In this document: one piece after another, positions 1 through 64,000 of the stretch
Numbering within the stretch: the first letter of the stretch is position 1
Layout: each line of letters starts with the position of its first letter
DNA from: Flavobacterium sp. IB48
GTDB taxonomy: Bacteria; Bacteroidota; Bacteroidia; Flavobacteriales; Flavobacteriaceae
NCBI RefSeq assembly: GCF_016405855.1
Contig: NZ_JAEFCA010000001.1
Span: forward strand, 1,154,840-1,218,839
Direction of reading: 5' to 3'
DNA length: 64,000 nucleotides
Position numbers and translations under genes: made by a program
The notes under the pieces: generated by a model
Told to the model about the DNA's origin: nothing
The model's database searches: none
Seen by the model: the letters and a program-made list of their open reading frames with translations, nothing else

Positions 1-201
1 CTTTCCATTTTCAGTTAGTGATACACCTTGGTATTTTTTATAATTCACCAAATCTTTCTCTGCTAGCTTTTTAAGCATATCGGTTACAGAGGAAGCTTTC
101 GTTTCCATAATTTCCGCAATAGCATTCGTGCTAACTTCTGTTTCTGAAGCAGCAGTCAGATGATAGATCGATTTTAAGTAGTTTTCTTCTGAAAAGGTCA
201 T
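1..201 (-). CDS. DtxR/MntR-family metal-dependent regulator (N-terminal part)
   Basis: The frame runs off the left edge, so only the first 67 residues are visible, starting MTFSEENYLKSIYHL. This is the winged-helix DNA-binding region of DtxR/MntR-type repressors, with the recognition-helix-like stretch METKASSVTDMLKKLAEKDL followed by the wing. Family members sense Mn2+ or Fe2+ and repress uptake genes. It lies 101 bp downstream of an NRAMP transporter on the same strand, which fits regulator and target in one unit. The dimerisation and metal-binding domain is outside the window, so Mn versus Fe cannot be decided. Confidence 0.85.
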   Translation of the reverse strand, partial: MTFSEENYLKSIYHLTAASETEVSTNAIAEIMETKASSVTDMLKKLAEKDLVNYKKYQGVSLTENGK

Positions 202-204
202 TTT

Positions 205-300
205 TTTAAGCTTCTAAGTTTCTAAGATGCTGAGGAGCTAAGTTTTTTTCGGGCTTTTTAATAAAAAGCTTAGAATCTTAGTAGCTTATCATCTTAGAAA
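205..300. repeat. Inverted pair of octamer repeats (AAGNNNCT / CTTAGNNN)
   Basis: The left half repeats AAGNNNCT-like octamers (205-242) and the right half repeats CTTAGNNN octamers (about 269-300), so the two can pair into a long imperfect hairpin between the NRAMP gene and the DtxR gene. The same octamer family recurs at 8833-8997, 36415-36440 and 45636-45663. It may act as a terminator or mRNA-stabilising structure; this is inference. Confidence 0.6.
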
Positions 301-302
301 CT

Positions 303-2171
303 TTATTTAACAATCAACAAAGGTATCGAAATTTTATGTCTCAATTTATCTACTGTTGTGCCGAAAAGAATATCTTTCAATCCAGTGTGGCCGTGGGTTC
401 CCATGACTAGAATATCGAAACTTCCTTCGTTTATAATTTTCGGAATTACGTTGTTTGGTTTTCCAAATCCAAGTTCGGTTTTAATTTTGAACCCTTTTTC
501 GGAAAGCATTTCTTTATATTTTAATAATAATTTTTCGTCGATTGTAGTTTCATGATCGTGAATATTAACACCATACATTAAAGCACCAACGGTTTCTACA
601 ATGTGAATGAGCGTATATTCGGTGTCAATGCCACCCAATTCAAAGGCTTTGTTTAAAGCTACTTCGTCTGCACTTGAGAAATCTACTGAAATAGCAATAT
701 TTTGAATGCTCTGACTTTGTTTAGGCGAAAAATGAAGATTAAGCTTATGCGGTGAATGGTTTATTGTTTTTGATTTGAATTTGGCAATAAATGGTTTGAA
801 AATGATATATAATAATAACGCCGAGAATCCAAAAGCCAAAGGAACAACAGTAAGCCAGAGAATTGTTGGATGATCGGAGCTTGCTAACCATGAAGTGATT
901 TCGTCATAAACCAATTTCGCATTCAGAGAAACAATAATCGAAGCAATAATCCAAGAAACAACCTGAGTGGTTCTAGAAATATGAAAACCATTCATTTTAG
1001 ATTTATCGCTCACAAAGTGAATCAGCGGAATAATGGCAAATCCCAATTGTAAACTCAAAATCACCTGACTTAGAATTAAGAGCTTTCCCGTGACGCTTTC
1101 GCCATAAATTAAAATTACGATTACAGCAGGAATAATAGCAATTAAACGCGTTATGATTCTACGAACCCAAGGTTGAATTCTAAAATGCAGATAACCTTCC
1201 ATTACGATTTGACCGGCTAATGTTCCTGTTACCGTCGAACTTTGTCCAGCAGCGATTAAGGCGACAGCAAATAAAACGGGTGCCCATTTGGTTCCTAACA
1301 ACGGTTCAAGAAATTGATGCGCGTCTTGAATTTCTGCGACTTCAAACATTCCGTTTTTATGGAAAGTGGCTGCGGCAAGAATTAAAATGGCAGCATTTAC
1401 GAAGAAAGCAAGATTTAAAGCTATGGTTGAATCGATTAAATTGTATTTTAAAGCTTGTTTGATTCCCGCTGGCGTTCTGTCAAATTTTCTTGTTTGTACT
1501 AAGGACGAATGCAAGTACAAGTTGTGAGGCATTACAGTTGCTCCGATAATTCCGATCGCAATATATAAAGCTGCAGAGTTTGGAATTGAAGGAATAAGTC
1601 CTTCGAAAATCTTATGAACTTCAGGTTCTGCAAAAATCATTTCAAAAATGAAAGAGAAGCCAATAATCGCCACTAAAGCAATAATGAATGCTTCCATCTT
1701 GCGAATTCCTTTATTGATTAGAAAAAGCAATAAAAAGGTGTCTAAAACGGTAATGAGAACGGCTTCGAGTAACGGAATTCCGAAAAGAAGATTAATTCCT
1801 ATCGCCATTCCAAGAACTTCGGCAAGATCACAGGCTGCAATTGCAATTTCAGCAAGAAAATATAAAATGTAATTAATGTATTTGGAATAGGTTTCTCGAG
1901 AGGCTTGCGCAAGGTCGCGCTGAGTTACAATTCCGAGACGGGCGCTCAAACTCTGCAAGAGCAAAGCCATTAAGTTGCTCATTAATAAAACCCAAACTAA
2001 AGTGTAGCCAAATTGGCTTCCGCCGGCAATATCTGTCGCCCAGTTTCCCGGATCCATATAACCAACGCTTACTAAATATGCAGGGCCTAAGAAGGCTAAA
2101 ATTTTTCTAAAACCTTTTTTTTTGTTTTCGGTAGAAACCGATTCATGGACTTCTTCTAAAGATTTAGTCAT
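303..2171 (-). CDS. mntH: NRAMP Mn2+/Fe2+ transporter fused to a universal stress protein domain
   Basis: The 622-residue protein begins with an NRAMP proton-coupled divalent-metal transporter: DPGN at residues 40-43 in TM1 and MPHN at 214-217 in TM6, the two metal-binding motifs of the family, with about eleven hydrophobic segments. From about residue 490 a cytoplasmic UspA-type domain follows (start NIAISVDFSS, end GTHGHTGLKDILFGTT, the ATP-binding-like G-x2-G-x9-G(S/T) region). Plain MntH proteins are about 410 residues, so the tail is a true fusion. The DtxR-family gene is immediately downstream, and an 18-bp palindrome (2227-2244) plus a -7 element (2191-2198) lie upstream, so metal-dependent repression is likely. 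Mn2+ as main substrate is inferred from family. Confidence 0.93.
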   Translation of the reverse strand: MTKSLEEVHESVSTENKKKGFRKILAFLGPAYLVSVGYMDPGNWATDIAGGSQFGYTLVWVLLMSNLMALLLQSLSARLGIVTQRDLAQASRETYSKYINYILYFLAEIAIAACDLAEVLGMAIGINLLFGIPLLEAVLITVLDTFLLLFLINKGIRKMEAFIIALVAIIGFSFIFEMIFAEPEVHKIFEGLIPSIPNSAALYIAIGIIGATVMPHNLYLHSSLVQTRKFDRTPAGIKQALKYNLIDSTIALNLAFFVNAAILILAAATFHKNGMFEVAEIQDAHQFLEPLLGTKWAPVLFAVALIAAGQSSTVTGTLAGQIVMEGYLHFRIQPWVRRIITRLIAIIPAVIVILIYGESVTGKLLILSQVILSLQLGFAIIPLIHFVSDKSKMNGFHISRTTQVVSWIIASIIVSLNAKLVYDEITSWLASSDHPTILWLTVVPLAFGFSALLLYIIFKPFIAKFKSKTINHSPHKLNLHFSPKQSQSIQNIAISVDFSSADEVALNKAFELGGIDTEYTLIHIVETVGALMYGVNIHDHETTIDEKLLLKYKEMLSEKGFKIKTELGFGKPNNVIPKIINEGSFDILVMGTHGHTGLKDILFGTTVDKLRHKISIPLLIVK

Positions 2172-2190
2172 TGTAAAAGTATTGTTTTCA

Positions 2191-2198
2191 CAAATATA
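2191..2198 (-). promoter_or_regulatory. Bacteroidota-type -7 promoter element of the NRAMP gene
   Basis: On the minus strand this reads TATATTTG, an exact match to TANNTTTG. A TTG at 2221-2223 could be the -33 element with a 22-bp spacer. The start codon is about 20 nt downstream. Confidence 0.55.
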
Positions 2199-2226
2199 GA
2201 GAAAAATTATATTCGCGAAACAATAT

Positions 2227-2244
2227 TTTTAGACAAGTCTAAAA
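2227..2244. promoter_or_regulatory. Perfect 18-bp palindrome, likely DtxR/MntR operator
   Basis: TTTTAGACAAGTCTAAAA is perfectly palindromic and lies just upstream of the -33 region of the NRAMP gene. The TTAG...CTAA half-sites resemble known DtxR/IdeR boxes, and a DtxR-family gene is next to the transporter. Binding is inferred. Confidence 0.6.
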
Positions 2245-2245
2245 G

Positions 2246-2638
2246 TTAAATGTTAGAATTTAAACAATTCGGGCATAATCCAGATAACGTAAAATTGATT
2301 TCGTTAACTTTATAATTGTGTGGCATAATATAACTCGGTTTTACACTTTCAAGACAAGTTATCTCATGACAATTCTCACAGCTAAAATGAGCATGGTTAT
2401 GAATATGTACGCGCTGATGCGAATGATTGCATTTGGCATATTTTACGGTTCCGTCTAGATTCGAAATTTTATGAATAACATCTTCATTAACTAATCGATC
2501 TAGAATTCTGTAAATGGTTACGCGATCGCATAAATCATTTAATTGTTTTTGAATTTCGGTATGCGAAAGAGCGGTCTTAGATTTCTCAAAAACTTCTAAA
2601 ACGGCTGTCTTTGCTGCGGTATTACGTGTAGTTTTCAT
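2246..2638 (-). CDS. Fur-family metalloregulator (Zur/PerR-like)
   Basis: The 130-residue protein has an N-terminal winged helix (residues 1-65, RVTIYRILDRLV) and a C-terminal dimerisation domain with histidines (HSHQRVHIHNHAH) and two CxxC pairs, C87/C90 and C122/C125, the structural zinc site of Fur-family repressors. It is transcribed divergently from merC/trxB-like genes, and two TGCAAC...TTGCA palindromes lie in the shared promoter, so it probably controls both sides. Specificity among Zur, PerR and Fur cannot be decided from sequence; the TGCAA operators and the MerC/TonB neighbours make zinc regulation a reasonable guess. Confidence 0.88.
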   Translation of the reverse strand: MKTTRNTAAKTAVLEVFEKSKTALSHTEIQKQLNDLCDRVTIYRILDRLVNEDVIHKISNLDGTVKYAKCNHSHQRVHIHNHAHFSCENCHEITCLESVKPSYIMPHNYKVNEINFTLSGLCPNCLNSNI

Positions 2639-2661
2639 TTTTTACGGAATTAAAAATTAAA

Positions 2662-2676
2662 TGCAACTTGGTTGCA
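2662..2676. promoter_or_regulatory. Palindromic operator 1 (TGCAAC-N3-GTTGCA)
   Basis: TGCAACTTGGTTGCA is a perfect 6-3-6 palindrome 24 bp upstream of the Fur-family start codon, at the -33 region of the divergent merC promoter. A second copy of the motif follows at 2698-2712. Confidence 0.6.
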
Positions 2677-2691
2677 ATTAATAAAATTGTA

Positions 2692-2699
2692 TATATTTG
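2692..2699 (+). promoter_or_regulatory. -7 promoter element of the merC-like operon
   Basis: TATATTTG matches TANNTTTG exactly. A TTG at 2672-2674, inside operator 1, can serve as -33 element with a 17-bp spacer. Operator 2 overlaps the end of this element, so repressor binding would occlude the promoter. Confidence 0.6.
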
Positions 2700-2712
2700 C
2701 AACAAAATTGCA
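2698..2712. promoter_or_regulatory. Palindromic operator 2 (TGCAAC-N3-ATTGCA)
   Basis: TGCAACAAAATTGCA is the same 6-3-6 motif as at 2662-2676 with one mismatch in the right arm. Centre-to-centre distance is 36 bp. It overlaps the transcription start expected for merC. Confidence 0.58.
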
Positions 2713-2731
2713 TTAAGCAAAAGTACACATA

Positions 2732-3085
2732 ATGAAGAAAATAAGCACATCCTTTTACGATATTTTAGGAATTTCGAGCGCAACCATTTGTTTGGTTCAT
2801 TGCTTGATTTTTCCTCTTTTAACGATTCTTCCTTTAGGTTTGAGTCACAACCCAATTATAGATTTACTATTTGCTTCGATAGGTTTATTTGCAATTCTCA
2901 AAATTATAAAAAAATCAGCTCTTTTGGTATCGTCCATTTTAGTTGTTTCAATGGCCCTAATTTGGATTAGTATTTTGACAGAACTCTTTTTCGAAATTCA
3001 TCTTGATTTGATCTATTTTGGCGGAATTGGAATGATCATCGGGCACTTAATCAATTATAAATTACATAAAAAACAAAATCATTAA
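2732..3085 (+). CDS. MerC-domain membrane protein
   Basis: The 117-residue protein has four hydrophobic segments and the MerC-type first helix with cysteines C20 and C24 (ATICLVHCLIFPLL). MerC proteins were first known as mercury importers, but Bacteroidota commonly carry stand-alone MerC-domain proteins without any mer operon, as here: no MerA, MerR or MerP is nearby. Divergence from a Fur-family regulator with shared operators suggests a role in homeostasis of zinc or another thiophilic metal. It starts 93 bp from the regulator start and is followed after 10 bp by a TrxB-like gene, so the two are probably co-transcribed. Confidence 0.82.
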   Translation: MKKISTSFYDILGISSATICLVHCLIFPLLTILPLGLSHNPIIDLLFASIGLFAILKIIKKSALLVSSILVVSMALIWISILTELFFEIHLDLIYFGGIGMIIGHLINYKLHKKQNH

Positions 3086-3095
3086 AAATAGAAAT

Positions 3096-4007
3096 ATGGA
3101 ACAGAAGCATTTTGAAGTGATTATTGTTGGCGGCAGTTATAGCGGATTGTCTGCAGCAATGAGTTTAGGGCGTTCTTTGCGTCAGGTTTTGGTTATTGAT
3201 AGCGGTTTGCCTTGCAACAGACAAACACCGCATTCTCATAATTTTATTACACAAGACGGTGAGAAACCAGCAGTTATTTCGGCGAAAGCCAAACTGCAAG
3301 TTGACATTTATAAAACCGTTCAATTTTATAATGGATTGGCTGTACAAGTTATTAAAACAGAAAACGGTTTCGAAATCACGACCGAATCTGGCAATATTTT
3401 TACTTCGAGAAAAATATTGTTTGCAACTGGAGTTAGAGATTTGCTTCCAGAAATTGAAGGTTTTGCTCCATGCTGGGGAATTTCGGTTTTGCATTGTCCA
3501 TATTGTCATGGTTATGAAGTTAAAAATGAAAAAACGGCCATTATTGCCAATGGAGAAATGGGGTACGAATATGCCAAACTGATTTCAAACTGGACAAAAG
3601 ACCTTCGCTTGTGTACTAATGGAAAATCAGAACTGACTGCAGAACAAACAAAAACTCTTAAAAATCATGGTGTTCTAATTTTAGAAGAAGAAATAGATTC
3701 TTTAGAACATAATGATGGCTATGTTTCAAACATCATTTTCAAAAATGGAGAAAAAGTTGAGGTAAAAGCTATTTATGCGAGACCGCCATTTGAACAGCAT
3801 TGTCCTATCCCCGAAACTTTAGGATGTGATAGCAGCGAACAAGGATTACTGAAAGTAGATGCCATGCAGAAAACTAATATTTCTGGCGTTTTTGCAAGTG
3901 GCGATTGCACAACGCAAATGCGATCTGTAGCAATTGCGGTTTCTACGGGCTCTTTTGCTGGAGCGGTGATTAATAAAGAACTTATTGACGAAGATTTTAG
4001 TCAATAG
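3096..4007 (+). CDS. TrxB-like FAD/NAD(P)-dependent pyridine nucleotide-disulfide oxidoreductase
   Basis: The 303-residue flavoprotein has an N-terminal FAD-binding Rossmann motif (GGSYSGLSAAMSLGR), the redox-active pair C134-P-Y-C137 in the thioredoxin-reductase position, and the C-terminal FAD motif GVFASGDCTTQ. The second (NADPH) Rossmann motif is degenerate (ANGEMGYEYA), so the nucleotide preference is uncertain. It is shorter than thioredoxin reductase of E. coli (about 320) and closer to the stand-alone thioredoxin-reductase-like proteins often encoded near metal or redox genes. It is probably co-transcribed with merC, possibly keeping MerC or metal-binding thiols reduced; that link is inference. 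Confidence 0.87.
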   Translation: MEQKHFEVIIVGGSYSGLSAAMSLGRSLRQVLVIDSGLPCNRQTPHSHNFITQDGEKPAVISAKAKLQVDIYKTVQFYNGLAVQVIKTENGFEITTESGNIFTSRKILFATGVRDLLPEIEGFAPCWGISVLHCPYCHGYEVKNEKTAIIANGEMGYEYAKLISNWTKDLRLCTNGKSELTAEQTKTLKNHGVLILEEEIDSLEHNDGYVSNIIFKNGEKVEVKAIYARPPFEQHCPIPETLGCDSSEQGLLKVDAMQKTNISGVFASGDCTTQMRSVAIAVSTGSFAGAVINKELIDEDFSQ

Positions 4008-4016
4008 AAAAGAATG

Positions 4017-4088
4017 TTAAACCACATAAGTTATATAAGTTCATTTTAGCACTAACTTAAATTAGCTTATATAACTTATATGGTTTAA
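4017..4088. repeat. Inverted repeat (hairpin) after trxB-like gene
   Basis: Arms 4017-4039 and 4066-4088 (containing CATAAGTTATATAAG and CTTATATAACTTATATGG) match at about 22 of 23 positions. It belongs to the dispersed intergenic hairpin repeats of this genome and could end the merC-trxB transcript. Confidence 0.65.
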
Positions 4089-4146
4089 AAAAATATAACA
4101 TCTTGAATTCAATCAGTTTGAAATTTTTTGTTTTAAGAATAAATAT

Positions 4147-4188
4147 TTGTCAAATTTAATTTTTAGTTTTGTCTAAATTTAATTTTAT
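4147..4188 (+). promoter_or_regulatory. Direct repeat in the TonB-receptor promoter
   Basis: Two copies of TTGTCAAATTTAATTTT / TTGTCTAAATTTAATTTT lie 22 bp apart, two helical turns. TAGTTTTG at 4164-4171 matches TANNTTTG. The repeat may be a regulator site. Confidence 0.35.
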
Positions 4189-4192
4189 AATA

Positions 4193-6445
4193 ATGAAATA
4201 TTTATTTTTGACAATATTAATAATTTCAGCTAAAAGCCTTTATTCCCAAAATATATCAGGAAAAATAGCAACATCAATTCCTGTTAGTCAAGAAATTAAA
4301 GTTAGTTTGTTAAATACAAACTTTAAAGCTCAAACAGATTCTTTAGGAATTTATCATCTTCAAGATATTCCAAAAGGAACTTATAAAATACATGTAACCT
4401 CTGCAGGATTTAAACCGATAACCCAAAAGATTTTAGTTTTAGAAAATGAAAGTTTGAATTTAGATTTTGAATTAGAAGAAGATCAAAATGAATTGAACGA
4501 AGTTGTCGTTTCTGGAACTTTAAAACCTGTAAAACGATTGGAAAGCGCCGTTCCGGTTGAGGTTTATTCACCAACATTCTTCAAGAAAAACCCAACGCCA
4601 AGTATTTACGATGCGCTTCAAAACATAAATGGCGTTCGTCCGCAGTTAAATTGTGGTGTTTGCAATACGGGAGATATTCACATAAACGGATTGGAAGGCC
4701 CATACACTTTAGTAATGATTGACGGAATGCCAATAGTGAGTAGCCTTTCGACGGTTTATGGTTTGTCGGGAATTCCGAATTCTTTAGTCGAACGAATTGA
4801 AATTGTAAAAGGTCCAGCGTCGTCGCTTTACGGAAGTGAAGCCGTTGGAGGTCTGATTAATATTATTACAAAAAATCCAACGACAGCACCGACTTTTTCA
4901 GCCGATTATTTTACAACTTCTTATTTTGAAAGCAATCTCGATTTGGGAACGAAATTTAATGTCGGTAAAAAAGCGACTTCTCTTATTGGATTAAATTACT
5001 TCAATTACGATCAGGTTATTGATAAAGACAAAGACAATTTTACCGATGTAACGCTTTCTGAACGTATCTCGGTTTTTAATAAATGGAGTTTTAAGCGAAA
5101 TTACAATCGCCTTTTTACGATTGCAGCGCGCGGAATGTATGAAGATCGTTGGGGCGGAGACATTCGTTGGGAAAAGAAATATCGAGGTGGTGATGAAATC
5201 TATGGCGAAAGCATTTATACTAAAAGAGCCGAATTAATTGGAAGTTACCAATTGCCATTTGAAGAAAAACTAATGCTTTCGTTCTCAGGAAATGTGCATT
5301 ATCAGGATAGCCGCTACGGAACAACTTCTTATATCGCCAATCAGAAAATTGGATTTTTGCAATTGACTTGGGATAAAAAAATTGGAAGAAATGATTTATT
5401 AGCAGGAATTGCAAGTCGATACACCTATTATGATGATAATACACCAGCAACAAAAGATCCAGAAAACAGTTGGCTTCCTGGAATTTTTGTTCAAGACGAA
5501 ATTACCTTTTCTCCAAAAAGTCAGGTTTTGCTAGGAATGCGTTACGATTACAACTCAATTCACGGATCTATTCTTACACCAAGATTTGCTTACAGATTTA
5601 AGGCAAACGAAAACACCATTTTTAGATTAAATGCAGGAACTGGGTTTCGTGTTGTGAATTTGTTTACCGAAGATCATGCTGCTTTAACAGGTTCTAGAGA
5701 TGTTATTATTAAAAATGATTTGAAACCAGAAAAATCTGTAAATGTGAATTTAAATTACATTCAGAAAATCAATTTTGGGAATGGAACGTTTATGGGGATT
5801 GAGACGACTGCTTTTTACACGAGATTTAGCAATAAGATTATATCAGATTATGAAACAAATCCAAATGAGATTATTTACGACAATATTGACGGTTATGCGA
5901 TAAGCCAAGGAATTAGTACAAATGTGGATCTTAACCTTCCGTCGGGGTTAAAATTTATTGTCGGAGCAACGGTTTTAGATAATAAAAATGTCGAGAACGG
6001 AATTTCAGAAAGACCGTATTTGACGGAGAATTTTACAGGAACTTGGAGTATTTCGTATAAAATTCAGCCTTGGAACTTGTCGATGGATTATACTGGAAAT
6101 GTTTACAGTCCGATGAAATTGCCGTTGTTGAGTGAAACCGATCCAAGAAGCCCGAAATCCCCTTGGTATAGTATTCAAAATATTCAGTTTACCTATTCGG
6201 GTTGGAAAGATTTTGAAGTTTATGGCGGAATCAAAAACCTGCTTAACTTTACTCCAAAACAAAATAATCCGTTTTTGATTTCAAGAACAAATGATCCTTT
6301 TGATAAAAATGTGCAATACGATTCTACAGGAAAAATTCTAGTTACGCCAGATAATCCGTATGGTTTGACATTTGACACGACTTATGTTTACGGGCAGAAC
6401 CAAACAATTCGCGGATTTTTAGGATTGAGATATACTTTTAGATGA
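4193..6445 (+). CDS. TonB-dependent outer-membrane receptor
   Basis: The 750-residue protein starts with a signal peptide (MKYLFLTILIISAKSLYSQ), then a carboxypeptidase-regulatory-like domain (about 20-100), a TonB plug (LNEVVVSG ... VERIEIVKGPASSLYGSEAVGGLINIIT) and a C-terminal barrel ending in GLRYTFR. The frame is open back to a TTG at 4169, but the ATG at 4193 puts the signal peptide at the N-terminus and is preferred. An unusual plug stretch, NCGVCNTGDIHI, carries a Cys-x2-Cys. It lies behind the Fur-controlled merC/trxB operon, suggesting metal or metal-chelate uptake; substrate unknown. Directly upstream there is a direct repeat of TTTGTC(T)AAATTTAATTT (about 4147 and 4169). Confidence 0.92.
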   Translation: MKYLFLTILIISAKSLYSQNISGKIATSIPVSQEIKVSLLNTNFKAQTDSLGIYHLQDIPKGTYKIHVTSAGFKPITQKILVLENESLNLDFELEEDQNELNEVVVSGTLKPVKRLESAVPVEVYSPTFFKKNPTPSIYDALQNINGVRPQLNCGVCNTGDIHINGLEGPYTLVMIDGMPIVSSLSTVYGLSGIPNSLVERIEIVKGPASSLYGSEAVGGLINIITKNPTTAPTFSADYFTTSYFESNLDLGTKFNVGKKATSLIGLNYFNYDQVIDKDKDNFTDVTLSERISVFNKWSFKRNYNRLFTIAARGMYEDRWGGDIRWEKKYRGGDEIYGESIYTKRAELIGSYQLPFEEKLMLSFSGNVHYQDSRYGTTSYIANQKIGFLQLTWDKKIGRNDLLAGIASRYTYYDDNTPATKDPENSWLPGIFVQDEITFSPKSQVLLGMRYDYNSIHGSILTPRFAYRFKANENTIFRLNAGTGFRVVNLFTEDHAALTGSRDVIIKNDLKPEKSVNVNLNYIQKINFGNGTFMGIETTAFYTRFSNKIISDYETNPNEIIYDNIDGYAISQGISTNVDLNLPSGLKFIVGATVLDNKNVENGISERPYLTENFTGTWSISYKIQPWNLSMDYTGNVYSPMKLPLLSETDPRSPKSPWYSIQNIQFTYSGWKDFEVYGGIKNLLNFTPKQNNPFLISRTNDPFDKNVQYDSTGKILVTPDNPYGLTFDTTYVYGQNQTIRGFLGLRYTFR

Positions 6446-6454
6446 TTTTTTATA

Positions 6455-6605
6455 GCCACAGATTTCACAGATTTAAAGGATTTTTTACTTATTTTGATTG
6501 CATTTGTCAGGCTGAGCGAAGTCGAAGCCCCTTTCCAATTGGCGCGCCCTTTGACTTCGCTTAGCATGAAAAAGTAAAATCCGTTTAATCCTTCTAATCT
6601 GTGGC
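6455..6605. repeat. Nested inverted repeats between tonB receptor and thioredoxin-like gene
   Basis: The outer arms (GCCACAGATTTCACAGATT from 6455; AATCC..TCTAATCTGTGGC ending 6605) enclose an inner inverted repeat, GCTGAGCGAAGTCGAAG (6511-6527) against CTTTGACTTCGCTTAGC (6549-6565), matching at 15 of 17. The outer arms are the same family as the tandem repeat near 63521-63830, so one repeat appears to have landed inside another. Confidence 0.6.
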
Positions 6606-6619
6606 AAAAAAACAAAAAA

Positions 6620-7084
6620 ATGAAAAAGCTATTTTTCTTCATAATTCTTTTTGGAATAACTTCAACAGGATTTTGCCAATTAAAAAGCAGAACTTTTGAA
6701 GAAATAGATAGCTTGCAACGAATTCAAAAACGAAAAATCATTGTTTTCATTCATACCGATTGGTGTCAGTTTTGCCAGCGAATGAAGGCTACAGCTTTTA
6801 AAGATCAAGAAATTATAGAAAAACTAAACTCCGATTTCTATTTCATTGATTTCAATGCTGAAGAAAAACGAAATATTACGTTTGCTAATCATATTTTCAA
6901 GTATCAGCCTTCAGGAAATAATGTTGGCGTTCATGAACTGGCCTTAGAATTGGGGAGAATAAACAACCAAATGTCATATCCCATTTTATGTGTTCTGAAT
7001 GACAAGAATGAGATTGTCTTTCAGTACAACAATTATTTAGCATTAAAAGACTTTAAACTGTTATTAGAAAATCTAGAAAAGTAA
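6620..7084 (+). CDS. Secreted thioredoxin-fold protein
   Basis: The 154-residue protein has a signal peptide (MKKLFFFIILFGITSTGFCQ) and a thioredoxin-like domain with W48-C49-Q-F-C52, the CxxC redox centre, preceded by KIIVFIHTD. The fold continues to a cis-proline-like MSYPILCV. This is the DUF255-like/thioredoxin_7 type found in periplasmic disulfide or cytochrome-maturation helpers. It follows the TonB receptor on the same strand, separated by the nested repeat. A role in reducing a periplasmic partner is inferred. Confidence 0.85.
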   Translation: MKKLFFFIILFGITSTGFCQLKSRTFEEIDSLQRIQKRKIIVFIHTDWCQFCQRMKATAFKDQEIIEKLNSDFYFIDFNAEEKRNITFANHIFKYQPSGNNVGVHELALELGRINNQMSYPILCVLNDKNEIVFQYNNYLALKDFKLLLENLEK

Positions 7085-7102
7085 ATTTTCTTATTTTTGA
7101 GA

Positions 7103-8263
7103 ATGAATTCTTCGCAAATCCGACATTTCGACTACATCTTTACAGGAACAGGACTCGCATCTTTGATGACTGTTTACAAAATGATTTTGTCTGGAAAGTT
7201 CTCCGATAAATCGATTTTACTTCTTGATCAGGATTCAAAGAAAATCAATGACAGAACTTGGTGTTTTTGGGAAAAAGAAGCTTCTATTTGGAATCCGATT
7301 ATTTCAAAAAAATGGAATTCAGCTCTTTTTGCTAATCAAGATTTTAATCGCCATTTGGCTCTAAAGCCTTATCAATACAATCAAATTAAAGCAATTGATT
7401 TTTATAATTTTGTTTTTACGGCACTTTCCCAATATTCAAATATTACTTTTTTAAACGAAAAGGTAACTGACATTAATGAACTCGAAACGCATGTTTTTGT
7501 TGGTACTGAAGAAAACCGATACACAGGTAATTATCTTTTAAATAGCATTTATACTAAGGCTTTCGCCGAAAGGCAAAACAAATATCCTGTTTTGCAACAG
7601 CATTTTGTGGGTTGGTTTGTGAAATCAAAAGAAGAAGTTTTCAATCCAGAAGAAGTCACTTTCATGGATTTTTCGGTAGAACAGAAAGGGAATACGCGAT
7701 TTATGTATGTTCTGCCAACTTCAAAAACCGAAGCTTTGGTTGAGTATACTTTGTTTTCTGAAAACTTGCTTGCCAAAGAGGAGTACGAAAATGAGATTAA
7801 GATCTACTTGCAAAAGCTTGGAGCGTATCAATATGAAATTACAGAAAAAGAGCACGGAAGTATTCCGATGACGTGTTATCCGTTTTGGAAAAAAAATACT
7901 AAAAGAGTACTTAATATTGGAACTGCGGGCGGCTGGACAAAAGCCAGTACAGGTTATACTTTTAAAAACTCGGATAAAAAATCTTCCGATTTGGTGGAGT
8001 TTATTCAAAGCAACGATTTTAAAATGAAGAACTTTCAAGGAAAGTCTAAGTTTTGGTTTTACGATTTATTGCTTTTAGATATTCTTTATCGACATAACGA
8101 ATTGGGAAGTTCTATTTTTTCATCATTGTTTAGAAAAGGAAATCCCGAACTGATTTTTAAGTTTTTAGATGAAGAAACAAATCTTTTTGAAGATCTTCAA
8201 GTGATTCTAAAATGCCCGAAAGTGCCATTTATAAAGGCTTTATTTAAAGTTGTTTTTAAATAA
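7103..8263 (+). CDS. crtY: Lycopene beta-cyclase family protein
   Basis: The 386-residue flavoprotein has an N-terminal dinucleotide-binding region (DYIFTGTGLASLMTVYKM) and the lycopene-cyclase signature NDRTWCFW at about residue 53. Later come YVLPTSKTEALVEYTLF and GSIPMTCYPFWKK, and a FAD-site GTAGGWTKASTGYTF, all typical of CrtY. It forms beta-ionone rings on lycopene on the way to beta-carotene or zeaxanthin pigments. A TTG six bases earlier is also in frame; the ATG is preferred. It follows the thioredoxin-like gene with 18 bp between. No crtB, crtI or crtE is in the window. Confidence 0.88.
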   Translation: MNSSQIRHFDYIFTGTGLASLMTVYKMILSGKFSDKSILLLDQDSKKINDRTWCFWEKEASIWNPIISKKWNSALFANQDFNRHLALKPYQYNQIKAIDFYNFVFTALSQYSNITFLNEKVTDINELETHVFVGTEENRYTGNYLLNSIYTKAFAERQNKYPVLQQHFVGWFVKSKEEVFNPEEVTFMDFSVEQKGNTRFMYVLPTSKTEALVEYTLFSENLLAKEEYENEIKIYLQKLGAYQYEITEKEHGSIPMTCYPFWKKNTKRVLNIGTAGGWTKASTGYTFKNSDKKSSDLVEFIQSNDFKMKNFQGKSKFWFYDLLLLDILYRHNELGSSIFSSLFRKGNPELIFKFLDEETNLFEDLQVILKCPKVPFIKALFKVVFK

Positions 8264-8374
8264 AAACAGACAGAATTTAGGCTTTCAACTTTATGCTTTT
8301 TCAACTTTCAAGTAAATCGATTGAACTATAACAAAACTTTATACTTCAAATTAACTAGTTGCGAGTAAACTTTG

Positions 8375-8382
8375 TAACTTTG
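8375..8382 (+). promoter_or_regulatory. -7 promoter element of the bacilliredoxin gene
   Basis: TAACTTTG matches TANNTTTG; the start codon is 34 nt further on. No clear -33 element at ideal spacing. Confidence 0.45.
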
Positions 8383-8416
8383 CAGTTCAAAAAGTACAAT
8401 TTAAAAGACAAAAAAT

Positions 8417-8827
8417 ATGTATCCACTAGACATGGTAAAACCAATGGAAGCTGAATTAACAGCTGCAGGTTTTCAAGATTTACATAGTGCTGAAGCTGTT
8501 GAGAATGCTATCAAAGCTGAAGGTACCACTTTAGTTGTTGTAAACTCTGTTTGCGGGTGCGCTGCAAGAAATGCACGTCCGGGAGCAAAAATGAGTTTGG
8601 ATAATGCTAAAAAACCAGATCATTTAATTACTGTTTTTGCAGGTGTAGACAAAGAAGCTGTTGATGCTGCAAGACAACACATGTTCCCATTCCCTCCATC
8701 TTCGCCATCTATGGCTTTGTTTAAAAACGGAGAATTGGTTCACATGTTAGAGCGTCACCACATTGAAGGACGCCCAGCTGAATTAATTGCTGAGAATTTA
8801 CAGGATGCGTTTAACGAGTTCTGTTAA
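8417..8827 (+). CDS. Bacilliredoxin, BrxA/BrxB (YphP/YqiW) family
   Basis: The 136-residue protein matches the family over its full length. The active site is the CGC motif C46-G-C48 ([17 protein letters not shown]), followed by the conserved [15 protein letters not shown] and HHIEGR. Bacilliredoxins in Firmicutes remove bacillithiol from mixed disulfides. Whether this strain makes bacillithiol cannot be read here, so a general disulfide isomerase or reductase role is possible. Confidence 0.93.
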
Positions 8828-8832
8828 TTCTA

Positions 8833-8997
8833 AAGATACTAAGTTGCTAAGATTCTGAGATACTAAGTTTAGGATTGAAGTGACAATGATTTAAAAACAA
8901 AAAGCACTATGAAAATAGTGCTTTTTGTTTTTTATGCGTTTCAGTTCAAAAAACTTAGAATCTTAGCAACTTAGAATCTCAGAACCTCAGAACCTTA
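8833..8997. repeat. Octamer-repeat pair around a terminator hairpin
   Basis: Left arm (8833-8870) repeats AAGNNNCT-like octamers; right arm (8949-8997) repeats CTTAGNNN/CTCAGNNN octamers, six units. They are inverted relative to each other and enclose the hairpin at 8897-8928. Convergent bacilliredoxin and efflux genes end on the two sides. Confidence 0.65.
8897..8928. terminator. Bidirectional terminator hairpin
   Basis: A 14-bp perfect stem (ACAAAAAGCACTAT / ATAGTGCTTTTTGT) with loop GAAA and flanking A/T runs lies between two convergent genes. The same core hairpin with the same loop recurs at 49892-49917. Confidence 0.8.
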
Positions 8998-10362
8998 GAG
9001 GTTCCATCCTCCACCAAGTGCTTTGTACAATTCAACCATTGAACTTAATTGTCTTTCAGATAATTGCGCTAGACTTAACTGTGCATTGAAAAGGTTGGTT
9101 TCTACATCTAAAACTTCTAAGTAAGAAACGTAACCGCTGTCATATCTTTCGTGAGATAGTTTAAAGTTTATCAAAGCCGCTTGAACTTGTCTATTGCGGG
9201 CTTTCCATTCTTCTTGATAAGTTCTAACGTTTTGTATTGATTGTTCTACTTCAGAAACAGCACCAATATAGGTTTGTTGATAAAGAAATTTGAACTGTTC
9301 TGCTTGTTGTCTGTTTATTTCAACTCTTCTTTTGTTTTTTCCGAAAGCGAATATTGGCCCTGCAATTCCACCAGAAGCATTTTGCATATAAGAGCTTCCT
9401 AGAAATAGATTACTTAAATCTGCACTGGCAAATCCGGCAATTGCTGCAAGATTAATAGATGGAAAACGCATTGCCTGAGCTACACCAATTCTTTCGTTCG
9501 CTGCAGCATATCTTAATTCGGCCGCTTTGACATCGGGTCTGTTTTCTAATAAGGCAGACGGAATTGACAATGGAATTTTGCTCACGATTTGCAATTCGGT
9601 ATTGCTTTTTCCTCTCGGAATTTCAGTAGGTAGCTGACCTGTAAGCAATGCAATTGCATTTTCTTGATAGGTTATTTGTCTTTCAATGTTAGGAATTGCA
9701 GCTTCGGCAATGGCCACCTGCTGTTCAATCTGTACTTTATCAACTTCAGAGATGTAACCTTTTTCAAATCTCTCACTTATAATTTGATAGTACTTCTCTC
9801 TTGTTTCAAGAGTATGTTTGGTTATTTCCAGCTGATCATCAAAATTTCGCATCTGAAAATACGCTATTGCAATATTGGCAACGATATCAGACAATATTAC
9901 TTTACGAGCTTCTTCTGTAGCTAAAAGTTCATCTTTGACAGCATTGTTTTCATGGCGAAATTTCCCCCAGAAGTCAAGTTCCCAAGACATACTTGCTCCA
10001 GCGGTCGATGGAGTAATGTATTTCTTGTTGCTGTTTATAGTAGCTCCATATTGAAAAGCCGGAAACAAATCGGCTTTGGAATACCCTAATTCAGCACGAA
10101 ACTGTTCAATTCTTGAAACTGCAATTTTTAAATCGTAATTATTCTCAAGACCTTTTTGAATAAGACCTTTTAAAACATCATCATTAAACAAATCAAACCA
10201 TTTTAAGTTGGTTACCGAAGCGAGACTGTCTAAATTTCTTTCGTTTTTATAAGAATCTGATTTTAACTGCTCAGGTTTTTTATATTTTGGTCCGACCATA
10301 CATCCCACCGGAAGTAAGGAAACAACCAATACAATAACGATTATTTTATATCTCTTACTCAT
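8995..10362 (-). CDS. Outer-membrane efflux lipoprotein (OprM/NodT family)
   Basis: The 455-residue protein has a lipoprotein signal with lipobox LLPVGC (Cys21) and MVGPKYKKP, a hallmark of NodT/OprM outer-membrane factors, then two outer-membrane-efflux repeats rich in long helices. It ends ELYKALGGGWNL, the family terminus. It forms the TolC-like exit duct of the RND pump encoded just upstream; its start overlaps the end of the pump gene by 8 bp, so the two are translationally coupled. Confidence 0.93.
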   Translation of the reverse strand: MSKRYKIIVIVLVVSLLPVGCMVGPKYKKPEQLKSDSYKNERNLDSLASVTNLKWFDLFNDDVLKGLIQKGLENNYDLKIAVSRIEQFRAELGYSKADLFPAFQYGATINSNKKYITPSTAGASMSWELDFWGKFRHENNAVKDELLATEEARKVILSDIVANIAIAYFQMRNFDDQLEITKHTLETREKYYQIISERFEKGYISEVDKVQIEQQVAIAEAAIPNIERQITYQENAIALLTGQLPTEIPRGKSNTELQIVSKIPLSIPSALLENRPDVKAAELRYAAANERIGVAQAMRFPSINLAAIAGFASADLSNLFLGSSYMQNASGGIAGPIFAFGKNKRRVEINRQQAEQFKFLYQQTYIGAVSEVEQSIQNVRTYQEEWKARNRQVQAALINFKLSHERYDSGYVSYLEVLDVETNLFNAQLSLAQLSERQLSSMVELYKALGGGWNL

Positions 10363-13300
10363 GGTCTGTAGTATTTGATTCTACATTTTTTTCTCCTTCT
10401 ACGATTGTTTCCTCTTTCTTATGTCCAATTCTTTCAATCATAACAAATAGACCTGGTACAATTAATACCCCTAAAACGGTGGCGATCAACATACCGCTAA
10501 ATACGGCCATTCCCATTACAATACGAGCTTGAGAACCAGCACCTGTAGCGGTTAATAACGGCACAACTCCAAGAATAAAAGCAAAAGCAGTCATCAGAAT
10601 CGGGCGAAAACGAAGTCTTGCCGCATACATTGCCGATTCGTAAAGCGGTTTCCCTCTTTCGTATTCTTCTTTGGCAAACTCAACAATAAGAATGGCGTTT
10701 TTTGCCACTAATCCGATAAGTAAAACGAGTCCGATTTGGGCAAAAACGTTGTTGACATAAGCATCACTTCCAAATCTTGCCAAAAGAAGTCCTAAAAAGG
10801 CTCCAAATACTGCAAAAGGCGCTCCAAGAAGTACACTAAATGGCAGCTTCCAACTTTCGTATTGCGCGGCTAGAATTAAGAATACAAAGACTAACGCCAT
10901 GATGAATACAGAAGAACCTCCAGGCGAATGCTTTTCCTGATACGATAAGTTGATGTAATCGAAACTCATGTCTGCAGGTAAGGTTTGTTTGGCGACTTCT
11001 TCTAGTGCAGTTAAAGCTTGCGAGCTACTATAACCATCATTTGGACTTCCTCCAATTTCTGCAGATCTAAATAAGTTTAAACGATTCGTAAAATCGGGGC
11101 CAGATACTTTAGTCGCCGTAACCAATGTCGAAACGGGAAGCATATCTCCTTTATTGTTTTTTACATAAATCAGGTTTAGGTCTTCTGGTTTTACACGATT
11201 AACAGCTTCTCCCTGTACATAAACTTTATATTGACGACCAAATCGGTTAAAATCATTCACATAACTTCCTCCCAAAAAGGCACCGAGCGCTTCGGTAACT
11301 TTAGAAACTGGTATTCCTAATTTCATGGCTTTATCATTGTCGATATCCAATTTAATTTGCGGTGTACCAGCATTAAAAGTGGTGTAAATTCGTTTAATCT
11401 CAGGACGTTGCTGCGCGGCGGCAATAAATTTTTGTGTTTGTTCTGCTAAATATTGCGGTGTATTTCCTCCTCGGTCTTGCAGCATCAAACTAAATCCGGC
11501 AGAAGCACCCAGACCCTGAATTGCTGGCGGGCCAAATGAAAAACAAGTCGCAGTTGTAATTTGAGTGGCCAGTTTTTTATTGAATCGGTCTACAAACTGT
11601 TTAGCCGTTTCTGCTCTGTCTTCCCAAGGTTTTAGGGAAATAAAAATAAAAGCGTTATTTGGCTGATAAGAGTTTGTAAGCATACTAAATCCGTTTATCG
11701 TGGTATAGGATAAAATAGATTTTTCTTCTTTAAGGAAACTATCTACTTTTTTCGATATTTCATCTGTACGCTGTAATGATGATGCAGGCGGCAAAGCAAT
11801 ATTTACTAAAACATATCCCTGATCTTCCTCAGGAATAAATCCTACAGGAATCTTTTTGCCTAAAAGCACAATTGAAACAAGAATGACAGCTAGTAAAACA
11901 ACAATACGCATTGCTTTTTTGGCGAAAAATGTTGCTCCACCAATATATTTTCCTGTAACATTTTCGAAAACCTTATTAAACCAAGTAAAGAATTTAGCAA
12001 GCCATCCTTTTTGCTGATCAATAGGTTTTGTGGGTTTTAATAGCATGGCACAAAGCGCAGGACTTAAAGACAAAGCGCTAAATGCAGAAAAGGCGACCGA
12101 GACGGCAATGGTTATGGCAAATTGCTGATAAAAACGTCCCGTAATTCCGGGTGTCATTGCTACTGGAATAAAAACGGCACATAGAATTAATGCAATCGCT
12201 ATTACTGGTCCCGAAACCTCTTTCATTGCTTGAACTGTGGCCTCTTTAGGAGTTTTTCCATGCTCAATATGATGTATCACGGCTTCTACAACCACAATCG
12301 CATCATCGACTACGATACCAATTGCGAGTACTAATCCTAAAAGGGAAAGGGTATTGATCGAAAATCCTAACATTGGGAAAACGGCAATGGTACCAATAAG
12401 CGAAACGGGAACGGTAATTAACGGAATTAAAGTAGCGCGCCAATTTTGAAGGAATATAAATACTACTATAATAACCAATATAATAGCTTCAAAAAGAGTG
12501 TGAACAATATCATCAACCCCTGCAGTAATAGCAAGTGTTGTATCTAAAGATTCTTGGTATTCGATGTCTTGCGGAAATCTTTCAGACAATTGTTTCATGG
12601 TGGCTTTTGCAATTTCTGCCACCTCGAGAGCATTACTTCCTGGCATTTGGTACATAGCAATAACAGCACTTGGAGAACTGTTTCTTCTGGCTGTTGAGCT
12701 GTAATTTTCGGTTCCTAATTCGATTCGGGCAATATCGGCAAGTAAAACCTGTGCTCCATCTTCTTTACTTCGAACTACGATGTTTCCAAATTCTTTTTCG
12801 GTTACCAAGCGGTCTTGAAGTGTTACACCATATGTGAATTCAGTATTGGGAGGTGCTGGTTCAGCTCCAAATTTTCCTCCCGGACTAATCATGTTTTGTG
12901 CATTAAGCGCATTTTTTACATCTTCAACAGTCACGCCGAGTTTACTCATCATGTCAGCTTTTAGCCAAATACGCATTGAGTAATCACTACCTCCAAAAAG
13001 TGCAACTTCTCCAACCCCTTTGATACGAGCCAGCTGGTCAACAACATTGATACTTGCGTAGTTATTTAAAAATTTAGCATCGTATTTCGGATTAGTAGAT
13101 GTAATGGTAAACAACATCATTGGAAACGAAAGTGATTTTTTTACCACAACACCCTGTTGTTTTACACTTGATGGCATAAAGGGAGCAGACTGGTTTTGTC
13201 TGTTTTGCGTAAGCATATTAGCGTTGTCCAGATTGGTTCCTACGTCAAAAGTTACCTCGATAGTACAAGCACCATCAGAAGTGTTGATCGATTTCATGTA

Positions 13301-13528
13301 CAACATGTTTTCAACACCGTTTACCTTTTGCTCAATTGGAGTTGCAACTGCTTGTTCAACATTCAGCGCATTTGCTCCAGTAAAAGAAGTGGTAATTTTT
13401 ACAACTGGCGGATTAATATCCGGATATTGCGAAATAGGTGTTTTTTGTAATGCCAGTAATCCAAGTATCACAATAATAATACTAATTACAATGGCAACAA
13501 TTGGTCTTCGGACGAAAAATTCTCCCAT
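10355..13528 (-). CDS. RND efflux pump inner-membrane transporter (AcrB/HAE1 family)
   Basis: The 1057-residue protein has the full two-fold HAE1 architecture: TM1 (FFVRRPIVAIVISIIIVILG), two large periplasmic porter/docking loops, and twelve TM helices. TM4 carries GIVVDDAIVVVE with the adjacent aspartates used for proton relay, and the second half has LVAKNAILIVEFAKE. Length is typical. Substrates cannot be read; relatives export drugs, detergents and dyes. It is the middle gene of adaptor-pump-outer-membrane operon. Confidence 0.96.
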   Translation of the reverse strand: MGEFFVRRPIVAIVISIIIVILGLLALQKTPISQYPDINPPVVKITTSFTGANALNVEQAVATPIEQKVNGVENMLYMKSINTSDGACTIEVTFDVGTNLDNANMLTQNRQNQSAPFMPSSVKQQGVVVKKSLSFPMMLFTITSTNPKYDAKFLNNYASINVVDQLARIKGVGEVALFGGSDYSMRIWLKADMMSKLGVTVEDVKNALNAQNMISPGGKFGAEPAPPNTEFTYGVTLQDRLVTEKEFGNIVVRSKEDGAQVLLADIARIELGTENYSSTARRNSSPSAVIAMYQMPGSNALEVAEIAKATMKQLSERFPQDIEYQESLDTTLAITAGVDDIVHTLFEAIILVIIVVFIFLQNWRATLIPLITVPVSLIGTIAVFPMLGFSINTLSLLGLVLAIGIVVDDAIVVVEAVIHHIEHGKTPKEATVQAMKEVSGPVIAIALILCAVFIPVAMTPGITGRFYQQFAITIAVSVAFSAFSALSLSPALCAMLLKPTKPIDQQKGWLAKFFTWFNKVFENVTGKYIGGATFFAKKAMRIVVLLAVILVSIVLLGKKIPVGFIPEEDQGYVLVNIALPPASSLQRTDEISKKVDSFLKEEKSILSYTTINGFSMLTNSYQPNNAFIFISLKPWEDRAETAKQFVDRFNKKLATQITTATCFSFGPPAIQGLGASAGFSLMLQDRGGNTPQYLAEQTQKFIAAAQQRPEIKRIYTTFNAGTPQIKLDIDNDKAMKLGIPVSKVTEALGAFLGGSYVNDFNRFGRQYKVYVQGEAVNRVKPEDLNLIYVKNNKGDMLPVSTLVTATKVSGPDFTNRLNLFRSAEIGGSPNDGYSSSQALTALEEVAKQTLPADMSFDYINLSYQEKHSPGGSSVFIMALVFVFLILAAQYESWKLPFSVLLGAPFAVFGAFLGLLLARFGSDAYVNNVFAQIGLVLLIGLVAKNAILIVEFAKEEYERGKPLYESAMYAARLRFRPILMTAFAFILGVVPLLTATGAGSQARIVMGMAVFSGMLIATVLGVLIVPGLFVMIERIGHKKEETIVEGEKNVESNTTDHE

Positions 13529-13546
13529 AATAGTATGTGATTTAGA

Positions 13547-14692
13547 TTACTTTGCAGCTACAGTTTCTGGATCGCCCAATTGCCATTGAACGATTTTTGG
13601 GGTAATGACACTTCCATTCTTTAATAAAGAAGTACCTCCCATGGCTATCTTGTCGCCAGGTTTTAATCCATCTTCAATAATATATCCGTTTTTAACGGTA
13701 GGGCCTGGTTTTACAATTTGCATTTGCACTTTATTGTCATTACCTACAACATATACTTGATAAATTCCTTGAATTTCAATAACTGCGCGCTGCGGAATTA
13801 CGATTGCTTCTTTGCGAATATCAGTAAGCAAAGCAATTTTTACATATTGGCCAGGACGCAGTAATTTATCTGGATTAGGAAAAGCGGCTTCAAAAGTGAT
13901 GGCTCCTGTAGAAGGATCAATTTGTCTGTCGGCAAAACTTACTTTTCCTGTATGCGGATAAGTGGAACCGTCAGATAGTTTTATGGTAACACTTGCTCCA
14001 GAGCCTTTTAAAGGAGAATTTGGTTTGTTGAATTCTCTAAAAAGACGCAAAAATTCTTGTTCGCTTATTGTAAATCGAACTCTGACATCTCCTAGATCAG
14101 AAATTGTATTTAGAACTGACAAAGGCCCAGGCTGTACATAATCGCCTACTCTCACTTTTGACAAGCCAATTAACCCTGAAATTGGTGCTAAAATTTGACA
14201 GTAACCCAATTCGATTTTAGCATTTTGAACCGAAGCGTCAGATGCTTTAATCTGTGCTAATGAAGCATTGTACGCCGCTTTTGCTGAAACCAATTCTCTT
14301 TGGCTGACAGCATTCATTTTTGCCAACGGAGTAATCATATCCAAATCTGATTTGGTTTTAGATAATCGTGCCTGCGATTCTGCGGCAACTCCTTGAGCTT
14401 CGTTAAGTTTCGCTCTATAAGGTAAAGGGTCAATTGTATAGAGAACCTGTCCTTTCTTGACAAAACTTCCTTCTTTAAAGTTCATACTTTCAATTATACC
14501 ATCAACTCGCGGGTTAATTTGTATATCAGATTGACCAAAAGTCTGCCCCGTGTATTCAGATTCTAATTTTACATCTTGCTGTAAAACCGTTGTGACTGAA
14601 ATTTCTAATGGTTTGGGGCTTGGTGGTGTTTCTTTTTTGCAAGAAAACATCAATAGACTTAGTAAAATTGCGGAGGAGTAGATTTTGTTCAT
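13547..14692 (-). CDS. RND efflux periplasmic adaptor (membrane fusion protein)
   Basis: The 381-residue lipoprotein (MNKIYSSAILLSLLMFSC, lipobox Cys18) has a lipoyl-like half (GQTFGQSDIQINPRVDGII), an alpha-hairpin and a beta-barrel domain (VRVGDYVQPGPLSVLNTISD; PGQYVKIAL), the AcrA/MexA layout. The frame continues 33 bp upstream, but the ATG at 14692 starts at the signal peptide and is preferred. It is the first gene of the three-gene pump operon, 18 bp ahead of the pump gene. No TetR or AraC regulator adjoins it. Confidence 0.93.
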   Translation of the reverse strand: MNKIYSSAILLSLLMFSCKKETPPSPKPLEISVTTVLQQDVKLESEYTGQTFGQSDIQINPRVDGIIESMNFKEGSFVKKGQVLYTIDPLPYRAKLNEAQGVAAESQARLSKTKSDLDMITPLAKMNAVSQRELVSAKAAYNASLAQIKASDASVQNAKIELGYCQILAPISGLIGLSKVRVGDYVQPGPLSVLNTISDLGDVRVRFTISEQEFLRLFREFNKPNSPLKGSGASVTIKLSDGSTYPHTGKVSFADRQIDPSTGAITFEAAFPNPDKLLRPGQYVKIALLTDIRKEAIVIPQRAVIEIQGIYQVYVVGNDNKVQMQIVKPGPTVKNGYIIEDGLKPGDKIAMGGTSLLKNGSVITPKIVQWQLGDPETVAAK

Positions 14693-14949
14693 TGTTAAAT
14701 TCTTTAGATAAAATTCATTAAACACAACTAACTAAAAACCAGTAAAATGCATAGCTAAGTTAGCGTTTTTTTAGATAGATGAATATATATTGTATGAATT
14801 TTGTTAATTTTAGTTAAAACTTTATGTATCTGTCTATCAGGTTATAGTGGTAAATGAGATGAACTGCTATTTAATGCCGATAAAATGCATTTTTTGTAAG
14901 ATTAATTTATTTGGTAGATAAGTAATAATAATTCAAAACTTTTGTAATC

Positions 14950-15912
14950 ATGTCAAAAAATAACAAGAAAAAACACAAAAAAGAGGAAAGAGATGATAAT
15001 GATTTAAAAAAATTAACTAAAAAGGAATTGTTACATCGGGCAAAAAAATTTTCTGAGCAATATTGTGTTGGAGACGATAAGAACTTCACATTAAAAGGTA
15101 AACCAACTTCTTATGCTATAGAAAATGACAATATCTCGGTTCGGAAAACATTAAAAATGGGAGTTAAGGCTCTAGCTGCCATGCAGGATATTTTGTATGC
15201 CCAAGATAAGTGGTCTGTTCTTATTATATTTCAAGCTATGGATGCTGCTGGAAAAGATGGTGCTATAAAGCATGTAATGTCAGGAATAAATCCGCAGGGT
15301 TGTCAGGTTTCTTCTTTTAAAGGACCAAGCTCAGAAGAATTAGATCATGATTATTTATGGCGTTGTCAAAAACACCTTCCAGAAAGAGGCCGAATAGGAA
15401 TCTTTAATCGTTCTTACTATGAAGAAGTCTTGGTGGTTCGTGTTCATGAACAAATATTGAGAGGGCAAAAACTTCCTGAGAAATTGATTACCAAAGACAT
15501 TTGGGATAATCGTTTTGAAGACATTCGAAACTTTGAAAAATATCTGAGTAGAAACGGAACCGTTGTCATTAAGTTTTTTCTAAATGTTTCTAAAGAAGAA
15601 CAAAAAAGAAGATTTATTGAAAGAGTTGATAATCCAGATAAAAACTGGAAATTCAGTGCAGCCGATGCCAAAGAGCGAGGCTATTGGGATGATTATATGC
15701 ATGCGTATGAGGAATTAATTAAAAACACATCGACCAAAAAATCGCCTTGGTATGTAATTCCTGCCGATGATAAATCTTATGCCCGAATTGCAATTGCTTC
15801 GGCAATAATTCATGCTTTGGACGAAATGGATCTGGAATATCCTAAAGTAAGTCCAGAGAAAATTGCAGAACTCAATGAGGTTAAGAAAGCATTATTAGAA
15901 GAGAAAGAGTAA
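14950..15912 (+). CDS. ppk2: Polyphosphate kinase 2 family protein
   Basis: The 320-residue protein has the PPK2 fold: Walker A-like MDAAGKDGAIKHVMSG, FKGPSSEELDHDYLWR and the lid/Walker B region RGRIGIFNRSYYEEVLVVRVH. PPK2 enzymes transfer phosphate between polyphosphate and nucleoside mono- or diphosphates. The Lys-rich N-terminal 20 residues (NNKKKHKKEERDDNDLKK) look disordered. Class I, II or III (ADP versus AMP preference) is not resolvable here. Divergent from the efflux operon, with about 257 bp between starts and no obvious shared operator. Confidence 0.93.
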   Translation: MSKNNKKKHKKEERDDNDLKKLTKKELLHRAKKFSEQYCVGDDKNFTLKGKPTSYAIENDNISVRKTLKMGVKALAAMQDILYAQDKWSVLIIFQAMDAAGKDGAIKHVMSGINPQGCQVSSFKGPSSEELDHDYLWRCQKHLPERGRIGIFNRSYYEEVLVVRVHEQILRGQKLPEKLITKDIWDNRFEDIRNFEKYLSRNGTVVIKFFLNVSKEEQKRRFIERVDNPDKNWKFSAADAKERGYWDDYMHAYEELIKNTSTKKSPWYVIPADDKSYARIAIASAIIHALDEMDLEYPKVSPEKIAELNEVKKALLEEKE

Positions 15913-15975
15913 CCTTTTGCAACTATAAACATTCATTTATAATTGTGAATTAGTACTATCTTAATCTTTTTTAAT

Positions 15976-17652
15976 ATGATTTCTAAGCTTTTACCCTCAC
16001 TAGATTGGATTAAAAATTATGAAAAACAGAATTTCAAAAGAGATTTCATTGCAGGAGTAACTCTTGCCGCTTACGGAATTCCTGTTTCTCTTGCCTATGC
16101 AACTCTTGCAGGTTTACCTCCTCAATATGGAATTTACGGATACCTCATTGGCGGCATATTTTATGCTTTGTTAGGATCCAGCAGACAGCTTGCGATAGGT
16201 CCAACTTCTGCAATTTCTTTATTGGTTGGAACTACTATTGCAAGTATGGCAAATGGCGATGTAGAACGCTGGTCTGAAATCGCATCACTTACGGCATTAG
16301 TATTTGCTGGAATGGCCATTGTTGCCTATTTGCTGAGGTTAAGTGGAATTATTAATTTTATTAGTGAAACCGTTTTGGTTGGATTCAAAGCAGGCGCGGC
16401 GATTACTATCGCTTTGACACAATTGCCGAAATTATTTGGAGTTAAAGGCGGCGGGGATAATTTCTTGGAACGAATTGTTATTCTTTTTCATCAAATTCCA
16501 GATATGAATACAGCTGTTTTTATTTTTGGAATAATTGCTATTCTGATATTAATTATAGGAGAAAAAATAGCACCGCAGTTTCCAGTTGCAATAGTAATTG
16601 TCATTTTATCTATTATTCTTATTTCGGCTACATCATTACAATATGCCGAATTCAATACAGTTGGAATTATTCCGACTGGTCTTCCTGAATTTCATCTGCC
16701 CTCACTTCGGATTCGAGATGTTGACGGAGTTTTACCGCTTGCGATGGCTTGTTTTTTATTGTCTTATATAGAAAGCGTTTCTGCTGGACGAACCTTAGCA
16801 CAAAAAAACGGATATGTTATCGATCCGCGTCAGGAACTTCTGGCACTTGGAGTTGCAAATGCTGCCGTTTCATTCGGACACGGTTATCCTGTTGCGGGCG
16901 GTTTGTCGCAATCAGCTGTAAACGATGCTGCGGGTGCGAAAACGCCATTGTCGCTTTTGTTTGCTTCGAGTGCAATTGCTTGCTGTCTCTTGTTTTTAAC
17001 AGGATATCTTCAAAATCTGCCAACCGTAATTTTGGCCGCCATTGTTCTAGTAGCGATAAGAGGGCTTTTTGATTGGAAAGAAATGAGACATCTTTATAAA
17101 ATAAACAAACAAGAATTTGCTGTAGTTATGGTTGCGCTTGCCGGAGTATTAATCTGGGGAATTCTCGCGGGAGTTTTGCTTGCAACACTCGTAACCTTGT
17201 TGCTTTTATTAAAAGCGGCTTCAAAACCTCATGTAGCTTTTTTAGGAAGAATTCCAGGAACGAGAATTTACACCGATTTGAAAAGACATCCTGACAATGA
17301 GATAATGGAAAACATATTGATCGTAAGAGTAGAATCGTCCATCTTTTATTTCAATGCTGAGTACATTAAAGAACGGATTTTGGAAAAAATCTACAGCGAA
17401 GAAGATTCTTTAAAAACAGTAATATTAGATCTCAACTCTTCACCTCGCATCGATATTGCTGGCGCACGTTTCTTAAAGAATTTATTTATTGATTTGCAGG
17501 CAAAGAACATTACTCTAAAAATAGCCGAAGCCCGTTCAGATGTCAGGGATAGCCTGCGTGCAGAAAATCTTGAAATTCTCTTTGGGCATATTAGCCGTTC
17601 TGTTTCTGTAGATGATTTAGTGCAGCATACTTTACAAGATAATAGTAAGTAA
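15976..17652 (+). CDS. SulP family anion transporter with STAS domain
   Basis: The 558-residue protein has the SulP N-terminal motif (AGVTLAAYGIPVSLAYATLAGLPPQYGIYG), about twelve hydrophobic segments, and a C-terminal cytoplasmic STAS domain (from about residue 440; VESSIFYFNAEYIKERI ... ILDLNSSPRIDIAGARFL). The SulP family moves sulfate, bicarbonate or dicarboxylates. It lies 63 bp after ppk2 on the same strand, but no sulfate-assimilation gene is near, so the substrate is open. Confidence 0.93.
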   Translation: MISKLLPSLDWIKNYEKQNFKRDFIAGVTLAAYGIPVSLAYATLAGLPPQYGIYGYLIGGIFYALLGSSRQLAIGPTSAISLLVGTTIASMANGDVERWSEIASLTALVFAGMAIVAYLLRLSGIINFISETVLVGFKAGAAITIALTQLPKLFGVKGGGDNFLERIVILFHQIPDMNTAVFIFGIIAILILIIGEKIAPQFPVAIVIVILSIILISATSLQYAEFNTVGIIPTGLPEFHLPSLRIRDVDGVLPLAMACFLLSYIESVSAGRTLAQKNGYVIDPRQELLALGVANAAVSFGHGYPVAGGLSQSAVNDAAGAKTPLSLLFASSAIACCLLFLTGYLQNLPTVILAAIVLVAIRGLFDWKEMRHLYKINKQEFAVVMVALAGVLIWGILAGVLLATLVTLLLLLKAASKPHVAFLGRIPGTRIYTDLKRHPDNEIMENILIVRVESSIFYFNAEYIKERILEKIYSEEDSLKTVILDLNSSPRIDIAGARFLKNLFIDLQAKNITLKIAEARSDVRDSLRAENLEILFGHISRSVSVDDLVQHTLQDNSK

Positions 17653-17811
17653 AAAGTGAAGTTCTCTAGTAATACAATCTTTTTTTCATGTTAAAAAAAT
17701 CAGATAATTAAAGGAAGATCATTTTTAATCTCAAAATAAACCCTAAATTTGCCGCAGATTTAGAGAAAAATCTAAAAAAACATATATTCTTAACTTAAAA
17801 CTGTTTATAGC

Positions 17812-19170
17812 ATGCAACTGTATAACACTTTGAGCGCAGAAGAAAGAGCCATCATGATCGATGATGCAGGTAAACAACGACTAACGTTGTCTTTCTATGC
17901 GTATGCCAAAATTCAAGATCCACAAAAATTTCGTAATGACTTATTCGTAGCCTGGAATGCCCTAGATGCATTAGGCCGAATTTATGTTGCCAATGAAGGA
18001 ATAAATGCTCAAATGAGTATTCCTGAAGAAAATTTGGAGGCTTTTAGAACAACTCTTGAAGCTTATGATTTCATGAAAGGCATTCGTTTGAATGAAGCTG
18101 TAGAGCATGATGACCATTCGTTTTTAAAATTAACAATCAAAGTTCGTCACAAAATCGTTGCCGATGGATTAAACGACGAAACTTTTGATGTTACCAATAT
18201 AGGCGTTCACTTGAAAGCCAAAGAATTCAATGAGATTTTAGATGATCCGAATACGATTGTAGTTGATTTTAGAAATCACTACGAAAGTGAAGTTGGACAT
18301 TTTAAAAATGCGATTACTCCAGATGTTGAGACATTTAGAGAAAGTTTGCCAATTATCAACGATCAGCTTAAAGATCACAAAGACGATAAAAATCTGGTAA
18401 TGTATTGTACTGGAGGAATTCGTTGCGAAAAAGCGAGTGCTTATTTCAAACACCAAGGTTTCAAAAACGTGTATCAGTTAGAAGGTGGAATTATTAATTA
18501 CGCTAAACAATTGAAAGAAGAAGGTTTAGAAAGCAAATTCATTGGAAAAAACTTCGTATTTGATAATCGTCTAGGCGAAAGAATCACGGATGATATTATA
18601 TCACAATGTCACCAATGCGGAAAACCTTGCGATAATCACACGAATTGCGAAAATGACGGCTGTCATTTATTGTTTATTCAGTGTGATGATTGTAAAGCAG
18701 CAATGGAAAACTGCTGTTCTACAGAATGTTTAGAAATCATCCACATGCCTTTAGTTGACCAAGTTCGTTTGAGAACTGGAAAACAAGTTGGAAATAAGGT
18801 TTTCAGAAAAGGAAAATCTGAAAACTTGAAATTCAAACATTCAGGAGAATTACCAGAAACTGCTTTGGCAACAGCACAAAAACAATCTGATATTCGTCAG
18901 AAAATAAAAGTAAAAAAAGTACTTCTTGGGAAAGCTGAACATTATTATGTAAAAGCGCAAGTTGGACAATTTACAGTAGAAAATCACGAATTAAACAGTG
19001 GTGATAAAATCTTAATTTCTGGTCCAACAACTGGAGATCAAGAATTGATTTTAGACAAAATCATTGTTAATGGCGCAGAAACTCAATCTGCTAAAGTTGG
19101 TGATAAGGTTACTTTTGAAGTTCCTTTTAGAATTAGATTGTCTGATAAAGTATACAAGATTTTAGATTGA
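17812..19170 (+). CDS. trhO: tRNA U34 hydroxylase TrhO with an extra C-terminal U32-type domain
   Basis: The 452-residue protein has an N-terminal ferredoxin-like domain (1-110), a rhodanese domain with catalytic loop C199-T-G-G-I-R-C205, and the Cys-rich rhodanese_C region (about 265-306, CHQCGKPCDNH...CDDCK...CC). TrhO makes 5-hydroxyuridine at tRNA position 34 using O2. E. coli TrhO is about 350 residues; here residues about 369-452 add a domain that aligns with the C-terminus of the next gene, trhP (by eye about 44 of 83 identical, ending PFRIRLSDKVYKI / PFRIRMSDKLYKI). That domain matches the U32-peptidase C-terminal type, and may bind tRNA or a partner; this is inference. Confidence 0.93.
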   Translation: MQLYNTLSAEERAIMIDDAGKQRLTLSFYAYAKIQDPQKFRNDLFVAWNALDALGRIYVANEGINAQMSIPEENLEAFRTTLEAYDFMKGIRLNEAVEHDDHSFLKLTIKVRHKIVADGLNDETFDVTNIGVHLKAKEFNEILDDPNTIVVDFRNHYESEVGHFKNAITPDVETFRESLPIINDQLKDHKDDKNLVMYCTGGIRCEKASAYFKHQGFKNVYQLEGGIINYAKQLKEEGLESKFIGKNFVFDNRLGERITDDIISQCHQCGKPCDNHTNCENDGCHLLFIQCDDCKAAMENCCSTECLEIIHMPLVDQVRLRTGKQVGNKVFRKGKSENLKFKHSGELPETALATAQKQSDIRQKIKVKKVLLGKAEHYYVKAQVGQFTVENHELNSGDKILISGPTTGDQELILDKIIVNGAETQSAKVGDKVTFEVPFRIRLSDKVYKILD

Positions 19171-19220
19171 ATTTAATAGGAGTGCTGCGGCATTTACGTT
19201 AAATTTTGATAATATAGAAC

Positions 19221-19251
19221 AAAGCCCATGGTTTCAATCGTGGGCTTTTTT
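19221..19251 (+). terminator. Terminator after trhO
   Basis: Hairpin AAAGCCCATG / CGTGGGCTTT followed by a T run, 50 bp past the trhO stop. It shows trhO and trhP are probably separate transcripts. Confidence 0.75.
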
Positions 19252-19285
19252 AATAATATGCTGCGAATAATTTTTAAAATATAGA

Positions 19286-19303
19286 CTATGATATATATCA
19301 TAG
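19286..19303. promoter_or_regulatory. Perfect 18-bp palindrome upstream of trhP
   Basis: CTATGATATATATCATAG is perfectly palindromic and ends 21 bp before the -7 element at 19325-19332, so it covers or abuts the -33 region. It looks like a dimeric regulator site. No regulator is encoded next to it. Confidence 0.5.
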
Positions 19304-19324
19304 AAATCTAATCTATACCCACAT

Positions 19325-19332
19325 TAATTTTG
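19325..19332 (+). promoter_or_regulatory. -7 promoter element of trhP
   Basis: TAATTTTG matches TANNTTTG, 22 bp before the ATG at 19355. Confidence 0.5.
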
Positions 19333-19354
19333 TCATTTGAATAATAAATCGAAA

Positions 19355-20596
19355 ATGACAATTAACAATACAATTGAACTCATGTCTCCAGCTGGAGATT
19401 TTGAGTCGCTTCAGGCTGCTTTAGATAATGGCTGTGATTCAGTATATTTTGGAGTTGAACAGCTTAATATGCGTGCTCGTTCAACGGTGAATTTTACAAT
19501 TGACGATTTAAAAGAAATCGCCAATCGATGTGAAGCAAAAAAAGTTCGAAGTTATTTGACTTTAAACACGATTATTTACGATCATGATTTGTCAGTTGTA
19601 AAAACATTATTGAACAAGTCCAAAGAAGCTAATATTACAGCTGTAATTGCATCAGACCAAGCCGTAATTGCAATGGCAAGATCAATTGGAATGGAAGTTC
19701 ATATTTCGACCCAATTGAATGTTACCAACATAGAAACCATCAAATTCTACAGTTTATTTGCAGATACAATGGTTTTAAGTCGTGAATTAAGCTTACGTCA
19801 AGTAAAAAATATTACCGATCAAATTGAGAAAGAGCAGATAAAAGGACCAAATGGAAATTTAGTCGAAATCGAAATCTTTGGTCATGGAGCTTTGTGTATG
19901 GCGGTTTCGGGAAAATGTTATTTGAGTTTGCATTCGCATAATTCATCTGCAAATCGTGGTGCATGCAAGCAAAACTGTCGAAAAAAATATACAGTTATCG
20001 ATCAAGAAACAGGTTTCGAAATCGAATTGGATAACGAATACATGATGTCGCCAAAAGATTTATGTACATTGGATTTCTTAGATCAAGTTATTGATTCTGG
20101 AATTAAAGTTTTAAAAATCGAAGGACGAGGCCGTGCGCCAGAATATGTGGCAACGGTAACCAAAACCTATCGCGAAGCAATTGATGCTTACTATGAAGGT
20201 ACTTTTTCCAAAGAAAAAACGGTAGAGTGGATGAAAGCCTTGGAAACAGTTTACAATCGCGGATTCTGGTCTGGATATTATCTAGGTCAGGAATTAGGCG
20301 AATGGAGCGATATTCCAGGATCTGCAGCGACGCAGAAGAAAGTTTATGTGGGTAAAGGAACACATTATTTCCCGAAAGCAGAAGTAGGGCAATTTAAGAT
20401 TGAAGCTTACGATATTAAAATTGGTGATAAAATCTTAGTAACGGGACCAAGTACAGGCGCTCAAGAAATGATTATCGATGAAATGTTTGTAAATGATATT
20501 GCTGGTGAAAAAGCCACAAAAGGAGACGATTGTAGTTTCAAATTGCCATTCAGAATCAGAATGTCGGACAAATTATATAAAATTGTTGAGGCGTAA
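19355..20596 (+). CDS. trhP: U32-family tRNA 5-hydroxyuridine synthase TrhP
   Basis: The 413-residue protein matches U32-family enzymes such as YegQ: ELMSPAGDFESLQAALDNGCDSVYFG at the N-terminus, the Cys-rich centre (SGKCYLSLHSHNSSANRG, then ACKQNCRKKY, then SPKDLCTLDFL), and a C-terminal U32_C barrel (about 325-413). TrhP acts in prephenate-dependent, Fe-S-dependent formation of ho5U34. A TTG 18 bases upstream is in frame; ATG is preferred. The stop overlaps the ferredoxin start (TAATG at 20594-20598), so a ferredoxin is coupled to it. The C-terminal domain is shared with the neighbour TrhO. Confidence 0.92.
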   Translation: MTINNTIELMSPAGDFESLQAALDNGCDSVYFGVEQLNMRARSTVNFTIDDLKEIANRCEAKKVRSYLTLNTIIYDHDLSVVKTLLNKSKEANITAVIASDQAVIAMARSIGMEVHISTQLNVTNIETIKFYSLFADTMVLSRELSLRQVKNITDQIEKEQIKGPNGNLVEIEIFGHGALCMAVSGKCYLSLHSHNSSANRGACKQNCRKKYTVIDQETGFEIELDNEYMMSPKDLCTLDFLDQVIDSGIKVLKIEGRGRAPEYVATVTKTYREAIDAYYEGTFSKEKTVEWMKALETVYNRGFWSGYYLGQELGEWSDIPGSAATQKKVYVGKGTHYFPKAEVGQFKIEAYDIKIGDKILVTGPSTGAQEMIIDEMFVNDIAGEKATKGDDCSFKLPFRIRMSDKLYKIVEA

Positions 20597-20826
20597 TGGT
20601 TATAGTAACATTACAAAGGGATAAGTGCATTGGCTGTAATTACTGTGTTGAGATGGATCCGATTCATTTTCAAATGTCAAAAAAAGACGGAAAATCGGTT
20701 CTCATTCATTCGCAGAATGCAAAAGGATTTTTTACTTTAAAATCTCCAAATCATGCTATTGTGGAAAGCTGTGAATTGGCTGCGAAAGCTTGTCCAGTAA
20801 AGATTATTACGGTTAAAGAAACTTAG
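20596..20826 (+). CDS. Small [4Fe-4S] ferredoxin
   Basis: The 76-residue protein has C11-x2-C14-x2-C17 (CIGCNYC) and C66 in AKACPVKII, the ligand set of a single 4Fe-4S cluster; C59 could be part of a disulfide, as in mono-cluster ferredoxins of the P. furiosus type. Its start overlaps the trhP stop by one base, so it is translated with TrhP and is the obvious electron carrier candidate for it. This partnership is inferred from coupling. Confidence 0.9.
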   Translation: MVIVTLQRDKCIGCNYCVEMDPIHFQMSKKDGKSVLIHSQNAKGFFTLKSPNHAIVESCELAAKACPVKIITVKET

Positions 20827-20844
20827 GAATATTTTAATCACATC

Positions 20845-20874
20845 AAAAAGAGCCGCAAATGTGCGGCTCTTTTT
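20845..20874 (+). terminator. Terminator after the ferredoxin gene
   Basis: Hairpin AAAAAGAGCCGCA / TGCGGCTCTTTTT, perfect 13-bp stem with a 4-nt loop, between convergent genes. Confidence 0.85.
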
Positions 20875-20914
20875 GGTTAAATACGTTGTGACAATTGTAT
20901 TAATGTGCTGTTGT

Positions 20915-22348
20915 TTATGCTTCTTCAATTTTTACTGTTTCGATATTCTCATCAATTTCAGTCCATTCTGGAGCTTCCCAAAATATAGCAATATGAAGAT
21001 TATATATTCCAATTGCGGCATAAGCGAGAATGCAGAAATAATAGAAACCGTTAGGGCGATCTTGAAATAAAAAGAATAAGAATCCCATAGCTAATAGTGC
21101 AAAACCTATCCAAACACCTTTTCTAAAGTATATTATAAAAATATACAACAAGACAACTAACCCACTTAAATAAATTAAGTCCTGACGGTTTAATTCAAGC
21201 CTTATAAATTTGTAAATGGCATAGGCACTCAGTAATAACAAAAGAAATACTTGAAAGTATGATTTCCTTTGATTTTCATCTTCTTCGATTTCCAAATATT
21301 CTTCATTCGTTAAAGGAGTGTTTTTGCGGAAAAAGAATAGAAAAGGAATTAAGTTAATTACAGGTATAAAACTCAATAGGTAAATCCAAAAAGGTCTTCT
21401 GCGTAAAGCAGCTAATTGCGAAAGCAATAGTTGGGAGAATAATAAATAGACAAATGTAATTTGAAAAATGACACGAATAACAGTATAGATATTGTTGTAA
21501 ATTCCTGAAATATTTGGACCTGAAGAATTGAACCAATTGACAGAAAACTGTTCTGTAAAAACCAAATGAACAGCAAGGAACGAAGTAAATAATAGAGAAA
21601 AATGTATCGTGAATTTTTTATAGCTAAGAAAAGCAGCTGTAGGCATTTTTATAAAATTCCTAAAAGAAAATCCAGCATCTAATAGAAATATAAAATAGAA
21701 AAAAGTCAATATCGAAAATAATCTAAAAAACACTACTTCATAAGGCCAAGCAGAGCCGTAAAAATCGCTAAAAGTTAATACAGAAACTGTTTTTTGATAT
21801 AAAGCCTCGATGCTTATAGAAGTAAATATTCCGATTAGATAGCCTAAAAAGCTGATTTCTTTACTATAAAGTATTTTTCCTCTTAAGAGACCATATAAGG
21901 CATATGGTTGCAAATAACCTAAAGCAAAATAAAGTATAAAAAAGGGACTATTAGCATAAGATTCGCGAAGATCTGAAAAAGTAAAGATTATGTCTGATAG
22001 TATTGCTGGCAGACACAGCAAAAGGAGATATTTTAGTTTATCGAATTTCTTTTCATTAACTGCTTCCCAGCAAAGAGCTATTATTATAATTAGGGCATTA
22101 ATTATTGTGTTCAAAATATTTGCCCACAAAGGTAGGTTTTGGGGCCCTCGAAAAGGGATTAGCATACCTGATAATCCAGATCCTCCAACACTAGAAACGG
22201 AAAAATTATTGATGATAAATTGTTTTATAATAAGAAGGAAGGCAATAATGGCAAGAGGGAATACGATCGCCTTAAACTTTGAAAAGTTAAAATGGTAAAA
22301 ATAATTTGTCTCCTCTTTTGGTTGGTTTGGTAAAACTTCGGTGTTCAT
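20915..22348 (-). CDS. Polytopic membrane protein of unknown function
   Basis: The 477-residue protein has a hydrophilic N-terminus (MNTEVLPNQPKEETNYF) and ten or more hydrophobic segments; one loop holds a charged stretch (TNEEYLEIEEDENQRK) and the C-terminus is acidic (WTEIDENIETVKIEE). I do not recognise a family. The frame is open 36 bp further upstream, but the ATG at 22348 is the more natural start. It sits at the left edge of the repeat-rich island, with the first 137-bp element upstream of its start. No catalytic motif was seen. Confidence 0.75.
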   Translation of the reverse strand: MNTEVLPNQPKEETNYFYHFNFSKFKAIVFPLAIIAFLLIIKQFIINNFSVSSVGGSGLSGMLIPFRGPQNLPLWANILNTIINALIIIIALCWEAVNEKKFDKLKYLLLLCLPAILSDIIFTFSDLRESYANSPFFILYFALGYLQPYALYGLLRGKILYSKEISFLGYLIGIFTSISIEALYQKTVSVLTFSDFYGSAWPYEVVFFRLFSILTFFYFIFLLDAGFSFRNFIKMPTAAFLSYKKFTIHFSLLFTSFLAVHLVFTEQFSVNWFNSSGPNISGIYNNIYTVIRVIFQITFVYLLFSQLLLSQLAALRRRPFWIYLLSFIPVINLIPFLFFFRKNTPLTNEEYLEIEEDENQRKSYFQVFLLLLLSAYAIYKFIRLELNRQDLIYLSGLVVLLYIFIIYFRKGVWIGFALLAMGFLFFLFQDRPNGFYYFCILAYAAIGIYNLHIAIFWEAPEWTEIDENIETVKIEEA

Positions 22349-22470
22349 TTGTGGCGGTTTGTTTTGGGTTAGTTTAAATCTCAAAATTTTGGTACGAGTA
22401 AACTTAACAAATTTTAATTCTTTTGAAATAAAAAAATGACCTTATTTTGTGTAGTCGTCGCTACTGCGCG

Positions 22471-22607
22471 AACCCGATAGCGCGGATTTGCAATCCGTGC
22501 CCGTTTTAATTAGCAAATCTTATATTCTCACAGTTTTTATTTTTTTCTCTCTTTCGCTTTGTTGATATACTTTACGTGCACGGATTGCAAATCCGCGCTA
22601 TCGGGTT
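22471..22607. repeat. 137-bp inverted-repeat element, copy 1 (complete)
   Basis: Terminal arms 22471-22500 and 22578-22607 are a perfect 30-bp inverted repeat beginning AACCCGATAGCGCGGATTTG. The core holds CCCGTT, AATTAG(C/T)AAATCTTATATTC and TTTCGCTTTGTTGATATAC, shared with copies 2 and 3. Each arm also contains an internal palindrome (CGGATT-TGC-AATCCG), REP-like in size. No ORF inside. Confidence 0.9.
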
Positions 22608-22710
22608 GGCGGAATGGTATTTAAGGATAAAGAAGAAGTAAACTTATACCTGCGCACCTCGCACAAATTAGCAAGGTTTACCGCAAGGCTCAAAAAATTA
22701 TTCTTTCTAA

Positions 22711-22751
22711 AATAAACAGCCGCTTCATTTACGAAGCGGCTGTTTATTTTT
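22711..22751 (-). terminator. Strong terminator hairpin
   Basis: AATAAACAGCCGCTTC / GAAGCGGCTGTTTATT is a perfect 16-bp stem with a 6-nt loop, placed 3' of the orphan gene at 22828-23235. Symmetric A/T tracts could make it work in both directions. Confidence 0.85.
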
Positions 22752-22827
22752 AAACCTCTTTATGCTAAGGCACAAGAACGCAAACGCTTATTGCTTGACT
22801 GCATTCTTGCGCCAGCGTGGAGAAGGA

Positions 22828-23235
22828 CTACTTCTTTTTTTTCTTATTATCACTGTTATTCATCCAGTCGTCAATTTGTTCATACTCACTAAACTTTTTA
22901 ATCCAGCCATTTTCACCATATATTTCACCACTCAGACCATCACTCATTTCCGCAAGATTAATTACTTTGCCTTTTTGATCCTTTGTAGTAAGCGTAAATT
23001 CTTCCTGAGACTGAAAAAAAAATAGTGTCTTAAAAAGGCATTTATCAATCATTTCGGTAACAATCTTTATCAAATCTTCTTTGGGAACTTTACTTTTTTT
23101 AAGTAGCTCAAATATATACTGATTTTCTTTTGATATGGAATTGTTGTTGACTATTTCGTTAAATTCAAAAATAGAATCATCTCTAACTTCCTCTATTAAA
23201 TATTTGCCAAATTCATTTAATAATTTTTCTTTCAT
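22828..23235 (-). CDS. Small acidic orphan protein (first gene of the cassette-like array)
   Basis: The 135-residue soluble protein (MKEKLLNEFGKYLIEEV...) has no signal peptide or TM segment, is rich in acidic residues, and ends in a short Lys run (DNKKKKK). A central helix-like stretch (KVPKEDLIKIVTEMIDKCLFKTLFFF) is followed by a likely beta part (GLSGEIYGENGWIKKFSEYEQIDDW). I do not recognise a family. Size, orientation and the Imm17-like neighbour suggest an immunity-type protein, which is inference only. It lies between 137-bp element copies 1 and 2. Confidence 0.72.
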   Translation of the reverse strand: MKEKLLNEFGKYLIEEVRDDSIFEFNEIVNNNSISKENQYIFELLKKSKVPKEDLIKIVTEMIDKCLFKTLFFFQSQEEFTLTTKDQKGKVINLAEMSDGLSGEIYGENGWIKKFSEYEQIDDWMNNSDNKKKKK

Positions 23236-23294
23236 GTTTATTGTTTTTTAGTTCCAAGGTATGTGGCTTGGTGATGTCACTTTTTGTTTTGCCA

Positions 23295-23433
23295 AACCCG
23301 ACAGCGCAGATTTGTAATCCATGCCCGTTCCAATTAGTAAATCTTATATTCTCACAGTTTTTATTTTTTTTCTCTCTCTTTCGCTTTGTTGATATACTTT
23401 ACGTGCACATATTGCAAATCCGCGCTATCGAGT
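23295..23433. repeat. 137-bp inverted-repeat element, copy 2 (degenerate ends)
   Basis: Left arm AACCCGACAGCGCAGATTTG (from 23295) and right arm GCACATATTGCAAATCCGCG (from 23405) differ from copy 1 at several positions; the core is nearly identical. It has the same orientation as copy 1. It separates two orphan genes. Confidence 0.88.
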
Positions 23434-23435
23434 CT

Positions 23436-23786
23436 TTAGTTCTGGAAGGCATCATATTCAAGATAAAACTCTAAAGCATTTAAAAAGACTTTTACATTTT
23501 TTACAATATCTAAATTGGGATTAATCTTGAATTTATTTTCAATTATAGATTTAAACATTTGTGTTTCAATTAATTCACAAACAATATTCTGATCGTTGTA
23601 TATCTCAGATGGAACATCACCTAAGTCTCCTTCCACAAATTCTGTCGTCTTTTCTTCAATAGTATCTAATACATAAAAAATGGCGTTTTTTAAATCATTT
23701 TCTTTTTTTTCTACTGAATAAATCATTCCATGTGGAAGGTTCTTATAATAAGTCAAAATATCTATGAATTTTGAGTATTTTTTCAT
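23436..23786 (-). CDS. Small orphan protein, faint DUF7716-like C-terminus
   Basis: The frame extends upstream into repeat copy 3, but the ATG at 23786 is the likely start, giving 116 residues: MKKYSKFIDILTYYKNLPHG. It is a soluble, acidic protein ending VKVFLNALEFYLEYDAFQN. The ending (AL..YL..DAF) recalls small DUF7716-type proteins found in toxin/immunity neighbourhoods; this is a memory-based, weak resemblance. The 3' end of the gene is directly against element copy 2 (stop at 23436, element end 23433). Confidence 0.68.
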   Translation of the reverse strand: MKKYSKFIDILTYYKNLPHGMIYSVEKKENDLKNAIFYVLDTIEEKTTEFVEGDLGDVPSEIYNDQNIVCELIETQMFKSIIENKFKINPNLDIVKNVKVFLNALEFYLEYDAFQN

Positions 23787-23812
23787 TTTGTTTGTTTTAT
23801 TATTTATTTGTA

Positions 23813-23947
23813 AACCCGATAGCGCAGATTTGTAATCCATGCCCGTTCCAATTAGTAAATCTTATATTCTCACAGTTTTTATTTTTTTTTCTCTCTTTCG
23901 CTTTGTTGATATACTTACGTGTATGGATTGCAAATCCGCGCTATCGG
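23813..23947. repeat. 137-bp inverted-repeat element, copy 3
   Basis: Left arm from 23813 (AACCCGATAGCGCAGATTTG), right arm 23921-23947 (GTATGGATTGCAAATCCGCG...). Same orientation and core as copies 1 and 2. Its right end is 3 bp from the stop of the next gene (23950). Confidence 0.88.
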
Positions 23948-23949
23948 AA

Positions 23950-24216
23950 TTACCATTTTGTAACGTTAAACATAATATAGGCCACAAAAAAGAAAATAAG
24001 CCCAACAACTACACCAACTATACGTGCTATAGTACGGCCAAAATACGCACTTATGCCACCAATGCCACGAAAGGTGCCACTTGGCGCATAGAGCCAGTTC
24101 CAATTTTGAATAGCCGCTACAATCATTATTAAGCCTAATGAGAGTGGTACAAGAGCCATCACTTTGGGGTGTTGTCTAAAATAAGTATGTGTCTTATCGA
24201 AAATGTCTTCTGCCAT
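23950..24216 (-). CDS. Imm17-like two-helix membrane protein
   Basis: The 88-residue protein has two membrane segments (about 20-37 and 66-83). Between them is N38-W-N-W41, then SAYFGRTIARIVGVVVG with F59-G-R61 and A64-R65. The pattern NWxW...FGRxxARIxxxxxG is what I know from immunity protein family Imm17, which protects against secreted polymorphic toxins. No toxin gene lies in the window, so it would be an orphan immunity gene. The assignment rests on motif memory and should be treated as probable. Its stop is 3 bp from element copy 3. Confidence 0.7.
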   Translation of the reverse strand: MAEDIFDKTHTYFRQHPKVMALVPLSLGLIMIVAAIQNWNWLYAPSGTFRGIGGISAYFGRTIARIVGVVVGLIFFFVAYIMFNVTKW

Positions 24217-24316
24217 ATTTTAAATAATCTGCTCATTACCAGGTAAAAATATCGAAAGCAAAAAATGAAAACTGCTTCTAAAAGTCATTATTTTATTAAA
24301 ATAAGTTTTAATAAGA

Positions 24317-24370
24317 AACCCGATAGTGCGGATTTGCAATCTGTGCCCGTTCCAATTAGCAAATCTTATT
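24317..24370. repeat. 137-bp element, copy 4 (left half only)
   Basis: Starts AACCCGATAGTGCGGATTTG and follows the element to about AAATCTTATT, after which the sequence changes; the right half is missing. It is in the same orientation as the other three copies and marks the right end of the array. Confidence 0.8.
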
Positions 24371-24381
24371 TATTCTCCCTG

Positions 24382-24409
24382 CTACTGCACAAATCCTTTT
24401 GTGTAGTAC
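24382..24409 (-). terminator. Hairpin 3' of the ankyrin operon
   Basis: CTACTGCACAAA / TTTTGTGTAGTA forms a stem of about 11 bp with a 3-nt loop, 9 bp beyond the stop at 24418. There is no strong T run, so termination strength is uncertain. Confidence 0.45.
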
Positions 24410-24417
24410 TTTTAACT

Positions 24418-25482
24418 TTATCTTTTGTAATTAGGCTCGCTTAGTAAAATGGGTGTTGTATTTGCAAGAACCCATTTAGTAGTGAGTTCGCATAAAAAAT
24501 TAAGTTCGTCGATTTCTCCATCTCCATTTTTGCGAACATCTTTTATAATTAAAGCTGCTTTTTCAAGTTCGTCATCAGACAGTGAATTATTTGAGGATAA
24601 ATGGATAAAAAAGGCATCTAGCATTTTTTTAAAATCGATATTCCAATTTCCACCACCATTTCTATATATTTCATCTCTTACCTTTCCTGAAATGCGCACG
24701 ACTTCACCTTGTACGGTTTTTGAACTGCCCTTTGACGGTATTAAGAGATCCCATAGTTCTTCAAATTGTTTTTCCCAGGTTGCGCCAGTTACAGAAATGG
24801 GAGACACACCGTCGTGTAAAATACGTCTTTTTACAGGGGGAACATTAAACATCTCATAAAGTTGGTTTAATGCATTATCTGTCTCTTCTAAATAATCTTT
24901 GTTGAAATTTTCTCTATGAAATTCAAAATCTTCTCCCTTTCGAACAACAGCATCTTTCATAGCTTGCGTTATTTCGATATCAGTTTTTAAAAGTATTTTT
25001 GATATTTCGGCCAAATTTTTAAGATCAATGTTATTTGCTCTAACCAAAGCACGTTCCAAAGGAGTTTGTTTGTAGGTATTCAATGCATTAGTGTCTGCTC
25101 CATATTCGATCAATTTTTTGACAGCATCTACATTAAAGCCGCTTCCACATGCAAAATGTAAAGGCGTATCTTTATAATTGTCTCTTGCATGTATATTAGC
25201 ACCGAGTTCTAATAAAGTTGAAATCTTACCAGTTCGTATCATTGCGTTTTGATGCAATGCGGTACGGTTATAAGTATCAACAGCTTCCAAATCTGCGCCA
25301 TTTTTTACTAGCCAAATTATAAGCTCATCGGGAATACCCCAAAAGCTTAACGCTGTTGTTTTTCCGTAACCGCCTCTTGCCTCCAATTCGCAGGTATCAA
25401 ATACAGCTTTTAAAGCTTCAACGTCTTTCTTTTCAATTAATTCTTTAAAATTTTTTGGAAGCGTTTTCTTTTTCTTTGCCAT
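24418..25482 (-). CDS. Ankyrin-repeat protein with an uncharacterised C-terminal domain
   Basis: The 354-residue protein has about four to five ankyrin repeats in residues 10-165 (TALHQNAMIRTGKISTLLEL, TPLHFACGSG..., TPLERALVRA). A linker (PVKRRILHDGVSP) leads to a C-terminal module of about 130 residues: WEKQFEELWDLLIPSKGSSK, TVQGEVVRISGKVRDEIYRN, GGGNWN. No signal peptide, so cytoplasmic. I do not have a named family for the C-terminal module; the tract LWxLLxPxxGxxxTVQGExxR looks conserved and I have the impression it occurs alone in small proteins. It is the last gene of the ankyrin operon. Confidence 0.82.
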   Translation of the reverse strand: MAKKKKTLPKNFKELIEKKDVEALKAVFDTCELEARGGYGKTTALSFWGIPDELIIWLVKNGADLEAVDTYNRTALHQNAMIRTGKISTLLELGANIHARDNYKDTPLHFACGSGFNVDAVKKLIEYGADTNALNTYKQTPLERALVRANNIDLKNLAEISKILLKTDIEITQAMKDAVVRKGEDFEFHRENFNKDYLEETDNALNQLYEMFNVPPVKRRILHDGVSPISVTGATWEKQFEELWDLLIPSKGSSKTVQGEVVRISGKVRDEIYRNGGGNWNIDFKKMLDAFFIHLSSNNSLSDDELEKAALIIKDVRKNGDGEIDELNFLCELTTKWVLANTTPILLSEPNYKR

Positions 25483-25525
25483 TCTTTTTATTCCTTTTTT
25501 AAATCATTGATCAAGATGTCTGATT

Positions 25526-26068
25526 TCAGATGCCTATTTTAGCATTTATATTATGCTTGTCAACATAAGTTTGTGCCACATTCATCAATTTGGTAAATTT
25601 TGCCTCTATTTCGCTTTGAGTTGAAGCATCAAAATCAGCAATTGCTTTTTCAATTTGTTCTGAAGGAGCTTTTTCGTCTTTCAACTTTCCGATTGGTACA
25701 TAACCTTCCTTCTGTTTCGCAATTGCATAAGAAAATAAGTCTTTTGAGGCCTGAAGAAGTTCTCTATTGTCTTCATCTTCCGGTATGTCCTGAATCGTTT
25801 TTAATCTAGCTTCTAAATTAGTTATATCGTATTTAAAAGAATCTTGATAAGTAGACGGAATCATTTTCTTTTGCGTTTCATCATAAACCTGAGGCTCAGA
25901 TTGAAGCTTTTCATTAATTTCCTTACTTCCAAAACGAGATAACAAATTCGAATTTAAAGCGGCAATTTCAAAGGTTTTTTCTGGAGAGAGGTTGGTGCAA
26001 GAACTAGAAACAATAGCTGTAGCGATTAATACTAAAAATAGAGTTGTGGTATTTAAGATTTTTTTCAT
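25526..26068 (-). CDS. Putative lipoprotein between ankyrin genes
   Basis: The 180-residue protein has a signal peptide with a lipobox-like IVSSSC (Cys24) and is otherwise helical and highly charged (IQDIPEDEDNRELLQASKDLF; EQIEKAIADFDASTQSEIEAK). It looks like a DUF3053/YiaF-type helical lipoprotein, but that similarity is weak. It lies 19 bp after the Ank-SHOCT gene and 43 bp before the last ankyrin gene, so it shares their transcript. Confidence 0.78.
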   Translation of the reverse strand: MKKILNTTTLFLVLIATAIVSSSCTNLSPEKTFEIAALNSNLLSRFGSKEINEKLQSEPQVYDETQKKMIPSTYQDSFKYDITNLEARLKTIQDIPEDEDNRELLQASKDLFSYAIAKQKEGYVPIGKLKDEKAPSEQIEKAIADFDASTQSEIEAKFTKLMNVAQTYVDKHNINAKIGI

Positions 26069-26087
26069 TTGTGGGTTTATTTATTAT

Positions 26088-27434
26088 TTATCCTTTTAAA
26101 ATTTTACTTTTCTCAACATCAAATTCTTCCGAAGTCAAGATTCCGGCATCTAGAAGTTCTTTTAAATCTAATAATGCTTTTTTCTTGGCTTCCATCGAAT
26201 TTGAAGCTTCAGTTTTTGGTGCTTCTTGCGGAACATTTATTGAGGTTACAACCGTTCCAGACGGAGCATATTTCAGAATCAGTTCTGTAATTTCATTAAA
26301 ACCTTTTACATTCGAGTAATCAATTGCTTTTTGTTCTTTTACGTTTACGATTGAAGCGTCGGCTTTGTTGTCTAATAAATATTTTACAACATCTTTCTTT
26401 CCGTTAGCGGCACTGTAATGCAAAGGCGTATTTCCAGATTCGTCTTGAATGTTAATGTTTGCTCCAGCTTCGATAAGCAGTTTCACCATGCTTAAATTTC
26501 CTTTTTTGGTAGCTACATGCAACAGGCTTTCGCCGCCATACGTATAAGAATCGTTAAGGGTAAAAGTAGATTCGTTTGAGATATTTGTTGCGCTTACAAT
26601 CCAATCCAAATAATCATTCATCGATGAAGTATCGTTGGCAACAGGCTTGCTATAGTTCACATCAACTCCGTTTTCTAAAAACAAGGCCACAATCTCTTTT
26701 TGATTATTCGCGCAAGCGTACCAAATCGGAGAATATCCATTGTTACTTGAAGTAAATACATCAGAACCTCTTTCAATCAATAATTTAGCTAACATTCTGT
26801 TGGTTTCGTAACAAGCAATTAACAGTGCATTTTCACCAGAATGATTAGTGTGGTTTATATCAGCGCCATTGTCCAGAAGCAAAGTCACCATCGGAATCGA
26901 TTTGGTATAACAAGCATAAATAAGTGGCGTATTTCCCTGTTTATCGGTTACGTTAATATCGGCTCCATTGTCTAAAAGCAGTTGGATAATTTCTCTGTTT
27001 AATTTTGTTGAGGCTAATATTAAAGGGGTTTCTCCGTTGTTATTCAGCAGATTAACATCGGTTCCTGCTTGAAGCAACTTTGTTGCAATATCGATTTGAG
27101 CCGTCTGAACGACCAAATGAAGCAGACTATTTCCGTATTTGTCGTTTTTGGTAATTTCTGCTCCATTTTCTAAAAGATGCAACGCCGTTTGTTTTTGTTT
27201 TTGAAGGCAAGCAAAGTACAAAGGCGTTTCTCCTTGATGATCTTCATAATTGATATCGGCACCATCTTCGGTTAGAATTTTTACGATATCAAGGTAACCT
27301 CTATGAGCTGCGTAATGAAGTGCAGTTCTTCCAAGTTCGTCTGTATATTTTACATCTACTTCTTTATTTTGAAGAAGTAATTCTGCTATTTTTCTGTTTC
27401 CGTTTTCGCAGGCAACTATAAATGACATTGACAT
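26088..27434 (-). CDS. Long ankyrin-repeat protein with C-terminal SHOCT domain
   Basis: The 448-residue protein consists of about ten consecutive ankyrin repeats, most with clean consensus (GRTALHYAAHRGYLDIVKIL; GETPLYFACLQK; GNTPLHYSAANGKKDVVKYL). After a low-complexity linker (VPQEAPKTEASNSM) it ends in a SHOCT domain: KKALLDLKELLDAGILTSEEF then DVEKSKIL. SHOCT is a short oligomerisation module. One repeat around residues 270-300 is interrupted by an insert (DYLDWIVSATNISNESTFTL). No signal peptide. Codon use and composition resemble the flanking genes. Confidence 0.88.
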   Translation of the reverse strand: MSMSFIVACENGNRKIAELLLQNKEVDVKYTDELGRTALHYAAHRGYLDIVKILTEDGADINYEDHQGETPLYFACLQKQKQTALHLLENGAEITKNDKYGNSLLHLVVQTAQIDIATKLLQAGTDVNLLNNNGETPLILASTKLNREIIQLLLDNGADINVTDKQGNTPLIYACYTKSIPMVTLLLDNGADINHTNHSGENALLIACYETNRMLAKLLIERGSDVFTSSNNGYSPIWYACANNQKEIVALFLENGVDVNYSKPVANDTSSMNDYLDWIVSATNISNESTFTLNDSYTYGGESLLHVATKKGNLSMVKLLIEAGANINIQDESGNTPLHYSAANGKKDVVKYLLDNKADASIVNVKEQKAIDYSNVKGFNEITELILKYAPSGTVVTSINVPQEAPKTEASNSMEAKKKALLDLKELLDAGILTSEEFDVEKSKILKG

Positions 27435-27463
27435 GTGTATTGTTTTTTAAATAGATAATCGAT

Positions 27464-28645
27464 TTATTGTTTCATTAAAAGTTCAACCGTTTTGATTTTT
27501 AGGTTGTCATCAGAGGCAAGTTTTAAAGCCGTTTCGTCTTTATCGTTGGTAATTTCTTTATCTGCACCGTTTTCAAGAAGTAATTTTACTTTTCTATAGG
27601 TTTCTTTTGCAGCTTCAGCATCATAATTAACATTATACGCGCAAACTTTGTGTAAAACAGTGTTGCCCTGATCGTCTTGTTCGTTAACGTCAACAGATCC
27701 ACTCTCAAGCACTGATTTTAAAATACCCGATTTTTTCTCAACAATATAATCCACACCTGATTTCGGATTTCCATAATATTCAGCACAATGATTTAAATCG
27801 GCTCCATCTGACAATAATTTTTGTAGTGAATTTAGATCATACTCAGAATCAGACATCATTCTGATAAACTCGGTAAGTAAGGTTTTTCCGTTTTTATTGA
27901 TATTATTAAAATTGGCTGATGATGATTCTGCTAAAAGTTCGTACATCTGAAAAGAAAACTGTTCAGCTGCAGCGTAGTAGAAAGCGCTGTTTTCTTGGTT
28001 ATCAGTTTCATTAGGATCGGCACCATTTTCTAATAAAACAGGCAGAAGTTCTTTTTGGTTTCTTTTCACAGCACACATTAAAGGTGTTGTCCCAACAATG
28101 TTTTTCTCATTAATGTCAACTCCGTTATCTATTAAAATGGTAATGTATTCTTTTACTTTCTCTGGATCAAGACCATAAGTATTCAAAATTGTGTAAATAA
28201 AATTTTCACCTGCATTGTTCTTATACTGAGTATTAGCTCCAAAATCATCAACTAATACTTTAACTATTTTTGGCGAAATTCCTTTTCCAAGAAAATAGCC
28301 AAGAAGGGTTTTATCGCTTATTTCATCGTTAATGTTATCCATTTTCGACATCAATTCCTTGAAAAAAGCAATTGATTCTTCATTATCTTTTAAGTATAAA
28401 GCCAATGGTTTAAAAATAGATTGATCAAAACTGTCCAATTCGTAAATATCGGTCTCTATAAATCCAGCTTTTATTAATTTTTCAATGAAGTCAATTTCTT
28501 TGGCTTCAATAATTTTGGACATTATCTGCGAAAAATTATTTTTCAAGTATTGGTCATTAAATTTTTCTCCGTTATTTAGGCATTCTCTGGCCTCGTCAAA
28601 TTTTCCCTGAAAAAGGAAATTTTCAATTTGGTTTTGTGTTTGCAT
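27464..28645 (-). CDS. Divergent ankyrin-repeat protein (first gene of the operon)
   Basis: The 393-residue protein has recognisable ankyrin repeats mainly in its middle and C-terminal parts (GTTPLMCAVKRNQKELLPVL; NSAFYYAAAEQFSFQMYELL; GNTVLHKVCAYNVN); the N-terminal 120 residues are helical but depart from the consensus. No signal peptide or TM. It starts the minus-strand operon with three further genes (gaps 29, 19 and 43 bp). Function unknown; ankyrin arrays bind proteins, and such arrays can act as immunity or scaffold proteins. Confidence 0.83.
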   Translation of the reverse strand: MQTQNQIENFLFQGKFDEARECLNNGEKFNDQYLKNNFSQIMSKIIEAKEIDFIEKLIKAGFIETDIYELDSFDQSIFKPLALYLKDNEESIAFFKELMSKMDNINDEISDKTLLGYFLGKGISPKIVKVLVDDFGANTQYKNNAGENFIYTILNTYGLDPEKVKEYITILIDNGVDINEKNIVGTTPLMCAVKRNQKELLPVLLENGADPNETDNQENSAFYYAAAEQFSFQMYELLAESSSANFNNINKNGKTLLTEFIRMMSDSEYDLNSLQKLLSDGADLNHCAEYYGNPKSGVDYIVEKKSGILKSVLESGSVDVNEQDDQGNTVLHKVCAYNVNYDAEAAKETYRKVKLLLENGADKEITNDKDETALKLASDDNLKIKTVELLMKQ

Positions 28646-28994
28646 TGTGATGAATTTTAAAATGAAAGATTAAGATTTGAAAGTGCCTAAAATTGGAATT
28701 TTTCAAACCATGTTGTAAGATAAAACATAAAAATGCCAAATATATTTCAGGATAAAAAGTTAAATTACCATTTTAGGTCATAAAACTTGCACAATAAGGT
28801 TTTTTGAAGAATATTTTAAAAATAAGAAGAAAAGTTGAGTAATTTGGTAAAAATTTGCGTACAAAAAAACGCGTTTTTTTATTTAACAGGCCTTTAGTTT
28901 TTATGCATAAAAAGCAAAATAAAAAAAATACTATCTTTACCGATCAAACGTTTATGAACTTAAGCTGCGTTTTGGCAGCACTACATATATAATT
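28646..28994. other. Divergent spacer with three palindromes
   Basis: Between the ankyrin operon and the ricT-like gene. It holds AAAAAAACGCGTTTTTTT (28863-28880), TTTTTATGCATAAAAA (28898-28913) and a small hairpin GCTGC-N6-GCAGC (28964-28979) in the ricT leader. TATCTTTA at about 28931 is a near match to the -7 consensus. No gene seen. Confidence 0.6.
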
Positions 28995-30389
28995 ATGGCA
29001 TGTACAAGTTGTTCAACCTCAGACGGTGGCACACCAAAAGGTTGTAAAAATAATGGGACTTGCGGCACCGATAGCTGCAATAAATTGACGGTTTTTGACT
29101 GGCTTTCGAACATGAGCCCGTCTAATGGAGAGGCGATTTTTGATTGTGTTGAGGTTCGTTTTAAGAATGGACGCAAGGAATTTTTTAGAAATTCGGAGAA
29201 ATTAACTTTAAGTATTGGCGATATTGTAGCAACTGTTGCTTCGCCAGGACATGATATTGGAATTGTGACTCTTACAGGAGAATTGGTAAAGATTCAAATG
29301 AAGAAAAAAGGGGTAAATTACGAAAGTAATGAGGTTCCAAAAATTTACAGAAAAGCATCTCAAAAAGATATCGACATTTGGTCTGTAGCACGTGATCGTG
29401 AAGAACCGATGAAAGTTCGTGCCCGCGAGTTGGCAATTCAGCATAAATTGGAAATGAAAATTTCGGATATCGAATTTCAAGGAGACGGATCAAAAGCAAC
29501 TTTTTATTACACAGCAAATGATCGTGTCGATTTTAGAATGCTGATCAAAGATTTTGCTAAAGAATTCAGTACCAGAGTAGAAATGAAACAAGTTGGTTTC
29601 CGTCAGGAAGCGGCACGTTTAGGTGGAGTTGGTTCTTGCGGACGCGAACTTTGCTGTTCGACTTGGTTAACCGATTTTAGAAGTGTTAATACATCAGCGG
29701 CTCGTTATCAGCAGTTATCATTGAATCCGCAAAAATTAGCGGGACAATGCGGTAAATTAAAATGCTGTCTAAACTATGAGCTAGACACTTACATGGATGC
29801 TTTAAAAGATTTTCCAGATTACGATACCAAACTAATCACAGAAAAAGGCGACGCAGTTTGCCAAAAACAAGATATTTTTAAAGGATTAATGTGGTTTGCT
29901 TACACCAACAACTTCGCAAACTGGCATGTTTTAAAAATTGATCAGGTAAAAGAAATTATCGCTGAAAATAAACAGAAAAACAAAGTTTCTTCTTTAGAAG
30001 ATTTTGCCGTTGAAGTAATTTCAGAACCTGAAAAAGATTTTAACAATGCAATGGGTCAAGAAAGCTTAACTCGTTTTGACCAACCGAAAAGAAAGAAAAA
30101 GCCAAATCGCAAGCGTAAACAAAATGCAGAAACGGCTGGTGTTGCAACTCCAGTAAAACCGCAACAGGATAAAAATGTAAATACTGCTAAACCAGCAGCA
30201 AATACTAATAATCCGAACAATGGCAATGCAAATAAGCAAACCAATCAAAACAATCCGAATAAGCAAAATCATAAGAAAAAGCATAATTCGAATAAGCCAA
30301 ACAATCCGAATAAGCAAAATTCAAATGAAAATAAACCGGCTGAACCTAGAAAACCAATAACGAATACTAAAAATGAGAATAAAAAATAG
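28995..30389 (+). CDS. PSP1-domain protein (RicT/YaaT-like)
   Basis: The 464-residue protein has a Cys-rich N-terminus (C3, C6, C17, C23, C28), then a PSP1 core (about 50-320) with LGGVGSCGRELCCSTWL and AGQCGKLKCCLNYELD, the cysteines typical of RicT-type proteins that in Firmicutes form an Fe-S containing complex with RicA and RicF affecting RNase Y. The C-terminal ~110 residues are a low-complexity Asn/Lys/Pro/Gln tail (NNPNNGNANKQTNQNNPNKQ), not usual in the family. The stop lies inside gldH (17-bp overlap). This gene order with gldH and PBP1A is, to my knowledge, common in flavobacteria. Confidence 0.88.
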   Translation: MACTSCSTSDGGTPKGCKNNGTCGTDSCNKLTVFDWLSNMSPSNGEAIFDCVEVRFKNGRKEFFRNSEKLTLSIGDIVATVASPGHDIGIVTLTGELVKIQMKKKGVNYESNEVPKIYRKASQKDIDIWSVARDREEPMKVRARELAIQHKLEMKISDIEFQGDGSKATFYYTANDRVDFRMLIKDFAKEFSTRVEMKQVGFRQEAARLGGVGSCGRELCCSTWLTDFRSVNTSAARYQQLSLNPQKLAGQCGKLKCCLNYELDTYMDALKDFPDYDTKLITEKGDAVCQKQDIFKGLMWFAYTNNFANWHVLKIDQVKEIIAENKQKNKVSSLEDFAVEVISEPEKDFNNAMGQESLTRFDQPKRKKKPNRKRKQNAETAGVATPVKPQQDKNVNTAKPAANTNNPNNGNANKQTNQNNPNKQNHKKKHNSNKPNNPNKQNSNENKPAEPRKPITNTKNENKK

Positions 30390-30852
30390 CGGAATTCTTC
30401 TTTTGGTAGCAATACTTCTTTTTTCTTGTGATAAAAAAAGAGTATTTGATCAGTATAAATCTGTTGGAAGTGCTTGGCACAAAGACAGTATTGTGAGCTT
30501 TGATCTGCCAGTTTTAGATTCTACAAAAAAATACAATGCTTTTGTAAACATTCGAGACAACAATAATTATCCTTTTAATAATTTATTTTTAATTGTTGCT
30601 CTTGAAACGCCGAGCGGTTTTACAAAAGTCGATACATTAGAATACCAAATGGCAGAGCCAGATGGAACATTGTTAGGAAACGGATTTTCTGATATAAAAG
30701 AAAGCAAGCTTTTTTATAAAGAAGATGTAAAGTTTACAGGAAAATACAAAGTGCACATCAAACAAGCTGTTAGACAGTCGGGTAAAATTCCTGGTGTTGA
30801 AGCTTTAGAAGGAATTACAGACGTTGGTTTTAGAATAGAACAAAAAGATTAG
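30373..30852 (+). CDS. gldH: Gliding-motility lipoprotein GldH
   Basis: The 159-residue lipoprotein (MRIKNSGILLLVAILLFSCD, lipobox Cys19) matches GldH: FDQYKSVG near the N-terminus, YNAFVNIRDNNNYPFNNLFLI and VGFRIEQKD at the end. GldH is required for gliding in Flavobacterium johnsoniae and for stability or assembly of GldJ, hence of the type IX secretion and motility machinery. It overlaps the ricT-like gene by 17 bp and is followed 10 bp later by PBP1A, so the three are one operon. Confidence 0.9.
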   Translation: MRIKNSGILLLVAILLFSCDKKRVFDQYKSVGSAWHKDSIVSFDLPVLDSTKKYNAFVNIRDNNNYPFNNLFLIVALETPSGFTKVDTLEYQMAEPDGTLLGNGFSDIKESKLFYKEDVKFTGKYKVHIKQAVRQSGKIPGVEALEGITDVGFRIEQKD

Positions 30853-30862
30853 ATAAATATTT

Positions 30863-33169
30863 ATGGCTGCTAAAAAAAACAATCAATCCAATACCACTAA
30901 GGATATTAATTATTACAAAAAGAAATTTTGGCGAGTTTTTGCCTACTCTTTATTAGGGGTTTTAGCCTTCTTTTTATTTGCTTCTTGGGGTTTATTTGGA
31001 TCCATGCCTTCATTTGAAGATTTAGAAAATCCAGATTCAAACCTTGCTACAGAGATTATTTCTTCTGATGGAGTTTTAATTGGTAAGTACTTTAAAACCA
31101 ATAGATCTCAGCTTAAATATTCTGATTTGCCTAAAAATTTAGTAGAAGCGCTTGTTGCAACTGAAGATGCACGTTTTTATGAACATTCTGGAATTGACGG
31201 GCGCGGAACTTTAAGAGCCGTTTTTAGCTTAGGAACAAATGGTGGTGCAAGTACATTGACACAACAGCTTGCAAAACAGTTGTTTCATGGTGAAGGATCT
31301 AAATTCTTACCTTTTAGAATTGTACAAAAAATAAAAGAATGGATTATTGCCATTCGTTTAGAAAGACAATATACAAAGAATGAAATCTTAGCGATGTACT
31401 GCAACGTGTATGATTTCGGAAATTATTCGGTTGGAGTAAGTTCTGCTGCACAGACTTATTTCTCTAAAGATCCAAAAGACTTAACCATTGACGAATCGGC
31501 TATTTTGGTTGGAATGTTTAAAAACTCAGGTTTATACAATCCAGTAAGAAATCCTCAGGGAGTAAAAAACCGTCGTAATGTAGTTTTGTCGCAAATGGCA
31601 AAAGCAAAAATGATTTCTGAGGCAGAAAAAGAAAGACTTCAAGCACTGCCAATTACGCTGAAATTTAAATTGGAAAGCCACCGTGAAGGTATGGCAACTT
31701 ATTTTAGAGAGTATCTTCGTGATTACATGAAAAAATGGGTTACTGAAAATAAAAAACCTGATGGATCTGAATATGATATTTACAAAGACGGACTTAAGAT
31801 TTATACTACGATAGATTCTAGAATGCAGTCGTATGCTGAAGAAGCTGTTGCGGCGCACATGAAAAATCTTCAACAGCAGTTTTTTATTGAACAAAAAACT
31901 AATAAAAATGCTCCTTTCGTAAATATTACACAAGCTGAAACAGATAGAATCATCATGCAAGCAATGAAAAATTCTGTTCGTTGGGCTCAGATGAAAGAAA
32001 TGGATAAAAGCGAAGATGATATCATTGCTTCATTCAAAGTAAAAACAAAAATGCGTGTCTTTACTTGGAAAGGGGAACGTGATACTATAATGACGCCAAT
32101 TGATTCTATTCGTTATTACAAGCACTTTTTACAATCAGGTTTAATGGCAATGGAGCCTCAAACAGGAGCAATTAAAGCTTGGGTTGGAGGTATTAATTAC
32201 AAATTCTTCCAATATGATCACGTAGGACAAGGAGCTAGACAAGTTGGTTCAACTTTCAAGCCTTTCGTTTACGCAACAGCTATCGAAGAACTAAATATGT
32301 CACCATGCGATTCTATTCTTGATGGGCCTTTCATGATTCATAAAGGACGCCATCACGTAACAGAAGACTGGGAACCTAGAAACTCTGATTATAGATATAG
32401 AGGAATGGTTACTTTAAAACAAGCTTTAGCGGCTTCTATTAATACCGTTTCTGCTAAATTAATTGACAGAACTAGTCCAGAAGCAGTTGTTGAGCTGACT
32501 AAAAAATTAGGAGTAAAAACAGAAATTCCAGTACAGCCTTCAATCGCATTGGGAGCGGTAGATATTACAGTTGAAGATATGGTTGCAGCGTATAGCACAT
32601 TTGCCAATCAAGGAGTTTATGTAAAACCACAATTTTTAAGCAGAATTGAGAATAAAAGCGGTGAGGTAATCTACGAACCAATTCCTGAATCGCATGATGT
32701 TTTAAATAAAGATATTGCTTTTGCGGTAATCAAATTACTTCAAGGGGTAACAGAAAGTGGTTCTGGTGTACGTTTACGTACTCAAGGAGGCGGAAGCGGA
32801 GACAATCGTTGGACAGGTTATCCGTACATGTTTACAAACCCGATCGCAGGAAAAACAGGAACAACGCAAAACCAATCTGATGGTTGGTTTATGGGAATGG
32901 TTCCTAACTTAGTGACTGGAGTTTGGGTTGGATGTGAAGATCGTTCTGCACGTTTTAAAAGTTTGACTTATGGACAAGGAGCAACTGCAGCATTACCTGT
33001 TTGGGGTTATTTCATGAAGAAATGTTATGCAGACAAAGATCTTCAGGTTTCTAAAGGAGAATTTGAACGCCCGGCAAATCTTTCTATCAAGGTAGATTGT
33101 TACCCAAGACCAGCAGTTGTAAAAGATACAACGCAGACTGAACAAAATACTGATGAATTTGAATTGTAA
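30863..33169 (+). CDS. Penicillin-binding protein 1A (bifunctional glycosyltransferase/transpeptidase)
   Basis: The 768-residue protein has one N-terminal TM helix (about 24-45), a GT51 glycosyltransferase domain with EDARFYEHSGID and GGASTLTQQLAKQLF, and a transpeptidase domain with SxxK serine in QVGSTFKPFVY, the SxN motif AASINTV and KTGTT (AGKTGTTQNQSDGWF). It polymerises and cross-links peptidoglycan. The C-terminus is a short acidic tail (TQTEQNTDEFEL). Third gene of the ricT-gldH operon. Confidence 0.94.
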   Translation: MAAKKNNQSNTTKDINYYKKKFWRVFAYSLLGVLAFFLFASWGLFGSMPSFEDLENPDSNLATEIISSDGVLIGKYFKTNRSQLKYSDLPKNLVEALVATEDARFYEHSGIDGRGTLRAVFSLGTNGGASTLTQQLAKQLFHGEGSKFLPFRIVQKIKEWIIAIRLERQYTKNEILAMYCNVYDFGNYSVGVSSAAQTYFSKDPKDLTIDESAILVGMFKNSGLYNPVRNPQGVKNRRNVVLSQMAKAKMISEAEKERLQALPITLKFKLESHREGMATYFREYLRDYMKKWVTENKKPDGSEYDIYKDGLKIYTTIDSRMQSYAEEAVAAHMKNLQQQFFIEQKTNKNAPFVNITQAETDRIIMQAMKNSVRWAQMKEMDKSEDDIIASFKVKTKMRVFTWKGERDTIMTPIDSIRYYKHFLQSGLMAMEPQTGAIKAWVGGINYKFFQYDHVGQGARQVGSTFKPFVYATAIEELNMSPCDSILDGPFMIHKGRHHVTEDWEPRNSDYRYRGMVTLKQALAASINTVSAKLIDRTSPEAVVELTKKLGVKTEIPVQPSIALGAVDITVEDMVAAYSTFANQGVYVKPQFLSRIENKSGEVIYEPIPESHDVLNKDIAFAVIKLLQGVTESGSGVRLRTQGGGSGDNRWTGYPYMFTNPIAGKTGTTQNQSDGWFMGMVPNLVTGVWVGCEDRSARFKSLTYGQGATAALPVWGYFMKKCYADKDLQVSKGEFERPANLSIKVDCYPRPAVVKDTTQTEQNTDEFEL

Positions 33170-33203
33170 CAATGTTGCAATAAAACTCAATTAATTATAT
33201 ATC

Positions 33204-33247
33204 AATCCCTTTACAAATCTTTTAAAAGATTTATAAAGGGATTTTTC
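33204..33247 (+). terminator. Terminator after PBP1A
   Basis: AATCCCTTTACAAATCTTTT pairs with AAAAGATTTATAAAGGGATT, a near-perfect 20-bp stem followed by T-rich sequence. Confidence 0.85.
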
Positions 33248-33334
33248 TTTTGGTTTTATTTTTACGAAATCGTTATAATTTCATCTAAAAATCTTATTTT
33301 TATCAAAAATATTCAGCATTAAAGATAGTTTGTT

Positions 33335-34039
33335 ATGATAACAAAAAAAGTAAATGGCGTTCAAGAAGCTATTGAAGGAATTAATAGTGGTATGACAATC
33401 ATGTTTGGTGGTTTCGGTTTATGCGGTATTCCTGAAAATACAATTGCAGCTCTGGTAAACACATCAATTTCAGATTTAACTTGTATTTCTAACAATGCAG
33501 GTGTAGATGATTTTGGTTTGGGATTGTTGTTGCAGAAAAAGCAAATAAAAAAAATGATTTCTTCTTATGTGGGAGAAAATGCCGAATTCGAGCGTCAGAT
33601 GCTTTCTGGAGAATTAGAGGTTGAATTGACACCTCAAGGTACTTTGGCAGAACGCTGTCGTGCTGCTCAAGCTGGAATTCCAGCTTTCTTTACACCAGCA
33701 GGTTATGGAACTGAAGTTGCAGAAGTAAAAGAAGCACGAGAATTCAACGGAAAAATGCACATCATGGAAGAAGCTTTCAAAGCTGATTTTTCTATTGTAA
33801 AAGCTTGGAAAGGTGATGAAGCTGGAAATCTTATTTTTAAAGGAACAGCTAGAAACTTCAACGCTTGTATGGCAGGTGCTGGAAAAATAACAATTGCAGA
33901 AGTCGAAGAATTAGTTCCTGTTGGGATCCTAGATCCAAATCAGATTCATATTCCTGGAATTATGGTGCAGCGCATCTTCCAAGGAGAAAAATTTGAAAAA
34001 CGAATTGAACAACGTACAGTAAGAGCTAAAATTAGATAA
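33335..34039 (+). CDS. scoA: 3-oxoacid CoA-transferase subunit A
   Basis: The 234-residue protein has the family I CoA-transferase A-subunit signatures [16 protein letters not shown] and [15 protein letters not shown], with full usual length. With subunit B it moves CoA between succinyl-CoA and 3-oxoacids such as acetoacetate (ketone-body or branched-chain degradation). Subunit B normally follows directly, but here a beta-lactamase gene of 882 bp lies between the two. Confidence 0.94.
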
Positions 34040-34125
34040 TTAGAAAATGAGGCAATTAAATAATTAATTTAGGTTGCGTATAGAATTATCTTATTATCAA
34101 ATTGACTAATTGACACATTAAAAAT
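34036..34125 (+). repeat. ~90-bp spacer repeat, copy A (before bla)
   Basis: Starts ATAATTAG at the scoA stop and ends AATTGACACATTAAAAAT directly before the beta-lactamase ATG. It matches copy B (35008-35098) over nearly the whole length, including TAATTAATTTA, ATAG(A/C)ATTATCT and the last 18 bases exactly. Internal octamer periodicity (ATTAGANN / inverted) is visible. Confidence 0.8.
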
Positions 34126-35007
34126 ATGACCAGATTTAGTATAGTTCTTTTTTCGTTCTTATCGTTTCAGGCTTTTTCTCAGGGTACAAATGAGCTTCGA
34201 AATCAATTGCAGCAAATTATATCGACTAAAAGTGCTACTGTAGGTATTTCTATGAAAGGCATTGAAAATAAGGATACTTTGAGTATTAATGGAAATTTAA
34301 AAATGCCGATGATGAGTGTGTTTAAATTTCATATTGCATTGGCAGTTTTGCATAAAGTTGATGAAGGTAAACTTAATCTTACGCAAGAAATCTTTATAAA
34401 AAAGAAAGATTTAAAGGAAGATACGTGGAGCCCAATGAAGGAAGATTATCCAGAGGGAAATGTAAGTTTGACTTTAGATAAAATACTCCGCTACACGGTT
34501 TCTCATAGCGACAATAACGGGTGTGACATTCTGATCAATTTAGTTGGAGGTACAAAGTACATTCAAAAGTTTATAAATGAGCATGGAATCAAGGATTTCG
34601 TTATTAAAATGAACGAAGATCAAATGAAGACGTGGAAAAATCTTTATGTCAATACTACAACTCCGTTGGCAACAACAGAATTGCTTGAGAAGTTTTTTAA
34701 AGGTGAAATTTTAAAAGAAGAAACCACAAAGTATTTGTATCAAATAATGGTAGAAACCTCAAGAGGGCTCACTTGGATGAAAGCTGGACTTCCTGAAAAC
34801 ACCGAATTAGCACACAGAACTGGAATTTCTGGAACTAATGATGCTAATTTGAGAGTTGCAATGAATGACGTTGGAATTGTAAAACTTCCAAATGGAAAAC
34901 ATTTCATTCTGTCGGTTTATTTAAAAGATATTACAGAGAAAAGAGAGGACACAGAAAAAATAATAGCTGACGCAACAAAAGCAGTCTGGAATTATTTTAA
35001 TAATTGA
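34126..35007 (+). CDS. Class A beta-lactamase (subclass A2-like) inside the sco operon
   Basis: The 293-residue protein has a signal peptide (MTRFSIVLFSFLSFQAFSQG), the catalytic S64-V-F-K67 (MMSVFKFHIA), SDN at 128-130 (SHSDNNGCDIL), an omega-loop glutamate in NEDQM (E164), and HRTGISG at 230-236 where most class A enzymes have KTG. Spacing and features resemble the Bacteroidota A2 group (CfxA/CblA/PER type). The likely role is penicillin or cephalosporin hydrolysis in the periplasm; activity is not certain with R for K in the triad. It is placed between scoA and scoB with near-identical 90-bp spacers on both sides. Confidence 0.9.
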   Translation: MTRFSIVLFSFLSFQAFSQGTNELRNQLQQIISTKSATVGISMKGIENKDTLSINGNLKMPMMSVFKFHIALAVLHKVDEGKLNLTQEIFIKKKDLKEDTWSPMKEDYPEGNVSLTLDKILRYTVSHSDNNGCDILINLVGGTKYIQKFINEHGIKDFVIKMNEDQMKTWKNLYVNTTTPLATTELLEKFFKGEILKEETTKYLYQIMVETSRGLTWMKAGLPENTELAHRTGISGTNDANLRVAMNDVGIVKLPNGKHFILSVYLKDITEKREDTEKIIADATKAVWNYFNN

Positions 35008-35098
35008 GATAATTAGACAATGTGCCATTAGATAATTAATTTAAAATGCAGATAGCATTATCTAATTGGCAAATTCACAAATTGACACATTAAAAATT
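35008..35098 (+). repeat. ~90-bp spacer repeat, copy B (before scoB)
   Basis: Begins GATAATTAGACAATGTG right after the beta-lactamase stop and ends AATTGACACATTAAAAAT before the scoB ATG. Homologous to copy A (34036-34125). Left and right halves show complementary octamers (ATTAGACA-like against TGGCAAAT-like), so each copy is itself a weak inverted repeat. Confidence 0.8.
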
Positions 35099-35755
35099 AT
35101 GGCACTTAGTAAAGAAGATATAGCAAAACGAATTGCAAAAGAGGTAAAAGATCGTTATTTCGTAAATCTTGGAATTGGAATTCCGACTTTGGTCGCAAAT
35201 TATGTTCGAGAAGATATAGCAGTTGAATTTCAAAGTGAAAATGGTGTTCTCGGAATGGGGCCTTTTCCTTTTGAAGGAGAAGAAGATGCTGATATCATTA
35301 ATGCAGGAAAACAAACCATTACGACACTTCCGGGAGCAAGTTTCTTCGATTCGGCTTTTAGCTTCGGAATGATTCGTAGCCAAAAAGTAGATTTGACGAT
35401 TCTTGGAGCAATGGAGGTTTCTGAAAACGGAGACATCGCAAATTGGAAAATTCCAGGTAAAATGGTAAAAGGAATGGGTGGAGCAATGGATTTGGTGGCT
35501 TCCGCCGAAAATATCATCGTTGCCATGATGCACGTAAACAAAGCAGGAGAGTCCAAAATCTTAAAAAGATGCACTTTGCCATTAACGGGCGTAGGATGCG
35601 TTAAAAAGGTCGTAACTGAGCTTGCGGTTCTCGAAGTAACAGAAAAAGGTTTTAAGCTCTTAGAACGCGCGCCAGGCATCTCAGTCGAGCACATTATCGC
35701 CTCAACCGAAGCTGATTTGATCATTGAAGGAGAAATTCCTGAGATGGTTTTTTAA
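35099..35755 (+). CDS. scoB: 3-oxoacid CoA-transferase subunit B
   Basis: The 218-residue protein carries the B-subunit active-site motif SENGVLGMGPFP, whose Glu forms the CoA thioester, and LGIGIPTLVANYV and DLTILGAMEVSENGDIANW, typical of the family. The frame is open to a TTG at 35066, but the ATG at 35099 is preferred. It ends a three-gene set scoA-bla-scoB. Confidence 0.94.
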   Translation: MALSKEDIAKRIAKEVKDRYFVNLGIGIPTLVANYVREDIAVEFQSENGVLGMGPFPFEGEEDADIINAGKQTITTLPGASFFDSAFSFGMIRSQKVDLTILGAMEVSENGDIANWKIPGKMVKGMGGAMDLVASAENIIVAMMHVNKAGESKILKRCTLPLTGVGCVKKVVTELAVLEVTEKGFKLLERAPGISVEHIIASTEADLIIEGEIPEMVF

Positions 35756-35795
35756 GGTTCAAAGGCTCAAAGGTGCAGAGGCTCAAAGTTGAAGC
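35756..35795 (+). repeat. Octamer tract (CAAAGGNN type)
   Basis: GGTTCAAA, GGCTCAAA, GGTGCAGA, GGCTCAAA follow each other with an 8-bp period, a second sequence class of the octamer repeats. It starts directly after the scoB stop. Confidence 0.6.
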
Positions 35796-35814
35796 ACTAA
35801 AAATAAATTTAGAT

Positions 35815-35848
35815 AAGAGAACTTTCTTAAGAGAAGGTTCTCTTTTTT
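35815..35848 (+). terminator. Terminator after scoB
   Basis: AAGAGAAC...TTCT / AGAA...GTTCTCTT stem followed by TTTTTT. Confidence 0.75.
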
Positions 35849-35890
35849 GTTTTCTGCTAGAGCGTATAATGAAAAAGTAATCTTTTTCTT

Positions 35891-35898
35891 TACATTTG
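35891..35898 (+). promoter_or_regulatory. -7 promoter element of the 145-aa membrane protein
   Basis: TACATTTG matches TANNTTTG, 23 bp before the TTG start at 35921. Confidence 0.45.
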
Positions 35899-35920
35899 CT
35901 GTAATTTAAAAAATACACCT

Positions 35921-36358
35921 TTGGAAAAGTTTGAAATCGATGTTAAGTGGAGTAGTTATTTCATTATTACAAATATAGTTACTTCATTCATTATAGTGTT
36001 GCTAATGCTTTTGATAGATATTCAGAGTTTATTATATTTATCTAATGTTCTTATACCAGTTTTTATAATTCAGTTTTTATATTTTACAATAAAAGCTATT
36101 AGAGAAAACAAAAAACATGATTTAAGTAGAGGTTTTAGAAATTTCTTTGTTTTTACAAGGTTTTTTGTAATTTATTTCTTCGTGGTGTACTTGTTAAACG
36201 TGGGTTTACAGACAATGATTGACTATCCTTCTTTAATGTTTTATCACCGAAAAAAAAACCTTTCAGAATTTTTAATAGAAGATAGTTTGTCTGAAAATAA
36301 AGATATTACACTTAACGAGTTTATTATCTCATTAAAAAGAAAGTTTAACCGAGCATAA
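35921..36358 (+). CDS. Small membrane protein, unknown function (TTG start)
   Basis: The 145-residue protein has about three hydrophobic segments (YFIITNIVTSFIIVLLMLLI; LIPVFIIQFLYFTIKA; FFVIYFFVVYLLNVGL) and a charged C-terminal region. The start at 35921 is TTG; no upstream ATG is in frame, and the -7 element at 35891-35898 supports this region as the start. No family recognised. Confidence 0.65.
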   Translation: MEKFEIDVKWSSYFIITNIVTSFIIVLLMLLIDIQSLLYLSNVLIPVFIIQFLYFTIKAIRENKKHDLSRGFRNFFVFTRFFVIYFFVVYLLNVGLQTMIDYPSLMFYHRKKNLSEFLIEDSLSENKDITLNEFIISLKRKFNRA

Positions 36359-36379
36359 ATCAACATATATAAAAAAATA

Positions 36380-36412
36380 AAAGACCACTTATATAGTGGT
36401 CTTTTATTTTTA
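36380..36412. terminator. Bidirectional terminator
   Basis: AAAGACCACT / AGTGGTCTTT with 5-nt loop, between convergent genes; followed by CTTAGNNN octamers at 36415-36440. Confidence 0.8.
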
Positions 36413-36414
36413 AA

Positions 36415-36440
36415 GTCTTAGAAACTTAGGGTCTTAGCAT
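36415..36440. repeat. CTTAGNNN octamer tract
   Basis: CTTAGAAA, CTTAGGGT, CTTAGCAT in an 8-bp period downstream of the outer-membrane protein gene. Confidence 0.6.
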
Positions 36441-36448
36441 CTCCAAAA

Positions 36449-36976
36449 TTATAAATTAAACGAAGCTCCTAAGCTAAAAGTAGCTTGATTATTCAAATGA
36501 TAGAAAGGATCATTGTTTGAACCATATTTTGCAATTGGGAATCCGATTTCTGTGAAAACACCAAATCCGTCAGTGAAGAAATAACGACCACCAACGTGTC
36601 CGCCGAAATTATGTAAACCTAAGCTTAATCCAGGGTAAACGTCTAATTCTTTTACACCAATTACACTAGATAAGTTAGCATTGATTCTTGCTTTTGCGTC
36701 AAAACGATCTGAGAAATCTGGTTCGGCATCGTTATAAGGATTTGTGCTACCGTGGTAGAAACCATTAAAATTATCAAATCCTAGTATATAGTTTGCTACA
36801 AAACCAAAAGAGAAATTTTCTCCTAAACCAAAATCAACAGAACCTTGAATTCCAGAACCACCATCTTGTAAATTAGCTCCTACGTTTACTTTAATATCTC
36901 CCTTTCCTTTGAAAGCTTCTTGAGCATTAACAAATCCGAATGTCACTAAAAACACAAGTGTAATAATCTTTTTCAT
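36449..36976 (-). CDS. Small outer-membrane beta-barrel protein
   Basis: The 175-residue protein has a signal peptide (MKKIITLVFLVTFGFVNAQE), alternating polar/hydrophobic strands rich in Gly and aromatic residues, and a C-terminal phenylalanine-type ending (FSLGASFNL), as in eight-strand barrels. It matches the DUF6646-like group of Bacteroidota in general layout (SVDFGLGENFSFGF, YFFTDGFGVFTEIGF). Function unknown. TACATTTG on the minus strand (37006-37013) is a good -7 element upstream. Confidence 0.8.
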   Translation of the reverse strand: MKKIITLVFLVTFGFVNAQEAFKGKGDIKVNVGANLQDGGSGIQGSVDFGLGENFSFGFVANYILGFDNFNGFYHGSTNPYNDAEPDFSDRFDAKARINANLSSVIGVKELDVYPGLSLGLHNFGGHVGGRYFFTDGFGVFTEIGFPIAKYGSNNDPFYHLNNQATFSLGASFNL

Positions 36977-37005
36977 AAAAATTTAATATTAATTATTTTG
37001 GGAAG

Positions 37006-37013
37006 CAAATGTA
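37006..37013 (-). promoter_or_regulatory. -7 promoter element of the barrel protein
   Basis: Minus-strand TACATTTG matches TANNTTTG, 29 bp before the start codon. Confidence 0.45.
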
Positions 37014-37026
37014 ACTTTTAAACAAA

Positions 37027-37761
37027 TTAATTCCTACCTTTTTCGTTAAAATAGAGTTCGTTTAATGGTTCACTTTGCCAGTATTCCTTAGTGTCAACGT
37101 CTAAAATAGTAAGCGGGCCTCTAAATGCTGCACCTGTATCTACATTCCAGACACAAGCTCTATTTACAGGAACCGTTTCGCCGATTCGGGTAACTGGTGT
37201 ATGACCAATATAAACTTCCTTATAAACGGTAAATCTTTTAGGATAGTGTAAGTCGTCTATTTTTAATTTTGGGTCTAATGACAAAGCTGTTTCCCAAAGA
37301 GTTCTGTCCCAATAAAATAGCTTCGAAAAATATTCCCATTTTACACCATTTAAATTGGTGAATCCGGCATGAACGAACAATCGGTTTTGATCATCAAGGT
37401 AATAATCCTGAAGGTTTTCAAGAAATTCTATGTGAGTTCTTTTTTTCTCTTCCGAAATCTTGGCGTAACCTTCAACAGTTGCTTTCCCTCCGTGTTTATA
37501 CCACGTTTCTTCGTCAAAATCATCATGTCTGTTTTCTAACCAGTCCAGAGTAAGCTGGTCGTGATTTCCTCTTATGCAGATGCAGTTTTGTTTGCTTTTT
37601 AAATCAATCAAATAGTCGATTACTTCAACAGACTGACTCCAGCCGTCAACATAATCGCCCAAAAAAATTAGAGTATCTTCTGTGGTAACTTTAGCTCTCT
37701 CGATTACTTGTTCAAGTGCAAGTAATCCGCCATGAATGTCACCTATAACAAATGTTCGCAT
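37027..37761 (-). CDS. Calcineurin-like serine/threonine protein phosphatase (metallophosphatase)
   Basis: The 244-residue protein has the metallophosphatase motifs GDIHGG (7-12), GDYVDGWSQS and GNHDQLTLDWLENRHDD, then HAGF and GHTPV, the metal ligands of the PPP family. Length fits bacterial PrpA/PrpB-type phosphatases; ApaH (dinucleoside tetraphosphatase) is an alternative but is longer. TATTTTTG upstream (minus strand 37786-37793) fits a -7 element. Confidence 0.9.
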   Translation of the reverse strand: MRTFVIGDIHGGLLALEQVIERAKVTTEDTLIFLGDYVDGWSQSVEVIDYLIDLKSKQNCICIRGNHDQLTLDWLENRHDDFDEETWYKHGGKATVEGYAKISEEKKRTHIEFLENLQDYYLDDQNRLFVHAGFTNLNGVKWEYFSKLFYWDRTLWETALSLDPKLKIDDLHYPKRFTVYKEVYIGHTPVTRIGETVPVNRACVWNVDTGAAFRGPLTILDVDTKEYWQSEPLNELYFNEKGRN

Positions 37762-37889
37762 TATTTAATTTTTCGAGTAGAAGAACAAAAATAGAAAGAA
37801 TAATTGGTTTGAACTCATTGAATTCAGATTCTTTAAAAATTGATATGATTTATAACTATTTACAGTACTTTTTTATTGTTTTTCCTCAG

Positions 37890-37897
37890 TAAATTTG
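37890..37897 (+). promoter_or_regulatory. -7 promoter element of dinB
   Basis: TAAATTTG matches TANNTTTG and lies only 5 bp before the ATG at 37902, which would give a nearly leaderless mRNA if used. Confidence 0.35.
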
Positions 37898-37901
37898 CAA
37901 A

Positions 37902-38984
37902 ATGTCTGAAACACCAACATATCGTAAAATTATTCATATTGATATGGATGCCTTTTATGCATCGGTAGAACAGATGGACAATCCAGAACTAAGAGGCAAA
38001 CCAGTTGCAGTTGGAGGTTCGGAGAATCGAGGAGTGGTTTCGGCCGCAAGTTACGAAGCAAGAAAGTTTGGTGTTCGCAGTGCCATCAGCGGCGTTTTAG
38101 CCAAAAAATATTGTCCAGATATTATTTTCGTAAGACCAAGATTTGATCGATACAAAGAGATTTCATCCAAAATCCATAAAATTTTTCATGAATATACCGA
38201 TTTAGTCGAGCCACTTTCGCTTGACGAAGCTTATTTGGATGTTACCAAAAATAAAAAAGGAAATCCTAGCGCAAGTCTTTTAGCACAAGAAATTAGACAA
38301 AGAATTTTAGATGAAGTTGGACTAACCGCTTCGGCAGGTATTTCAATCAATAAATTTGTGGCCAAGATTGCCAGCGATTATAATAAACCGAACGGACAAA
38401 AAACGGTAAATCCTGACGAAGTAGAAGCTTTTTTGGAAGATCTTCCAATTCGTAAATTTTATGGCGTTGGGAAAGTGACAACAGAAAAAATGTATCAGCT
38501 CGGAATTTTCACAGGAACCGATTTGAAAAGCAAGTCTTTAGAGTTTTTAGAAAAACACTTCGGAAAATCTGGAGCGTTTTATTACCATGTTGTGAGAGGC
38601 ATACATAATAGTGAAGTAAAATCTTCGCGAATAACCAAATCTGTGGCCGCAGAACATACTTTTGATGTGAATCTGTCTTCTGAGATTTTTATGATGCAAC
38701 AACTAGAACGTATAGCGGTTTCGTTAGAAAAACGTCTGCAAAGGCATAATATTTCTGGAAAAACAATTACACTTAAAATCAAGTACAGCGATTTTTCGCA
38801 GCAAACGAGAAGTAAAACCCTCCCTTATTTTATTTCTGATAAAAGTCTGATTATGGAAAATGTTGAGGAGTTGTTATATCAGGAAAAGATGAAAGATTCG
38901 GTACGATTGCTCGGAATCTCATTAAGCAACTTAAATAACGAGGAAAAAAAGGCAGTGGTGGTGCAGCTAAAATTTACTTTTTAA
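37902..38984 (+). CDS. dinB: DNA polymerase IV (Y-family)
   Basis: The 360-residue protein has the Y-family palm motifs DMDAFYASVEQ (catalytic Asp) and PLSLDEAYLDVT (SxDE), then the HhH region (FYGVGKVTTEKMYQLGI) and a little-finger domain. Usual length. It lacks a C-terminal beta-clamp motif that I can point to (end: VVVQLKFTF has the QLxF/QLKF type ending, compatible with clamp binding). Functions in translesion synthesis. No clear SOS box is visible upstream. Confidence 0.94.
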   Translation: MSETPTYRKIIHIDMDAFYASVEQMDNPELRGKPVAVGGSENRGVVSAASYEARKFGVRSAISGVLAKKYCPDIIFVRPRFDRYKEISSKIHKIFHEYTDLVEPLSLDEAYLDVTKNKKGNPSASLLAQEIRQRILDEVGLTASAGISINKFVAKIASDYNKPNGQKTVNPDEVEAFLEDLPIRKFYGVGKVTTEKMYQLGIFTGTDLKSKSLEFLEKHFGKSGAFYYHVVRGIHNSEVKSSRITKSVAAEHTFDVNLSSEIFMMQQLERIAVSLEKRLQRHNISGKTITLKIKYSDFSQQTRSKTLPYFISDKSLIMENVEELLYQEKMKDSVRLLGISLSNLNNEEKKAVVVQLKFTF

Positions 38985-39087
38985 TAACAATTTTTAAAAG
39001 TTCAAAATAAGGAATGGAATGCGAGCGATAAGATTTTTCTGCTACCTTTGAGTAAAAAGATTTATCTGTCTTCTGAATTGATTTTGT

Positions 39088-39588
39088 ATGAAAAATAGAA
39101 ATTCTGATGATCCGCTGCAGCGAAATTCAGTTCCAATCCTATCTTGGGATTTCCACTATGAATATCTGAATGAACTAAAAGCACTAAGTACTGATTTAAA
39201 AAGGGTAAGCCAAATCTCAGATGAATTTATCTGGGATGAAAAAATGCTCAATATTCAGGAAAGACTCAAAAACGAAGTGGTTTTAGTAACCGATTTAGAT
39301 TTGAAAATAGTTTTCGCGTCAAGCGGAATAAAAAAAATGACGGGCTACAAAGAGGAAGAAATCTTAGGAAAAACACCAAAGATGTTTCAAGGCCCAGCAA
39401 CTTCACAAAAAGATTTAAAGGAAATAAGAGAAGCGGTAAAAAAGAAGATTCCTTTTGTAAAAACACTTGAAAACTATAGAAAAAACGGCCAAACGTATAA
39501 ATGTAAAATCGAGGCTTCGCCAGTTTATAACCTAAAAGGCGAAATATCGCATTTTATAGCTTTTGAAAAACAGGATTTAAGCGCTTAA
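39088..39588 (+). CDS. PAS-domain protein, LOV-like but without the flavin cysteine
   Basis: The 166-residue protein is a single PAS domain (about 55-165): VVLVTDLDLKIVFASSGIKKM, TGYKEEEILGKTPKMFQGPATS and ENYRKNGQTYKCKIEASPVY. The segment GKTPKMFQGPAT corresponds to the GxNCRFLQG site of LOV domains, but the flavin-adduct cysteine is replaced by Pro. So a photocycle of LOV type is not expected, though a flavin or another ligand may still bind. There is no output domain; it may signal by protein contact. Confidence 0.8.
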   Translation: MKNRNSDDPLQRNSVPILSWDFHYEYLNELKALSTDLKRVSQISDEFIWDEKMLNIQERLKNEVVLVTDLDLKIVFASSGIKKMTGYKEEEILGKTPKMFQGPATSQKDLKEIREAVKKKIPFVKTLENYRKNGQTYKCKIEASPVYNLKGEISHFIAFEKQDLSA

Positions 39589-39594
39589 TGATTT

Positions 39595-39729
39595 TTAACC
39601 GCAAAGAGCGCAAAGTTTTACGCAAGGAACGCCAAGAATAAAAAAACCGTCTCAATTGAGGCGGTTTTTTATTTTCTATGAATTTTGCTTTGTGAACTTC
39701 GCGTAAAACTTTGCGCTCTTTGCGGTTAA
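39595..39729. repeat. 29-bp perfect inverted repeat around a terminator
   Basis: The arms 39595-39623 and 39701-39729 (starting TTAACCGCAAAGAGCGCAAA) are perfectly complementary over 29 bp. The hairpin AAAAAACCGTCTC / GAGGCGGTTTTTT (39641-39670) is nested inside. It separates the PAS gene and the fumarase gene, which converge. Confidence 0.85.
39641..39670. terminator. Bidirectional terminator between PAS gene and fumarase
   Basis: Stem of AAAAAACCG(T)CTC against GAGGCGGTTTTTT with AATT loop and T tail, with A/T runs on both sides. Confidence 0.8.
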
Positions 39730-39736
39730 GAAATGA

Positions 39737-41341
39737 CTATAGGTTTGCAAAGAAATCATTCCCTTTATCATCGGTAATAATAAAGGCAGGGAAATCTTTA
39801 ACAGTGATTTTACGAACAGCTTCCATTCCTAATTCTTCAAAATCAACCACTTCTACTTTAAGAATATTGTCTTGAGCCAAAATAGCTGCAGGACCTCCAA
39901 TAGAACCTAAGTAGAACCCGCCGTATTTGTTGCATGCGTCAGTAACTTGTTTGGTACGGTTTCCTTTTGCCAGCATAATCATACTTCCGCCATTTTTCTG
40001 GAATTCATCCACATAAACGTCCATACGTCCAGCAGTTGTTGGTCCGAAACTTCCTGAAGCCATTCCGTCTGGAGTTTTTGCAGGCCCAGCATAGTAAACA
40101 GGGTGGTTTTTGAAATAATCCGGCATTGGTTTTCCAGCGTCTAACAATTCTTTAATTTTTGCATGAGCAATATCACGAGCCACAATTACAGTTCCGTTTA
40201 ATTTTAAACGAGTTTTAACGGGATATTGAGATAATTTAGCTAAAATATCCGCCATTGGCTGATCTAAATCAATTTCTACAGGCGCTTCTAAATGCGGAGC
40301 TGTTTCTGGTAAAAATTGTTTCGGATTTACTTCTAATTGCTCAACAAAGATTCCGTCTTTAGTAATTTTTCCCTTGATATTTCTGTCTGCAGAGCAAGAA
40401 ACTCCTAACCCGACTGGACAAGAAGCCGCATGACGAGGCAAACGAATTACACGAACGTCGTGTGTGAAATATTTTCCTCCAAACTGCGCTCCAATCGCAC
40501 TTTCCTGGCAAATTTTCTGAACTCTTTCTTCCCATTCAAAATCACGAAAAGCCTGACCTGCCATGTTTCCTGAAGTTGGAAGATGATCATAATATCCAGC
40601 AGATGCTTTTTTAACAGCGCTTAAGTTCGCTTCTGCAGAAGTTCCGCCAATTACCAAAGCTAAGTGGTATGGAGGACAAGCAGAAGTTCCTAAATCTTTG
40701 ATTTTTGTGCGAATGAATTCATCTAGAGATTTTTCATTCAGCAACGATTTTGTTTGCTGATATAAGTATGTTTTGTTTGCAGATCCTCCACCTTTTGCCA
40801 TGAACAAAAAGTCGTATGAAGCTCCTTTTTTAGCATAAATATCAATTTGCGCAGGAAGATTTGATCCTGAATTTTTCTCTTCAAACATCGAAATCGGAAC
40901 AATCTGCGAATAACGTAAGTTTCTTTTTTGGTACGTGTTGAAAATACCACGGCTTAACCATTCTGCATCATCAACACCAGTAAAAATGCTTTCGCCTTTT
41001 TTAGCCATTACAATTGCAGTTCCTGTATCTTGGCAGCTTGGCAACTGGCCCTCGGCAGCTACAGAAGCATTTTGAAGTAAATTGTATGCCACGAAACGAT
41101 CATTATCTGTTGCTTCTGGGTCGTCAAGAATTTTTCTTAATTTTTGTAAATGTGTCGTTCTCAACATAAACGAAACATCAGTCAAAGCTTCTTCAGCCAA
41201 TAATTCTAAACCTTTTGGATCAACTGTTAAAACTTCGCGTTCTCCAAATTTCTCTACTTTCACAAAATCAGAAGTGATTTTGCGGTACTGCGTATCATCC
41301 TTTAAGATCGGATAAGGATCTTGGTATATAAAATCGATCAT
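39737..41341 (-). CDS. Fumarate hydratase class I (Fe-S)
   Basis: The 534-residue protein is the one-polypeptide class I fumarase with N-terminal alpha ([42 protein letters not shown]) and C-terminal beta parts ([35 protein letters not shown]). The conserved cysteines in SCQDTG and TSACPPYH are 4Fe-4S ligands. It is a TCA-cycle enzyme. Minus-strand TAAATTTG at 41357-41364 is a good -7 element 16 bp from the start. Confidence 0.94.
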
Positions 41342-41356
41342 TGTTTTGTTTTTTTA

Positions 41357-41364
41357 CAAATTTA
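41357..41364 (-). promoter_or_regulatory. -7 promoter element of the fumarase gene
   Basis: Minus-strand TAAATTTG, exact match to TANNTTTG. Confidence 0.45.
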
Positions 41365-41418
41365 GAAATTATTTACCTAAGAAAGAATTTGAATTAGGGC
41401 TCTTCTGCAACTGTTTTT

Positions 41419-42162
41419 TTATTCTGCAGCGTTAAATTGATCAAACGTCATCTTTTTTTCAAAATACGGTTTGTCTTTTGCAGAAAGCAACATCTTTTTC
41501 CATTTATTGTCTTTTAATTCAAAAGAGATTGAGTCTGAGTGTTGAAGAATTCCCATATCCATGTTCTCATCTTCGTCTGCAGGTAAAAACGCAACAGTTT
41601 TGCAATAAAAAGATTTTGGATCAGATTTGGTAGAAGGATTTACGATTTCAACCCAGTTTCCCCAGCCGCTGTCAGACATTGAGCTCCATTGGTGTACTAA
41701 TTGTAGTCCGCTGTTTTTTAAATAATAAAGATAGTTTTCGTGTGAATAACCACAAGCAGGATATCCAAAATTGATTTGTATAAAAGGAGAATTTTTAGCA
41801 GTCTCAGATGTTAATCCGTAAGAAGCTGTCCATTCAGAACCTTTTTGAAAACTTTTAATCGCAACTTTAGAAGATGCGGTTTTGGTTTTATTCTGATAAA
41901 AGTCTAATCGGTATTTTACAGTAACAATGCTGTCTTTATCTGCTTGCTGATCTACCAAATGCGCTAAGATAAAATCTGTCGAAGATTCTGTTTCTCCAGT
42001 ATAAATCGCTATAGTATCGGTTTTAATAATTTTTTCATTAGCTGAGACTTCTAATGTCTCCTGTGGTTCAATGATTTCTGCTGTTGGTTGTGCAGCATCT
42101 GTAGGTTTTGTTTTTTGGCATCCGATTAAGAGCAATACGAAGAAAAAGGGGGCTATTTTCAT
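41419..42162 (-). CDS. Uncharacterised lipoprotein
   Basis: The 247-residue lipoprotein (MKIAPFFFVLLLIGCQK, lipobox LIGC) has an acidic, low-complexity linker (TAEIIEPQETLEVSANEK) and then a beta-rich domain. A pair of cysteines in FGYPACGYSHENY and SFYCKTVAF may form a disulfide. No family recognised. It lies 77 bp downstream of... the fumarase start on the same strand (fumarase is its 3' neighbour). Confidence 0.75.
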   Translation of the reverse strand: MKIAPFFFVLLLIGCQKTKPTDAAQPTAEIIEPQETLEVSANEKIIKTDTIAIYTGETESSTDFILAHLVDQQADKDSIVTVKYRLDFYQNKTKTASSKVAIKSFQKGSEWTASYGLTSETAKNSPFIQINFGYPACGYSHENYLYYLKNSGLQLVHQWSSMSDSGWGNWVEIVNPSTKSDPKSFYCKTVAFLPADEDENMDMGILQHSDSISFELKDNKWKKMLLSAKDKPYFEKKMTFDQFNAAE

Positions 42163-42167
42163 AAGGT

Positions 42168-42629
42168 TTATATTAGATTTTCAAATATAAATTTTTCATC
42201 GTAATCGACATTAAATTTATTTAGAAAATTCAGAAATTCATCATTAAAATTTTGCCTTTTATGATGTTCCTTTTGATTTTCAATGTATTTGTAAACAGAA
42301 TTAATTTGAGATTGACTATATGAGAAAACGCCATATCCGACTTGCCATGAAAATTTGGATTTGGTTAATTGATTGTCGTTGATATACTTTGAAGATTTTG
42401 CCTTAACATTTTTCATGAGTTCAGATATTGAAATACTTGGCTTAATGGCTAATAAACAATGTAGATGATCTTCGACACCATTTACAATAATTGTTTTGCC
42501 TCCATTTTCATTAATTAAATTTCCAATCACGCCAAGCAATTTTGATTTCCAGCTTTCCTCAATTACGGCATTTCTATATTTGACTGCAAAAACTACTTGA
42601 ATGTAAATTTGATGATAGGTATTTGCCAT
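42168..42629 (-). CDS. REP-associated tyrosine transposase (Y1, IS200/IS605-like)
   Basis: The 153-residue protein (MANTYHQIYIQVVFAVKYRN) has the HUH-type Y1 transposase fold: strand, then VEDHLHCLLAIKP (HxH), and a late helix GVFSYSQSQINSVYKYIENQ with the candidate nucleophile Tyr. Longer starts at 42644 add five residues (MPKKS). It is shorter and more divergent than ISA-type IS200 TnpA and lacks a second tnpB gene, fitting RAYTs. Six palindromes lie upstream (42703-42907). It is a house-kept, single-copy type gene rather than an active IS, judging by the absent ends. Confidence 0.85.
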   Translation of the reverse strand: MANTYHQIYIQVVFAVKYRNAVIEESWKSKLLGVIGNLINENGGKTIIVNGVEDHLHCLLAIKPSISISELMKNVKAKSSKYINDNQLTKSKFSWQVGYGVFSYSQSQINSVYKYIENQKEHHKRQNFNDEFLNFLNKFNVDYDEKFIFENLI

Positions 42630-42958
42630 ACTTTTTTTTGGCAAAATAAATCATATCTCTTTAATTATTGTAGTATTTGTCTTTCTTTTTTTTGAATGTG
42701 TCGTTCCGCTGGAACTTTTGGAATTATTAATTATATTATTTTCCACGGATTAAAATCCGTGGCTACAATATTTAAACGTTCCTACGGAACTTTGTCAAAC
42801 GTTTATTCGATCTTAAAAGAGCCATCGGCTCGAAATATTTCGTAGGGCCGGATTTTAATCCGGTTAACAATGAAAAATCCACATTTAATTTGAAGAGCCA
42901 TCGGCTCGATTCATATTGTAATCCCAAATTTTAATCTGTCCATAATATTTAATTTCTA
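42630..42958. other. Palindrome-rich spacer next to the RAYT
   Basis: Holds six palindromes: GTTCCGCTGGAAC (42703-42715), CCACGGATTAAAATCCGTGG (42743-42762), GTTCCTACGGAAC (42778-42790), GAGCCATCGGCTC (42819-42831), CCGGATTTTAATCCGG (42848-42863), GAGCCATCGGCTC (42895-42907). No gene seen. Confidence 0.75.
42703..42907. repeat. REP-like palindrome cluster
   Basis: Six short palindromes in 205 bp, of two 5-3-5 classes present twice each (GTTCC-N3-GGAAC and GAGCC-ATC-GGCTC) and two with AT centres (GGAT..ATCC). The nearby RAYT gene is the expected partner; RAYTs recognise REP hairpins. Confidence 0.75.
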
Positions 42959-44398
42959 CTAAAAAAACCAAGTAGCTACAAAAATTGCTGTAATCACACA
43001 AATCAAATCTACCAAAAGCATCGTGCCTAAAGCGTAACGGGTGTTTTTGATATTTACCGATCCAAAATAAACCGCAATTACATAGAAAGTACTTTCGGCG
43101 CTGCATTGGAAAATACTGCTTAATCTTGCCGTTAGAGAATCGGCTCCAAATGTATTCATAGAGTCAATTAAGAAACCTCTTGAACCAGCAGAACTAAATG
43201 GACGCAGCATGGCAACAGGAAGTGCATTGGTAATTTCTTTATTTACTCCCATATTCGAGAAGACAAAAGCAATTCCGTCACTGATAATTTCAAATAAACC
43301 GCTGTTTCTAAATAGCGAAATCGCAACCAGCATTCCTAAAACATAAGGAAAAATCGTAACTCCTGTTTTGACTCCGTTATTGGCTCCAACGACAAAAGTA
43401 TCGAAAACAGTCGTTTCGGCTTCTTTGAATTTCTTTTCATGTCGGAATGAGAAAATCAAAGTAAATGCTATGATCGCAATTAAGATTAATCCAGAAAGGT
43501 TAGAGGTAAAATAGTTTTTTCCAATCAAATCCAAATGATTTACATACATCAGTAACCCCACAATTGCGGCAATTAAAACCATTAAACCAATAAGAAGAGA
43601 GGCGCTTTTGAAATTGATTTTCTGTTTGATTCCAACAATCAAGAAAGCAGCAATGGTGCCGATAAACGAAGTTATGATACAAGGCAACATTACATCCGCA
43701 GGATTACTTGCGTTTGCGGCAGCTCGATAACCAATAATAGAAGTTGCAATTAAAGTCAATCCAGAAGCGTGAAGACACATAAACATGATTTGTGCATCAC
43801 TCGCTTTGTCCTTTTCGGGATTTATTTCCTGTAAACTTTCCATAGCTTTTAATCCAAATGGAGTTGCAGCCGAATCTAATCCCAAGAAATTGGCAGCAAA
43901 ATTTAAAGTCATATAAGATATCGAAGGGTGATTTTGTGGAATGCTCGGAAATACCTTAACAAAAACCGGACTCAGTGCTTTTGCTAATTTTCCAGAAGCT
44001 CCAGAAACGATTAAAAGTTCCATCAAACCGCAGAAAAAAGCTAAATAAGCGATAAGCGGCAGAATTAAATCAACCAAAGTGCTTTTACAAGTTGGCAATA
44101 AACCATCAGATTTTTGAAGTCCGCTATAAATTTTTACGGTTTTGTTTTTGTAAACATACGTTGTATCGGCATTTAGTGTATCACGATTGATAATCATGGT
44201 CTGATCTGGCGCTTTCTTAATACTGTCTTTTAAGAAAGCAGGAAGTTCTTCAAGGTATTTTTCAGAAACTAAAATAGGATCGTCTTTTTTTCCATTTAAA
44301 ATAGAATCAATGGTATACGTATTGGCAGTAAACAAACTGACTACAATAAAAACAATCGAAGAAATAAAAATCGCTAACCAAAATCTGCTTAATACCAT
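42959..44398 (-). CDS. Nucleoside-recognition domain membrane protein (SpmA/SpmB fusion type)
   Basis: The 479-residue protein has two Gate/nucleoside-recognition domains: a first half (about 100-260, TLVDLILPLIAYLAFFCGLM...MTLNFAANFLGLDSAATPFGLKAME) and a second half (about 330-470, TVFDTFVVGANNGVKTGVTIFP...LPVAMLRPFSSAGSRGFLID). These correspond to SpmA and SpmB, fused here. The periplasmic insert (IDSILNGKKDDPILVSEK...) sits between TM1 and TM2. The substrate is unknown; the family name spore maturation is historical, and this lineage does not sporulate. Confidence 0.85.
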   Translation of the reverse strand: MVLSRFWLAIFISSIVFIVVSLFTANTYTIDSILNGKKDDPILVSEKYLEELPAFLKDSIKKAPDQTMIINRDTLNADTTYVYKNKTVKIYSGLQKSDGLLPTCKSTLVDLILPLIAYLAFFCGLMELLIVSGASGKLAKALSPVFVKVFPSIPQNHPSISYMTLNFAANFLGLDSAATPFGLKAMESLQEINPEKDKASDAQIMFMCLHASGLTLIATSIIGYRAAANASNPADVMLPCIITSFIGTIAAFLIVGIKQKINFKSASLLIGLMVLIAAIVGLLMYVNHLDLIGKNYFTSNLSGLILIAIIAFTLIFSFRHEKKFKEAETTVFDTFVVGANNGVKTGVTIFPYVLGMLVAISLFRNSGLFEIISDGIAFVFSNMGVNKEITNALPVAMLRPFSSAGSRGFLIDSMNTFGADSLTARLSSIFQCSAESTFYVIAVYFGSVNIKNTRYALGTMLLVDLICVITAIFVATWFF

Positions 44399-44508
44399 AA
44401 TTGTAATTTTTTGTAAATGTAATTATTTAGCAATAATACGCATAAAGATTTTAGGAGTGAAACCCGAAGTAAGAGTTATAAGCAACAAAATTTTTATAAA
44501 AATTCAGA

Positions 44509-45582
44509 TTATTCAATAACAATTTTGGTTCCCAAATAGGTTTCAAAAGATTTAATTCCTTCAAATAAGATGTGTTTTTTGTTGGTTTCGATTTCTTTGA
44601 AAAGCTCCGTTTCTATTTTAGCATGATCTTTTTTGATTGTCCTTTTCCAAATGCCGATCACTTTTCCATTTTCTAAAATTATGGGTTTAAAGATGCCATT
44701 ATTAGTAAAAACTTTCGATTGATGATCTGTTTGAAAAGAAGCTTCTCGTGTTTTATACGAAATTAGGATCTCATCAAAAGCGGGAAGAAAATGCAGGCTT
44801 TCGCGAAAGTTATCTGTATTGTTAATGTCTTTTTTAAGCCAATATTGCTGATTATCAATAGTAGTTTTGTTTAATTGCAACTTTGTTGCGTTAATTGCTT
44901 TTTGGCAAATTGTGGGAGCAAAACCCGACCACCAAGAGAAATCAAGTACTGTTGCAGGACCATGACTTTCAAAATAACGTAAAGCAAGTTTGGCTAAAGC
45001 TTCTTCTTTATTTAGTTTGGAGTTTGGTTTAGAAACTCTTTCTTCGAGCAAAGCATACGTAATTTGTTTGCCTTTCATTTCTCCATTGCAGACTAAACCA
45101 TCCAATTCGGCATTCATCATAATGGCAGCACTCAAGAAATCGGCGCTTGAAGTTTTCTTGATGCCAAGTTCCTGCATGATTTCATCTCGAGTCAAATGAT
45201 TGTTTCCTGCCAATAGTTTTTCGATAGAAGTATTAGCTTGGTTTAGCTTTTTCTCATCAAAACCATATTTTTTAGCTGCAGAAGAAGTGAAACGTTTTAC
45301 TTGCGGAGCCGAAAGATCCAGCATCCAATAAATATCATCAGGAGAAACAAAATGCCAAGTCGGACGCAGAATATGAGTTCGGATAATTTTGCCCGAATTT
45401 ATAGCTTCTTCAATCTCTTTTTCGCTAGCATCACAACGAGAACCAATGGCCCATTTTGCCATTGCATAATCTTGAGCTTGCATAGCACCAAGATGTTTTA
45501 CAATTTCTTGTGGCGAACAAGAACTTGTTTTATAAAGCTTTTGCGAAACCAAACGGTAATGTGAAATTTCCTCGTGTGTCAT
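44509..45582 (-). CDS. AlkZ/AlkX-like winged-helix DNA glycosylase family protein
   Basis: The 357-residue protein is of the HTH_42 (DUF1006, AlkZ-like) family: N-terminal LGAMQAQDYAMAKWAIGSRC with Q35-A-Q37, matching the QxQ catalytic pair of AlkZ rather than the QxD of YcaQ, then the TxWHFVSPDDIYWML and winged-helix repeats. AlkZ-like enzymes unhook interstrand cross-links or excise bulky adducts. That this protein is a glycosylase is a family inference. A CTTAGNNN repeat follows its 5' side at 45636-45663. Confidence 0.8.
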   Translation of the reverse strand: MTHEEISHYRLVSQKLYKTSSCSPQEIVKHLGAMQAQDYAMAKWAIGSRCDASEKEIEEAINSGKIIRTHILRPTWHFVSPDDIYWMLDLSAPQVKRFTSSAAKKYGFDEKKLNQANTSIEKLLAGNNHLTRDEIMQELGIKKTSSADFLSAAIMMNAELDGLVCNGEMKGKQITYALLEERVSKPNSKLNKEEALAKLALRYFESHGPATVLDFSWWSGFAPTICQKAINATKLQLNKTTIDNQQYWLKKDINNTDNFRESLHFLPAFDEILISYKTREASFQTDHQSKVFTNNGIFKPIILENGKVIGIWKRTIKKDHAKIETELFKEIETNKKHILFEGIKSFETYLGTKIVIE

Positions 45583-45635
45583 TTTTAAACCATTTAAGTC
45601 GTTGAAGTTTATTTTAACACGATGGTTAAAAATCT

Positions 45636-45663
45636 TGGCATCTTAGTAGCTTAGCAACTTAAA
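45636..45663. repeat. CTTAGNNN octamer tract
   Basis: CTTGGCAT, CTTAGTAG, CTTAGCAA, CTTAAAAG in an 8-bp period between the AlkZ-like gene and the exonuclease gene. Confidence 0.6.
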
Positions 45664-45665
45664 AG

Positions 45666-46379
45666 CTATACATGAATAATCTCTTCATCAATCAATAAAT
45701 CTTCTCGACGCAAGCGCAAAAAAACCTGAGCAACTGCAATGGTGTCTTTTTCGCAATAGGTAATGATTCGGTCAATATCTTTTTCAACATAATAGACATG
45801 TGCAACCTGACTTCCGTCAATATCACCTTTTGGAGAAGGAACTCCAAGAATCTTGGTGAGCAATTTTAAAGATGTAAAATGCTTATAATCGCCAAATTTC
45901 CATAATTCTAAAGTATCCAAATGCGGAACTTCCCAAGGCTTTTTACCAAATAAATTCAGTTTATCTGGAATTGCCATTTGATTGATGATCATTCTTCTTG
46001 CAATAAACGGAATATCAAATTCTTTTGAATTATGCCCGCACATCAAATGTTGTGGCTGATTAAAGTGATTGTTAACCAGATTCGAAAAGTCTTTTAGAAT
46101 TTTCTTCTCATCGCCAAAAAATGAGGTAACTCTAAAATTTCTAACATCTCCTTTGATTGTAAAAAAACCAACCGAAATGCAAATTATCTTTCCGAATTCA
46201 GCCCAAATTCCAGCACGTTCGTAAAATTCTTCTGGAGAAAACTCGTCTTTTCGTTGATATTGTGTTTTTAAATCCCAAAGCGTTTGCATTTCTGCGTCAA
46301 GCGAATTGAAATTCTCTTCTTCAGGAACTGTTTCTATATCAAGAAATAAAATGTTATTTAGGTTTATTTTTTCAATCAT
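45666..46379 (-). CDS. 3'-5' exonuclease (PolB-like DnaQ-fold, PF10108 type)
   Basis: The 237-residue protein begins with the Exo I motif FLDIETVPE (DxE) and has GHNSKEFDIPFIARRM for Exo II and YCEKDTIAVAQVFLRLR for Exo III (D near the end), plus long inserts. This fits the stand-alone predicted 3'-5' exonucleases related to PolB proofreading domains. Probably acts on DNA or RNA in repair; the substrate is not known. Confidence 0.85.
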   Translation of the reverse strand: MIEKINLNNILFLDIETVPEEENFNSLDAEMQTLWDLKTQYQRKDEFSPEEFYERAGIWAEFGKIICISVGFFTIKGDVRNFRVTSFFGDEKKILKDFSNLVNNHFNQPQHLMCGHNSKEFDIPFIARRMIINQMAIPDKLNLFGKKPWEVPHLDTLELWKFGDYKHFTSLKLLTKILGVPSPKGDIDGSQVAHVYYVEKDIDRIITYCEKDTIAVAQVFLRLRREDLLIDEEIIHV

Positions 46380-46387
46380 TTTGTTTT

Positions 46388-46420
46388 TGCCACAAATTCA
46401 CGAATTGAACTAATTTTTTA
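46388..46420. repeat. Single copy of the GCCAC(G/A)AATTCACGAATT repeat
   Basis: GCCACAAATTCACGAATTGAACTAATTTTTT matches the start of the tandem units at 63521-63830 at most positions, so the family is dispersed. Written here in segments no longer than needed: GCCACAAATTCACGAATT then GAACTAATTTTTT. Confidence 0.55.
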
Positions 46421-46505
46421 TTCTGTATAAATGTACACAAATTTAAATTTTTAATCTATTGTAAATTAAAAATGAATGAATTATCCTTCTTTTTGCACAA
46501 TAAAA

Positions 46506-46982
46506 CTAAAATAAACTTTGTTGTGGAGATGGACTTTCGTGTTCCAAAAGCCATTTTTTTCGAGATAATCCTCCAGCATATCCAGTTAAAGATCCGTTTG
46601 TGCCAATAACGCGATGACAAGGAACTACAATCCAAAGCGGATTTTTACCATTTGCCGAGGCTACGGCACGAATTGCTTTTACATCTCCAAGTTTTTTGGT
46701 CTGATCCATGTAACTTACCGTTTTTCCGTACGGGATTTCCAATAAAGCTTTCCAGACTTTTTGCTGGAATTCGGTTCCTTGCGGATTCAGTTTTAAATCA
46801 AAATCGGTTCTTTTTCCTTCAAAATATTCATTTAATTGCAAAACTGCATTTTGTAAAACTTCTGGAATAGTTTCTGAAACCTCATTCGTACCAATATCAG
46901 AAACGGAAATTACCGAAATGCCATTTTCATCTCCAATGATTTTGGTGATTCCTAAAGGCGAATTGATATATACTGTTTCCAT
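46506..46982 (-). CDS. ogt: Methylated-DNA--protein-cysteine methyltransferase
   Basis: The 158-residue protein carries the active-site P121-C122-H-R-V (IVVPCHRVIGTNG), the KxWxAL and VxRAVA-type helices (VWKALLEIPYGKTVSYM; AIRAVASANGKNP) and the GYAGGLSRKKWLL end. It transfers O6-alkyl groups from guanine to Cys122. Usual Ogt length. Confidence 0.93.
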   Translation of the reverse strand: METVYINSPLGITKIIGDENGISVISVSDIGTNEVSETIPEVLQNAVLQLNEYFEGKRTDFDLKLNPQGTEFQQKVWKALLEIPYGKTVSYMDQTKKLGDVKAIRAVASANGKNPLWIVVPCHRVIGTNGSLTGYAGGLSRKKWLLEHESPSPQQSLF

Positions 46983-47034
46983 AATTTTTAACTGTAAAGC
47001 CGTAAAAGTTTGTTACGAAGTTCGCAAAGTTTTT

Positions 47035-47850
47035 TTAATAATTCTCCAGCTTGAATTGATAGTTTAGACTGTTTTCAATTTTTTCACTTGAAATTACCTT
47101 TTTAATATTCGATTTTTCTGAACTAAAATTTGGCAAAGGCAAATTCATTTCGGTAGCTTTTTGAGTGTAGTAATCCTTTCTTGACAGATGAAAGGGCGCA
47201 ACGGCATTATAAACATCATTCCATTTAGATTGATTTAGGATTTCTTCAATAATACCAATACAATCTTTTTGATGAATTAAGTTTACAGGAGCATCTGGAT
47301 TTTCTAGGTTTTCTTTTCCTGCTAAAAACTTAACAGGATGACGATCTTCGCCAATTAAACCTCCAAAACGAAGAATTGTGGTTTCAAAGTTTTGGTTTTG
47401 CTGCAGAAGCTTTTCGACTAAAAACAATTGTTTACCACTTTCCGTTTCTGGATTCGGAATGGTTTCTTCTGCTATAAAACCATTATCATCACTATAAACA
47501 GAAGTTGAACTTACAAAAAGCACTTTCTCAACCGTTGATTTTTCTATAAACGGAATTAAATTTTTGATTTTATCTACAAAAGCTTTCTTTTCAGAATTAG
47601 AATCGACTGCTCTTAATTTTGGCGGAATATCTATAATTAAGATTTCGCTTTTTGCTAAAAAAGAATCAATGTTTTGAGAAACTTCTTTTTCTTCAATTTC
47701 AACCAAAAACGGATTTATTCCCGCATCTTTTAGAATCGAAAGTTTATTCTCTGAAGTTGTAGATCCGTTTATCGAATTGCCTTTCGTAATTAATGTTTTT
47801 GCTAAAGGAAGTCCCAGCCAGCCACAGCCTAAGATGCTAATTTGTTTCAT
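47035..47850 (-). CDS. NAD(P)-dependent SDR-like epimerase (YeeZ type)
   Basis: The 271-residue protein starts MKQISILGCGWLGLPLAKTL with the GxGxxG-type Rossmann motif (GCGWLG), and has VEKVLFVSSTSVYSDDNGFI with the SDR catalytic-region Ser and Tyr. It matches the extended SDR/YeeZ group with no characterised substrate that I know. Downstream (47876-47924) is an imperfect inverted repeat. Confidence 0.82.
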   Translation of the reverse strand: MKQISILGCGWLGLPLAKTLITKGNSINGSTTSENKLSILKDAGINPFLVEIEEKEVSQNIDSFLAKSEILIIDIPPKLRAVDSNSEKKAFVDKIKNLIPFIEKSTVEKVLFVSSTSVYSDDNGFIAEETIPNPETESGKQLFLVEKLLQQNQNFETTILRFGGLIGEDRHPVKFLAGKENLENPDAPVNLIHQKDCIGIIEEILNQSKWNDVYNAVAPFHLSRKDYYTQKATEMNLPLPNFSSEKSNIKKVISSEKIENSLNYQFKLENY

Positions 47851-47875
47851 TTTTTTTAAGGTTACTGCAATTAAT

Positions 47876-47924
47876 AATCTCGAAAAGTCGCTAAGTTTAA
47901 TTTTCTTTACGACTTTGTGAGATT
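47876..47924. repeat. Imperfect inverted repeat
   Basis: AATCTCGAAAAGTCG (47876-47890) against CGACTTTGTGAGATT (47910-47924), 13 of 15 matched. Candidate terminator for the GNAT gene, which ends at 47949. Confidence 0.5.
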
Positions 47925-47948
47925 AAAAGTCACAGAGATATTCTTTGG

Positions 47949-48398
47949 TTACAAAGTTAAAGTAAATCGGACTTTGTCTTTTCCTTTTGCGCCCATTCTG
48001 TTATAAAATTTAATCGCTCTTGTATTGAATTCCGGCGTTTGCCATTGAATGTTAACGCAATTGTTTTGTTTTCCTATTTCTTTTAATCTCTCGATTAAGA
48101 TTTCTCCAATTCCAAAACCTCTGGTTTCTTCTTCCAAGAATAAACAATCCATGTAGAGAAAGTTTTGTGCGTTCCAGGTCGAAAAATCAAACGTATAAGA
48201 AGTGTAACCAACAATCGTTTCGTTTGTAGCCACAACCAAGCAAAATAATTTTGGATTTTGGCCAAATAAAGCGTTTTTTAAACCATCTTCTTTTCCTTCA
48301 GGAGAAAACTCAGCTTTTTCAAATTCTGCGTGTTTTTCAATTAAAACAAGTAGTTTGGGCAAATCTGTGATTTCACAGTTTCTTATTGAATATTCCAT
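47949..48398 (-). CDS. GNAT-family N-acetyltransferase
   Basis: The 149-residue protein has the acetyl-CoA-binding motif region LFLEEETRGFGIGEILIERL (motif A R/Q-x2-G-x-G/A) and a C-terminal WQTPEFNTRAIKFYNRMGAK. It resembles diamine or spermidine N-acetyltransferases in the latter motif (N..A..FYxxxGA). Substrate unknown. Its start overlaps the end of the LysR gene by 16 bp. Confidence 0.87.
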   Translation of the reverse strand: MEYSIRNCEITDLPKLLVLIEKHAEFEKAEFSPEGKEDGLKNALFGQNPKLFCLVVATNETIVGYTSYTFDFSTWNAQNFLYMDCLFLEEETRGFGIGEILIERLKEIGKQNNCVNIQWQTPEFNTRAIKFYNRMGAKGKDKVRFTLTL

Positions 48399-49285
48399 TG
48401 TAAGTTAATTTCATTTTGTAAAAAGCTAATGAAATGATGAAAATAATCGGGATAACTTTCTTTAGCACGTGTGGCAATAAAGTGTTTTCTTTTCAATCCA
48501 TTTTTTCCAACTTTCACTGCTCGTAAAGAAGTGGTTTTTAAATAGGGTGTAAATGCCCATTTTGCCATTGACATCACGCCCATATCGGCTTTAACCATTT
48601 CTAGTGAAGCTTCGGTTAATGGCATTGGCGTTATTTTCTTTGGACTTACTTTGGCTGGAGCCAAAAGAAACTGATGAATAGTAACGGTTTCTAGCGGAAG
48701 AGAATGAATAATCAAATGTTCGTTGATGAAGTCTTCTGCAACTACATATTTTTTATCAGACCAAGCATGGTTTTCTGAAACTACCATAACCATTTCATCC
48801 TGAAAAAGCTCTTGATATTTGATGTTGTTGTCTTTTATCTGATCGCTTACAATGGCAATGTCAATGGTGTTTTCCAGCAATTTTTGTAACGGAATATGAG
48901 TCGCCTCGGCTACGATTTTCAATTCTACATTCGGATATAAAAGATGAAATTGCTTTAAAACCGAAGGAAGCCAATGATAACTTGAGAAACATTCAGTACT
49001 GATTCTGATTTCGCCATGTTCACCAAAGACCATTTGTTTGATTTGAGTTTCGGTTTCGGCAAGTTTATTCAGTATTTCGTTGGCAATTTCGTAGATTTTT
49101 TCGCCAGCTTTTGTAAGCACCAATTTTTTGTTTGTTCTTAAAAATATGGCGGTTCCCAATTGATATTCGGCTTCTTTAAGCTGATGGCTCAAAGCCGATT
49201 GTGTTAAATGAAGTTTGTCGATCGCTTTTGTGATGCTTCCTTCTTCGACAATTGCTTTGATCAATTTTAAGTGGCGTATTTCCAT
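48383..49285 (-). CDS. LysR-family transcriptional regulator (MetR-like)
   Basis: The 300-residue protein has an N-terminal winged helix (MEIRHLKLIKAIVEEGSITK ... LHLTQSALSHQLKEAEYQLG) and a periplasmic-binding-type effector domain. MetR is the nearest comparison by overall motif, but this is tentative. A TTG start 21 bases upstream is in frame; ATG is preferred. It is divergent from the rhodanese gene at 49432, its most likely target. Confidence 0.9.
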   Translation of the reverse strand: MEIRHLKLIKAIVEEGSITKAIDKLHLTQSALSHQLKEAEYQLGTAIFLRTNKKLVLTKAGEKIYEIANEILNKLAETETQIKQMVFGEHGEIRISTECFSSYHWLPSVLKQFHLLYPNVELKIVAEATHIPLQKLLENTIDIAIVSDQIKDNNIKYQELFQDEMVMVVSENHAWSDKKYVVAEDFINEHLIIHSLPLETVTIHQFLLAPAKVSPKKITPMPLTEASLEMVKADMGVMSMAKWAFTPYLKTTSLRAVKVGKNGLKRKHFIATRAKESYPDYFHHFISFLQNEINLQWNIQ

Positions 49286-49431
49286 TTTTGAAGAATTAAT
49301 ACGCAAAGTAACAAAATTTTAGACTGGCTTTGGTATGAAAAAAAGTAATGCTCATGATGAATTCTTTTCGTTTTTATGGTGTTTGATGTTCATCTACTTT
49401 TGGAAAAGTAAAACATTAAAACCTAAACAAC

Positions 49432-49827
49432 ATGGAAGCACAAATTAAACATTATGAAAACAAGTTAGCTTTTGAAATGGATCCGTCAGATTTATTCGAA
49501 GCTTTAAATAATGGTGAAAAAATAATCGTAATCGATGCCAGAAGAGCTTTTGGTTATGATGAAGAGCATATTCCGAATGCGATTAATATTCCGCATCGCG
49601 AAATGAATCTAGAAACGACAAAGGATTTAGATAAAGATGTTTTGTATGTAACGTATTGCACCGGAATTGGCTGTAACGCGTCTACAAAAGGAGCTTTGAA
49701 TATGACGAAATTAGGTTTTAAAGTAAAAGAGCTAATTGGCGGACTGGAATGGTGGAAAATCGACGGATATGCAACCGAAGGAACAAAAGGCGAAAAACAA
49801 GGTTTAAAAATAGAATGCGCTTGTTGA
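49432..49827 (+). CDS. Rhodanese-domain protein
   Basis: The 131-residue protein is a single rhodanese domain, with IVIDARRAFGYDEEHIPNAI and the active-site loop YCTGIGCNAS (C-T-G-I-G-C). Two C-terminal cysteines (IECAC) could relay sulfur. Sulfurtransferase role; substrate not known. It is paired with a LysR regulator, suggesting regulation of sulfur relay. Confidence 0.9.
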   Translation: MEAQIKHYENKLAFEMDPSDLFEALNNGEKIIVIDARRAFGYDEEHIPNAINIPHREMNLETTKDLDKDVLYVTYCTGIGCNASTKGALNMTKLGFKVKELIGGLEWWKIDGYATEGTKGEKQGLKIECAC

Positions 49828-49891
49828 TTTTGAGTTGCAAAGGTTCAGAGAAACAAAGGCGTAAAGGTTTCTCAACATATCTTAAAAAAAC

Positions 49892-49917
49892 AAAAGCACT
49901 ATGAAAATAGTGCTTTT
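49892..49917. terminator. Bidirectional terminator (second copy of the GAAA-loop hairpin)
   Basis: AAAAGCACTAT / ATAGTGCTTTT with loop GAAA, same as 8897-8928, followed by T-rich DNA. Confidence 0.8.
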
Positions 49918-49943
49918 TATCTTGGTGTCTCTAAACTTAAATT

Positions 49944-50363
49944 TTACGATTCTATTAAAGCTTTTAAGCCTTGTAAAATCGGATTCTCTTCGCCTTGCGG
50001 TTCTTCTTGAACTGCGCCTGGACGATTATCTTCTTGAATTATTTCAAGTTTTGTTTTCTGATTTTCTTCAGTCAAAACATAATTCATTATAAAATAATTC
50101 TCCGGTTTATCTTCTAAACCAGGTCTTGGAAAAAACAGAGAGTATTTGATTTTCTGATTTGGAACAACTTCTAAAACTGTTCCCCATTGTTCAAAAACTT
50201 GACCATCCCATTCATTTCTAAATCTGATTTCGCTTCCAGTTTTCCAAGTCGTAAGCAAATCGCTTCCGTATTGCCATTGTTTGACTAATTCTGGTTGTGT
50301 TAATGCATTCCATACTTTTTCAACTGATGCATTTAAAGCGATTGTAGAAATATTTGTTGCCAT
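49944..50363 (-). CDS. SRPBCC (START/AHSA1-like) domain protein
   Basis: The 139-residue protein has the AHSA1-type opening (STIALNASVEKVWNALTQPE) and the KQWQYGSDLLTTWKTGSEIRF motif. These small hydrophobic-pocket proteins bind lipids, metabolites or polyketides, or act as stress-linked chaperones. Substrate unknown. A TPR gene starts right upstream (3 bp gap), suggesting co-transcription. Confidence 0.87.
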   Translation of the reverse strand: MATNISTIALNASVEKVWNALTQPELVKQWQYGSDLLTTWKTGSEIRFRNEWDGQVFEQWGTVLEVVPNQKIKYSLFFPRPGLEDKPENYFIMNYVLTEENQKTKLEIIQEDNRPGAVQEEPQGEENPILQGLKALIES

Positions 50364-50365
50364 GT

Positions 50366-51235
50366 TTATTCTATTTTAACGTTGTTTTTCTCAGCGATTT
50401 TTTTGAATAAATCTTCTTTGTTTTCCGATTTCATTTTCTGATAAATAACACCAAGGAGTTGTTCAGAATCTTTCGCATATTCAGAATTTTCGTTGGTATA
50501 AATGATATGTGCAATAAAAATATTATCTAATGCTTTTTCATCGTCTTTGAGCATGAAATAGTTTTTTCCGGCACCAAAATAACCTTCGGCGTTGTCTGGA
50601 TGATATTGAATTAGTTTTTCGTAATAACCGATCGCGGTTTTAAAATCAGATTTTAAAGTATAAACAACTCCAATGTTCATTAAAGCAAAATTTCCTTCGG
50701 GATAAATCTCTAGTGATTTTTTGTAATATTTAATGGCATTATCATAATCGTTTAACTGTCTATAAGAAACAGCAATATCATCAAGTGCAAGAACAAAGTT
50801 TGGATCTGATTTTAAAGCCAGCTGAAAGCTCTCAACAGCCATTTTATAGTTGTTCTGACGCATAAAATCTTTTGCAATTATATAAGAGTTCTGTGCGTTT
50901 TTGTCTTTTGATTCACTATAGAAAATATTGTCTTTGTTTTCTATTACTTCTGGAACTAAGTTTGGACATTTTTTTGAAATGATACCTTGAACTCTCAGAA
51001 TCATGCCTTGAATGCCCTCAACTGTATTGATAGATTCTCTCACTTTTGGATCTTTATCTGTCAGAATCAGTTCGCCCATTGGTTTAGTTAGACAGTCCCT
51101 AAAAACATCTTCAGTAATTTTTGAACTTTTTTCTAAACACTCACATGCTTTTGCTGCTATTTTTTCTTCAACGTTTTGTGCATTAAGTGCTAGAAAGCTG
51201 TTGAAAGTCAAGAACAACACGAAGTTTTTTTTCAT
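50366..51235 (-). CDS. TPR-repeat protein, secreted
   Basis: The 289-residue protein has a signal peptide (MKKNFVLFLTFNSFLALNAQ) and at least four TPRs in the second half (MAVESFQLALKSDPNFVLAL; NAIKYYKKSLEIYPEGNFAL; TAIGYYEKLIQYHPDNAEGY). The first half has three Cys-containing helices (KACECLEKSSKIT, DVFRDCL, SKKCPNL). Function unknown, typical of periplasmic TPR proteins of this phylum. Confidence 0.86.
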   Translation of the reverse strand: MKKNFVLFLTFNSFLALNAQNVEEKIAAKACECLEKSSKITEDVFRDCLTKPMGELILTDKDPKVRESINTVEGIQGMILRVQGIISKKCPNLVPEVIENKDNIFYSESKDKNAQNSYIIAKDFMRQNNYKMAVESFQLALKSDPNFVLALDDIAVSYRQLNDYDNAIKYYKKSLEIYPEGNFALMNIGVVYTLKSDFKTAIGYYEKLIQYHPDNAEGYFGAGKNYFMLKDDEKALDNIFIAHIIYTNENSEYAKDSEQLLGVIYQKMKSENKEDLFKKIAEKNNVKIE

Positions 51236-51265
51236 TTTAAATGATTTTGGGTTAGTCCAATTTCC

Positions 51266-53659
51266 TTATTCTGGTTTAACAACTACAGGTTTCAAACTAT
51301 CTTTACTTACAGCCAAACTATCTACAGGCACAACAGGGGCAATTGGTTTTACTGGTGGCGTGTATCTTTTGATTTTTTGCTGTATTAATACTGCGTCATT
51401 TAAAACGAATGGCGTTGGCATCATCCAATCATTTCTTGGTTTAACATTTAATAGCGGATTGCTCATTAAATCGAACGAACTCTCGATTAAATCCATATCA
51501 AAAATAGATGATTTATTGATGTAGAATTCCATTTCAAGCGGTTCGTTGCCTACAACATAATAACATAAAATTTTACTGTCTTCTCTTTGCAGACGGTTTC
51601 CTTTTTCGCCAGAAGTTGTCACTCCGTTTGCTTTAAAGTTAAAAAATGTCATTTTTGGATTAGCATAAATGTCATAACGATTTACTTTTCTGTTTGGAGT
51701 AATTTTGATTTTCAGATATCTATTATTTCCAATTACGCTGTCTCTTAAAAATTGAATTGTCGGTTTTGGCACTTCAACAACTGGAGCAATTGTGCTATAA
51801 GTAAACGTTGTATTGTATTTACTTGCCAGCGGAAGCGTATTTAACCCAACTGCTTTTTGATTTTTCTCGCCTAAATACGATTTAGTCCATTCGTCTAAAT
51901 TTGTGTCATAAGTGGTCCAAACAGCAGAATTGTTATCGGCATTGTAAACATATAACAAGCTGTTTGATTTGGCTTTTCCGTATTCGTAGCCAGAATTGTA
52001 TCCTGCGTAAATGAAGAATGCGATAGAAGCAAGGAAGAAAACAACGATCCAAGCTCCTTTTTTAGCAAAAGCTCCAAATATCGGAAGCAATAATCCGAAT
52101 AGCAAAACGGTTAAAACGGCACTACCATATAATATTTTAAGTCCTAAACCAATCGGAAACATTACAATAAAAGGCGCAATAATTGCTAGGGCAGGAATAG
52201 AGAATATTAAATTCAATCCTAAACTATAGTGCTGTGTAAAGACAAAGATTCCGAATAATAAAATTCCGAAATATACAGGAATGATTAAAAAGCCTGCACC
52301 AGTTAAGCTGTTGGCTAAAAAAGCATTAATGATAATCCAAAGCAATAAAGGCGCCACAAAATGGTTCATGGTAATTTTAGCTTCAGAGAAATGATGATAG
52401 AAAGCAAAACAAATAGCAATGCTCAAAGTAACAAAAGCACCAATATAGGCATGCCCGTTATAGGTAAATCCGTTTAGAAGATCAGAATATTGCGGATAAA
52501 TTTCAAGAAGAAGTTTCCATCCTAAAAAGGTTACTAATCCTGCAATTATAATAGATCCTAGAAGCGGAACAAACCCTTTGAAAATTTCTGTGAAAGTGAT
52601 GATTCTTTTTGCTTTTCCAACAAAAATGAAAACAATCAACAAACCTAGAGCAATAAGTGTCATTGGCATTACCCAAGTAAACGGATAACTAATGAATGTA
52701 AAAGGAACATTGAAATAAACATTATCTTCTGTAGACTCCGTTTGGTTTAAATCAATATTGGTGAAGTATTTCAGCAAAGGCATGATGTAAGTGCCTTGAT
52801 GCGCTAATGTAGTTTTGTTTAGATGCTGAACATCATCTTGTTGCGTGTGATAGTTGAAATGACCATCGATAAAAGCAAAATTGAAACCTTGAATGTTTCC
52901 TTGTTCTCTAAAGACAGTTAGATCAGTGTCGTTAGGAAGCATTTTGTAAATACTATACATCAAAGAATTTGAGACTGGGTAAGAAGGTTTTGCTTTAGTA
53001 AATTCTTTAACTAGCGCTTGGTTTCCTTTATTGGTTTCCATTAGCATGTAGCTTGGCCCAGAACTTCCTCTTGCTTCAAAATTTAAAACCAAACCAACAT
53101 CTTTTGCCCAAGGATGCTTGTTTACGAATAAAGCTGCTCCGTTTAACCCTAATTCTTCTGCATCAGAAAATAAGATGATAATATCGTTCTTTTGAGGATG
53201 TTTTGAATATAAAAAGGCACGTACACCTTCTAAAATTGTTGCAACGCCAGAAGCATCATCGCTTGCTCCTTTTGAAAAAGAGTGAGGTGCACTGTCATAA
53301 TGAGAAAGAAGTAAAAGTGCTTTTGTATTGTTTGTTCCTTTAATTCGAGCCAAAATATTTTTGGACTTTACCAAAAGACCTTTATCATTTAGAGTAAAAC
53401 CTTCCTGAACACTTGTTTCTAAACCTATTCTGTTTAATTCAAGCTTAAGATAATTAGCAACTAGTTCGTGATTGGTAGATCCGACATAGTGCGGTTTCTG
53501 CGCAATAATTTCAACCTGATTTAAGGCTCTTTCGGTCGAAAATTCGGCCAGCGCTTCGTCATCTTTCGAAATTCCTTGCGGCATCATCGTGGCATATATA
53601 ATACCGAGTAAAGCTAAAACGCAGACTATGGCGAGAATTGAGGTGGGGTTTTTTCTCAT
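51266..53659 (-). CDS. M28-family membrane metallopeptidase
   Basis: The 797-residue protein has an N-terminal TM helix, an M28 (aminopeptidase Y-like) peptidase domain at about 95-320 with LLLSHYDS (His, Asp), SKGASDDASGVATILEG (Asp bridging) and FSDAEELGLNG (Glu), then about eight hydrophobic segments, and a soluble C-terminal beta-rich part ending in a Pro/Val-rich tail. This layout is like FXNA/ERMP1-type M28 proteins. Zinc-dependent exopeptidase; exact substrate unknown. The stop lies 30 bp before the TPR start. Confidence 0.88.
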   Translation of the reverse strand: MRKNPTSILAIVCVLALLGIIYATMMPQGISKDDEALAEFSTERALNQVEIIAQKPHYVGSTNHELVANYLKLELNRIGLETSVQEGFTLNDKGLLVKSKNILARIKGTNNTKALLLLSHYDSAPHSFSKGASDDASGVATILEGVRAFLYSKHPQKNDIIILFSDAEELGLNGAALFVNKHPWAKDVGLVLNFEARGSSGPSYMLMETNKGNQALVKEFTKAKPSYPVSNSLMYSIYKMLPNDTDLTVFREQGNIQGFNFAFIDGHFNYHTQQDDVQHLNKTTLAHQGTYIMPLLKYFTNIDLNQTESTEDNVYFNVPFTFISYPFTWVMPMTLIALGLLIVFIFVGKAKRIITFTEIFKGFVPLLGSIIIAGLVTFLGWKLLLEIYPQYSDLLNGFTYNGHAYIGAFVTLSIAICFAFYHHFSEAKITMNHFVAPLLLWIIINAFLANSLTGAGFLIIPVYFGILLFGIFVFTQHYSLGLNLIFSIPALAIIAPFIVMFPIGLGLKILYGSAVLTVLLFGLLLPIFGAFAKKGAWIVVFFLASIAFFIYAGYNSGYEYGKAKSNSLLYVYNADNNSAVWTTYDTNLDEWTKSYLGEKNQKAVGLNTLPLASKYNTTFTYSTIAPVVEVPKPTIQFLRDSVIGNNRYLKIKITPNRKVNRYDIYANPKMTFFNFKANGVTTSGEKGNRLQREDSKILCYYVVGNEPLEMEFYINKSSIFDMDLIESSFDLMSNPLLNVKPRNDWMMPTPFVLNDAVLIQQKIKRYTPPVKPIAPVVPVDSLAVSKDSLKPVVVKPE

Positions 53660-53674
53660 GGTGAATAATACTAA

Positions 53675-54022
53675 CTATATTTCTTTTTTAACAAGCATAA
53701 AATAATCATTGTCCAAGGAACGATAGCCTTGATCGTACAAGAAATAATATGTATTTCCTGTCTTGGTTTGTAAAATGTTTGTAAAGAACTCAAAATCAAA
53801 GCCTTTTGTTAATAATTTGTCTCGAGAAGCTTTCGATTTTCCGTCTACATTTAACTCTGCCAAAATACGGTAATTTTTGCGTAACTTGTTGTTTATATTT
53901 CGCATGAAATTTGTACTATCTTTATTTATTTTGTTATTGTACGCATTTCTACAACTATCGGAACAGAATTTCTTGTCTTCGCGACCGAAAATTTTGGCTG
54001 AGCATTCGAGGCATGTTTTCAT
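53675..54022 (-). CDS. Small zinc-ribbon protein
   Basis: The 115-residue protein begins with C4-L-E-C7 ... C20-S-D-S-C24 (MKTCLECSAKIFGREDKKFC then SDSCRNAYNN), a DUF2116-type zinc ribbon, followed by a basic helical region and an aromatic C-terminus (TYYFLYDQGYRSLDNDYFML). Its start overlaps the end of the GNAT-nitrilase gene by 4 bp (ATGA), implying translational coupling. Function unknown. Confidence 0.8.
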   Translation of the reverse strand: MKTCLECSAKIFGREDKKFCSDSCRNAYNNKINKDSTNFMRNINNKLRKNYRILAELNVDGKSKASRDKLLTKGFDFEFFTNILQTKTGNTYYFLYDQGYRSLDNDYFMLVKKEI

Positions 54023-55548
54023 GAATTCAATTTTTTAATTTCGTAAAGGTCAGATCTACGGTCTTTTAATGTTTTTACACTTCCATGTTCGTGAAGCTCT
54101 TTTAATAAATTCAAATCAACATCGACAATTAAAGTCATTTCTGTGTTTGGAGTAGCTTCTGCTTTGATTCCGTTACTTGGAAAAGCAAAATCTGATGGCG
54201 TAAATACAGAAGACTGTGCATATTGTATATCCATATTATTTACTTTCGGAAGATTTCCAACGCAACCTGCTATGGCTACATAACACTCATTTTCTATAGC
54301 ACGCGCTTGCGAACAATGTTTTACACGAGTATAACCGTTTTGAGTATCGGTTAAAAATGGCACAAACAAAATATCCATTCCTTCATCGGCTAAAAGTCTC
54401 GAAAGTTCAGGAAACTCGACATCATAGCAAATTAAAATTCCGATTTTACCACAATCGGTATCAAAGGTTTTAAATTGAGATCCGCCTTTCATTCCCCAAT
54501 GAATAACTTCATTTGGTGTAATATGAATTTTGGTATACATTTCTGAAGTTCCGTCTCTTTTGCATAAGAAACCAACATTGTAAAGATTTCCGCCTTCTAA
54601 ATAAGGCATACTTCCTGTAATAATATTGATATTGTACGAAATGGCAAATTCCTGAAAACGCTTTCTAATAGGATCAGAGTGGCGGGCAAGTTCACGAATG
54701 GCTTCTGCCTCAGACAGATGATTATAATCGGCCATTAATGGCGCAATAAACAATTCTGGAAACAAAGCAAAATCAGAGCCATAACCCGAAACGGCATCAA
54801 TAAAAAATTCTGCTTGTTCAAAAAGTGCTTCAACATTATTAAGCGGACGCATTTGCCACTGAATTAATCCTAAACGGATAATGTTTTTCTTTAAATTAAT
54901 CAGTTTCGGACTATCATCATAGTAAATATTATTCCATTCCAATAGAACCGCAAATTCTTTCGATTCTTCGTCACCTTCCAGATAATTCTTGATGATTCTC
55001 AAAACATGAAAATCGTTGCTTAACTGAAAAGAAAGAACTGGATCGTACAATTCTTTGGTACGCACTTTTTCGATATACGTTTTTGGAGACATCTTTTTGG
55101 CATGTTCTCTATAGTTCGGAATTCTCCCTGCAAAGACAATCGCCTTGAGGTTCAATTGTTCGCAAAGTTCCTTTCTTGCATCATACAAACGGCGCCCTAA
55201 ACGCAAGCCTCTATAATTGGGGTGAATAAAAACATCTATGCCGTATAAAATTTCAGCATTTGGATTGTGGGTCGAAAAGGTATAATCGCCACTAATTTGC
55301 TGATAATTATGTCTTTTTTCTACTAATTTTTCGTCAACAATAAGAGATAGGGCAGAGCCAACAACTTTTCCGTCAACCAAAATCACCAGCTGTCCTTCTG
55401 GAAAAATTGAAAGAAGTCTTTCTATATCCTCAGATCTCCAATAAGAATCTGCCATTTCTGGATACGACTCAATCATTGATTTCTTTAATTGTTTATAGTC
55501 TTCTATTTCAAGATTTCTTAACTCTACTTTTTTAATTTTTGCTTGCAT
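54019..55548 (-). CDS. GNAT acetyltransferase fused to a carbon-nitrogen hydrolase
   Basis: The 509-residue protein has an N-terminal GNAT domain (about 5-210; IDVFIHPNYRGLRLGRRLYD acetyl-CoA site) and a C-terminal nitrilase-type domain (about 225-500) with the Glu-Lys-Cys triad: FPELFIAPLM (E), MYTKIHITPNE (K), ILICYDVEFPELSRLL (C). Such GNAT-nitrilase fusions are known in several phyla. It probably couples acetyl transfer with amide hydrolysis; the substrate is unknown. Confidence 0.88.
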   Translation of the reverse strand: MQAKIKKVELRNLEIEDYKQLKKSMIESYPEMADSYWRSEDIERLLSIFPEGQLVILVDGKVVGSALSLIVDEKLVEKRHNYQQISGDYTFSTHNPNAEILYGIDVFIHPNYRGLRLGRRLYDARKELCEQLNLKAIVFAGRIPNYREHAKKMSPKTYIEKVRTKELYDPVLSFQLSNDFHVLRIIKNYLEGDEESKEFAVLLEWNNIYYDDSPKLINLKKNIIRLGLIQWQMRPLNNVEALFEQAEFFIDAVSGYGSDFALFPELFIAPLMADYNHLSEAEAIRELARHSDPIRKRFQEFAISYNINIITGSMPYLEGGNLYNVGFLCKRDGTSEMYTKIHITPNEVIHWGMKGGSQFKTFDTDCGKIGILICYDVEFPELSRLLADEGMDILFVPFLTDTQNGYTRVKHCSQARAIENECYVAIAGCVGNLPKVNNMDIQYAQSSVFTPSDFAFPSNGIKAEATPNTEMTLIVDVDLNLLKELHEHGSVKTLKDRRSDLYEIKKLNS

Positions 55549-55611
55549 ATCGTAAGATTTATCTCAAATATACAAAAAACAAATTCCATTTACAAACGCT
55601 TACAAATAGTT

Positions 55612-55644
55612 ACAGTCGATAGTAAATAGTTAACAACCGACTGT
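55612..55644. promoter_or_regulatory. Inverted repeat upstream of ssb
   Basis: ACAGTCG (55612-55618) pairs with CGACTGT (55638-55644). It lies 82 bp before the ssb start and could be a regulator site; a damage-response link is not shown. Confidence 0.35.
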
Positions 55645-55725
55645 CAATGTTGAGGTTTGGCATCTTTGCAGTGTTGAATTCAATAAACAATTCAATTTAA
55701 TAATAACATTAAAACAGTATACGCC

Positions 55726-56058
55726 ATGAGTGCAATTAGAAACAAAGTACAATTAATCGGGAATGTTGGTAATGACCCAGAAATTAAAACATTAGAAAGC
55801 GGTAGAAAACTTGCGCATCTTACAATCGCAACAAATGAGATTTATAGAAATGATAAAGGCGAAAAAGTAGAGCAAACCGAATGGCATCGCATAACTGCTT
55901 GGGGGAAAACAGCGGAAATTATCGAAAAGTATGTTGTAAAAGGGAAAGAAATCGCTGTTGAAGGAAAACTAACGCACAGAAGCTACGATGACAAAAACGG
56001 CGAAAAACGTTATATAACGGAGGTTGTTATAGATGAAATTTTACTGTTGAGTAAATAA
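55726..56058 (+). CDS. ssb: Single-stranded DNA-binding protein
   Basis: The 110-residue protein is the OB fold of SSB (KVQLIGNVGNDPEIKTLESG; TEWHRITAWGKTAEIIEKYV; GKEIAVEGKLTHRSYDDKNG). It ends in VVIDEILLLSK and lacks the acidic C-terminal tail (DDDIPF type) that recruits partners in typical SSBs. It may therefore be an accessory SSB; the main SSB would be elsewhere. Confidence 0.9.
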   Translation: MSAIRNKVQLIGNVGNDPEIKTLESGRKLAHLTIATNEIYRNDKGEKVEQTEWHRITAWGKTAEIIEKYVVKGKEIAVEGKLTHRSYDDKNGEKRYITEVVIDEILLLSK

Positions 56059-56080
56059 TCTTTTTTGCGAAATAGTTAAG

Positions 56081-56108
56081 CCCGACAGGTTTTTAAAACC
56101 TGTCGGGT
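56081..56108. terminator. Bidirectional terminator CCCGACAGGTT
   Basis: CCCGACAGGTTT / AAACCTGTCGGG pairs over 12 bp; TTTT follows. It lies between convergent ssb and DUF2461 genes. Confidence 0.8.
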
Positions 56109-56132
56109 TTTATACTTTACGGAAAATTGTTT

Positions 56133-56825
56133 TTATAAAATTGAAACGCCATTAGCATCGGTTGTAAGTACTTCGCTCATGTAATCAAAGAAAGGTCGCA
56201 TGTTTTTGAAAGCATCCAAAGCTAATTCTAAAAATTGCGGACTCAATACTTCTTTGTCAGTAAAACGCTTTATAACCAAAAATTGTTTGTAGCGGAGTAA
56301 ATCTATAGCAGGGTGATCTACATCAAAACCTTTTGGTTTTGTTTTAAGCTGCTCGCCTTGCAAAGTTCCAAAATTGCTTTTAAAAGATTCTGAATTCAAT
56401 ATTTCCTGAAAGGTTTCGGGATCTTGAGCAAATTCTGTTCTTATTCGTTTTAAATCTGTTGCGTTTGGTCCCCAAAAACCACCTGCAAAAAAACTGTTTC
56501 CTTTTTCGAGATGAAAATAATAACCGCCGCGTCGTGCTGCAGTTGCACGTGTGTAACTTCCGCCCCAATAATGTTTAAAAGGTGTTTTATCTTTAGAAAA
56601 ACGAATATCGCGATAGATTCTATAAACGCTTTTTTTGCCAGAAGTATTTTCTAAAACATCAGTTTTGGAAAGCTCTTTTAGTAAAGCGCCTGCAAAGTTT
56701 TCAATATGATTAAGTTCTATTAAATATTGTGATTTATGCTGTTCGAACCAGGGTTTGTTGTTATTTTGTTTTAGCTCAACCAAAAAGTCAAGACTTGATT
56801 TCGGTATTGTAATATCGTTTTTCAT
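56133..56825 (-). CDS. DUF2461-family protein
   Basis: The 230-residue protein matches the DUF2461 (TIGR02453) family: SSLDFLVELKQNNNKPWFEQ at the start and YRIYRDIRFSKDKTPFKHYW. Its function is unknown in general; family is widespread in bacteria and fungi. Confidence 0.85.
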   Translation of the reverse strand: MKNDITIPKSSLDFLVELKQNNNKPWFEQHKSQYLIELNHIENFAGALLKELSKTDVLENTSGKKSVYRIYRDIRFSKDKTPFKHYWGGSYTRATAARRGGYYFHLEKGNSFFAGGFWGPNATDLKRIRTEFAQDPETFQEILNSESFKSNFGTLQGEQLKTKPKGFDVDHPAIDLLRYKQFLVIKRFTDKEVLSPQFLELALDAFKNMRPFFDYMSEVLTTDANGVSIL

Positions 56826-56868
56826 AATGGAGTTTAAGAATCGAGAAATGACTGCAATTTAAAACTAA

Positions 56869-56898
56869 AAAACCCAACAGAGAAATCTGATGGGTTTT
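56869..56898. terminator. Terminator 5' of the DUF2461 gene / after the miniprotein
   Basis: AAACCCAACAG / CTGATGGGTTTTT stem with one bulge and an 8-nt loop. It is downstream of the miniprotein gene, whose stop is at 56910. Confidence 0.7.
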
Positions 56899-56909
56899 TC
56901 TATATCGTG

Positions 56910-57095
56910 TTAAGCAGTTTTTTTGAATAAATCAAACATAGGACAGCGTGAGCAGCGTTTCTTTTCACTTTTCTTATACTTCTCGCAGCAAGAAGATTTA
57001 CAATTTTCGATCTTCTTAATTTTGTCAAGGATAACAGCGTTTTTCTTTTTCTTCTTATCCTTTTTTTTGTCCTTGTCTTTTTCTTTCTTGCTCAC
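56910..57095 (-). CDS. Lys- and Cys-rich miniprotein
   Basis: The 61-residue protein has a strongly basic N-terminus (MSKKEKDKDKKKDKKKKK) and a Cys-rich C-terminus, CKSSCCEKYKKSEKKRCSRC then PMFDLFKK, giving a four-to-six Cys cluster (C-x3-CC...C-x2-C). The order suggests a zinc or metal-binding knuckle with a nucleic-acid-binding tail. I do not recognise a named family. It starts in the region before ferritin but reads the same strand. Confidence 0.7.
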   Translation of the reverse strand: MSKKEKDKDKKKDKKKKKNAVILDKIKKIENCKSSCCEKYKKSEKKRCSRCPMFDLFKKTA

Positions 57096-57177
57096 TTTTT
57101 CCTCTGAATTTTAAAAACAGAGACAAATATAAACCAAAAAAGTTATTTTTAAATATTCTAAATAAACTTTAACTTTT

Positions 57178-57696
57178 TTATTTAGGATTGATAGCGATCG
57201 AACTAGTAACTGTTAATTGCTGAATATCACGATCAAACAAATAAAGTCCTCCTTTGTCCTCGCCAATCAAGTTGATTTTGTCCAAAATAGATTTAGCTGT
57301 TGCTTCTTCTTCGATTTGTTCAGAAACGTACCATTGCAAGAAATTATGAGTTGCATAATCTTTTTCTTCAAAAGTAATGTGTACTAATTCGTTGATAGAT
57401 TTTGAAACAAAAAGTTCGTGGTTATATAGTTCCTCAAACATTTCTTTAAAAGTAGAATATGTTATTTTAGGCGCTTTTAAATCTGTAACTTGAGCATGTC
57501 CGCCACGTTCATTTACATATTTTACCAATTTAAGCATATGTGCACGCTCTTCGTCTGATTGTGTGTACATAAATTGAGCAATTCCTTCCAATCCTTGTAC
57601 TTCTGCCCAACAAGCCATTGACAAGTAAGTTTGCGAAGATTCTGCTTCTATTCTGATTTGCTTGTTTAAAGCCGATTCAATATTTTTTGATAGCAT
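57178..57696 (-). CDS. Ferritin (bacterial non-heme, FtnA type)
   Basis: The 172-residue protein is a ferritin-like four-helix bundle (MLSKNIESALNKQIRIEAES; YLSMACWAEVQGLEGIAQFM), with ferroxidase ligands in EAESSQTYLSMA and ...SDEERAHMLKLVKYV. Probably a 24-mer for iron storage. A minus-strand TAATTTTA near its start is a poor match to the -7 consensus. Confidence 0.93.
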   Translation of the reverse strand: MLSKNIESALNKQIRIEAESSQTYLSMACWAEVQGLEGIAQFMYTQSDEERAHMLKLVKYVNERGGHAQVTDLKAPKITYSTFKEMFEELYNHELFVSKSINELVHITFEEKDYATHNFLQWYVSEQIEEEATAKSILDKINLIGEDKGGLYLFDRDIQQLTVTSSIAINPK

Positions 57697-57791
57697 AATA
57701 GGTGTCTTTTTTGTAAAATTAAGAAAAATTATTCATTTCATTTTTGCGAAAGCTCGAAAACATTAGACTTTTAGATCGATTTTCGTTGAAA

Positions 57792-59243
57792 TTAATAGGA
57801 ACTGATTTTCTCAAAAGTAGCGGGATTTGAAAATATCGATTTGCTTATGATTGAATTTCTATTGTTTTCTATCATAAAACCATCGGTAAATTTTCTCATA
57901 ATAAATTGCTTTGAAGCATCATCGTAATAGCTTAGAATGTAATAGTTCTTTAATTCTAGAGCATCGTACAATGTTATTTTTTTATTGAAATTCAAATAGT
58001 AAAACAAGTTCTCACTTGCCATTGGTTCTGATTGTTTGTCGCTTATGAAATCTAAATTTTCATTTAACATTGCATCAAAATAAACTATTTTATTTATTGA
58101 ATAATATTCGCGAACTCCAAACTCTTCGGGAGAATCAGATTTAAAATAGTAATCTAAAGATTCTCCAAAACCACTAAAAGTAATAAAACTGTTTTTTTTG
58201 TTTTTAATTACAGAAATACTAGGAGTAAGTCCGTCCAAATCTTTAAGAAATTTTGCAGTGTTTTTTAATTGCTGAGGTTTCTTGTTGTTAATCTGAAGAA
58301 AGAAAGGCGAGTTTTTAAAGGGAATAGTATCATTTTTTGAAAAGGAATACTTCTTAATGCTGTTTTTAGTATCAAAATCTTTTACTTCAAACAACAATTC
58401 GTCTTTATTTGCTGCAATTTGAAATAGCTTTTTATCATTATAAAATGAATTTACTGTTCTTAGCTGGCTTTTAGAAACAGAACGATCAAAAGTTCTTCCC
58501 TTCATAATACCAGTATTCAGGTTAACCTCAAAAACTTGTGTTTGTTCTAGACGATCATCAAATGTCAAAATGAGACGTCCATCAGCCAAATAGAATTTGC
58601 TTATTTGTGATGTGAGATTAGGAGGATTAAGTACTCCCGATTCTATTTTTTTAATTGGAAAGTATTTGAGGAGAGCATTGAAAGAAATATTTACATTCTG
58701 TTTGTTTTTAAAAGTAAAAGCAGAAAAATCAAGCTTTTTAATTTCACACTTTTGATTCTCAAATTTGTAAAGAAGCAGATGTTCAAGTTCTTTTTCTTTG
58801 GCAAGAATGTAAAAGGTATTATTCTCTTGAAAAAAATTTATAATGTACTCGTGATTTCTCGGAAAATCAAAATTTAAGGATTCTGATTTTTTTTGAGCTA
58901 GATTGTAAGTGGTAATGAGAATATTTTTATTATTTCCTGAAATCCAATATAACGTTGGTTTTTGTCCCGCACTAATAGTAGCGCCCAATAGGTTTCTATT
59001 TGCTTCTTTTTTTATTAAATCTGTAAATTGATTGGTTAGAAACAATGACTTATTGTATTTCAAAATATTTATGTTCTGATTGTCCCAAACAAAGGCATAA
59101 ATGTCTTTAGATTCTTTGTCTTCAATATTTAGAATTTGAGTTTTTTCCAGATTATTTAAAGATAATGGTAACGAATTTAAGACTGTTTGACTGAACAGAA
59201 CGCTTTTAGAAAATAATAGAGAAAGGAGTAGCAGTTTTTTCAT
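57792..59243 (-). CDS. Secreted protein, paralogue of 60680-62074
   Basis: The 483-residue protein has a signal peptide (MKKLLLLSLLFSKSVLFSQ) and no TM segment or lipobox. It is related along its length to the protein at 60680-62074: ILKYNKSLFLTNQF against ILKYNSALFLRDKF, PTLYWISGNNKNILI against PTLYWFSREEKSIIL, and the shared end LSYYDDASKQFIMRKFTDGF. The repeated strand-turn pattern suggests a beta-propeller-like fold. Function unknown. Confidence 0.78.
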   Translation of the reverse strand: MKKLLLLSLLFSKSVLFSQTVLNSLPLSLNNLEKTQILNIEDKESKDIYAFVWDNQNINILKYNKSLFLTNQFTDLIKKEANRNLLGATISAGQKPTLYWISGNNKNILITTYNLAQKKSESLNFDFPRNHEYIINFFQENNTFYILAKEKELEHLLLYKFENQKCEIKKLDFSAFTFKNKQNVNISFNALLKYFPIKKIESGVLNPPNLTSQISKFYLADGRLILTFDDRLEQTQVFEVNLNTGIMKGRTFDRSVSKSQLRTVNSFYNDKKLFQIAANKDELLFEVKDFDTKNSIKKYSFSKNDTIPFKNSPFFLQINNKKPQQLKNTAKFLKDLDGLTPSISVIKNKKNSFITFSGFGESLDYYFKSDSPEEFGVREYYSINKIVYFDAMLNENLDFISDKQSEPMASENLFYYLNFNKKITLYDALELKNYYILSYYDDASKQFIMRKFTDGFMIENNRNSIISKSIFSNPATFEKISSY

Positions 59244-59313
59244 AAATGAATTTTATCAAATTTTATTCCAAATTTTATGAGATATTTCTGCTGTTTTAAA
59301 TTTTGAAGCATAA

Positions 59314-59346
59314 AAAAGTCCTTAAGATTTTTTCTTAAGGACTTTT
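59314..59346. terminator. Terminator after the OmpA gene
   Basis: AAAAGTCCTTAAG / CTTAAGGACTTTT, perfect 13-bp stem, loop of 7. It lies between the OmpA stop (59370) and the paralogue start (59243). Confidence 0.8.
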
Positions 59347-59369
59347 GAATCAAGTCTTCTTAAAAGGAA

Positions 59370-60500
59370 TTATTTTACAATAAAAGTAACTCTTCTAGCC
59401 AATCTTCTAGCTTCATCAGAATCTTTTTGAATAGATGTATCTGCACCGTTTGCAACAACATTTAAACGAGAAGAATCAATTCCAGCTTTTTCAAAAATAG
59501 TTTTTACGTTTTTTGCTCTAGCATTAGACAGTTTCTCATTGTACTCAGCTTTTCCAACTTGATCTGCATAACCTACAAGGTCAAGAGTAGCAGAAGGATT
59601 TTTTCTTAAGTAATTTAAAACAATATCAATTGCAGCAGTTGAGTTCTCAATTGGAGTTGTTTTATTGAAGTCGAAATAAACACTGAAATACTTGTCATTA
59701 ATCATTTTTCTGATTAATTCATTATCATTTGGTTGTGGTGCAACTACTTGTTTTTCTACAACTACCTCTTTTTGTGCAGGTCTGTTTTTGATTTGTGATT
59801 CTAGATCTGCTACTTTGCTTTCTAAAGCAGAAATATCACTGTCCTCATTTGAAATTACAGTCCAGTCTGCATGTTTTGTGTTTTTACCTAAGTAAACATT
59901 TAAACCAACAGTTCCGTTAAAGATCAATCCAGAAAACCCCCTGTTGCCAGGAACATATGCTCCGTCAAAAGTACGGTCTTGCGATGCGTTTATAATAGTT
60001 GAGAAATCACCCGTTAAAGCAACTCTGTTTGATAATCTAATTTGCCCAGTTACTCCAGCAATGAAGTTACCCATTTCATCTGCACCTTTAAAATTATCAC
60101 TTCTTAATTGAGCATAACCAAAACCAGCATGTCCTAATAAACCAATAGTATTAGTCCAGGTTTCAAAATTCATTATACGCCCTAAGTTAGCAACAGCTTG
60201 TAAATCTACTCTATAGTATTTTGAATCAAAATCGATAGAGCTTCCTTTTGCAGTAAAACTGTTGTATCCAAAATCTGCTTTCAAACCGAATTTGTTGTTC
60301 AACATGTAACGCACACCTATATCTCCAGTCCAAGGACTTAAAGTATTGGTAGAATACCCAGCATTAAATGGTCGCTGCGGTTTATTAACCCCTGCGCCTA
60401 AATCTATAGACCATTTATTGTACCCGTTATTGTTTTCTGTTTGCGCATGTACTCCAGTTAATGCTAGGGCAAATGCAAGAGTCATTACAACTTTTTTCAT
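59370..60500 (-). CDS. OmpA-family outer-membrane protein
   Basis: The 376-residue protein has a signal peptide (MKKVVMTLAFALALTGVHAQ), an N-terminal barrel (WSIDLGAGVNKPQRPF ... LNVYLGKNT), a coiled linker (DISALESKVADLESQIKNR) and a C-terminal OmpA domain (about 265-376; YFDFNKTTP ... GYADQVGKAEYNEKLSNARA ... RRLARRVTFIVK) that binds peptidoglycan. Typical size. Flanked on both sides by paralogous secreted proteins. Confidence 0.92.
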   Translation of the reverse strand: MKKVVMTLAFALALTGVHAQTENNNGYNKWSIDLGAGVNKPQRPFNAGYSTNTLSPWTGDIGVRYMLNNKFGLKADFGYNSFTAKGSSIDFDSKYYRVDLQAVANLGRIMNFETWTNTIGLLGHAGFGYAQLRSDNFKGADEMGNFIAGVTGQIRLSNRVALTGDFSTIINASQDRTFDGAYVPGNRGFSGLIFNGTVGLNVYLGKNTKHADWTVISNEDSDISALESKVADLESQIKNRPAQKEVVVEKQVVAPQPNDNELIRKMINDKYFSVYFDFNKTTPIENSTAAIDIVLNYLRKNPSATLDLVGYADQVGKAEYNEKLSNARAKNVKTIFEKAGIDSSRLNVVANGADTSIQKDSDEARRLARRVTFIVK

Positions 60501-60679
60501 TGTTTCTAAATTTTAAATTTTAGTCCAAAACAACGATAAATTGTAGGTAAAAACTTTCTTTAAAAGCCAAAAAAGTATTAGAATAAGATTAGTGATAAAA
60601 ATTTAAAGACTATAAAAACAGTAAAAAAAACAAAAACACATAAATGGTTTTGTTTATAAGTTATTGATAGGTAGTATCT

Positions 60680-62074
60680 TTAGTCAAAGCCATCGGTAAA
60701 TTTGCGTAACACAATCTGTCTTGACAAAACATCATAATAACTCAGCAGAATGTAATTGTTTAACTTAAGCGTATTAGCAAGAACAGCTTCTTTATGTGTA
60801 TCTAAGAAGTAAAAGACTTTGTCAGTAGCAAAAGGCTGGTGCGTTTCTCGAGTTAGTTCTAGCTTTTTTGTCCAGATGCTTTCGAAAAATACAGAATAGT
60901 TGGTCTCAATATTGTAAAAATTGTTGGAAGGAAAATCTCCCATAGGATCGTTAAAGTTAAAACCGTTCATAGATACTGTTTTCAAATCACTGCCCGATCC
61001 TCCTAAAGTGATAAAAAGATTGTTTTGATTTTTGTACACCGAAAGTCCTGCATCAAGAGAAGATAATGTTTTTAAAAATCTTGCGGTATTCTTTAATTTT
61101 CGGGGTTCACGATCTTCAATCTGCATTAGTAAAGGCGAATTACTAAAGCGGATTGTATCTTTTTTTGAAACCGTAAAGCTTTTTATCGATTCTCCAGATT
61201 CATAATCTTTAATATCAAATAAGAGTTCATCAGGGTTTACATTGATTTGATATAGTTTATTTTCATGGTAAAAAGAATTAGACGTCTTTGGATTTTTCTC
61301 TCCAACAGGTTTCATAAATGTCTTCTCTTTTATTTCCATACTTTCTAAATCAATGTCAAACAGCTGGGTTTTTCTGAAACTTTGATCCAAAGATAAAATC
61401 AAGCGGTTTGGAAGAAGATACATTTTACTTTTAGCTGTAACTTTATACAACGGATTGTATTCGCCCGAATCCATCTTTTCGATGGGATTTTCATTCAAGA
61501 TTTGAGAGAATGTTTTGGGTTGCGTTCTGCGATCAATAAATTTGAAAGAACTAAAATCTAAAAACTTTTCTTCAGCCAATCCGTTTTTAAAGATAAAAGC
61601 CGTTAATGCTTCTTTTGTTCTCTCTTTCATTATCAAATAGAAATTATTGTCTTTTTGATAATTTGTGAGAATGAATTTATCTTCCAGCGGAATCTGAAAT
61701 TTTAAGGCTCTAGAAGTTTTATTTTCCAGAAAATATTTAATTAAAATGATTGATTTTTCTTCTCTAGAAAACCAATATAAGGTTGGATTTCCGTCTTCGC
61801 TAAAGCTATATCCCATCAAAGATTTATTCTCAGTATATTGACGGTTGGTTATAAACTTATCTCTTAAAAATAAGGCGCTATTGTATTTTAATATTGAAAG
61901 ACTATCTGGGCTGGCCGCAAAAACAAACACATCATGAGTAGCGGTGTTTTCGCCAGTCATAATTTGAGATTGAGCAATTTTGTTTTTTAAATCAACTGCA
62001 TAAGAAGTCAGCACTGTTTGACTTAGCATAACAGTACTAGAGATTAAAAACAAAAAAAGAAAAATTCGTTTCAT
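60680..62074 (-). CDS. Secreted protein, paralogue of 57792-59243
   Basis: The 464-residue protein has a signal peptide (MKRIFLFLFLISSTVMLSQ). It is related to the protein at 57792-59243, with shared ILKYN, PTLYW, KFTDGF and LSYYD segments and an intermediate block LKNTARFLKTL/LKNTAKFLKDL. Both lie on the same strand around OmpA. Function unknown; a tandem duplication split by OmpA is the simplest account. Confidence 0.78.
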   Translation of the reverse strand: MKRIFLFLFLISSTVMLSQTVLTSYAVDLKNKIAQSQIMTGENTATHDVFVFAASPDSLSILKYNSALFLRDKFITNRQYTENKSLMGYSFSEDGNPTLYWFSREEKSIILIKYFLENKTSRALKFQIPLEDKFILTNYQKDNNFYLIMKERTKEALTAFIFKNGLAEEKFLDFSSFKFIDRRTQPKTFSQILNENPIEKMDSGEYNPLYKVTAKSKMYLLPNRLILSLDQSFRKTQLFDIDLESMEIKEKTFMKPVGEKNPKTSNSFYHENKLYQINVNPDELLFDIKDYESGESIKSFTVSKKDTIRFSNSPLLMQIEDREPRKLKNTARFLKTLSSLDAGLSVYKNQNNLFITLGGSGSDLKTVSMNGFNFNDPMGDFPSNNFYNIETNYSVFFESIWTKKLELTRETHQPFATDKVFYFLDTHKEAVLANTLKLNNYILLSYYDVLSRQIVLRKFTDGFD

Positions 62075-62107
62075 GTGTTTTTAGGGCACAAAAATTATTC
62101 CGTTTAT

Positions 62108-62737
62108 TTATTGATTCATAAGCTCTTGAAAAAGATCTACAAATTGCCCCATGTGCATTCCATCCATTAATGCGTGATGAACATAAACTGCCATTGACAT
62201 GGTTCTTTTTCCTGTTTCAGAAAGCATCATTTTTCCAAATGAAACTTTAGGACAACTGTCAGGATAAGTAAAACTTCTTGCATGAGTAAGTGACGTAAAA
62301 TTCAACCACGGAATTGCTGAGAAATGTATCAAATTATCAGTGTCAAATGATCTTGTAAAAAGCCCAGTTGTGTTTTGAATGCGTTCAATTTCTGCTAATG
62401 CATTTTGTTCGAATGTTTTAAAATCCGAATGGTATTCAATTAAAGAGAATCCAAAAGTGCCATCTTCTCGTCCAATCGTTGCCGAAGCGTCTACACGGTC
62501 GTTAATGTAAATTTGATCTCCAGAAATTCGGTATTTAAAGTTCTCGATGGCGTTTACCGCAACTAAAGTTTTGTGTAAATAGAAAATGAAAAAAGAAGCG
62601 TTTAAACTTTTGGCCGTTTCATATGCTTTAGTACAATCGATTTCTACGGTTGCGCCAAAAAAAGGTTCTTCCATTTGTTTGAAATGGGCAAAATGCTCTT
62701 TTCTATTCCAGTTTTCTAAGTCTAAAAGTGTTTTCAT
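62108..62737 (-). CDS. Chloramphenicol acetyltransferase-fold protein
   Basis: The 209-residue protein has the CAT catalytic motif HHALMDGMHMGQF (HHxxxDG), the N-terminal WNRKEHFAHFKQMEEPFFGA and SFTYPDSCPKVSFGKM, typical of class A CATs. Chloramphenicol resistance is possible but not shown; many chromosomal relatives have other acyl substrates. It overlaps the HAD gene by 1 bp (62737), so the two are probably one unit. Confidence 0.87.
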   Translation of the reverse strand: MKTLLDLENWNRKEHFAHFKQMEEPFFGATVEIDCTKAYETAKSLNASFFIFYLHKTLVAVNAIENFKYRISGDQIYINDRVDASATIGREDGTFGFSLIEYHSDFKTFEQNALAEIERIQNTTGLFTRSFDTDNLIHFSAIPWLNFTSLTHARSFTYPDSCPKVSFGKMMLSETGKRTMSMAVYVHHALMDGMHMGQFVDLFQELMNQ

Positions 62738-63444
62738 TATAATAAATTCGGAACGACTTCTGCAATAGTTTCAAATGAACTAAAGTGCTCGTGTTCTATA
62801 GTATGATTAATTTTTTCGTGTTCCCAAGTAGTATGAAACGGAATATGAACAGCATAACCGCCAATTCCTAAAACTGGAAGTACATCTGATTTTAATGAAT
62901 TTCCAATCATTAAAAATTCGTGCGCTTCAATGTCTAGACGCCCTAAAAGTTTTTGATAATCAATTTCTTGTTTGTCTGACATTACTTCGATATGATGAAA
63001 ATAATGACCCAAACCAGAACGATGCAATTTGCTGTGCTGGTCTTTTAAATCACCTTTTGTGGCAACGACTAATTTGTATTTTCCTTTTAAAGCTTCAAGC
63101 GTTTCTTCAATTCCGTCTAAAAGTTCAATTGGTTTTTCGAGTAATTCTTTTCCGTATTGAATGATTTTTTCAATGACTTCAACAGGAATGGTATTGTTCG
63201 AAATGTTCATCGCAGCTTCAATCATCGAAAGAATGTAACCTTTAATTCCATAGCCATACAAAGGCAGATTGGCAATTTCAATTTTAAATAATTCCTGCGA
63301 AATGCCTTGATGCGAAAGATAATCTTCCATCAAAGCACAAAATTTATGTTCGGTTTCTTGAAAATAAGGTTCGTTTACAAACAAAGTATCATCGGCATCA
63401 AATGCGATTACTTTTAAGTTCGGTATTTTAGTTTTATGTAACAT
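62737..63444 (-). CDS. HAD-superfamily hydrolase
   Basis: The 235-residue protein has HAD motif I FDADDTLF (DxD), motif II VVATKGD, and motif III/IV GNSLKSDVLP. The cap and length resemble phosphoglycolate phosphatase-like or pyrimidine nucleotidase HADs. Substrate unknown. Ahead of the CAT-like gene with a 1-bp overlap. Confidence 0.9.
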   Translation of the reverse strand: MLHKTKIPNLKVIAFDADDTLFVNEPYFQETEHKFCALMEDYLSHQGISQELFKIEIANLPLYGYGIKGYILSMIEAAMNISNNTIPVEVIEKIIQYGKELLEKPIELLDGIEETLEALKGKYKLVVATKGDLKDQHSKLHRSGLGHYFHHIEVMSDKQEIDYQKLLGRLDIEAHEFLMIGNSLKSDVLPVLGIGGYAVHIPFHTTWEHEKINHTIEHEHFSSFETIAEVVPNLL

Positions 63445-63835
63445 AAGTTTTTTGTTTCAAGTTTTTTTGTTTCAAGTTTCAGGTTTTTCGCCACGACCCG
63501 AGCGATAGCGAACAGGCGAAGCAATTACTCGAATTGCACTAATTTTTTTGCCACAGATTAATGGGATTAAAATGATTTTTAAAAATCTGTTCAATCTGCC
63601 AAATCTGCGAGAGATTTTTTTAGCAACGAATTACTCGAATTGCACTAATTTTTTTGCCACAGATTCTTAAGATTGAAATGATTTTTTAAAATCTGCTTAT
63701 ATCTGTTGAATCTGCGTGAGATTTTTTTTAGCCACGAATTCACGAATTAAACTAATTTTTTAGCCACAGATTATGAGATTAAAATGATTTTTTAAAATCT
63801 GTTCAAATCTGCTGAATCTGCGTGAAACCTTTTTC
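63445..63835. other. Repeat-filled spacer
   Basis: Gene-free stretch between the HAD gene and the EamA gene. Most of it is the tandem ~105-bp repeat; the part 63445-63520 holds TTGTTTCAAGTTT duplicates and CGACCCGAGCGATAGCG. No gene seen. Confidence 0.7.
63521..63830. repeat. Tandem ~105-bp repeat, three units
   Basis: Units start at 63521, 63623 and 63731 (102 and 108 bp apart). Each holds CGAATT-N(3-8)-CGAATT, ACTAATTTTTT, GCCACAGATT, GATT(A/G)AAATGATTTTT, AAATCTG...AATCTGCG. Related single copies lie at 46388 and in the outer arms at 6455-6605. Confidence 0.8.
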
Positions 63836-64000
63836 TTAATTCTTAGAAAAAAGCCCTTTCAAAGAAATCGTTTTATCATAAAAAGTAATTCGGATTCCGA
63901 AAAGCAGAATGATTCCACCGAAAACCATCTGTAAAGTTATTTGTTCTTCCAAAAACAACCAAGCTAAAATTGAGGTAATTACAGCTTGACTCAATAAACT
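63836..64000 (-). CDS. EamA/DMT-family transporter (C-terminal end only)
   Basis: The gene runs off the right edge; the visible 54 residues are the last part of an EamA-type drug/metabolite transporter (SLLSQAVITSILAWLFLEEQ, then ITLQMVFGGIILLFGIRIT), with the common LAWLFLxExxT and GGxLILxG pattern, and a basic cytoplasmic tail. The stop lies at 63836-63838 next to the last tandem repeat unit. Confidence 0.8.
   Translation of the reverse strand, partial: SLLSQAVITSILAWLFLEEQITLQMVFGGIILLFGIRITFYDKTISLKGLFSKN

Follow-up and report, generated by a model that had tools for sequence, protein, structure and literature searches.

Insertion sequences of the IS200/IS605 family encode a Y1/HUH transposase, end in hairpins and leave no target duplication. 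REPINs and BIMEs are non-autonomous, mostly intergenic pairs of inverted REP hairpins that also occur at the flanks of a RAYT (REP-associated tyrosine transposase) gene, as set out in the consulted parts of the REPIN description by Bertels and Rainey in 2011 (PMC3116915) and of PMC6006769. REPs usually number more than 100 copies per genome, according to the consulted section of PMC2817692. Among Y1 proteins of Bacteroidetes, the consulted sections of PMC6006769 recognize TnpA-Y1 subclass 2.6, equivalent to Bertels group 5, and call its flanking structures "atypical." Two Flavobacterium genomes appear in the table of a paper on predicted REPs (PMC12306157), so that, going by this part of the paper, REPs as such were already predicted in the genus; the consulted parts of PMC3733652 and PMC2817692 do not mention it. 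In the open-licence PMC literature, we found no paper containing the arm sequence described below or pairing tnpAREP with Flavobacterium, and no title devoted to this REP family.

Here, we examine a window (the whole stretch of DNA analyzed, 64,000 nucleotides) that contains a short element with two inverted hairpin arms, followed within 2 kb by two full copies, both diverged, and a half copy (Table 1). Sequence comparisons make it very probable that this element is a REPIN-like non-autonomous mobile repeat whose REP family goes with a RAYT subfamily specific to the genus. The reading draws on arms that flank RAYT genes and on near-identical copies dispersed within genomes, namely REP-RAYT-REP units in one genome (G022) and a bare hairpin unit in another (G499). 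The element shares with REPINs and BIMEs the features listed above but differs in its mostly GATAG foot, its low copy number, its locus-specific spacer and the lack of a cognate RAYT in the genome of the window. As in IS200/IS605, a Y1/HUH transposase is combined with hairpin ends and no target duplication; unlike in that family, the ends are inverted copies of one hairpin and NCBIfam classes the cognate protein as a RAYT. A sequence-only reading of the window had proposed a pair of REP hairpins mobilized by a Y1 protein encoded nearby; it was right in kind and wrong in partner.

Hairpin arms and element copies in the window

Reading of the letters and a repeat search confirmed the perfect 30-bp inverted repeats that had been reported at the ends of copy 1, and the palindrome said to lie inside each arm (CGGATT-TGC-AATCCG) is present in both. 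The inverted repeats extend to 38 nt at 95% identity, with all mismatches lying beyond the perfect 30 bp. By chance, the window would be expected to contain about 2e-10 perfect 30-bp inverted pairs spaced at most 200 apart, and seven arm-like sites (at most 6 mismatches in 27) occur there versus none in 30 simulated 64-kb sequences. The ends of copies 2 and 3 are decayed as claimed, with 2-4 mismatches per arm. The accompanying suggestion that copy 1 may be the youngest is unsupported because, within the window, copies 2 and 3 resemble each other most: their spacers are 97% identical, that of copy 1 is 93-94% identical to either, and both carry one and the same changed left hairpin.

Table 1. 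Positions of element copies, arms and neighboring genes in the window
Feature	Coordinates	Strand	Description
Element copy 1	22471..22607	.	two inverted REP-like hairpin arms and a 77-nt spacer; 137 bases
Left arm, copy 1	22471..22500	+	AACCCGATAG foot, 9-bp stem hairpin, loop TGC, conserved G-T mismatch
Right arm, copy 1	22578..22607	-	perfect inverted copy of left arm
Accessory gene, 135 aa	22828..23235	-	no Pfam/NCBIfam match at E 0.01
Element copy 2	23295..23433	.	arms with 4 and 3 mismatches to consensus
134-aa ORF	23436..23840	-	sub-threshold DUF7716
Element copy 3	23813..23947	.	arms with 3 and 2 mismatches to consensus
Immunity protein 17 (Imm17), 88 aa	23950..24216	-	homologue in G042, no arms abutting there
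Half copy 4	24317..24377	+	left arm and ~30 nt of spacer, then another palindrome (24383-24408)
Ankyrin-repeat gene beyond half copy 4	24418..25482	-	

Elsewhere in the genome of the window (G000), contig C31 carries a diverged pair, C35 carries a diverged arm and a further arm lies at one end of C11; the genome has 11 arms in total. Near the C31 copy lies a transposase-like ORF pair that is IS3-like by look (L222:7-1451). The window holds other repeats as well. The palindrome TACTGCACAAATCCTTTTGTGTAGTA follows half copy 4, and a similar GTGTAG..CTACTGCGCGAA stretch occupies 22440-22470, just before copy 1; both are also found in G207. Three copies of a direct repeat, spaced ~106 bp apart, span 63523-63834.

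As single strands, the two arms of copy 1 each fold into a 9-bp stem (-7.9 and -8.1 kcal/mol), a stability reached by 1 and 2 of 200 shuffles, respectively, and the whole element folds as one long hairpin (-39.6 kcal/mol, z -10.7). An Rfam search returned only matches below gathering scores. The collected loci contained 329 arm occurrences, which reduce to 149 distinct 25-mers. Four of the nine stem pairs covary beyond all 1000 shuffles, in a test that kept 141 of the 149 distinct arms (8 dropped) and whose shuffles preserve column make-up, not relatedness. Across the 149 distinct arms, these pairs are GC in 98 and AT in 23 (9:21), AT in 125 and TA in 12 (11:19), TA in 131 and AT in 14 (12:18), and TA in 142 and AT in 7 (13:17). 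The remaining five pairs, in which changes are few or produce mismatches, show no covariation excess; in 120 of the 149 arms, pair 7:23 is a G-T mismatch. The canonical GT[AG]G tetranucleotide of REPs is absent from the foot of these arms, which is mostly GATAG, with GATCG, GTTAG and others also represented. Besides single arms, we found 30 inverted hairpin pairs with a short spacer in 7 genomes.

The cognate RAYT subfamily and its distribution

When a Y1 search of 12 genomes was set against arm positions, a diverged Y1 gene proved to have arms around it in G195, G036 and G499. The encoded protein, ~184 aa long, is a RAYT by model NF047646 (104.5 bits against a cut-off of 80, for the one member scanned) and reaches 27.5 bits against the IS200 model, whose cut-off is 55. 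Among the 72 subfamily matches listed down to E 3.0e-65, we examined 51 genes, made up of 30 loci returned by the search and of loci picked down the ranking, blind to arms. Arms lie on both sides of 38 of the 51 and on at least one side of 45; 13 are short of an arm on one or both sides. Among 22 matches in other RAYTs (37-52% identical, one of them contig-cut), none had arms on both sides and one had an arm on any side. The nearest upstream arm is in plus orientation in 38 of 42 cases and the nearest downstream arm in minus orientation in 37 of 41, which is mostly the polarity seen in the bare element.

By motifs in part, the subfamily appears to most resemble TnpA-Y1 subclass 2.6. WQ is present in 47 of the 51 genes, YIH[QN]NP in 38 and xH[LIV]H in 50, with N as the first residue in 9. 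The subclass as presented in the consulted sections of PMC6006769 is alike in size (~180 aa), in the motifs xH[LIV]H, WQ and YIH[QN]NP, which most members here carry, and in having flanking hairpins without GT[AG]G, a tetranucleotide also missing from the subclass 2.6 repeats, and copies elsewhere in the genome. It differs in its NHxH motif, the proteins studied here having mostly SHIH or SHLH.

Searching 299 genomes of the genus with a 145-base query gave matches in 132 of them (E at most 1e-6). Arms are present in 47 of 62 genomes that encode the RAYT subfamily versus 85 of 237 that do not (Fisher p 2e-8), and the other 15 of the 62 have no arm at E 1e-6. In a phylum sample of 296 genomes from 139 genera, 8 matched and all belong to the same genus, at a threshold that would miss diverged relatives elsewhere; the element is thus far known from one bacterial genus, probably Flavobacterium to judge from the closest named relatives of the Y1 protein encoded at 42168-42629. 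Of 12 chosen genomes, 11 contain between 4 and 28 copies of a 21-base core when up to 3 mismatches are allowed, and arm copy number in these 12 is far below the more than 100 per genome typical of REPs. The core was not found in G088, labeled "same species," and a reversed-core control gave 0 throughout the 12. One Tenacibaculum plasmid record contains a 29-base exact match. The genome of the window (36 contigs) has no member of the RAYT subfamily, its best match (E 1.8e-13) falling outside it.

The partner proposed from the sequence alone was the Y1 protein encoded at 42168-42629. It has in its favor that it is a Y1 transposase in the same window and that the palindromes near it, at 42743 and 42848, share GGAT..ATCC with the arms. 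These palindromes are real but belong to another family, with a TTTTAA-type center and a different hairpin core and foot (GTAG...GGATTTTAATCC). The protein is of IS200 type by NCBIfam, scoring 73.3 bits with the IS200/IS605 model (cut-off 55) and 25.1 with the RAYT model, under its cut-off of 80. Its closest named relatives are from Flavobacterium, and relatives carry palindromes other than the GATAG arm; a full scan of their loci at up to 6 mismatches found the arm in 0 of 80. We therefore rejected 42168-42629 as the transposase of the arms, a role that is very improbable for it. The kind of element proposed does have support, because a RAYT subfamily has the arms on its flanks and because near-identical copies, of RAYT units and of a bare unit, are found in unrelated surroundings and terminate at or near arms.

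With DHLH and YIENQKEHH, the 42168-42629 protein resembles TnpA-Y1 subclass 1.2, a group listed as without REPs in the consulted portion of PMC6006769. Perfect stems of at least 7 bp with a GT[AG]G tag nevertheless lie within 400 bp of the gene in 24 of 80 of its relatives, whereas 7 of the 206 control windows have them; many of the relatives also show arrays with CGGATTTTAATCCG at their loci.

Dispersed copies and placement of the arms

G022 contains three REP-RAYT-REP copies that are 96.3-97.6% identical and have unrelated flanks. Their homology blocks stop within a few bases of the arms in two of the three comparisons; in the third, homology runs ~10 bases past the arm on the right. G499, which also carries a RAYT of the subfamily (locus L226), has two unlinked copies of a bare hairpin unit, near 123 kb and 2432 kb, which are 98.3% identical over 175 bp and again have unrelated flanks. 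The right end of this unit is the outer edge of an arm, and its left end is formed by another arm-like ACCCGATCGCGCAGAT, which lies 26 nt beyond the consensus arm. We saw no target-site duplication beside the three copies of G022 or the two of G499. This bears on the proposal that the element could instead be a MITE bounded by 30-bp terminal inverted repeats and dependent on a DDE transposase. The perfect inverted repeats would suit such an origin, but the missing duplications, the fact that each arm is itself a covarying hairpin and the identity of the gene bearing these ends, a Y1/HUH RAYT, make a DDE-type MITE highly unlikely. In principle, near-identical copies could also spread by other recombination.

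Other genomes with more than one copy vary. The two RAYT copies in each of G271, G246, G257 and G274 are 76-82% identical with most homology blocks ending away from arms, and do not show recent movement. The RAYT copies of G077 are 87% alike across ~1 kb, and two neighboring copies in G070 are 93.8% identical over 726 nt; in G070 and G262, overlap between the stretches compared made within-genome comparisons uninformative. Elsewhere, element copies flank a single gene: two direct copies in G094 (124 bp, 97.6%) and two inverted copies in G150 (105 bp, 94%), in both of which homology stops at the arms, and two copies in G499 near 2669 kb (141 bp, 95%), with a left extension of ~28 nt. Inner spacers up to 10 kb apart have a median identity of 0.93 (13 comparisons, 12 at 0.86 or above and one at 0.47). 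The median is 0.49 for spacers elsewhere in the same genome (57 comparisons, one at 0.99, the G499 case) and 0.54 between genomes (365 comparisons), where values above 0.8 were confined to G000-G042.

We found no precise empty site for copy 1. Comparison of the C31 copy with 8 genomes, 7 of which matched, gave no precise empty site either, one side failing. At the aroC-bshA site of G150, searched in 299 genomes (30 loci read, 10 of them for gene content), there was no clean filled and empty pair because the neighboring genes of G150 were absent too.

Placement was counted for 126 arms in 77 loci, with arms less than 300 bp from a locus end dropped and ORFs called mechanically. Thirteen arms lie inside an ORF of at least 80 aa and 113 are intergenic. 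Within 30 bp after a stop codon are 36 of the 113, against a null of 8%, and none is within 30 bp of a start codon; 79 (70%) face the stop end of their outward neighbor, against a null of 63%. The excess is thus in closeness to the stop, not in the share facing it. Such clustering, together with one terminator-like score among the arms of copy 1, is what would be seen if the pair were mainly a functional 3'-end element, a bidirectional terminator or mRNA stabilizer kept by selection. However, only one of the seven arms in the window scores in this way, at least 5 T in the 8 bases past the stem occur in 14 of 399 distinct arm occurrences, and a terminator explains neither the arms around one RAYT subfamily nor near-identical units at unlinked sites. 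As the main role of the pair we regard this as unlikely; mRNA stabilization could coexist with mobility.

The variable locus and possible routes of element movement

The copies in the window sit between single accessory genes at a variable locus (20825-25525), with ankyrin genes on one side and, on the other, a gene that we take to be U32-peptidase-like. Gene content there differs among G000, G207, G499, G088 and others. The right ends of copies 2 and 3 lie 2 bp from the stop codons of the 23436-23840 ORF and the Imm17 gene, respectively; the first codons listed for that ORF fall in copy 3, so the true start probably lies further inside. Two stretches of the window, 15312 to 22528 and 24317 to 31149, have matches in G207, where a single half element joins them. 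The difference between G207 and G000 hence amounts to one interval from element to element, ~1.85 kb long and containing three genes. Both a loss in G207 and a gain in G000 would fit this difference. An Imm17 gene of G042 is 88% identical over window positions 23952-24318, with homology that begins at the stop codon, a few bases off element 3, and reaches just into element 4; it lies near an element array of its own, with spacers 85-93% like those of the window, and near a gene matching 25530-25999. Elements accompanied by other genes occupy the space between the two conserved flanks of the locus in G499 and lie beside the right flank in G150. No arm is present at this site in G006, G008 or G015. 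G088 has other genes and no arm at the locus; the empty-site comparison failed on one side, and a search for window positions 20900-22460 found no match in that genome. Presence/absence polymorphism exists at the locus.

Single genes split by inverted-repeat elements of attC-like size, often just after stops, also recall the attC sites of an integron-like gene-cassette array served by a tyrosine-recombinase integrase. Integron attC core sites read RYYYAAC...GTTRRRY; the ends of the element are, by eye, unlike these, and the arms belong to RAYT units. We hold an attC identity to be most improbable.

If the element is REPIN-like, as we favor, the HUH-tyrosine RAYT would recognize each hairpin and its GATAG foot on single-stranded DNA, cut at the outer edge of the arm near CCGAT/ATCGG, and mobilize, in cis or in trans, the DNA that two arms enclose. 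Insertion would occur without target duplication and often just after a stop codon, and the G207 comparison would fit the loss or gain of one copy-to-copy interval. The genome of the window has no cognate RAYT, so the window copies would be relics or would depend on another enzyme. We count against the REPIN-like reading this lack and the low arm number in the same genome, the arms in 85 of 237 RAYT-less genomes and their lack in 15 of 62 RAYT-bearing ones, the 13 of 51 genes short of one or both arms, the G271, G246, G257 and G274 blocks that mostly do not end at arms, the lack of a precise empty site for copy 1 and the absence of the GT[AG]G foot.

The RAYT ends may conceivably also work as a cassette system, in which a single gene between two REP pairs would be carried as the RAYT is, although we think this rather unlikely. 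Equally doubtful is the accompanying idea that accessory-gene arrays, including an immunity gene, would be assembled and exchanged in this way at a hotspot. Near-identical spacers within 10 kb, elements abutting stop codons, and different genes with elements at seemingly one site in G000, G042, G207, G499 and G150 fit both ideas. When arm-adjacent proteins were compared genome-wide with controls, no immunity family ranked in the 25 most frequent of 145 and of 212 families, which counts against the cassette reading. A genome-wide link to immunity genes is unsupported, and Imm17 in the window and SUKH-1 in G042 are local only. In a survey of 138 arm-adjacent and 106 control proteins, the controls being a rough set taken at round coordinates in 8 genomes and longer (median 264 versus 218 aa), arm neighbors matched fewer Pfam families, which suggests that they are unannotated accessory genes.

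The genus gains a defined REP family together with its cognate transposase, in a RAYT subclass for which the consulted sections of PMC6006769 list the repeats only as "atypical." Although RAYTs are described as domesticated, the dispersed near-identical REP-RAYT-REP copies indicate that this RAYT may still move as a unit. The cassette reading, if true, would provide an HUH-transposase counterpart of integron cassettes. Compensatory changes in the arms beside many cognate proteins make the recognition code testable.
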